Below are positions 1 through 21,481 of a DNA stretch of 21,481 bases, in pieces. The notes under the pieces were generated by a model. The model searched no databases and had not been told where the DNA came from. It saw only the letters and a list, made by a program, of their open reading frames with translations. The DNA comes from a virus. How positions within the stretch are numbered: position 1 is the stretch's first letter; each line of letters opens with the position of its first letter. The DNA is taken from the IMG/VR virus record IMGVR_UViG_3300006920_000306, positions 1 to 21,481 of that record, one strand, 5' to 3'. Made by a program: the position numbers and the translations under genes.

Positions 1-197
1 AGGTTTGTTGCATTGTTTAGCGTTAGTAGCCCGACAATAGGTGAACCCGATTCGGGCTTTACAGTCCATTGAATATCACAAAACAAAGTCCCCTCCGTCT
101 GCCCAATCAAAGAAGAAATGCCCGTTTTAGAAGCAACATCAGCCCCCCGTGTCACCGCCGCCGAAAGGGTTGGGATGTAGGAGGTGGCGTAGGAGCC
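1..197 (-). CDS. Tail/adhesin protein, downstream part in the -1 frame (partial)
   Basis: This stretch has no start of its own. It is the continuation, in the -1 frame, of the tail protein that starts at 1369. Read from base 197 leftwards it stays open to the window edge and encodes GSYATSYIPTLSAAVTR, then a segment around SKTGISSLIGQTEGTLFC and CDIQW. That is the linker and start of a concanavalin/LamG-like domain, commonly found directly after the carbohydrate-binding-like repeat in phage tail and head-spike proteins. The upstream frame instead ends after an unrelated Pro-rich tail at 152. The coding likeness of this frame is strong; whether it is translated as a fusion (slippage) or is lost (mutation or base-calling error) cannot be decided from one sequence. 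Confidence 0.75.
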
Positions 198-1369
198 AGC
201 TCCCACTGAATACCCCAACACAAGTACGAATAAGCTGGAGCGCTTCCACTATTATAAAACAAAACAAAGGTGTGGCTTGTTGCCGTAGCCGTGAAAGTAT
301 AGGTAATACGCTGCCAAGTTGACGTAGGCGTAAAATTGGTTTGCGAAAATCCCGTTACTTGGAAGCTCTGTTGTAATTGCGTAGTACCGTCAGATTTAAC
401 GTAAAAGCTTATTGTATATGCGGTACCAATTGTCAATCCAGATATAGCTCTTGCTATTTGCGGGAAAGCACCGCCAATTGATACAATTCTATCTGCGTTT
501 TGATAACCATCTGGTGATTCGGAATAATTAGCCGTAATAGAAATGCTCGACGATTTTGGCCAGTAGGTGTTGTCCAGTTGCTCTGAGAATAGGGCCAGAT
601 TCGTCCGCTGCGGTTCCAAGAGAAGCGAAGGACAATTAGCCCCACCCGAATAGTCAAGGCGAGGGATGTTAGCGAGAGGTCCTACAGATACAGCAGAGGT
701 GGTTGTTTCAATGTAGTCGGTTGCGACATCGCCTGTTTCAAGTTGGGCGTCTTGTATGTAGATGTTTCCGCTTGTGCCGCTTGTGTTTCCGTCTCCATCT
801 GCTGGATATATGTAAATAGCGTTTACCGATTTGTTTACTACAACCGAACAACGAAACCATCCATTAGCAACGCTTTCAATTTTAGAGGTTACTACGGCAG
901 AAGTTGAACCTAAAGCACCGCTGCCCGATAAATCAAAATAAGCAGAAGAAAAAGTACCACCGCCTAAACCTAAACGAACCCAATTAAGTGTACCCGATTT
1001 CACATAAATAGAAAGTGTTTGAACACCGCTAACAGATATGCTTTGACTCATTGCTTCAACCGCCGCATTTTTAGCCAAAAGCCACGCATCGCTTGAGCCA
1101 TCGTACCCACTTTGTCCACTTGTTACACTTACTCCCGTTCCAGCCGTTCCCTTTACCCAAGAAGCATTGCTATAAGTGTTTGACTGCAACAAGAGATTCG
1201 TCCGTACCTTCTCAATCAACCCATCAGGACCTACGCGGGTGGCAGTATCATTAGAACGCGAGAATGTTAAATCGGCCGATCCGTCATCAGGCACCGAGCT
1301 ATATACCTTACTGGTCTTGTAACCAGATGGGACCATAACAACCGATGCATCTTCATAGAAGTTACTCAT
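152..1369 (-). pseudogene. Tail/adhesin protein with two carbohydrate-binding-like modules, frameshifted near its end
   Basis: The frame from ATG 1369 codes 405 residues. The N-terminus (about residues 8-53) has the familiar phage tail pattern VPSGYK...FSRSNDTATRV..DGLIE. Two beta-rich carbohydrate-binding-like modules follow, at about 60-220 and 255-393, the first closed by QLETGDVATDYIETT. The linker PRLDYSGGANCPSLLLEPQR lies between them. This architecture is typical of virion adhesins that bind surface glycans; binding itself is inference. The second module should close with QWEL-GSYATSYIPT, but this frame reads QWEL-APTPPP and stops at a TGA at 152-154. The expected residues are present in the -1 frame from base 197 onward, so the gene is frameshifted here and is also cut by the window edge. 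It follows the fibre gene with a 2-nt gap. Confidence 0.85.
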
Positions 1370-1371
1370 CT

Positions 1372-2508
1372 TTATTCTGCCTTTAGAATTGTCACCGCAC
1401 TTTCGTATCCAAGCAAGCCCTCAAACGTGCCTCCGTCAGCAATGACGCGGTCGTAGTAGTCTTGTGTCTCAGGGAAGATGGCAATGGGCAACTTAACAAC
1501 CAAGCCCCCTACTGAAATCGTTACATAGTCAGCAGCACCTACAAAGACACCACCCAGCCCTACGTTACCAAGCTTCCAAGCAGAAGCAGTGGTTGTTTCG
1601 GGAGCAGCCGTCTGGATGTCTCCGCTTACAGTAAGCTTAGCCGTAGATGGAGCCTGTCCAATACCAACCGTAGTTCCGTCATCTTGAATCTGTGAGTCAG
1701 TGATGGTGTCCGTATCGCTCCACTTAGAAACGTAGTTAGCTGTACCTGTTCCGTCAACACCTGAAATCTCAGAAAGTGTAACCCAGTCAGTACCTGTGCC
1801 AGTAGACGATAAAATCTGACCTGATGTTCCAGCTGCGTTGTTAGAGTCGTAGATAGCGCCTGTGATTCGTGCGCTACCAGATACGTGTAATGTTTGAGAT
1901 GGCGAAGTCGTACCAATACCGACACTACCTCCGTCTTGGATGAATACATCCGTAGTTGTTCCTCCGTCCGTAGAGAACTTAATGCCTTGCAAGGAGCTTG
2001 ATGCGCTATTGGATATAATAAGGTTTGCATTGGTTGGACCCTTGATGCTTCTATCTGCTCCGTCACTTAGCTTTAAGTTTCCTGCAACGTGTAATAGTTC
2101 AGTTGGCGACACAAGACCAATACCAACATTGCGGGAGGAGTCAATAAACACAGCATTGCTTCCGTCTACATTGAACTCCATAGAAGTTCCAGCCTCGCCG
2201 TTAGTGGGGTCAGCGGTAAGCACAAGCTTTCCGCTCGCCTCCGTGTAGATGCTCGCCAAACGGCCAGATGTTCCTACGATATCAATAATACCACCACCAG
2301 CAGAGCCAGCGCTACCGAGCGCAAGGACATTCAAAGAACCGTAGGTTGTTGGTGCAGAACCAATACCAAAATTACCGCTTAAGTATGTGCTTGTGAAGCT
2401 GGAGTTCTGTCCGTTGGTAAGTTCGCCCGTAGTGGGAGATCCAGCGCTGCTACCAATCGTTACTACGTTGCCGTAGGTATTCTTAATTTCTTGACCTCTT
2501 AAATCCAT
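1372..2508 (-). CDS. Tail fibre protein with repeated VGIG..P..LHVSG units
   Basis: This 378-residue protein is low in Cys and rich in Gly, Ser and Thr. It carries four spaced copies of a fibre repeat: NFGIGSAPT at about 46, NVGIG...LLHVAG at about 126, SVGIGTTSP..TLHVSG at about 195, and TVGIG..PSTAKLTVSG at about 280. This repeat is well known from trimeric phage and bacterial fibres. The C-terminus has YYDRVIADGGTFEG, a pattern seen at the ends of other phage tail proteins. No S74 peptidase/chaperone domain is visible, although one often follows such repeats, so trimer folding would need another helper. It sits between a 40-residue gene and the adhesin gene in the leftward late operon. A fibre role is well supported; the receptor is unknown. 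Confidence 0.85.
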   Translation of the reverse strand: MDLRGQEIKNTYGNVVTIGSSAGSPTTGELTNGQNSSFTSTYLSGNFGIGSAPTTYGSLNVLALGSAGSAGGGIIDIVGTSGRLASIYTEASGKLVLTADPTNGEAGTSMEFNVDGSNAVFIDSSRNVGIGLVSPTELLHVAGNLKLSDGADRSIKGPTNANLIISNSASSSLQGIKFSTDGGTTTDVFIQDGGSVGIGTTSPSQTLHVSGSARITGAIYDSNNAAGTSGQILSSTGTGTDWVTLSEISGVDGTGTANYVSKWSDTDTITDSQIQDDGTTVGIGQAPSTAKLTVSGDIQTAAPETTTASAWKLGNVGLGGVFVGAADYVTISVGGLVVKLPIAIFPETQDYYDRVIADGGTFEGLLGYESAVTILKAE

Positions 2509-2520
2509 CTCTTAATAGTT

Positions 2521-2643
2521 TTAGGTATCCCAGTTATCGGACGTATCGTCCCAAATTTCGCGCGTTATATTCCATATGAGGTTGACAACACTGCCACCCA
2601 CAGCTATAACACGTCGCGTGAGTTGTAGTCCGAGACCAAGCAT
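2521..2643 (-). CDS. Small 40-residue late protein, unknown function
   Basis: This ORF starts with ATG 2 nt after the stop of the preceding gene, with AAGG just upstream, and ends 12 nt before the fibre gene. The product begins MLGLGLQLTRRVIAVGG and ends with a Trp/Asp-rich tail, REIWDDTSDNWDT. Such tight packing and an amphipathic N-terminus followed by a W-D-N-W tail fit a genuine tiny structural or assembly protein. I do not recognise a defined family. No predicted signal or full membrane helix is visible. The gene is inferred from packing and composition rather than from homology. Confidence 0.65.
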   Translation of the reverse strand: MLGLGLQLTRRVIAVGGSVVNLIWNITREIWDDTSDNWDT

Positions 2644-2645
2644 CC

Positions 2646-2912
2646 TTAGGCGATATATGCAAGTACGCTACCACTCACTACGGTGACATTAGAAAACAAG
2701 CCATAGATGGCAGTACCAGCAAGCATAAGCTCGCCGCTGAGATTGTCTCCAGCCGTAGCGGTTAGGGTAACGGTAGTATCTTCAAGTGCGTAGACCACAC
2801 GATAGAATTCATCGGCGGCGCCAGACTCTCCAGTCTCAAGCTTTCGGAATCCTTTTTGTCCGAAAGAAGCCAGCTGATAAGCTGCGCTATTTGTGATATT
2901 GCTGTAACTCAT
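2646..2912 (-). CDS. Small beta-rich late structural protein (unknown)
   Basis: This 88-residue protein has an N-terminal part (MSYSNITNSAAYQLASFGQKG) followed by alternating hydrophobic and Thr residues (YALEDTTVTLTATAGDNLSG) and an Ala/Val-rich end. It looks like a small beta-strand protein of the kind found as decoration or tail-attachment proteins between portal and fibre genes. It has its own likely promoter: TACTTTTG on the minus strand at 2968-2961, about 50 nt upstream, with a hairpin and T-rich leader in between. No family recognised; a virion role is inferred from position only. Confidence 0.65.
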   Translation of the reverse strand: MSYSNITNSAAYQLASFGQKGFRKLETGESGAADEFYRVVYALEDTTVTLTATAGDNLSGELMLAGTAIYGLFSNVTVVSGSVLAYIA

Positions 2913-2938
2913 AGCAAAAAAGAAAAGTTAAAAGTTAA

Positions 2939-2959
2939 AAGTGCAAACGCTATGCACTT
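2939..2959 (-). terminator. Hairpin with T-rich tail between portal block and tail block
   Basis: On the minus strand AAGTGC, a 9-nt loop and GCACTT form a perfect 6-bp stem, directly followed by repeated TTTTAAC units and a T-rich run. It could end transcripts from the portal block. It also lies at the expected start of transcripts from the promoter at 2968-2961, so it may instead be a 5' leader hairpin. The stem is short, hence modest confidence. Confidence 0.4.
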
Positions 2960-2960
2960 A

Positions 2961-2968
2961 CAAAAGTA
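2961..2968 (-). promoter_or_regulatory. Bacteroidota-type -7 element for the tail genes
   Basis: The minus-strand TACTTTTG matches the TAnnTTTG -7 element. It lies between the coiled-coil ORF (ends 2970) and the 88-residue gene (starts 2912). No convincing -33 TTTG at about 19-21 nt was found. Confidence 0.45.
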
Positions 2969-2969
2969 G

Positions 2970-3323
2970 TTATTTATTCAATATGATATCGACGATGTCT
3001 GTCTCCTCCTCAAGCTCTGGGCGCTCACCCTTGCGCTGGGAGATAAGCTTGGACTGCTGGACAGCTTGCTTTTTAACGCGCTCGTCCTTGCGATCCTCTT
3101 TCTCCTTCTCAAGGTTTTGCTTTACGCCAGATTCAATCTGCTGCTCGGCTACACCGTAGCGACCCTTAAGGTCTTCAAGCTGCATCTTAAGCTGGTACTC
3201 CAGTTGCATAAGCTGTGCCTTTGCTTGGGATTCCAACTGAATCTTCTGAGCATCCAGCTGAGCTCTCATCTGCTCCTCCTGCACCTTGCCCTGTGAAGTA
3301 GCCATAGCAGTCTGCTGGTTCAT
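2970..3323 (-). CDS. Gln/Lys/Glu-rich coiled-coil ORF, probable severed C-terminus of the portal
   Basis: The 117 residues are almost entirely a charged heptad-like helix (EEQMRAQLDAQKIQLESQAK..., then EKEKEDRKDERVKKQ) with an acidic tail ELEEETDIVDIILNK. The reading frame is the same as the portal's: portal ...SQNSQM, TAG, AQ, then MNQQTAMATSQ. Portals of related Bacteroidota phages commonly end in a Gln-rich coiled coil of just this type, so this was most likely the portal C-terminus (total about 812 residues). It may now be translated by reinitiation at ATG 3323, by amber readthrough, or the TAG may be an error. As an independent protein it could be a scaffold-like factor. Confidence 0.75.
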   Translation of the reverse strand: MNQQTAMATSQGKVQEEQMRAQLDAQKIQLESQAKAQLMQLEYQLKMQLEDLKGRYGVAEQQIESGVKQNLEKEKEDRKDERVKKQAVQQSKLISQRKGERPELEEETDIVDIILNK

Positions 3324-3329
3324 CTGAGC

Positions 3330-5408
3330 CTACATCTGTGAGTTCTGAGAGGCAATCTCTTGCTGTTGCTTGATACGCTTCTTACGGCGCACTACAAGAA
3401 GGCGCTCCGCTTGGTCAATATCTTTTAACTGTCGGATAGCGATAGCATCCTCCAAGTCAATCTCTCTCTGAGATAGAGCTACCTGAATGTTCTGCTCCAA
3501 GTAAGCACGGTCTACCTCGTTCATATCGCTGACGACACGCACCCCGAAGTTGTACATCGGAAGGTTAGAGAAAGAGCTAAGCACCTTCATATTCTCCTTA
3601 CCGATAGCGTTCTCATAGGCTTGGAACAGAATACTCTTAGGAGGCACGATTTGAAGGCATTTAACGATGTCTTCGCACACTCGGCGGTACAGTACCAACG
3701 AAGCGTTAGTAATGTCGTAGAGGGCGTTATTTGCGGCCGCAAGGGCTTGTTGACGCACACCTACCAACTGCTCTCCTTTGGGAGATGTTCCATCCATCAC
3801 CTCGTTGATTCCCGTAGCATCACGGATCATACGCAGGTAGTGGTTGTACAGAGCGATAAGCTCATTGATATTACGGATGCTATTATCAAGCGGACGCACA
3901 GGTGGATTCTGGAATCCTCCCTCTGGGTTCTTACTGCGATAATAGAAGACACCCGTTTGTTCGTAGATGTCCTGAATATCAAGCGGTTGCAACTCTCCAC
4001 CCCGACCGAGCTGTACATTCTCAAGTCCTTCGATGTCGACAAGGAGTCCGTCAGGCTTCGCTTTAGCTATCGCTTGCTGAATCTTTAGGTGCGAAAGTTG
4101 AAGCTGGTCAGCAAATCCAATGACTCCAGAGACCATACTTTTTGGAATCATCCGACGGATATTGGTTGCAACGGCGCTATAGCTCATACGTGTACGGCTC
4201 AAGTCGTGTACGTTTTTAGGTACATTCTTCTTTAGTCCGTAGTTGTAGATGTAGTTGGTTCCAATGATAAACGTACCTCCGTAGAGCGTAGCATTCTGCA
4301 TATATACAGCCTCGCGGTCATATACGCTATTACTTGGTGCGTTGTACTTAGTGCCCTTGTAGTAGAAACCGATGTTTCCGTAGGCGCTTGTTTTTTTCTC
4401 AAAGATGACGTTGTCTACGCTGACAAACTCAAAGTCCATTATGTTTACGGTGTACTCATCATATCCGTAGTTATAACGCTCAAGGTTTCTGTCGTAGCTT
4501 GTATTCTCAAAGATGTTTGGATTATTGCCGTAGCGGTTCATCACCGTGCGGGCCATATTTTTGTACTCCTCTTCGGTAAACTGATCGCCAGCAATGCGCT
4601 TTAATTCAGAGATAGAAATACGCTGAATGTGACCAGCGTATACGATATCGGAGAAGTTCGGGTCGTCAGTGTAACTATGCACAAAATAAGCGGGGTCAAC
4701 GTATTTGGTGACAATGCCATAATTGGGATCGTTTTCGCGTTTGACAACAGCTACACCAACTGTGACGAGATCCTCTACGCAACGGCGATAGATGCGCTCA
4801 TCAAAGTCATTCCAAGACAAAGTCAGGTTGATACCGATCTGTGCAGCAATCTCTGCAGCGGTCTTTACGTTTGACTCCAAGAAGATTTCAACTTCTTCGG
4901 GAGTGTCGGGAAGCTCAGCGGGGTCTACCTTAACCTTAAGGCCCGATGCGTTTGCTTCTTCGATTATGTCGCGGTTTTCTACACGAACCTTAATCTTGTT
5001 CTTCTCAATGTCTTTTTCGTTGCGAGAAAGAGGATCAATAGCCTCGACGTTTGGATACATCTTGGCTGAGAGAATTTTGTTCGTTACAATCTTTACAAAC
5101 TTCGGGACAATAGGAACAGGAGTCCAATCCAGAGACAGTAGAGCGCCGTCACCGTTGTTAGGGTCCAGCGATGTAAGAATTTGCTTATAGATCGAAGTGT
5201 CTTGGGTGCCGTTAGCATAATCTCGTGAAATTTCAAATTCCCGCCAGCGTTTCGCATACAGGGAGCCATCAATTTCCACACCTCCCCATTGGGAGTAGAT
5301 CGCCTTAGCATACTGAAGCCCGTACTGCTTTGTGAGCTTTTGGGCTTGTTCTGCTAACGGATCTGGGAAAATAGACTCGTAATTTGATGATTTTCCAGTA
5401 TAGTCCAT
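3330..5408 (-). CDS. Portal protein (possibly truncated by an amber codon)
   Basis: The 692-residue product is a phage portal, the dodecameric ring at the capsid vertex through which DNA is packaged. Supporting features are its place just downstream of the large terminase, its size, and the hallmark region RDATGINEVMDGTSPKGEQL followed by VGVRQQALAAANNAL (about residues 530-570), a pattern repeated in portals of Bacteroidota phages. The N-terminus (YAKRWREFEISRDYANGTQD) and the helical C-terminal wing (EVDRAYLEQNIQVALSQREI) also fit. Translation stops at TAG 3332-3330, in frame with the coiled-coil ORF that follows. TAG is otherwise rare as a stop in this window. A promoter-like TATCTTTG lies 23 nt upstream of ATG 5408. 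Confidence 0.88.
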   Translation of the reverse strand: MDYTGKSSNYESIFPDPLAEQAQKLTKQYGLQYAKAIYSQWGGVEIDGSLYAKRWREFEISRDYANGTQDTSIYKQILTSLDPNNGDGALLSLDWTPVPIVPKFVKIVTNKILSAKMYPNVEAIDPLSRNEKDIEKNKIKVRVENRDIIEEANASGLKVKVDPAELPDTPEEVEIFLESNVKTAAEIAAQIGINLTLSWNDFDERIYRRCVEDLVTVGVAVVKRENDPNYGIVTKYVDPAYFVHSYTDDPNFSDIVYAGHIQRISISELKRIAGDQFTEEEYKNMARTVMNRYGNNPNIFENTSYDRNLERYNYGYDEYTVNIMDFEFVSVDNVIFEKKTSAYGNIGFYYKGTKYNAPSNSVYDREAVYMQNATLYGGTFIIGTNYIYNYGLKKNVPKNVHDLSRTRMSYSAVATNIRRMIPKSMVSGVIGFADQLQLSHLKIQQAIAKAKPDGLLVDIEGLENVQLGRGGELQPLDIQDIYEQTGVFYYRSKNPEGGFQNPPVRPLDNSIRNINELIALYNHYLRMIRDATGINEVMDGTSPKGEQLVGVRQQALAAANNALYDITNASLVLYRRVCEDIVKCLQIVPPKSILFQAYENAIGKENMKVLSSFSNLPMYNFGVRVVSDMNEVDRAYLEQNIQVALSQREIDLEDAIAIRQLKDIDQAERLLVVRRKKRIKQQQEIASQNSQM

Positions 5409-5430
5409 TCCGTAGTAGATACTTTATGGA

Positions 5431-5438
5431 CAAAGATA
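5431..5438 (-). promoter_or_regulatory. Bacteroidota-type -7 element for the portal gene
   Basis: The minus-strand TATCTTTG matches TAnnTTTG and sits in the 40-bp gap between terminase and portal genes, 22 nt before the portal ATG. The -33 region, which would lie inside the terminase 3' end, shows no clear TTTG. Confidence 0.5.
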
Positions 5439-5448
5439 CAAATAACAA

Positions 5449-7569
5449 TCAGCGAGTGATTGAGCGTACTTTCCTGAAAAACACCTTGCTATCGAAGTCT
5501 GATTTAGGTTTTTGTTTTACTTGTTTTTGAGCCGCTAAAAGAGCCAGACCGCTTGAGATGGACAAGTCAAATTTTGTACGATCGTCTATCTTAAAGTTGA
5601 TCCAGTCTTCCAGTGTTCTATTAAAATATATCTTTCCATACTCGCCTGTATTGTTGTTCACTCCCACGTGGTCGTGGATGTAAGCCTCAATAGCTTGGGC
5701 GTGAGCTTGGATAATGTCTTGAGAGTTAGATGGTATACCTTTGGTCTTGACCTTTACGTGCATTGTTCCAGCACCAAGATGCGCAGGCCTATCCATCAGA
5801 TATCCATCGTAATTACGGGACTCGAAGTATCTGGCAATGCCGTACTTGTTGTTCTCTATAAGGATAGGATATCCGTAGAAGACAGCAGCCATCAATACGT
5901 CCTCATAAAAGATTTTTGCCAGTGGTGGGCGTGATGCATATTCGGCAACAAACATATTGCTTGGATGCTCCATATTAAACTTGTTGAAGATATGGCACGC
6001 ACCCTTTGAAGAGCGGTAGTCTACAGTAGTGTCAATATCATAAGAGTCAACGCCACCGCATCCATAAAGACTATTAGGAGCAACACGCTTCCCGTATTCT
6101 TCTTTCCTCTGATTACGCATATCAGCTGGAGGTAGCCACGCAACACGCCACCGCCCATTCGGGTCGGGTCGGAACAGAACTTCTGTATCCTGTTCTCCAT
6201 TCTTCCAAACAAAGTTCCCAATAACAACAGGATTTGGATACAGATCGTCGTTATATTGAATCTGCTCGTATATCTTTTGAATATTGAATAGACTGCTTTT
6301 TGTAGAATCCCTAAATGCTTCATCCTCCGTAAAGGGAAACTGCCTAATAATTTCATTAAGTTCGTAGCTGTTGTGTTGTTGACCCTTTCGTTCGTTCTTT
6401 AGGAATGTCTTTGCTCCTATATCAGTAAATGTGCCATCCTCAGTTAAGACGGGTTTCTCTGGGTCCTCTATAATGGGATTACCGTATGGGTCAAAGAATC
6501 CTTCCAGCGCTTCGTATGCTGGAATGAAGATAGCATAAAGTCCGCTTTTTGTGCGACCGTTTTCGTTGCGGTCTCTGGGGTCTGAATCGTAGTACAGGTC
6601 GCGGTACTCACGGCCTCCTTTATCCAATGGATTGACGGTAGAACCTACGAGGGCCTTTCCGATAATACGACGTCCAACCAGCAGACAGGTTCTGTGGATT
6701 CGCCACACCTCTCTGATATCAATACCCTTCTCAAACTTACCCGCCTCATCCAAAAACAAGACGTGGGTCTTTGATCCGTCATAGGCATTGCTTACCGTGT
6801 TCTTCCAGTTGATGACCGTGTCAAGGGCTTCTCCTTTCTGGACGCTCTTATTCTTTTTGGTGATGCGCTTAGATGGCTCTCTAAAGGCCAGTTCTTGACG
6901 GGGATTTGTCGTACCATCCAAGATAGGCTGGAAGAAGAATGGGTAGGACTTGAAGATAGGCACCACCTTGCTGGAAAATACTGCAGCCTGAGCATCCGTA
7001 CCCGTCTTACTCATAATACCCAAAAGCTTGTCTTTTACCTGTGTAGCTTCGTCTACCAAGATAGAAGAGCTCATATTGGTATATCCGCTACGGCGACACT
7101 TGGTATAAATCTGTCCCATACTACGTGGGTCCGCTTCGCAGGCTGTCTGATGAATAAACAACCTACGCTGAAACTCCAGATAGCTTGGATAGCCGATATC
7201 AATCTTGCTCCACTGCAGAAACATATAGTGGTGTCCAGTAATGTATGTTGGAACACCATTATTGTAAAACCATACGCCATTACGACGGCGCAAGAACTCT
7301 TGCTCGATATATGGGCTGTACTTCTGCTGGAACTCCTTAGGGGTGGCGTACCAGTCATCCATCGTCTTGATACTCGCTAATTCTCTAGGGAGTTCTGTCC
7401 TTTCCCAGCGTTGGTCCTTCTTGGGCTTGTCGTGAAATAGTATGTCTTTCTTAGCTGGCCTCTTGGGAAGCTGTATCTTCAGAAAGGCAATCTCAATGAT
7501 TTCGCCTTCTGTATCGTCAACGCAAATGTTGACAACAGTATCCCCTTCTGTCAATTTAAGACCTGACAT
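5449..7569 (-). CDS. terL: Terminase large subunit (packaging ATPase-nuclease)
   Basis: The 706-residue product drives ATP-dependent DNA packaging into the prohead. After an N-terminal region with GHHYMFLQW (about 112-120), the Walker A position reads CRRSGYTN (158-165). It aligns with the terminase P-loop, but Tyr163 stands where Lys is expected. Walker B is intact: VLFLDEAGKF (Asp274-Glu275). LVGSTVNPLDKGG resembles the coupling motif. In the C-terminal nuclease half, GCGGVDSYDID carries the first acidic residues and MFVAEYASRPP the next conserved element. ATG 7569 overlaps the stop of the small upstream gene (TAATG), implying translational coupling, and the portal follows. The assignment is secure. 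The P-loop variant is unusual and is discussed in the findings. Confidence 0.92.
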   Translation of the reverse strand: MSGLKLTEGDTVVNICVDDTEGEIIEIAFLKIQLPKRPAKKDILFHDKPKKDQRWERTELPRELASIKTMDDWYATPKEFQQKYSPYIEQEFLRRRNGVWFYNNGVPTYITGHHYMFLQWSKIDIGYPSYLEFQRRLFIHQTACEADPRSMGQIYTKCRRSGYTNMSSSILVDEATQVKDKLLGIMSKTGTDAQAAVFSSKVVPIFKSYPFFFQPILDGTTNPRQELAFREPSKRITKKNKSVQKGEALDTVINWKNTVSNAYDGSKTHVLFLDEAGKFEKGIDIREVWRIHRTCLLVGRRIIGKALVGSTVNPLDKGGREYRDLYYDSDPRDRNENGRTKSGLYAIFIPAYEALEGFFDPYGNPIIEDPEKPVLTEDGTFTDIGAKTFLKNERKGQQHNSYELNEIIRQFPFTEDEAFRDSTKSSLFNIQKIYEQIQYNDDLYPNPVVIGNFVWKNGEQDTEVLFRPDPNGRWRVAWLPPADMRNQRKEEYGKRVAPNSLYGCGGVDSYDIDTTVDYRSSKGACHIFNKFNMEHPSNMFVAEYASRPPLAKIFYEDVLMAAVFYGYPILIENNKYGIARYFESRNYDGYLMDRPAHLGAGTMHVKVKTKGIPSNSQDIIQAHAQAIEAYIHDHVGVNNNTGEYGKIYFNRTLEDWINFKIDDRTKFDLSISSGLALLAAQKQVKQKPKSDFDSKVFFRKVRSITR

Positions 7570-7892
7570 TATTTCTTAATAAATTTTTCGGCAAAGCCAC
7601 CGCGATAGTCTATCTCCTCTGTGATGCCTCCATTGTCCGCCAACGAAGCTACCATTTCAGCAAGCTTTTGCCTTTCTACAATTAACTCCTTGCAAGCCAG
7701 TGCGGTATCCTTGATGGCTTGAAGTTCTGCTTTACGTGCAGACCCCGTAAGGTCCTGATCCACAGGCTTTTGTATTTCCGCTGTCATATTGCGGATAGCC
7801 TGCTCCATTGCGTAGATGAGATTCTGTGCAGCGTCAGCTGTTGAGTACTCTACTTCTCTACGACCATTAGATGTTGAACGAGCATTCGCCAT
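7569..7892 (-). CDS. Small helical protein in the small-terminase position
   Basis: The 107-residue product is mostly alpha-helical (AAQNLIYAMEQAIRNMTAEI; ARKAELQAIKDTALACKELI; ERQKLAEMVASLADNG). It ends FAEKFIKK and is coupled to the large terminase by a TAATG overlap. Its place immediately before terL is where small terminase subunits, which recognise phage DNA, are usually encoded. There is no evident helix-turn-helix, so this role is inferred from position only. Its start at 7892 lies inside the end of the GroES-like gene (43-nt overlap). Confidence 0.7.
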   Translation of the reverse strand: MANARSTSNGRREVEYSTADAAQNLIYAMEQAIRNMTAEIQKPVDQDLTGSARKAELQAIKDTALACKELIVERQKLAEMVASLADNGGITEEIDYRGGFAEKFIKK

Positions 7893-8428
7893 AGAGTTTG
7901 ATTGTCAATTAACATTTCATAGTCGGCATCTTTCTGGAAGTATACCGTATCGCCTATTTCAAGACCTTCTTCTTTGATCTTGTCGCTGGCGTATTTAATT
8001 TTTCCTTTCTCGTTTCTCGGAGTCTCAAATGAGACAATCTCAAGAAGCCCGCTTTTAAGCTTTTCTTCTGGGCGGATAGGCTCAAGGAAAACCCAGTCTC
8101 CCAAAGCAAGTACCTCTCCCGTGTCTTTCTTCTTGACAGCATATGCCTGAGAGGAAAATCCTCCGTCAGGACTATATAAAACCTGATATAGATCGTGGTC
8201 TTTGTCTACAAGTTGTGGGGTGATCACAACGTGGTGGTGAAAGAAAAGCGTATCGCCCTCTTCTACTCCCGTGTTGTACTTATATGGTGCGCCTACAACG
8301 ACACCCTGCATCACGCGGTGCTCAAACTCATTGAACTTGGTATCGATATAGATTTCAATATCGCCAATCTTCTTTGTCTCATTGACACGCTGGGGTACCT
8401 GTACAATAAAATGGTATAGTGGTTTCAT
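7850..8428 (-). CDS. Tandem GroES-like co-chaperonin
   Basis: The best start is ATG 8428 (MKPLYHFIVQVP...), overlapping the TGA of the upstream gene as ATGA; the product is 192 residues. The second half reads WVFLEPIRPEEK at about 116-127, KGKIKYAS at about 147, then GLEIGDTVYFQKDADYEM (about 160-177) and LWRMLVQHLMVVEK. This follows the GroES order: an N-terminal V.EP strand, a mobile-loop region, then a V.VGD.V.F.K..G..... segment and an ILAV-type end. The first half repeats the pattern more loosely (HFIVQVP..., GVEEGDTLFFHHHVV). Phages encode GroES homologues (T4 gp31 is the classic case) that cap host GroEL for capsid folding. GroES likeness is well supported by eye; a capsid-folding role is inferred from its location. 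Confidence 0.72.
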   Translation of the reverse strand: MKPLYHFIVQVPQRVNETKKIGDIEIYIDTKFNEFEHRVMQGVVVGAPYKYNTGVEEGDTLFFHHHVVITPQLVDKDHDLYQVLYSPDGGFSSQAYAVKKKDTGEVLALGDWVFLEPIRPEEKLKSGLLEIVSFETPRNEKGKIKYASDKIKEEGLEIGDTVYFQKDADYEMLIDNQTLWRMLVQHLMVVEK

Positions 8429-8661
8429 CAGAAGTTGCAATCAAATTCAAGTAATACGGGAGCGCCCTCAACAGCTTTCCAAAGCATAATGCCATCATCG
8501 CCCTTGATGTAAATCAAGTAGCGACGTTCTTTGTATTTATGAAGATGCTCTCCGTCTAAAATGATGCAATCGACCTCTGCATCGCCAGCCTTCTGACCCA
8601 CATAGTAAGCCATAGCCTTTAGTGGGTCTGATCCCACGATAATCTTACGAATGATATTCAT
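8428..8661 (-). CDS. Conserved small phage protein, unknown function
   Basis: The 77-residue product starts MNIIRKIIVGSDPLKAMAYYVG and ends APVLLEFDCNF. The pattern of a short N-terminal strand, a helix containing AMAYYVGQKA, and two beta hairpins around LIYIKGDDGIMLWKAV suggests a compact alpha/beta fold. It overlaps the GroES-like gene by ATGA, so the two are likely translated together. I recognise the style from other Bacteroidota phage late operons but no function. It is not an obvious virion protein. Confidence 0.75.
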   Translation of the reverse strand: MNIIRKIIVGSDPLKAMAYYVGQKAGDAEVDCIILDGEHLHKYKERRYLIYIKGDDGIMLWKAVEGAPVLLEFDCNF

Positions 8662-8672
8662 TTCAATTTAAT

Positions 8673-8978
8673 TTAAGCGTCACCACCTCCACCGAGCCAG
8701 TAGTCTGGATCTCCAAAGTCTGGAATATCCTCGTCTGAATAGGTGGAAGCGAGATGGGTCATTAGCGACGCCATCTCCGACTCGTTGTCCACAAAGATAC
8801 TTGAAATAGCATTGACCTTGTAGCGACCATCTTCGCCTTGATCTTCCAGAAGTCCAACGCAAAGGATACTCATATATTCGTCCTCTACGCCGTGATTTCT
8901 GGCAAGATCTTCAATCTCTTCAAATTTCTCGCGGGCCTTTATAAAAAATTCAATTCTGTTTTGTTCTTCTTTTGTCAT
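8673..8978 (-). CDS. Acidic small late protein, unknown function
   Basis: The 101-residue acidic protein has an N-terminal helix (EEQNRIEFFIKAREKFEEIE), a middle alpha/beta segment (MSILCVGLLEDQ; YKVNAISSIFVDNESEMASL) and an acidic, aromatic, Gly-rich end (IPDFGDPDYWLGGGGDA). Its start overlaps the stop of the 319-residue fibre-like gene (TAATG). No family recognised. The acidic tail might mediate protein binding, but this is speculative. Confidence 0.72.
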   Translation of the reverse strand: MTKEEQNRIEFFIKAREKFEEIEDLARNHGVEDEYMSILCVGLLEDQGEDGRYKVNAISSIFVDNESEMASLMTHLASTYSDEDIPDFGDPDYWLGGGGDA

Positions 8979-9937
8979 TAGAACGCTTTAATCAATTCTA
9001 CAGAGAAACGAATATAGTACGTTTCCCCCGTAGTATTGGTAGCGACTCTGACAAGAACAGAGGATCCAGAGATTGTAGTGTTGAAAGTAAGCTTGGTAGA
9101 GATGTCCGCACCGATGTTTGAACGGATTGTCGTGTCAATGTCAGAAGACAGACCATTTACCGTATCCCACGTTACATACATATCGCCAGCAATCTTAATG
9201 CTGCTATCTGCGTTGTATGCTGTGTAGAAGATACGAGCAGCAGAAAGGTTCGCCCACTGAATTGTATACATCGTAGTGTTTGTTGCTCCGTTTGCTACAT
9301 CTACATTTCCAGTACGCAAGTACAATCCAGCGTTAGATCCTGCAGAGCGATTAACGATTTCATCTCCAGTATATACAAGCTGTGTAGAACTATAGTTCAG
9401 ATTAGCTGCTCCTGCGCGTGCACCAGAATTATTGTACTGGATGTTGCCGCTTGATCCAGCAGCTAAAACAGTAATGTTGCTACCAAAGTAAGAAGTAAGT
9501 GTTCCAAGCGTAGCGTACTTATAGGTTGTTGCCGTAGCATCGTATACAAGGAAGCTGTCGGCGGTTGCAAGAGCCCCTGAGGTAAGCTCAGAAAGGGTGG
9601 TTGGAGCGTTTAATGAAATTACATCACTCGTAAAATCAATAGGAGCAGTAGCTGTAATAACGGCTCCAGAGGTAAATGCTGCAGACCCAAGCGTGCGCTT
9701 GACTATATTACCGCTGCCATCCAAGAACAAAGCAGACGTTTCTGTAGTTCCTGCCGTAGGGCTCGTTCCAAAAATAAGCGTTCCGTCAATCTCTACGGCG
9801 ACGGTAGAAAGCTTAAGGGCGGTGTCGTTTCCAGCGCCATCTTCAATGACCTTAGTGGTAGATGTTGCTGTTCCGCTCTCCAGCTTTAAAAGAGAGGAAT
9901 ATGCGTCTTTAACCTTTTGACCAGCAAGTGTTGACAT
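8978..9937 (-). CDS. Tail/fibre-like structural protein
   Basis: The 319-residue product is rich in Ser, Thr, Gly and Ala and looks beta-structured. The start MSTLAGQKVKDAYSSLLKLE followed by DGAGNDTALKLSTVAVEIDG, and the later SGNIQYNNSGARAGAANL, are patterns typical of phage tail-fibre and neck-fibre proteins. The last 100 residues form a separate beta domain (MYTIQWANLSAARIFYTAYN...YYIRFSVELIKAF). It is the first gene after the symmetrical promoter at 9945-9962 and leads the block that includes the chaperonin-like, terminase and portal genes. Its exact place in the virion is unknown. Confidence 0.78.
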   Translation of the reverse strand: MSTLAGQKVKDAYSSLLKLESGTATSTTKVIEDGAGNDTALKLSTVAVEIDGTLIFGTSPTAGTTETSALFLDGSGNIVKRTLGSAAFTSGAVITATAPIDFTSDVISLNAPTTLSELTSGALATADSFLVYDATATTYKYATLGTLTSYFGSNITVLAAGSSGNIQYNNSGARAGAANLNYSSTQLVYTGDEIVNRSAGSNAGLYLRTGNVDVANGATNTTMYTIQWANLSAARIFYTAYNADSSIKIAGDMYVTWDTVNGLSSDIDTTIRSNIGADISTKLTFNTTISGSSVLVRVATNTTGETYYIRFSVELIKAF

Positions 9938-9944
9938 AATAAAG

Positions 9945-9952
9945 TACTTTTG
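9945..9952 (+). promoter_or_regulatory. -7 element for the winged-helix regulator
   Basis: TACTTTTG matches TAnnTTTG and lies about 28 nt before ATG 9981. It forms the left half of a near-palindrome with the minus-strand element at 9962-9955. No TTTG at the usual -33 spacing was found; the nearest, at 9916-9919, is 25 nt away. Confidence 0.5.
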
Positions 9953-9954
9953 TA

Positions 9955-9962
9955 CAAAGATA
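9955..9962 (-). promoter_or_regulatory. -7 element for the 319-residue gene and terminase block
   Basis: The minus-strand TATCTTTG matches TAnnTTTG and lies 17 nt before ATG 9937. It overlaps functionally with the plus-strand element at 9945-9952, so both promoters cannot easily be occupied at once. Confidence 0.55.
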
Positions 9963-9980
9963 CATTTAATTCAATTGCTT

Positions 9981-10607
9981 ATGGGATCTAAGAAGATTCA
10001 CAAAAAGGAAGACCAGAAATACCGTGACTTCCTATACTTAGACAACAGACCGCCCACAAGTGCTAAGTTCTATTACATTGCTGTTCGGTGGGCTCGTGAG
10101 TATACAGACCTACAACCACGACAGATAGAGTTTATGCTCTTTATATACGACCTTGAGTTCTTTACTGCGGAGTGGGTAGCCAAGCAGCTGAGCGTCAGCT
10201 ACCCTCAGGCTAAGGATAAGCTTATAGCGCCATTGGTAAATCAAGGATACCTATATAAGTATTTCGACAGGTTTGCTGTTCCCTTAGATGATGAGAGTAT
10301 GTGGTTTAGGGAGGAGCACCGATGGAACTTCCGTGTGCGCTATGCGCTAACGCAAAAAGGACGATTGTTTCTGTCGCGTTTCTATAAGGTTATTGCTGGT
10401 GATGAGAAGCTGCGCCTTGAATATCACGAGCGCACCGTCCACAAAGAGAAGATACCTAAAAAGCAGAAGGGCCCTACAAAGACCCGACTGCGACATACTA
10501 AAGGGGTAGAGGATAGCCCGATGGCTAAGAAGCTCCTACAGAATAAGATTAATGCTCGGAAAGAATCCGAAAGGGCATCTCAAGAGAAGCGTTCTCGTGA
10601 GGAGTGA
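9981..10607 (+). CDS. Winged-helix (MarR-like) transcriptional regulator
   Basis: I use ATG 9981 (MGSKKIHKKEDQKYRDFLYL...); a TTG two codons earlier is less likely. The product is 208 residues. A MarR-like order is visible: a helix in LQPRQIEFMLFIYDL (about 43-57), the recognition region WVAKQLSVSYPQAKDKLIAP (about 64-83), LVNQGYLYKY leading to a wing with RYALTQKGRLFL (about 125-136), and a very basic C-terminal tail (KIPKKQKGPTKTRLRH). It is the only plus-strand gene inside the leftward late block and is read away from the 319-residue gene. It probably binds the symmetrical promoter between them and regulates itself and the packaging genes; that is inference. Its last 59 bases overlap, head-on, a 54-residue minus-strand gene. 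Confidence 0.75.
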   Translation: MGSKKIHKKEDQKYRDFLYLDNRPPTSAKFYYIAVRWAREYTDLQPRQIEFMLFIYDLEFFTAEWVAKQLSVSYPQAKDKLIAPLVNQGYLYKYFDRFAVPLDDESMWFREEHRWNFRVRYALTQKGRLFLSRFYKVIAGDEKLRLEYHERTVHKEKIPKKQKGPTKTRLRHTKGVEDSPMAKKLLQNKINARKESERASQEKRSREE

Positions 10608-10713
10608 ACTTACCCTCGTGAGCCATTAGAAAGTAACGACCGCCTTTGTTCATCCAGTGATAGCCCTCTGGTGCCTTGACCATCTTTTTAATATCTTTCT
10701 TTTTTGTTTTCAC
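10549..10713 (-). CDS. Small basic late protein of 54 residues, unknown
   Basis: GTG 10713 overlaps the TGA of the homing endonuclease as GTGA. The product begins MKTKKKDIKKMVKAPEGYHW and continues MNKGGRYFLMAHEGKF with an end FRILSEH. The PEGYHWM...G.YFLM.HEGKF.PH pattern looks like a genuine conserved small phage protein with an aromatic beta hairpin. It shares the MKxKK start with three upstream genes. The 3' end lies antisense to the last 59 bases of the winged-helix regulator. The start was probably coupled to the 79-residue gene before the endonuclease arrived. Confidence 0.7.
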   Translation of the reverse strand: MKTKKKDIKKMVKAPEGYHWMNKGGRYFLMAHEGKFTPHENASLEMPFRILSEH

Positions 10714-10733
10714 TTCTTTGCTCTGTTTTTAGC
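10710..10733 (-). repeat. Right-hand copy of the duplicated gene end flanking the endonuclease
   Basis: These 24 bases, read on the minus strand, encode A-x-N-R-A-K-K-stop and match 20 of 24 positions of 11477-11500. The two copies bracket the endonuclease coding body, and each ends in the TGA that overlaps the next gene's GTG. Confidence 0.7.
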
Positions 10734-11480
10734 GGCCTTCATAAAACGACGCTCATCGTGTAGCGTTCGAGTCAATCTCCAATGTTGTTTATTTGAGAAA
10801 AATTTCTTCCTGTATTCAATAAGTTCATCTGAACCCTTTATGAACCAAGCTACATTTCCATATGCAACGACTTGTTTTTTTGAGTTCAGCTTATGTAATG
10901 TCTTTGTAGACACCCCTGTTTTTTCGTAAAATGAGTCAGGATTTTCAAAAACAACAATGTCTCCGTATGCATTTTCAAACTGCATACCAAAATAAAAAGA
11001 TTTTTTCCTGTTTTTATCTCCCGTATACGCAGACAAGAAATGAACATATGATCCTTTTGATACATTATATTTTTCTGATATATCAGAATATGATGCGCCA
11101 TTAATGTACATATCTATAATTTCGTCTTTGTATTTGTAAAGAATTGGGGGAGGAGACCCACCTACCCCTCCAATCTTAGCGTTGTAGTTATTTTTTGACC
11201 TAACCCAATTGTAATCTACTAAATATGATTCTTCTTCGTAAGCTTCTTCTTTTGTATCAAAAAAAGAAAGTATCTCTAACTTAAAGTTTTTATATCCGTA
11301 TTTATTTATTGCTTTAATTAACGGAGACGTTCTATTTGCTCTTAGTTGAGACTTTACATTTTTCTCATTTAATATTCCACAACCAATATATCCATCATTT
11401 AAATTATCAGTGCTATGGACTCCGACATATGTCTTGCCATTGATTATACACTTTGTTTGATATGTAAAATGATAATTCAC
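10710..11480 (-). CDS. GIY-YIG homing endonuclease (free-standing)
   Basis: The start is GTG 11480, overlapping the TGA of the 79-residue gene; the product is 256 residues. The N-terminal nuclease domain shows FTYQTKCIINGKTYVGVHST followed by DGYIGCG (GIY-YIG core), AINKYGYKNFKLEILSFF (about 60-77), a catalytic-type Glu in EEESYLV, and YNAKIGGVGGSPP. The DNA-binding part has a helix-turn-helix (IIDMYINGASYSDISEKYNV, about 124-143) and a NUMOD-like segment ending VVAYGNVAWFIKG. Such enzymes cut phage lacking the gene and spread by repair. It is visibly richer in A+T than its neighbours, indicating recent transfer. The last residues (KNRAKK) copy the end of the upstream gene, as described in the findings. 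Confidence 0.92.
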   Translation of the reverse strand: MNYHFTYQTKCIINGKTYVGVHSTDNLNDGYIGCGILNEKNVKSQLRANRTSPLIKAINKYGYKNFKLEILSFFDTKEEAYEEESYLVDYNWVRSKNNYNAKIGGVGGSPPPILYKYKDEIIDMYINGASYSDISEKYNVSKGSYVHFLSAYTGDKNRKKSFYFGMQFENAYGDIVVFENPDSFYEKTGVSTKTLHKLNSKKQVVAYGNVAWFIKGSDELIEYRKKFFSNKQHWRLTRTLHDERRFMKAAKNRAKK

Positions 11481-11500
11481 TTTTTGGCTCTGTTTCTGGC
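11477..11500 (-). repeat. Left-hand copy of the duplicated gene end flanking the endonuclease
   Basis: This is the true 3' end of the 79-residue gene (A-R-N-R-A-K-K-stop). A diverged second copy, with 4 mismatches in 24, ends the endonuclease at 10710-10733. Confidence 0.7.
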
Positions 11501-11716
11501 TCTATTTAAAGATTGATGTTCCCAGACAATACGTCCAGATTTAGTATGTGATGCGTCCTTTCCATCGCCATTGCCGTACTTGCCAGCCTTGCGATTTATC
11601 TTATTAAGGAAAGCCCGATACTTCTTACGCTCCTCGCTGGAGTGATATTTGGTATCGTATGCCTTCTTCTTTTGTTTGGCTTCAGGATTTGAGTCGTAGT
11701 ACTTCTTAGTCTTCAT
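11477..11716 (-). CDS. Small Lys-rich late protein of 79 residues
   Basis: The product is strongly basic (MKTKKYYDSNPEAKQKKKAY ... SEERKKYRAFLNKINRKAGK) and contains a Gly/Asp turn (YGNGDGKDASHTKSGR) and the end HQSLNRARNRAKK. It may bind nucleic acid or polyanions; this is suggested by charge only. It starts 8 bases inside the end of the preceding 58-residue gene. Downstream, its TGA overlaps the GTG of the homing endonuclease, a junction the endonuclease probably inherited from the original 54-residue neighbour. Confidence 0.75.
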   Translation of the reverse strand: MKTKKYYDSNPEAKQKKKAYDTKYHSSEERKKYRAFLNKINRKAGKYGNGDGKDASHTKSGRIVWEHQSLNRARNRAKK

Positions 11717-11882
11717 CTTCCTCGTAGAAGCAAGCCTTCACCTTGTAATGGGTAGGCATCATCTTACCAGCCTTAACAGCAGCCTTGATTTGAGCCACAG
11801 CTTCCTCCAATGAAGGAGCCTTGACCATAATCATCTGGCCATCGTCCATATATCCTCCGTCGTTGTACTTCTTGATTTTCAT
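11706..11882 (-). CDS. Small late protein of 58 residues with KKYxxGG motif
   Basis: ATG 11882 overlaps the TAA of the 187-residue gene (TAATG). The product begins MKIKKYNDGGYMDDGQMIMV and continues with a Lys/Ala-rich helix (SLEEAVAQIKAAVKAGKMM) and an acidic end (CFYEEDED). The KKYNDGG start repeats the KKYEGGG and KKYEDGG motifs of the neighbouring 187-residue protein. No function known. The shared motif suggests a common sorting or binding signal within this cluster, which is inference. Confidence 0.72.
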   Translation of the reverse strand: MKIKKYNDGGYMDDGQMIMVKAPSLEEAVAQIKAAVKAGKMMPTHYKVKACFYEEDED

Positions 11883-12445
11883 TATCTACCAGTTCTTTTT
11901 TTCTTCATAGCCCCTGCTGCTGAGTCTGTTCGGGCGATTTGATCATTATAGTACTTTGTGGCGTTAAGATAATTTTTTTGCTCGTTAGAAAGCATTGAAG
12001 AACTTTGAAATCTCTTAGACATTTTCTCTCTTTCTCTGCGTGCCCACTCATTGTACCATCTAACTTCGCTTTCTGAAACTGGCTCTCCTGCCGCCATTCT
12101 TGTAAGAACTCCATAAGGCTCCTTCATTTCACTGCGTGCTGGGACCGATTTGGGTGCAACGTCACTTGGATGTTGAGAATATTTCTTTGCATATTTCTTT
12201 TTGGGATCAGTAACACTACCGCCATCCTCGTACTTCTTTACCATTCCTCCTTTGGAGAACTTATCGCGAAGCTTCATAAAGCGCTCTTCGTACTTGGTAC
12301 GCTGGGCTTCTCCACCAACGGGGCTGGAGGGCGTATTGCGATACTTGCGCATCATCTCATCAAACTCCTTTTGCTCTTGGGGAGTCATAGGCTTCTTGGA
12401 GTACTTCTTCATCTTTCCTCCGCCTTCATACTTCTTGGCTTTCAT
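11882..12445 (-). CDS. Basic late protein of 187 residues with repeated KKYxxGG motifs
   Basis: The product starts MKAKKYEGGGKMKKYSKK and has a second motif, MVKKYEDGGS, near residue 70, separated by a charged helix (QEQKEFDEMMRKYRN). The remainder is polar and probably disordered or helical (SESEVRWYNEWARREREKMS), ending MKKKRTGR. High Lys/Arg and low hydrophobicity rule out a membrane protein. It may be a packaged or scaffolding-type protein, but I recognise no family. It is followed directly by genes with the same N-terminal style, forming a small cluster between the lysis genes and the endonuclease. Confidence 0.75.
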   Translation of the reverse strand: MKAKKYEGGGKMKKYSKKPMTPQEQKEFDEMMRKYRNTPSSPVGGEAQRTKYEERFMKLRDKFSKGGMVKKYEDGGSVTDPKKKYAKKYSQHPSDVAPKSVPARSEMKEPYGVLTRMAAGEPVSESEVRWYNEWARREREKMSKRFQSSSMLSNEQKNYLNATKYYNDQIARTDSAAGAMKKKRTGR

Positions 12446-12470
12446 AGCTTAGATACTTTTGTTTTTATTA

Positions 12471-13139
12471 TTAGGGGCAAATACAAGGATCAGTAAACGG
12501 ACAGGGGCATCCCTCTATCTTTACATCACTTGATGGAATTGGCGTTCCTACTGGATAGGGGAAGCCCTCTTTTGCTTGGGTAATGGAAGTCATACCCGAT
12601 ACAACAGGAATGGCAACACGCAAAGGAACAGCCGCCTCATTGATAGGACCGTAACACTTTGCCAATAATATATCATTCTCCTCTTTCCATATCTTACAAG
12701 GCATACAGAACATATTGCTCATACTTGTACTTGGATGATCGGTATTGACAGTAAAGGCTCTGTTGACAGGAGTAAGCAGTTCCCACGTCTTTGTTTGTGG
12801 GTCGAACTGAGGAACACTATCGGTAGCAGGATCAAAGTACCAGAATAAAGACCATACAGTGCTGTCGGTTCCATCGGGAGACTGAGGGCTGAATCCAGTA
12901 ATAGCCAAATTATTGATAGAAGGTCCATCCATTACTGGGCAGATAGCACAAGCCTCTTGAAATTCCTTGCCCTCTACCATCATAGTCCGTCCTGTAGGAA
13001 TGGCACCCGAAGCGCCACAAAAAGCATAGGGTCCAATATGAATCTGTAGAACGCTTGCTGGATGATTGCGTGTATCAACTTGAGACAATGCTGTAGACGA
13101 AAGACCTACAAGTGCAATTAATAATAGTAATTTCTTCAT
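12471..13139 (-). CDS. Cys-rich exported protein, coupled to the endolysin
   Basis: The 222-residue product has a clear Sec signal peptide, MKKLLLLIALVGLSSTALSQ, with likely cleavage after ALS-Q or ALSQ. The mature part contains many Cys in pairs or short spacings (CGAS, CAIC, FCMPC, GCPCPFTDPCICP), suggesting disulphides or metal binding in the periplasm. ATG 13139 overlaps the endolysin TGA (ATGA), so it is translated with the lysis enzyme. The location suggests a lysis accessory such as an outer-membrane disruptor or regulator, but there is no transmembrane segment or lipobox typical of spanins. It may be a protein captured from the host; function unknown. Confidence 0.78.
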   Translation of the reverse strand: MKKLLLLIALVGLSSTALSQVDTRNHPASVLQIHIGPYAFCGASGAIPTGRTMMVEGKEFQEACAICPVMDGPSINNLAITGFSPQSPDGTDSTVWSLFWYFDPATDSVPQFDPQTKTWELLTPVNRAFTVNTDHPSTSMSNMFCMPCKIWKEENDILLAKCYGPINEAAVPLRVAIPVVSGMTSITQAKEGFPYPVGTPIPSSDVKIEGCPCPFTDPCICP

Positions 13140-13603
13140 TGGTACTTTAGGTATTTAGTTTTTCCGTTTTGTTTAACAGCCTTTAAAATCTGGCCTCTGT
13201 TATGACCATAGTGGTAGGATACGTGTACCCAGTCAGGACACTCGCTGTCTCCGAACTCCCAGATGAGCTGATCGAATACCAAGTTATCCTTTATATAGTT
13301 GAACACCTCTGTGTTCTTTCCTTCACACTTACCTGTGCATATATCAATATCTGCTGCTGCACCATTGAGTGCACAATGCTGAGACGTACCACTACCCCCA
13401 ACAGCTTTATTGAGCTTAGGTACGCGCAGGCCACTGGTGATGACAATAGGACCAAGCGCATCACGCAGAGGTTGCAGTACGCTTTCGCACAGCTCACGCA
13501 TAAACTCTATTTGCTGTTCATCAGGCGTATTGTCAATACCAAGACGCTTAGCCGTCACCGACTTAGTCATCTCCGATAGAGAAAAGTTTTTACTCAGTTG
13601 CAT
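13136..13603 (-). CDS. M15-family peptidase endolysin
   Basis: I choose ATG 13603 (MQLSKNFSLSEMTKS...), giving 155 residues; a longer in-frame start at 13648 would lie upstream of the promoter. The N-terminal half (SLSEMTKSVTAKRLGIDNTP, then LCESVLQPLRDALGPIVITSG) and the zinc site SQHCALNGAAADID plus WVHVSYH match the peptidase M15 fold of D-Ala-D-Ala cleaving enzymes. His76, Asp85 (or Asp87) and His127 are the likely zinc ligands. Such enzymes serve as peptidoglycan-cutting endolysins in Bacteroidota phages. No signal peptide is present, so release would need a holin or the neighbouring exported protein. The -7 element TATCTTTG ends only 4 nt before the ATG, implying an almost leaderless mRNA. 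Confidence 0.88.
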   Translation of the reverse strand: MQLSKNFSLSEMTKSVTAKRLGIDNTPDEQQIEFMRELCESVLQPLRDALGPIVITSGLRVPKLNKAVGGSGTSQHCALNGAAADIDICTGKCEGKNTEVFNYIKDNLVFDQLIWEFGDSECPDWVHVSYHYGHNRGQILKAVKQNGKTKYLKYQ

Positions 13604-13607
13604 ATAG

Positions 13608-13615
13608 CAAAGATA
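13608..13615 (-). promoter_or_regulatory. Probable main late leftward promoter (-7 element)
   Basis: The minus-strand TATCTTTG matches TAnnTTTG and lies 4 nt from the endolysin ATG. Three operator-like palindromes lie directly upstream, at 13632-13688, the nearest over the expected -33 region, which itself has no good TTTG. This fits a promoter that depends on a phage-encoded factor; that is inference. Confidence 0.55.
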
Positions 13616-13631
13616 AATCTTATTGCAATAG

Positions 13632-13688
13632 GGGACCGTCCCATACAAAAGTTCTGGGTCATCCCATACTATTTATTGGGATCATCCC
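13632..13688. promoter_or_regulatory. Three operator-like palindromes with exact 23-bp spacing
   Basis: The sites are GGGACCGTCCC (13632-13642), GGGTCATCCC (13656-13665, one base short) and GGGATCATCCC (13678-13688), each followed by ATAC. The CCC of each site starts at 13640, 13663 and 13686, exactly 23 bp apart. The outer two are perfect dyads. Tandem dyads at about two helical turns resemble phage repressor operators. Confidence 0.6.
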
Positions 13689-13738
13689 ATACTTTCCTGT
13701 GAGGAGCTCACAACCCTAAGAAACGTGTTATAACATCA

Positions 13739-13770
13739 TTTGGAAATGTCATTTTTTTGCTGTAACTTCG
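13739..13770 (+). promoter_or_regulatory. Possible rightward Bacteroidota-type promoter in the control region
   Basis: TTTG (13739-13742), a 20-nt spacer and TAACTTCG (13763-13770) fit the -33/-7 pattern except for one mismatch (C for T in TTTG). It would transcribe the hairpin-rich part of the control region, perhaps as a non-coding RNA or primer. Confidence 0.3.
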
Positions 13771-13833
13771 CATAGCTGATGAGCGGAAAGCAATCACAAA
13801 AGCACTCCAAAGCTCTAAAGACTCTAACAAGAA

Positions 13834-13858
13834 GCGGGGCTCCCCCCTTCCGCCCCGC
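13834..13858. other. Strong GC-rich hairpin
   Basis: GCGGGGC and GCCCCGC form a perfect 7-bp stem around an 11-nt pyrimidine loop. Neither side is followed by a proper T-run, so it is not a standard terminator. It could be part of a structured RNA or origin. Confidence 0.5.
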
Positions 13859-14100
13859 GCCGATAACAAGACGATTATAAGTCTGGAGCAGGGGTCCTAA
13901 AAACCCCAAGCGACAGACACACAGCAACACTCAGTTACTTAGTGAATACAGGCGCATTGTATTCGCTATTTGCTGTTGCCCTGCTCAGCGATTCTTTACA
14001 ACAGCTAACTCATTACCAGTACTTTAGCTCATTTGCTTAAAGCTTTAGTTTAAGTGAAAAATGCATTGAGTTATGAATGGGTGGGGTATAATATACATAT

Positions 14101-14163
14101 ATGAGCGCTACGCCACCCAAACCGAAACGCAATCCACAAGGTATGGGGCTTGAATTCGCCTGA
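14101..14163 (+). CDS. Possible 20-residue micro-ORF in the control region
   Basis: A TATAAT sequence (14087-14092) is followed by ATG 14101, a 20-residue frame rich in Pro and Lys (MSATPPKPKRNPQG...) and TGA. A 6-bp hairpin with T5 lies right after (14160-14190). No ribosome site is visible. The arrangement resembles a tiny transcription unit, but chance is a serious alternative. Confidence 0.2.
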   Translation: MSATPPKPKRNPQGMGLEFA

Positions 14164-14190
14164 AAATCGCCCATACTTTCAGCGTTTTTA
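14160..14190 (+). terminator. Weak terminator-like hairpin with T5
   Basis: CTGAAA (14160-14165) and TTTCAG (14177-14182) can pair around an 11-nt loop that contains CCCATAC. CG and five T follow. The stem is short and A/T-rich. Confidence 0.3.
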
Positions 14191-14435
14191 GTATCATATA
14201 ACACCATCAACTACTGCGACTACTGACACCACCTAACTGACTGCGGATCAGATTTTTAGGTAGTTTGAGTTAGAGGAATTGTTTAAGGATCTTTTTGTAA
14301 GTGCTTGGAAAAGAGGAACAAAACACACCACCTTCTTCCCACTATCCTCCACTATCCTCCCCAATCACCCACAATAGATGTGCTATCGTTTTAAAAAACT
14401 TTTGATGCTAACTTGCTGATTTGCAGGAAGTATTA

Positions 14436-14452
14436 TTTAGAATCGTTCTAAA
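14436..14452. promoter_or_regulatory. Operator-like palindrome TTTAGAA-N3-TTCTAAA, copy 1
   Basis: A perfect 7-bp dyad lies about 85 bp before the first early gene. A near-identical site with the same left flank (TTATTTAGAAT) occurs at 20859-20875. It could be bound by a phage repressor or a host metal-responsive (Fur-like) regulator; the latter is only a suggestion from its shape. Confidence 0.5.
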
Positions 14453-14475
14453 TTTCAATTTGGACTTGCATATGT

Positions 14476-14508
14476 CAAATCCTTTTGAAAACATTTGTCT
14501 CGTTCAAC
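14476..14508 (+). promoter_or_regulatory. Early leader/promoter module, copy 1
   Basis: This 33-base element begins CAAATCC and ends GTTCAAC. It matches 28 of 33 positions of 15329-15361, with TTTTGAAAAC in place of the TTTGCAAAC core. Its position 30 nt before the first early gene and its TTTG core suggest a phage early promoter. Confidence 0.45.
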
Positions 14509-14537
14509 AATCAAAAACCATTTAAATCTTAATTGTT

Positions 14538-14750
14538 ATGAAAATTCACACTAACCTTACTACAGAGAGCATTGATACCTATGACCTTAAAAATATGATT
14601 TCAGTACTGCGCAAAGCAATAAGAAATGATGGTCACTACATTGCTTCCGATAAAGAAGAATTGGAAGAACTATCTTGCTTCTTTGGTAGTGTTATGAATG
14701 CTATTGATTCAACACTTGAGCAAGAATATAAGAAATCCAACAAAGGTTAA
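14538..14750 (+). CDS. First early protein (70 residues), unknown
   Basis: The product starts MKIHTNLTTESIDTYDLKNM. It is mostly helical with mixed charge (MISVLRKAIRNDGHYIASDK; ELEELSCFFGSVMNAIDSTL) and ends KKSNKG. It is the first gene right of the control region and is preceded by the palindrome and promoter module. The leader directly before ATG (TTAAATCTTAATTGTT) is nearly repeated before the next gene, which has a similar size and helical content, so the two may be old duplicates. No family recognised; a role in early host takeover or regulation is only inferred from position. Confidence 0.7.
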   Translation: MKIHTNLTTESIDTYDLKNMISVLRKAIRNDGHYIASDKEELEELSCFFGSVMNAIDSTLEQEYKKSNKG

Positions 14751-14773
14751 CTGACGAGGATTCAATATCCGAA

Positions 14774-14794
14774 ATGCCGACTACACATCGGCAT
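14774..14794 (+). other. Intergenic hairpin between the first two early genes
   Basis: ATGCCGA and TCGGCAT form a perfect 7-bp stem with a 7-nt loop. There is no T-run, so RNA stability or processing is more likely than termination. Confidence 0.45.
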
Positions 14795-14824
14795 CTTAAC
14801 CAACACACTTAAATCTTATTTGCT

Positions 14825-15016
14825 ATGAAAACTTTAACCACAATCGGAGAAAACGAAATGATTAAGATGAGCATCATCTCTACCATTTCAATGCTACAAC
14901 AGAGCATTAAAAAGCCCTATATGAAGTTTTACTTTGAGGAACTATGGAACTGCGAAATTGAGAATCTTGAGAGCATTCGTGATACGATGTTGAGAGAATA
15001 CAATAGCCAATTCTAA
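14825..15016 (+). CDS. Early protein (63 residues), unknown
   Basis: This small helical protein starts MKTLTTIGENEMIKMSIIST, has a mid-section (SMLQQSIKKPYMKFYFEELW) with an aromatic cluster, and ends TMLREYNSQF. Its leader TTAAATCTTATTTGCT mirrors that of the first early gene, and both carry a helix of the type ISxLxxxIxK and a C-terminal LxxEY. I therefore suspect a distant paralogue pair, though the identity is too low to be sure by eye. No known domain. Confidence 0.68.
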   Translation: MKTLTTIGENEMIKMSIISTISMLQQSIKKPYMKFYFEELWNCEIENLESIRDTMLREYNSQF

Positions 15017-15046
15017 AGACATACTGATGAGCATTTGTGATGCGAA

Positions 15047-15064
15047 ACGAGGAGCAATCCTCGT
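15047..15064 (+). other. GNRA-type hairpin in early intergenic space
   Basis: ACGAGGA-GCAA-TCCTCGT is a perfect 7-bp stem closed by a GCAA tetraloop. It lies between two early genes without a T-run and probably acts at RNA level. Confidence 0.55.
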
Positions 15065-15091
15065 CTATGTCAAACCTAATTTAAAACGACT

Positions 15092-15286
15092 ATGTACAAA
15101 AATGATCCTCGCTCAATAAGGGCAAAGTACAACAGCATTTGTGCTGAAACAGGCAGAACAATCGCCAAAGGTGATGAGTGCATATACTATCCTCTTACGA
15201 AGAAGGTATATCATCTTGAATCTCATACTGCGGCAGATTTCTACCAATGGTCTTACGATGTTCATACCTTGAATTATGCATACTGA
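15092..15286 (+). CDS. Early protein (64 residues), possible small binding domain
   Basis: The product starts MYKNDPRSIRAKYNSICAET and continues GRTIAKGDECIYYPLTKKVY before HLESHTAADF. The pattern of a strand, a Cys-x3-Gly turn, IxKGDxCxYYP and a Tyr-His strand is like a small phage domain that in other versions carries more Cys residues and binds zinc. Here only two Cys are present, so metal binding is doubtful. The start is preceded by AAAACGACTATG without a Shine-Dalgarno sequence, the usual style in this region. Function unknown. Confidence 0.7.
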   Translation: MYKNDPRSIRAKYNSICAETGRTIAKGDECIYYPLTKKVYHLESHTAADFYQWSYDVHTLNYAY

Positions 15287-15294
15287 CTAAAAAA
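15282..15294 (+). repeat. ACTGACT-A6 element, copy 1
   Basis: ACTGACTAAAAAA is repeated exactly at 17500-17512. Both copies lie just before a long leader of a larger early gene. The TGA here is also the stop of the previous gene. Confidence 0.45.
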
Positions 15295-15328
15295 CGATAT
15301 AAACTGACTGAAACTGATTTTTTTATTC

Positions 15329-15361
15329 CAAATCCATTTGCAAACATTTGCATTGTTCAAC
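15329..15361 (+). promoter_or_regulatory. Early leader/promoter module, copy 2
   Basis: This contains CCATTTGCAAAC, close to TAnnTTTG plus the CAAAC commonly seen after it. It matches 28 of 33 positions of 14476-14508. It probably initiates the transcript that starts with the 144-residue gene. Confidence 0.45.
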
Positions 15362-15378
15362 CACTAACAACACAAACT

Positions 15379-15813
15379 ATGAAGACAATTGAAGTGAACA
15401 TCTACCCATTCAGCGAACTGACTGAACAAGCCAAAGTTCGCGCATTGATGAACTACCAATCGGACTGCGAATACGATTGGTCACACGATGCAATTCAATC
15501 CCTGAAAGCATTTATGAATGCTGTTGGTGTTGAACTTGATGACTACCAAATTGATTGGCTATGCCCATCACAAAGTAAGGTACGCTACAATGGTACGCCA
15601 CATAGCAAGTTCATCAAAGAAGAACTGACAGGTGTATTCAGTGATTATTCCTTGACCAAAACTTGGAACAAAACTAAATCCATTGAACTTTCCGTTTCGC
15701 AGTTCCTCAAGGAATGCGCTGACGACTACGAGTACCAATTGTCGGAGAAAGCATACGCAGAACATTGCGATGCGAATGACTATTGGTTTGATGAAAACGG
15801 AAACTTAATCTAA
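15379..15813 (+). CDS. Early protein (144 residues), conserved phage type of unknown function
   Basis: I choose ATG 15379 (MKTIEVNIYPFSELTEQAKV...), preceded by AACACAAACTATG; the frame is open further upstream but crosses the promoter module. The N-terminal pattern YPFSELTEQAKVRALMNYQ is shared by a widespread group of phage proteins that begin with F-x-E-L-S/T-E-x-A-K. The middle has acidic and aromatic residues (DYQIDWLCPSQSKVRYNG), and the end EHCDANDYWFDENGNLI is also characteristic of that group. It is acidic overall, soluble, with no membrane segment. Such proteins are often found among early genes and may act against host functions, but no activity is established to my knowledge. Confidence 0.8.
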   Translation: MKTIEVNIYPFSELTEQAKVRALMNYQSDCEYDWSHDAIQSLKAFMNAVGVELDDYQIDWLCPSQSKVRYNGTPHSKFIKEELTGVFSDYSLTKTWNKTKSIELSVSQFLKECADDYEYQLSEKAYAEHCDANDYWFDENGNLI

Positions 15814-15827
15814 CAACAAATAACACT

Positions 15828-16118
15828 ATGAAAACTACAATTTCCTTTAACGATTTTTATGATGGCTTCCAGAAGATCCGCCCGAACCAATTCAGCGACA
15901 AAGCATTGAAGGTGCTGTTTGAATACATTGAGCAATGCGAAGAAGAAGATGGTATTGAAATGGAATTTAGCGTGAATGATATCTCTTACGACTATACCGA
16001 ATGGTCAAACTACGAGGAATTCGCAAAAAGTTATCCAAGCATAGCATACGACAAAATCAATGAGCATACCATATTCATTGATGTAGATGGTACACGATTC
16101 ATCACTACAAACTTTTAA
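15828..16118 (+). CDS. Early protein (96 residues), conserved phage type
   Basis: The product starts MKTTISFNDFYDGFQKIRPN and includes FSDKALKVLFEYIEQCEEED, GIEMEFSVNDISYDYTEW and later ITTNF. The order ISFxDFxDxFxxxRPxxFSxxxLxxLxxYxEExEE, a beta strand, then DYTEW occurs in many small phage and plasmid proteins of unknown function. It is strongly acidic, which could mimic DNA, but that is speculation. It follows the 144-residue gene after 14 nt with the leader AATAACACTATG. Confidence 0.78.
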   Translation: MKTTISFNDFYDGFQKIRPNQFSDKALKVLFEYIEQCEEEDGIEMEFSVNDISYDYTEWSNYEEFAKSYPSIAYDKINEHTIFIDVDGTRFITTNF

Positions 16119-16139
16119 CATCCGTACAATGTAAGTAAG

Positions 16140-16179
16140 GTTGGACATAGGGGATTGGTACGGCGATCCCCAATCCAAC
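16140..16179 (+). other. Long leader hairpin before the 56-residue gene
   Basis: GTTGGA/TCCAAC and GGGGAT/ATCCCC form two stacked 6-bp stems separated by a small internal loop and closed by a 10-nt loop. It ends 17 nt before ATG 16197. No T-run follows, so a regulatory or processing structure is more likely than a terminator. Confidence 0.6.
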
Positions 16180-16196
16180 AAAACAACACTAACACT

Positions 16197-16367
16197 ATGA
16201 AAACATTTGAAATCATTATCCGAATTGAAAACTCAACCATCGTTGAAATCCAAGCAGAAGATTATGCTACTGCGGAAGCAAAAGCATACGACTATGCATA
16301 CGACACAGGAGTAGTGCACGACCTGTGCAATCCATCCGATGTAACGATAGAAACTGAACCTGCATAA
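16197..16367 (+). CDS. Early protein (56 residues), unknown
   Basis: ATG 16197 is chosen because of the leader AACACTATG and the hairpin upstream; an earlier ATG would start inside the hairpin. The product begins MKTFEIIIRIENSTIVEIQA, continues EDYATAEAKAYDYAYDTGVV and ends PSDVTIETEPA. The order beta-beta-alpha-beta, with an Ala/Tyr-rich helix, is a common small phage fold. Function unknown. The next gene starts 2 nt after its stop. Confidence 0.72.
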   Translation: MKTFEIIIRIENSTIVEIQAEDYATAEAKAYDYAYDTGVVHDLCNPSDVTIETEPA

Positions 16368-16369
16368 CT

Positions 16370-16519
16370 ATGAAGGCAACACTAAAGTTTGAAACTACTG
16401 ATGGTCGCTATTGGACTATCAAAAAAGAATTCGCGGATCTTCAGCATATGAAAAACTTCATTGCCTACATCCGAAAGACAAAGAACTATATGTTGGACGA
16501 AACATTCATTAACGAATAA
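16370..16519 (+). CDS. Early protein (49 residues), conserved phage type
   Basis: The product starts MKATLKFETTDGRYWTIKKE, continues FADLQHMKNFIAYIRKTK and ends MLDETFINE. The pattern LKFETTDGRYWT..K.F....H..NFIAYI..TK.Y.LDE is recognisable from other Bacteroidota phages as a small conserved protein. The start lies 2 nt after the preceding stop (GCATAACTATG). Function unknown. Confidence 0.72.
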   Translation: MKATLKFETTDGRYWTIKKEFADLQHMKNFIAYIRKTKNYMLDETFINE

Positions 16520-16531
16520 AAAACTAAAGAA

Positions 16532-16750
16532 ATGGAATTTGAAACATTTGTAATCCTGCTACCAATCAGCATCTTTGATAGAGAGAAGGCAGAGAACATT
16601 GAAAATACAACACTAACAAATCTCTATAGTGTTGATTTTATGGAAGATGGTGGTGAAGCATACAGGTTAAGCGAATTTATGGATGCCTGTAACCACCAAG
16701 AGATTGACTTAAGAAAGAATTGGCTAACCTATGTAACTGCAACAATCTAA
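16532..16750 (+). CDS. Early protein (72 residues), unknown
   Basis: The product starts MEFETFVILLPISIFDREKA, followed by ENIENTTLTNLYSVDFMEDG and an end RKNWLTYVTATI. The first strand is hydrophobic but too short and interrupted for a membrane helix. It is acidic in the middle. It overlaps the next gene by TAATG. No family recognised. Confidence 0.68.
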   Translation: MEFETFVILLPISIFDREKAENIENTTLTNLYSVDFMEDGGEAYRLSEFMDACNHQEIDLRKNWLTYVTATI

Positions 16751-16923
16751 TGGAACACATTGAAGATATCCTACAAGCGCAAATGGACTTACTATTTGAT
16801 GCTGTTTGTGAACACTACGAATTGGAATCGGGTGACCTTTCTCCCCAACTACAGCAGAGATTAGATGACTGCGCAGAAGAACTGAACAAGATACTTGTAC
16901 AATTTGTAAAATTTAACCAATAA
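16750..16923 (+). CDS. Early protein (57 residues), helical, unknown
   Basis: ATG 16750 overlaps the previous TAA, which argues for this start over an upstream TTG. The product is a helical hairpin by appearance (MEHIEDILQAQMDLLFDAVC; LSPQLQQRLDDCAEELNKIL) ending VQFVKFNQ. It is small and acidic and could be a protein-binding factor such as an anti-host protein; there is no direct evidence. Confidence 0.68.
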   Translation: MEHIEDILQAQMDLLFDAVCEHYELESGDLSPQLQQRLDDCAEELNKILVQFVKFNQ

Positions 16924-16937
16924 AAACGACTAAAATT

Positions 16938-17147
16938 ATGACACACTATGTATGGACTTATTTTAAAGGCACTATTGAAGATGCCCAAGAAATAGTAAAC
17001 GAATGGAATGACATCACTCAAACCAAAAAGTTTCGTGTTACAGGAAACGAATACGATGATAGAACGCACCTAATTGAAGGCGAGATAGAGAAATGGGTAT
17101 TGGATGAAACTGCAATTGAAATGGACTTTATGATTGAGGAACGATGA
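16938..17147 (+). CDS. Early protein (69 residues), unknown
   Basis: The product starts MTHYVWTYFKGTIEDAQEIV and continues NEWNDITQTKKFRVTGNEYD, then EIEKWVLDETAIEMDFMIEE. A beta-alpha-beta pattern with aromatic N-terminus and acidic C-terminus is visible. Its stop overlaps the next start (ATGA). No family recognised. Confidence 0.68.
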   Translation: MTHYVWTYFKGTIEDAQEIVNEWNDITQTKKFRVTGNEYDDRTHLIEGEIEKWVLDETAIEMDFMIEER

Positions 17148-17320
17148 AAACGGAAACTGAAAAACTGATTGAACTATACCATAGGATGCCTGTGGATCAA
17201 CTTGAAACTGCCCTACAGCAGATAAAGAAACAGCAGATGGTAATGGATGGAGATAATATGGAAGGCCATCAACGCCTATATGCTATGAGAAAAGCAATTG
17301 AAAAACTATTGAACCTATGA
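17144..17320 (+). CDS. Early protein (58 residues), helical, unknown
   Basis: The product starts MKTETEKLIELYHRMPVDQL, then ETALQQIKKQQMVMDGDNME and ends AMRKAIEKLLNL. It is made of amphipathic helices with no Cys. It overlaps both neighbours by ATGA, placing it firmly in the operon. It resembles small helical-hairpin phage proteins but cannot be assigned a function. Confidence 0.68.
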   Translation: MKTETEKLIELYHRMPVDQLETALQQIKKQQMVMDGDNMEGHQRLYAMRKAIEKLLNL

Positions 17321-17487
17321 AAAAGATAGCACACAACCTAATGACAGCATTATTCCTGATGATATCCTTATTAGGAATGGTATTCGGAGTACTACACGGA
17401 CAAGAGGGTAGTAACGGAGGACTAATTGTGGCCGTAGTATCAGGACTGCTGTTCTACGCCATACTAATTACTAAAGAAGAAGATTAA
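17317..17487 (+). CDS. Small membrane protein with two transmembrane helices (56 residues)
   Basis: The product has two hydrophobic segments, LMTALFLMISLLGMVFGVL (about 8-26) and GLIVAVVSGLLFYAILI (about 35-51). They are linked by a short polar loop (HGQEGSNG), and the protein ends TKEED. Size and topology fit a holin-like or superinfection-exclusion protein in the inner membrane. The holin idea is weakened by its place among early genes, far from the endolysin. It overlaps the previous gene by ATGA. Confidence 0.7.
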   Translation: MKKIAHNLMTALFLMISLLGMVFGVLHGQEGSNGGLIVAVVSGLLFYAILITKEED

Positions 17488-17499
17488 AATCAACCATAA

Positions 17500-17512
17500 A
17501 CTGACTAAAAAA
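17500..17512 (+). repeat. ACTGACT-A6 element, copy 2
   Basis: This is an exact 13-base repeat of 15282-15294, followed by GAT in both cases after zero or one base. It sits at the beginning of the leader of the 169-residue gene. Confidence 0.45.
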
Positions 17513-17566
17513 GATTTGCATAAACCAAAAACTCTTGCAAACTTGCACCCAACAAACAACACTATT

Positions 17567-18076
17567 ATGGAAAACAAACTTTATTTCGGAACTAAAATAG
17601 TCGTAAGCGATCCTTGCTACACTATTGACACTTGGTGCAATGAGATTGTATCCAATATGAAAGAGGGAAACTATATCCCCACTATTGAAGAACACGATGG
17701 TTACATCCGCAGTATCTCCATCGTACACGAAGACCATCAGGACAATGGAAATAAATGGGGATTCGTATCGGATAATATCGGTGTAGATTCAGGTCAATGT
17801 GGATTCTTTAACATTGAAAATTATCGGAATGACTCTTTGGATATTCCATTTTCAGATGCAGAAGGAAAGGACTTCTACGAATCCTACCGAAAGACCGAAG
17901 ATGGTGACCATTGGTATGGTAAGATTTGCGGATACACCCTGCGCGATGAGCAGTATGGTGAACTACAGGGTATAGGACTTGTATCTTCCAGCGGATTTGG
18001 TGATGGATCGTATAACCTATACGCCAAGCGAGATAGCAGTCGCAAAGGAATCGCCTTAAAAGTAAAATTCTTTTGA
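17567..18076 (+). CDS. DUF4241-like early protein (169 residues)
   Basis: I choose ATG 17567 (MENKLYFGTKIVVSDPCYTI...), with the leader AACAACACTATT. The pattern is KIVVSDPCY at about 10, then IGVDSGQCGFFN at about 90, WYGKICGYTL, and SSSGFGDGSYNLY at about 143 with a final strand ALKVKFF. This SDPCY...GVDSGQ.GF...SGFGDGSY order resembles DUF4241-type proteins found in phages and bacteria, whose biochemical role is not established to my knowledge. It ends its operon: a GC-rich terminator follows 40 nt downstream. Assignment to the family is by motif order only. Confidence 0.75.
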   Translation: MENKLYFGTKIVVSDPCYTIDTWCNEIVSNMKEGNYIPTIEEHDGYIRSISIVHEDHQDNGNKWGFVSDNIGVDSGQCGFFNIENYRNDSLDIPFSDAEGKDFYESYRKTEDGDHWYGKICGYTLRDEQYGELQGIGLVSSSGFGDGSYNLYAKRDSSRKGIALKVKFF

Positions 18077-18116
18077 TATTAACGAGTGCCTTCGGGATTG
18101 GGCAGGTAACATCACG

Positions 18117-18147
18117 CGGGGGGTGGCCCGACACGCCCCCGTTTTTT
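18117..18147 (+). terminator. Rho-independent terminator
   Basis: CGGGGG (18117-18122) and CCCCCG (18136-18141), with two more pairs inside past a bulge, are followed directly by TTTTTT. The 60 bases before it are unusually GC-rich and contain a CC-TTCG-GG loop, so they may form further structure. It closes the transcript ending with the DUF4241-like gene. Confidence 0.75.
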
Positions 18148-18168
18148 AACCAACAAAACAATTGAACT

Positions 18169-18363
18169 ATGAAAAAAGCATATTTAGTTTATGTATCTCT
18201 TGCTACAAGAGTAGTGGTAGATGAGAACACTACTGAACAAGACATAATCAAGTTGGCTAACGCTAACATATTAGACAACATTATTACTGATGGAATCTTT
18301 GAGAATGTTGAAGAAGTAATAGAAGACGAAGAATGTCCTTATGATAAAGAATTTGATAACTAA
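18169..18363 (+). CDS. Early protein (64 residues), acidic, unknown
   Basis: The product starts MKKAYLVYVSLATRVVVDEN and continues TTEQDIIKLANANILDNIIT, with an acidic end EEVIEDEECPYDKEFDN. A beta strand, a helix and an acidic tail are visible. It is the first gene after the terminator, and no clear promoter is seen in the 21 nt between, so it relies on readthrough or an unusual promoter. No family recognised. Confidence 0.68.
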   Translation: MKKAYLVYVSLATRVVVDENTTEQDIIKLANANILDNIITDGIFENVEEVIEDEECPYDKEFDN

Positions 18364-18383
18364 CCATCTAAAACAACACTACT

Positions 18384-19001
18384 ATGCCTAATTGGTGCAA
18401 CAACACACTACGAGTAATTGGTAGCAAGGAGAACATCGCGAAGTATCGCCATCTATTCCTTCTTCCAGAAAAGAATGAACACGGACAGCAATTCAGTTTT
18501 GCCTGTGCCGTACCACAGCCAGAAAACCTGTATAAAAATCCATTGAATTGGAAAAAAGAGATAGAACTTACGGAACAAGGTATACCTAATTGGTATAATT
18601 GGAACATCAACAATTGGGGTACTAAATGGAACGCTGACTGCTATGACATTGAGGAGAACTACGGAGGAGAAACCGACCATATTATTTTCTACTTCAATAC
18701 GGCTTGGTCGCCACCTACACAATGGTTCTACAAACTATGCGATCAGATAGAAGCAGGTGACCTTATGCTTGAAATGTTCTTCTCCGAGATTGGAGTGAGT
18801 TTCGCAGGTACACTTGTCTACGATCAAGATGGTAACATTGTTGAGTACGAAGGTCGCATCATTGATGTCATCTGCGATACCGATATACAGATTAAGTACA
18901 ACAAGCATAAAGGCGGTTGGGAAGATCCTGACGGCAACGATGTTGACGATGATAATATCGGCTACGAATTTGATTACGGATACGAATACTACTCACTATG
19001 A
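18384..19001 (+). CDS. Api92/YubB-type ferredoxin-like domain protein
   Basis: The 205-residue product starts MPNWCNNTLRVIGSKENIAK. It has NNWGTKWNADCYDIEEN (about 76-92), FYFNTAWSPPTQWFYKL (about 102-118) and a final acidic region (DVDDDNIGYEFDYGYEYYSL). The order MPNWC.N.L.V.G, NWGTKW, F.TAWSPP and a later G.SFAGT is the signature of the Api92/YubB family, which has a ferredoxin-like fold. The family is common on phages and plasmids, and its function is unclear. It overlaps the next gene by ATGA. The leader is AAAACAACACTACTATG. Confidence 0.85.
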   Translation: MPNWCNNTLRVIGSKENIAKYRHLFLLPEKNEHGQQFSFACAVPQPENLYKNPLNWKKEIELTEQGIPNWYNWNINNWGTKWNADCYDIEENYGGETDHIIFYFNTAWSPPTQWFYKLCDQIEAGDLMLEMFFSEIGVSFAGTLVYDQDGNIVEYEGRIIDVICDTDIQIKYNKHKGGWEDPDGNDVDDDNIGYEFDYGYEYYSL

Positions 19002-19210
19002 ACCAGAACAAACCAGAATGGTCGCACTTCCACGAAGCGTGTGAACTGCTGTCCTATTGCAAGGATGATAATGTCTTTACCATTGTCTTTCGCAATGAGG
19101 TAGATGATAACATCATCATTGACTTCCCCCTACACGAGGACTTTTTAGATGCCTTCCTCCTGTATAAAAATGCATACAAAGAACATATAAACAAACGACT
19201 AAATGAATGA
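18998..19210 (+). CDS. Early protein (70 residues), unknown
   Basis: The product starts MNQNKPEWSHFHEACELLSY and continues CKDDNVFTIVFRNEVDDNII before a helix DAFLLYKNAYKEHINKRLNE. An alpha-beta-beta-alpha pattern is visible. It is coupled to the Api92-like gene by ATGA and probably co-translated. No family recognised. Confidence 0.68.
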   Translation: MNQNKPEWSHFHEACELLSYCKDDNVFTIVFRNEVDDNIIIDFPLHEDFLDAFLLYKNAYKEHINKRLNE

Positions 19211-19418
19211 CCTATTTAAAGACATTTTTGAACCAATTCCTACGGATATTATCAGTAGTTTCACAACCAAAACAACACGCTATGAACGAATACTCAAAGA
19301 AAAAGGAAGCAGTACGACTGGAGATAGAAGAATATCTGAATTTTCTATGGAGTTACCGCTTGGAGATGACCCTGAAGTATGTCAAGAAGATGTACGAAGA
19401 ACAAGAGGCGGGATTTAA
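19203..19418 (+). CDS. Possible overlapping early ORF (71 residues)
   Basis: ATG 19203 overlaps the preceding stop, and the frame begins MNDLFKDIFEPIPTDIISSF, which looks protein-like. From about residue 27 it overlaps the better-supported gene at 19282 in another frame, and its remainder (RRISEFSMELPLGDDPEVCQ) looks like shadow sequence. It may be real only in its first third, or be a remnant. Confidence 0.3.
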   Translation: MNDLFKDIFEPIPTDIISSFTTKTTRYERILKEKGSSTTGDRRISEFSMELPLGDDPEVCQEDVRRTRGGI

Positions 19419-19491
19419 AGCCGCTGACGACCTTGACTCCTATGGTAATGGAGGATACTCAATGCTAAATGGAAACTTTACTAACGAATGA
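19282..19491 (+). CDS. Early protein (69 residues), helical, unknown
   Basis: I choose ATG 19282 (MNEYSKKKEAVRLEIEEYLN...), preceded by AAAACAACACGCTATG, the usual leader in this region. The product is a charged helix (NFLWSYRLEMTLKYVKKMYE) followed by EEQEAGFKAADDLDSYGNGG and an Asn/Gly-rich end. It is coupled to the next gene by ATGA. No family recognised. The frame upstream of this ATG is open but lacks the leader. Confidence 0.66.
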   Translation: MNEYSKKKEAVRLEIEEYLNFLWSYRLEMTLKYVKKMYEEQEAGFKAADDLDSYGNGGYSMLNGNFTNE

Positions 19492-19676
19492 TTGACGAAA
19501 AACCAAGAAAAGATAAATACATTATCTCGTTCAGCACCAAGACAAAGAGGTGGAACATTAAAAACAAAATAAACAAGACGATCCTATTCTCTTTTGAAAC
19601 AGAAGAACGAGCAAAAAACTTTATTGATAAACTATTTAATTTTCCTTTTACAAACAACAACAACGATGAGAAATAA
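19488..19676 (+). CDS. Early basic protein (62 residues), unknown
   Basis: The product starts MIDEKPRKDKYIISFSTKTK and continues RWNIKNKINKTILFSFETEE, RAKNFIDKLF, with an Asn-rich end. It has beta strands followed by a helix, is basic and could bind nucleic acid. It overlaps both neighbours (ATGA upstream; 11 nt with the helix-turn-helix gene). No family recognised. Confidence 0.66.
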   Translation: MIDEKPRKDKYIISFSTKTKRWNIKNKINKTILFSFETEERAKNFIDKLFNFPFTNNNNDEK

Positions 19677-19941
19677 AACACAAAAGCAACTTGTAGTTCT
19701 TGAAGCAATGGACTACAACAATGAGTACATCGCAAAGCGACTTGGGTATTGTTCGGGTTATATTGCTGGCCTCAAATCTTCAAACAAGATCTCAAACAAA
19801 TTCCGCAAGAAGTTTGAGCAAGAGTTTAGTTTTGAACTGCAGAGCATTTCCAATATGCGCAAGGAGAACCAAGAACTCAAGCGACAGGTACAAGAGTACA
19901 AGAATCGCCTGATCCAAATCACGCAGGTTGCTGTAGGATAA
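19666..19941 (+). CDS. Small helix-turn-helix plus coiled-coil protein, probable early regulator
   Basis: I choose ATG 19666 (MRNKTQKQLVVLEAMDYNNE...), with leader CAAACAACAACAACG; the frame is open further upstream inside the previous gene. Residues about 8-40 look like a helix-turn-helix (QLVVLEAMDYNNEYIAKRLG, then YCSGYIAGLKSSNKIS). They are followed by a coiled coil (SNMRKENQELKRQVQEYKNR) that would allow dimerisation. The 91-residue product is probably a DNA-binding regulator and a candidate ligand of the palindromic sites in this window, which is inference. The next gene overlaps by TAATG. Confidence 0.68.
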   Translation: MRNKTQKQLVVLEAMDYNNEYIAKRLGYCSGYIAGLKSSNKISNKFRKKFEQEFSFELQSISNMRKENQELKRQVQEYKNRLIQITQVAVG

Positions 19942-20078
19942 TGGATAACAACAAGAAGGGTACACGCAGGGCATTGAAGGAGAAAGACACAAGTTATAAT
20001 GCCCGATTTGTCCTGCGCTACCAAAAATACTTTGAAGATTTACCAAAAGAAAATGAAGAAGAACAAGGACTTTTTTGA
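19941..20078 (+). CDS. Early basic protein (45 residues), unknown
   Basis: The product starts MDNNKKGTRRALKEKDTSYN and continues ARFVLRYQKYFEDLPKENEE. The start overlaps the previous stop (TAATG). Basic first half, acidic second half. No family recognised. Confidence 0.6.
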   Translation: MDNNKKGTRRALKEKDTSYNARFVLRYQKYFEDLPKENEEEQGLF

Positions 20079-20175
20079 TAACATCATTGACCGAGCATTA
20101 AATGTGATTAAAGTGATTATATTTACCAATATCATCGTAATGATTATATCACAGATAATACAGGCAATGAACTAA
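20053..20175 (+). CDS. Small single-pass membrane protein (40 residues)
   Basis: The product starts MKKNKDFFDNIIDRALNVIK and continues with a hydrophobic helix VIIFTNIIVMIISQII near the C-terminus. It overlaps the previous gene by 26 nt in another frame, so it depends on the ATG at 20053. A membrane role, perhaps host-envelope related, is likely if it is expressed. Function unknown. Confidence 0.5.
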   Translation: MKKNKDFFDNIIDRALNVIKVIIFTNIIVMIISQIIQAMN

Positions 20176-20188
20176 AACCCTACCCACT

Positions 20189-20485
20189 ATGCGTATCAGT
20201 CGTAACACATTCATCACCTCCAACTTTAATGTTGAGTTTGCTGTCGGGGACACCGACTATGTAGCCACCTTTAAGCCAGTAGTTGATGAGGACTGGTACT
20301 TGGGGGATCGCTACGATGTTCGTCTATTCCTATCGGAGTATGACAACTATGACATTGGAAGCGTATCTGTAGAGATATACGAAAAGATATGGGATGAAAA
20401 ATTGAAGTGCTATCTGTTTGATTCAGAAAGAGTTATCAACTCCGAGTTAAAGAATAGCATTAACATAATCATAACCAAGCAGTAG
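20189..20485 (+). CDS. Early protein (98 residues), beta-rich, unknown
   Basis: The product starts MRISRNTFITSNFNVEFAVG and continues DTDYVATFKPVVDEDWYLGD, then YDVRLFLSEYDNYDIGSVSV. The alternating hydrophobic pattern indicates a beta-rich fold. It is acidic. It ends with TAG-AAA-TAG, a double amber, showing TAG can act as a stop in this genome. It has a short C-rich leader (CCTACCCACTATG). No family recognised. Confidence 0.7.
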   Translation: MRISRNTFITSNFNVEFAVGDTDYVATFKPVVDEDWYLGDRYDVRLFLSEYDNYDIGSVSVEIYEKIWDEKLKCYLFDSERVINSELKNSINIIITKQ

Positions 20486-20514
20486 AAATAGTTCCATATG
20501 ATACTGTTATTTAC

Positions 20515-20546
20515 TTGACTTTGCCCTGTAAACACCTGTAACTTTG
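20515..20546 (+). promoter_or_regulatory. Bacteroidota-type promoter for the 57-residue gene
   Basis: TTG (20515-20517), a 21-nt spacer and TAACTTTG (20539-20546), followed by CAAAC, match the -33/-7 pattern well. It is the best-formed promoter in the window and lies 16 nt before ATG 20563. Confidence 0.7.
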
Positions 20547-20562
20547 CAAACACACAAACACT

Positions 20563-20736
20563 ATGAACGACACTACAAGAGAACTTATTACCTACTATCA
20601 AGAGAGAGTCGCTGCTCTTGAGGCGGCCCTTAAAGCCGCCCAAGACGAGCGCGACTCCGCCAAAGCGGAACTCAACGATATGATAGAACGATCCACATTT
20701 CTCTACCACCAGACACAAAGAGAACTGTTTATTTGA
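20563..20736 (+). CDS. Small coiled-coil protein (57 residues)
   Basis: The product starts MNDTTRELITYYQERVAALE and continues AALKAAQDERDSAKAELNDM, a regular Ala/Glu/Lys-rich coiled coil, ending FLYHQTQRELFI. It has its own promoter and the leader CAAACACTATG. It is likely a dimeric or oligomeric helper protein. No family recognised. Confidence 0.7.
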   Translation: MNDTTRELITYYQERVAALEAALKAAQDERDSAKAELNDMIERSTFLYHQTQRELFI

Positions 20737-20858
20737 CAAAGGAGGTTTTGGGGATGCTGTACCCAAACCAAAACAAACTTAAAGCAACACTTTAACCAAC
20801 AGCAATAAAACTCTGAATATCAATCGCTTACGCTTTGAAAGATTGCAAGTTATTGTTA

Positions 20859-20875
20859 TTTAGAATGATTCTAAA
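20859..20875. promoter_or_regulatory. Operator-like palindrome TTTAGAAT-G-ATTCTAAA, copy 2
   Basis: A perfect 8-bp dyad with one central base lies about 40 bp before the recombinase gene. It differs from the copy at 14436-14452 only in the centre and shares its left flank. It is probably the target of one regulator. Confidence 0.55.
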
Positions 20876-20915
20876 ATAAATAAATCGTATATTTACTAAC
20901 AATTAAATTCAAAGT

Positions 20916-21431
20916 ATGACACATCATTTTAAAACAACCAACATCAAAGGGAAGCAGTACGTTGAGGTAAACGAGCGTATCAAATACTTCCGTAGTGCAA
21001 AGGAGTTTACTGGGTGGACACTCACCTCTGAACTCATCTCATTAGAGCCTGACTCTTGTGTAGTCCGTGCTGAAATCCGCAACGCTGAAGGTATGCTTAT
21101 CGCTACTGGTTTCGCTCAAGAGGATCGCACATCTTCGCACATCAACAAGACCTCCTATGTGGAGAACTGCGAAACATCTGCTTGGGGACGAGCATTGGCT
21201 AATCTTGCTATCGGTATTGATACATCTATCGCATCTTCGGATGAGGTTGCTATCGCTATTGCTAAACAGGAGTCATCACCCAAACAGCAAGATGGTGATG
21301 TATACCAACAAGCCATTGAGTATATCAAGGGTGCATCCGATAAGGCGAAAGCCTATGAGGCTGTCATCGCCAAGTATGGTACGCAATTTACAGAGAACCA
21401 AAAGAAGGGACTCAATAAGTTCGTCAAGTAA
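20916..21431 (+). CDS. Probable single-strand annealing recombinase (ERF/Sak-like)
   Basis: The 171-residue product has YVEVNERIKYFR near the start, TGWTLTSEL (about 32-40), a beta segment with VVRAEIRNAEGMLIATGFAQ (about 49-68) and HINKTSYVENCETSAWGRALANLAIGI split across about 75-101. The signature E-T-S-A-x-G-R-A-L-A and the preceding beta-hairpin are typical of a phage group of single-strand DNA annealing proteins that share the Rad52-like fold. The C-terminus (ASDKAKAYEAVIAKYG) is helical. It would act in recombination or replication. It follows the palindrome at 20859 and is coupled to the next gene by TAATG. Family assignment rests on motif likeness only. Confidence 0.62.
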   Translation: MTHHFKTTNIKGKQYVEVNERIKYFRSAKEFTGWTLTSELISLEPDSCVVRAEIRNAEGMLIATGFAQEDRTSSHINKTSYVENCETSAWGRALANLAIGIDTSIASSDEVAIAIAKQESSPKQQDGDVYQQAIEYIKGASDKAKAYEAVIAKYGTQFTENQKKGLNKFVK

Positions 21432-21481
21432 TGCAGTTCGCTGTTGACCTGCAGAACAAGACAGGTAAGTCCTATCTATCG
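21431..21481 (+). CDS. Start of a further early gene (partial)
   Basis: ATG 21431 overlaps the recombinase stop (TAATG) and the frame stays open to the window edge for 17 codons (MQFAVDLQNKTGKSYLS). The coupling makes it a likely replication or recombination partner. Too little is visible to name it. Confidence 0.6.
   Translation, partial: MQFAVDLQNKTGKSYLS

Follow-up and report, generated by a model that had tools for sequence, protein, structure and literature searches.

The portal gene of this phage is interrupted by an in-frame amber codon. We conclude with high confidence that the amber is a private one-base C-to-T difference (coding strand) at a conserved glutamine codon, in a portal that is encoded by a single gene of approximately 812 codons throughout the clade, and that it represents either an error or a recent nonsense mutation. 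The window (the whole stretch of DNA analyzed, 21,481 nucleotides) contains the following features on which the analysis is based.

3330..5408, minus strand: portal gene as far as the amber, 692 codons and the TAG itself (ORF list, translation, and PHROG 6547)
3330..3332, minus strand: amber TAG, codon 693 of the portal; CAG or CAA (Gln) in relatives
2970..3329, minus strand: portal frame past the amber, 119 codons followed by TAA; aligns with the C termini of intact portals
3321..3323, minus strand: in-frame ATG two codons past the amber, a possible restart
4307..4307, minus strand: second and last difference from a near-identical contig, codon 368 of the portal; Val (GTA) here, Ile (ATA) in that contig
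152..221, minus strand: region of a further lesion private to this record, which shifts the frame of a tail gene, located by comparing protein frames with those of relatives

The portal frame

The portal ORF begins with the ATG at 5408, and translation yields an upstream product of 692 amino acids with the C terminus ...SQNSQM. The TAG at 3332-3330 is followed by GCT CAG ATG, and the frame remains open until the TAA at 2972-2970, for a total of 812 codons, in agreement with the coordinates, frame, and lengths reported in the initial annotation. The upstream piece matches positions 5-698 of the portal profile PHROG 6547 (827 positions; E value of 3.5e-173) and the downstream piece matches positions 727-822, such that the two pieces together match across the length of this tailed-phage portal profile; Pfam yielded no model for the portal. 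Because both pieces match PHROG 6547, they are one protein by descent, and the proposal of a single portal frame with a Gln-rich helical end is upheld. The open frame past the amber is more than chance. As a mutation, the amber itself is unremarkable: about 5% of C>T/G>A changes create a stop in these genes, a share that rises to 12% in the portal's Gln-rich tail.

The amber site in relatives

The most informative comparison is with IMGVR_UViG_3300025645_003332 (L002), which aligns with positions 3185-9800 of the window over 6,616 bases with two mismatches and no gap (99.97% identical). One mismatch is at base 3332, an A in the window and a G in L002, corresponding to TAG versus CAG. The other is the codon 368 difference at base 4307, where GTA and ATA are each present among other relatives. 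Because both forms occur elsewhere, this second difference is a standing polymorphism, and the window is therefore not merely L002 plus errors. Since L002 otherwise matches, the amber is a single private base difference on the background of the same virus. The codons downstream of the stop were also compared with those of another relative, L003, and codons 694-812 showed 12 synonymous and 3 replacement differences. Because these differences are mostly silent, the downstream frame has not been long out of use, and the 119 downstream codons appear, from this pattern of substitution, to have been under protein selection until very recently.

A scan of IMG/VR for relatives returned 80 loci with 70 to 100% identity, and every relative that extends far enough reads past the site and continues for ∼120 residues to a stop. 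In a codon census of 93 loci, including duplicates, 53 have CAG, 39 have CAA, and one, the window itself, has TAG. When contigs counted twice were removed by contig name, 84 distinct relatives covering the site remained, and all of them (84/84) encode CAG or CAA, as expected from the earlier suggestion that TAG occupies the natural place of a CAG (Gln) codon. Degenerate exact patterns across the site recovered CAR alleles (n = 19) and no TAG allele in IMG/VR, although these scans may omit records very near the window's own, where a further copy with TAG could lie. In the nucleotide alignment, TAG in L075 and L076 and AAA in L072 were gap-placement artifacts at 68 to 69% identity; the portal proteins of these three loci run straight through the site.

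At the protein level, 19 aligned portals with identities down to 67% all share Q693, while the neighboring residues vary, and Gln is also present in three relatives derived from metagenome-assembled genomes. Among four cultured flavophages, Gln is found in three (Maribacter phage Panino, Flavobacterium phage elemoE, and Cellulophaga phage phi13:2), and Cellulophaga phage phi38:1 has Asn at the matching position. The relatives possess a single uninterrupted portal of 808 to 828 amino acids. The four cultured phages resemble the window in portal length (812 to 828 amino acids) and in a C-terminal tail that aligns, although portal identity is ∼28 to 31%, and none of their four portals has an internal stop.

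The portal belongs to a Bacteroidota-type tailed phage, with a gene order as in Cellulophaga, Flavobacterium, and Maribacter phages: phi38:1 (Pervagoviridae), phi13:2 (Pachyviridae), elemoE, and Panino likewise carry GroES, the terminase large subunit, and the portal in succession, and phi13:2 shares with the window a small gene between GroES and the terminase. The GroES-like co-chaperonin of the window (7850-8440, minus strand) lies upstream of the terminase and ends in TAG. Farther along, an ORF at 10710-11480 (minus strand) resembles a GIY-YIG nuclease (Pfam PF01541, above the cutoff), perhaps a homing endonuclease, and its end is common to some relatives. A protein with a Peptidase M15 domain (PF08291) at 13136-13648 (minus strand) is a likely endolysin. 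The run of small ORFs at 14500-21481 (plus strand) has no similarity to the fetched relatives except for a trace at the very end.

Error, mutation, and the portal barrel

The amber is private and recent, the glutamine is conserved, and the portals of the relatives are intact. Two explanations are compatible with these observations. A base-level sequencing or assembly error is, as a matter of judgment rather than computation, slightly better than an even bet; a genuine nonsense mutation that arose recently in the sampled phage, likewise a judgment and not a calculated value, is a substantial possibility that falls somewhat below even. We consider error somewhat likelier because the window has two private single-base lesions within 21 kb. 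C-to-T is a very common real change as well.

The second lesion is in the tail gene with a CBM_4_9 match. Its 405-amino-acid frame (152-1369) ends ...CWGIQWELAPTPPPTSQPFRRR, and the adjoining frame (3-221) contains ...GSYATSYIPTLSAAVTRGAD; many relatives have the two parts in one frame, e.g., ...LWGVQVELGAYATSYIPTLSASVTRVAD. Judging from these frames, a single base has probably been gained or lost near 196-200, some 200 bases short of the contig end. A nucleotide search to place the frameshift exactly gave no alignment, and an exact pattern for the site matched no locus; the lesion is seen in the protein frames instead.

If the amber is real, translation would end after residue 692, ∼30 residues into the C-terminal helix. 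An AlphaFold model of the 812-amino-acid frame contains a long helix at residues 664-758; because the model is of low confidence (mean pLDDT of 48.5), only this helix was used, and cautiously. The region at 2970..3329 is predicted to form the C-terminal part of this long helix, i.e., of the barrel. A profile search of solved structures with the portal returned no match, and the comparison with known portals is by analogy. In gp20 of phiCrAss001, which likewise has a C-terminal helical barrel, the barrel comprises residues 672-739 (PMC10172136). The portal of P22 (gp1) also has a long C-terminal helix, and the one predicted here would form a barrel. By this analogy, a truncated portal would keep its body but little of the helical barrel, the part that extends into the capsid. 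The dif1 mutant of P22 tolerates the loss of the last 50 residues of gp1 (676-725) (PMC4992974), and a truncated portal could therefore work, perhaps poorly; in contrast to dif1, ∼120 residues would be lost here, nearly the whole barrel, and the parallel is one of analogy and not of sequence match. A C-terminal fragment might also arise by restart at the ATG at 3323. That a real amber variant segregates in nature and is viable, owing either to tolerance of barrel loss or to weak amber suppression by the host, with natural phages differing in barrel length as a result, is unlikely.

Restart, readthrough, and the genetic code

Next in plausibility, although quite improbable, is a stably split portal, in which a 692-amino-acid part and a 117-amino-acid part restarted at the ATG at 3323 would be made as two proteins. 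The position of this ATG, two codons past the stop, would allow termination and reinitiation. Yet the methionine is an ancestral internal residue and not a new start: intact relatives L003-L012 and L046-L048 have Met at the matching position, and the remaining relatives have other residues there. Moreover, none of the relatives has two genes at this site, which lends no support to the earlier idea of a recently split gene, and a real split would be very recent, as the comparison with L002 indicates.

Programmed or partial readthrough, through amber suppression by the host or a leaky stop, would produce short and long portals at a set ratio. The selected sequence does continue in an open frame past the stop, and the stop sits in the modeled helix, where shortening could leave the body of the portal intact. 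A programmed stop should, however, be conserved, and none of the 84 distinct relatives (0/84) has a stop at the site; L002 is otherwise identical and lacks it. No readthrough-stimulating RNA structure was found 3′ of the stop, as the RNA around it folds no better than shuffled sequences (z = +1.01). The initial annotation had raised partial suppression, with portals of two lengths as its outcome, and had proposed looking for a suppressor tRNA. With CAG in a contig that is 99.97% identical, an RNA without readthrough-like structure, and no suppressor tRNA found in the window or relatives, we regard this as very improbable.

Recoding of amber to glutamine (genetic code 15), in which a phage suppressor tRNA would yield the 812-amino-acid portal as in some crAss-like gut phages, can be set aside almost entirely. 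Proteomics has shown that two crAss-like phages use TAG as Gln (PMC9523058), and the portal amber resembles those cases in that TAG falls exactly at a Gln codon of a late structural gene in a Bacteroidota-type phage. It differs in being a lone codon, with CAG in the near-identical contig and TAG serving as a normal stop in the present clade. Under code 15, TAG should recur in frame at numerous conserved sense positions, yet the codon at 3332 is the only conserved one seen in the window. Among stops in true gene frames within ∼2.6 to 12.4 kb, 3332 is the only one that genes of relatives run across; the remaining stop matches in this interval were judged to be alternate frames. No tRNA was detected in the window, a 21.5-kb fragment, or by Rfam and ARAGORN in the relatives, among them two records of 58,212 and 61,720 bases (ARAGORN covered the longer one up to base 60,000).

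TAG is also not shunned as a terminator. The intact portal ends in TAG in eight relatives (L014-L016, L018, L019, L025, L070, and L071), and the GroES genes of relatives terminate with TAG (12), TAA (19), or TGA (1), such that TAG swaps with TAA and TGA at both gene ends across the clade. The GroES-like gene of the window ends in TAG at 7852-7850, and a double amber, TAG AAA TAG, at 20483-20491 follows a 98-amino-acid ORF. Both had been noted previously, and the view drawn from them, that genome-wide recoding is unlikely, is borne out by the ordinary use of TAG as a stop in this clade.

The portal amber is a caution for the annotation of metagenomic viruses, since a private stop in one contig mimics recoding until a near-identical contig is compared. 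If the variant is real and viable, it would constitute a small natural test of the need for the portal barrel.

Follow-up and report, generated by a model that had tools for sequence, protein, structure and literature searches.

Organization of the locus

The window examined here is a stretch of 21,481 nucleotides, positions 1 to 21,481 of the IMG/VR virus record IMGVR_UViG_3300006920_000306, and the genes under study lie on its minus strand. A 58-residue gene (11706 to 11882), syntenic with the relatives described below and used as a flank control, is followed by a 79-residue ORF (11716 to 11477) that matches the PHROG 6437 family over its whole length (phrog_6437, E 2.6e-24) and is referred to as the target gene. 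Next come a 256-residue GIY-YIG ORF (11480 to 10710) and a 54-residue gene (10713 to 10549), whose protein shares 64-90% amino acid identity with homologues in contigs L081-L105. The target gene ends in AACAGAGCCAAAAAGTGA, where GTGA overlaps the GTG start of the GIY-YIG ORF at 11480; this ORF ends in turn in AACAGAGCAAAGAAGTGA, where GTGA overlaps the GTG start of the 54-residue gene at 10713. The original prediction, which drew attention to two ends reading NRAKK-TGA, each overlapping a GTG and agreeing at 20 of their last 24 bases, is accurate in this respect on the minus strand; over the last 51 bases the agreement is 31/51.

The 256-residue ORF matches the Pfam GIY-YIG domain (PF01541) with 25.1 bits, above the curated cut-off of 22.6, as well as the homing endonuclease family phrog_314 (E 1e-29). 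Its body (10761 to 11480, minus strand) has a GC content of 0.314, as compared to 0.426 for the window. Single-sequence queries retrieved no relatives of the endonuclease from viral contigs, and one scan of a genome collection was likewise empty; the relatives in viral contigs discussed below were found by alignment queries. They share 47-48% identity with the window endonuclease in L119 and L310 (48% over residues 3-228 for L119) and 42% in L312, and 26 columns, including E84 and N100, are invariant across five homologues. Searches of PDB sequences with the endonuclease and the 79-residue protein returned nothing useful, and no phage isolate matched the region by blast. The endonuclease forms an ORF of its own, complete with start and stop codons, and an Rfam search of positions 10400 to 12000 found no intron and returned only one sub-threshold sRNA hit, so that a group I intron was rejected. 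Judged by these signatures, it is a Seg-like free-standing homing endonuclease outside any self-splicing intron or intein. It lacks the C-terminal extension of its relatives, which is a cysteine-rich end in L119 and another module in L310 and L312, and therefore may be inactive.

Comparison with empty-site relatives

For comparison we used IMG/VR contigs in which the site is empty, three of them close relatives (L001, L075, L080) together with L073 and L069/L070. In all of these a homologue of the 79-residue gene is followed by the 54-residue gene without an endonuclease, bearing out the expectation of an inserted homing-type endonuclease gene and of phages with the uninterrupted gene order. 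The further expectation of an intact junction stands for the order of the two genes and fails for the junction sequence of the closest relatives: in L001, L075 and L080 it consists of AAATGA, a spacer of 35-36 nucleotides and an ATG start rather than GTGA. In L073 and L069/L070 the two homologues overlap by ATGA without a spacer.

The window and L001 share 96.7% nucleotide identity up to window position 11562, where homology stops in the blastn alignment, while the blocks shared with L075 (91%) and L080 (89%) extend to 11556. The L075 block includes the 58-residue flank (L075 1010-1336 against window 11882-11556, 91% aligned identity), synteny with L075 holds on both sides of the locus, and past 11562 this contig shows chance matches only. 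Homology to the empty relatives resumes at window position 10760, at HDERRFMKAAKNRAKK, well upstream of the 24 bases first noted. The two breakpoints lie only 7-13 bp apart in L075, so that the insert replaces L075 1331/1337-1343. From the blastn breakpoints and base-by-base reading, the insert (10761 to 11561, minus strand) measures about 795-801 bp, or roughly 0.8 kb.

These boundaries divide the target gene into a native N-terminal part of about 52 codons (11562 to 11716, MKTKKYYDSNP...KYGNGDG), identified by its identity to the close relatives, and a 3' end (11477 to 11561; KDASHTKSGRIVWEHQSLNRARNRAKK followed by TGA) that those relatives lack. The target-gene homologue of L075 has 72 codons and ends in GNGDG-MDYDHDERRFMKAAKNRAKK; all close empty relatives carry such a MDYDHDERRFMKAAKNRAKK-like tail, here called type A, and none the window's tail, type B. 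Identity between the window gene and those of L001, L075 and L080 is accordingly 0.88-0.98 in the N-terminal part and 0.19 in the tail. The type B end is common elsewhere in the PHROG 6437 family, such as in Syn5 gp50 and many other phage contigs, whereas among the loci fetched for tail comparison the window alone contains both types.

The second tail is that of the endonuclease. Its last 51 bases match the native 3' end of the target-gene homologue at 49/51 positions in L080 and 47/51 in L075, as opposed to only 31/51 for the present end of the 79-residue gene, and the GC content of this segment (10710 to 10760, minus strand; HDERRFMKAAKNRAKK followed by TGA) is 0.451, phage-like and unlike the insert. 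Taken together, the breakpoints and these matches place the insertion, as read from the alignments, inside the 79-residue gene rather than at the junction: it lies about 25 codons in, between GNGDG and HDERRF. On the same reading, the last 17 codons of the endonuclease, counting the stop, originally closed the target gene and were moved onto the endonuclease as its in-frame C-terminus, and the 79-residue gene has received a foreign ending of 27 codons. The mobile unit would thus comprise a replacement tail and a GIY-YIG endonuclease. We did not find the donor of the window tail and endonuclease. The similarity of the two ORF ends that was first noticed (20/24) arises because a single gene family, with its conserved NRAKK-stop, supplies both; over 24 bases the present end of the 79-residue gene matches the native tails of L080 and L075 at 20/24 and that of L001 at 16/24.

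Recurrence beside PHROG 6437 genes

The same endonuclease subfamily immediately follows a PHROG 6437 gene in six other contigs (L119, L169, L200, L310, L312 and L324), as does the endonuclease of L311, which groups with that of L200, and the phages with this arrangement differ among themselves. Wherever a close empty neighbour was available, the target genes were alike in their N-terminal part and unlike in their tail: identities were 0.93 and 0.22 for L119 against L280, 0.81-0.88 and 0.29 for L169/L200 against L201, 0.95 and 0.38 for L312 against L113, and 0.98 and 0.19 for the window against L001. L310 and L324 lack such a neighbour. Tails were thus discordant in 4/4 endonuclease-bearing groups with a close empty neighbour as compared to 15/132 empty genes (Fisher p = 3e-4), a result to be interpreted with caution as the loci were partly gathered with endonuclease-bearing queries and the independent groups are few. 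Row L200_80, an endonuclease-bearing locus cut by a contig end, was left out of the empty neighbours.

Occupied genes also resemble one another in their tails, which are 0.47-1.0 identical in pairs not involving the window. Pairs whose N-terminal parts are only 0.24-0.31 identical still share 0.59-0.79 of their tails (window again excluded), a range in which only 0.5% of empty pairs reach a tail identity of 0.6. The window tail is not of the type carried by the other endonuclease-bearing loci. A survey of 84 Seg-like loci, comparing the tail of the upstream gene to that of the endonuclease, gave no convincing new case, and ranked the window second with a score of 36 (99.9th percentile of mismatched pairs, 38); such a survey is insensitive because native and new tail need not be alike. 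Among endonuclease-free PHROG 6437 genes, about 11% differ in tail type from their nearest neighbour by N-terminal part; these tails may be scars of lost endonucleases. The discordance in 15/132 empty genes implies that tails also move by other recombination.

The clearest parallel is L312, for which the cultured Flavobacterium phage elemoE_6-9C (L113) represents the empty state. Identity between the two is 92.2% as far as the GNGDG codon, the break point common to the window and L312, and 91.4% beyond the insert, starting with the final 19 bases of the native gene, its stop among them, so that the L312 endonuclease ends in the native RGKKK-stop; all 68 of 68 elemovirus records match the flanks only and not the insert. 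In L324, a relic of the native type B tail (SKSDTPGDKRARG) directly follows the endonuclease stop. The native tail retained ranges from 17 codons in the window and 6 in L312 to an untranslated relic in L324.

L169 and L200 bear on the extent of the mobile unit. Their flanks are 65-73% and their N-terminal parts 82.5% identical, whereas the tail is identical at 135/135 nucleotides and the start of the endonuclease at 98.7%, and the drop in GC content from 0.50/0.48 to 0.31 coincides with the tail rather than with the start of the endonuclease. Near-identity of both segments within divergent flanks shows, at the level of nucleotide comparison, that tail and endonuclease were transferred as one unit in this pair; for the window element joint movement would follow by likeness. 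In L169 (3001-3216) the endonuclease is a remnant with a large internal deletion and the swapped target-gene tail is intact, as would be expected if the host gene needs its tail.

A mirror image is seen in Yersinia phage TG1 (L118 482-1500), where a Seg-like endonuclease lies upstream of gp47. Identity to the empty relative phiR1-RT is 98.3% up to about 50 bp into gp47, after which comes the endonuclease; the gp47 that follows it has a complete start and only 77% nucleotide identity to phiR1-RT. By its alignment, TG1 is a case of a displaced native 5' stub combined with a foreign copy of gp47.

Several neighbourhoods were recorded alongside. In L313 (449-1787) a related endonuclease precedes a PHROG 6437 gene, and in L120 (2971-4107) another precedes a small protein (phrog_4590) with a weak Pfam HNH match (E 0.018) and an N-terminus resembling PHROG 6437; a relationship between the target family and small HNH proteins is possible. 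Between the PHROG 6437 gene and the 54-residue gene, L020, L021, L023, L061, L063 and L103 have a cargo spot, with a gap of -4 to 1760 bp and contents that differ between phages, including a methyltransferase-like ORF of 194 residues and a 231-residue protein resembling the window ORF at 12471-13139. In the cyanophages L111, L112 and L114 the PHROG 6437 gene (Syn5 gp50) adjoins the small terminase gene and has a small HNH gene after it, and this neighbourhood suggests a role in packaging.

Origin of the arrangement

We consider it probable that a Seg-like GIY-YIG homing endonuclease, together with a foreign target-gene 3' end, invaded the 3' part of the PHROG 6437 gene by nuclease-driven homing. 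The most serious alternative, although still unlikely, is that ordinary phage recombination moved a neighbouring tail and endonuclease passively, without involvement of the nuclease. Phage genes are mosaic, tail swaps are also seen in empty genes, as mentioned above, and the endonucleases of the window and L169 look truncated, all of which would fit. Passive transfer does not readily account for one endonuclease subfamily being found at one gene family across several phage backgrounds, for entry at the same codon in the window and L312, or for breakpoints so close in the empty relative that they suggest a break at that position.

The presence of both tail types in one locus would also fit a tandem duplication, in which adjacent target copies carried a type B and a type A tail, and the second, invaded by the endonuclease or fused to it, lost its N-terminal part. 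This is very improbable, given that among the loci fetched the two types co-occur in the window only, that the breakpoints fall 7-13 bp apart in a relative with a single copy, and that L312 has the same anatomy against a single-copy relative. No endonuclease-less relative with two tandem copies was seen.

The original prediction held that the endonuclease was inserted exactly at the stop/start junction, carrying a copy of the last codons of the upstream gene and so preserving translational coupling. The 20/24 match and the GTGA overlaps on both sides are what led to this reading, which the breakpoints refute and which retains hardly any probability: homology breaks inside the 79-residue gene (11562 for L001, 11556 for L075) rather than at its end and resumes at 10760, the end of the endonuclease fits the native end of the relatives far better than the present upstream end, and the nearest empty junctions have a spacer and ATG. 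Nothing was copied; the upstream end is foreign, the native end is displaced, and the native stop region merely stayed in place downstream. The four differences proposed as a date for the insertion give none, because they compare two alleles that had diverged before it. A target-site duplication was likewise ruled out, as the two ends are different alleles of which only one is native. The earlier observation was thus a real signal read in the wrong direction, and shows that a displaced stub may be taken for a duplication or for a piece of an endonuclease. An assembly chimera, conceivable for an uncultured virus contig, can be dismissed as the least credible explanation, with both flanks syntenic with the same relatives, reading frames intact, the anatomy recurring in independent contigs and its mirror image present in the isolate genome TG1.

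Under nuclease-driven homing, the endonuclease would cut empty alleles at or near the GNGDG codons, a position deduced from the breakpoints; cuts are predicted only in empty alleles, no more than tens of bp from GGNAAYGGNGATGG. Repair with an endonuclease-bearing genome as template would then copy tail and endonuclease together, anchored by homology on the left side and, on the right, by a short or fortuitous match close to the native stop, which would explain the differing lengths of native tail left behind in the window, L312 and L324. Entry right after the conserved GNGDG codons would leave the host gene complete but chimeric and the downstream 54-residue gene undisturbed, and in-frame joining to the displaced native 3' end would give the endonuclease 16 host codons and a stop. 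The divergent tail would rescue the target gene and probably remove or alter the cut site, rendering the carrier immune.

If this is correct, a conserved phage gene can remain whole with a free-standing endonuclease gene inside it, and homing is able to exchange gene segments in addition to inserting between genes. Phage gene trees, too, could be led astray by swapped tails. As elemoE_6-9C is cultured, empty and about 92% identical to an occupied phage, the cut site, the immunity conferred by a swapped tail, and transfer are directly testable.

Comparison with known systems

T4-like Seg enzymes are free-standing endonucleases encoded between genes, which engage in intronless homing and have cut sites at a distance of hundreds to thousands of bp (PMC2988022). 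The window enzyme resembles them in being GIY-YIG (phrog_314) and free-standing, with a start overlapping the upstream stop, and co-conversion of flanks would be expected; unlike them, it lies inside its target gene, with a replacement end in the mobile unit and a displaced native stub left behind. Endonucleases within phage coding sequences are known from the split genes formed by mobE in Aeh1 nrdA and mobA in T4 gene 60 (PMC2988022). There the split pieces reassemble, whereas the window gene would be restored by a foreign end.

Replacement of the 3' end of an entered gene is familiar from the prophages e14 and P21, which provide icd with a new one. In their case a whole prophage is integrated site-specifically by an integrase, as opposed to a lone endonuclease gene in the window.

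The closest precedent, by analogy of anatomy, comes from fungal mitochondria, whose mORF hybrid genes are described for atp6 of Allomyces macrogynus (Paquin et al., 1994) and for atp6, atp9, cox2 and nad3 of Glomus sp. (PMC3630166). There, an endonuclease ORF near the 3' end of a gene is accompanied by a foreign C-terminal segment that forms a hybrid gene, and the native segment, still like that of a close relative, is displaced downstream; in one Glomus case the enzyme is of the GIY-YIG type (PMC3630166). The window shows the same succession of an in-frame foreign 3' end, endonuclease and displaced native end, and the displaced end matches close relatives in the window (49/51 to L080), L312 and L324 as it does in fungi. 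It differs in its phage host, in the association of a Seg-like subfamily with a single phage gene family and, in the window, in a displaced end that forms the C-terminus of the endonuclease itself. The fungal hybrid is transcribed, as determined by RT-PCR (PMC3630166), while that of the phage is predicted from sequence. Among openly licensed papers we found no report of replacement ends in phages. We tentatively raise the possibility, at somewhat less than even probability, that tail-swapping homing endonuclease elements form a class in phages, as counterparts of the fungal mORFs, in which an alternative target-gene end would serve as a rescue-and-immunity cassette and the stop of the target would be borrowed. 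The C-terminal diversity of PHROG 6437 would then result from repeated invasion and loss, discordant empty tails being old scars. The window case itself is well supported, and represents a new variation, in phages, on an anatomy known from fungal mORFs.
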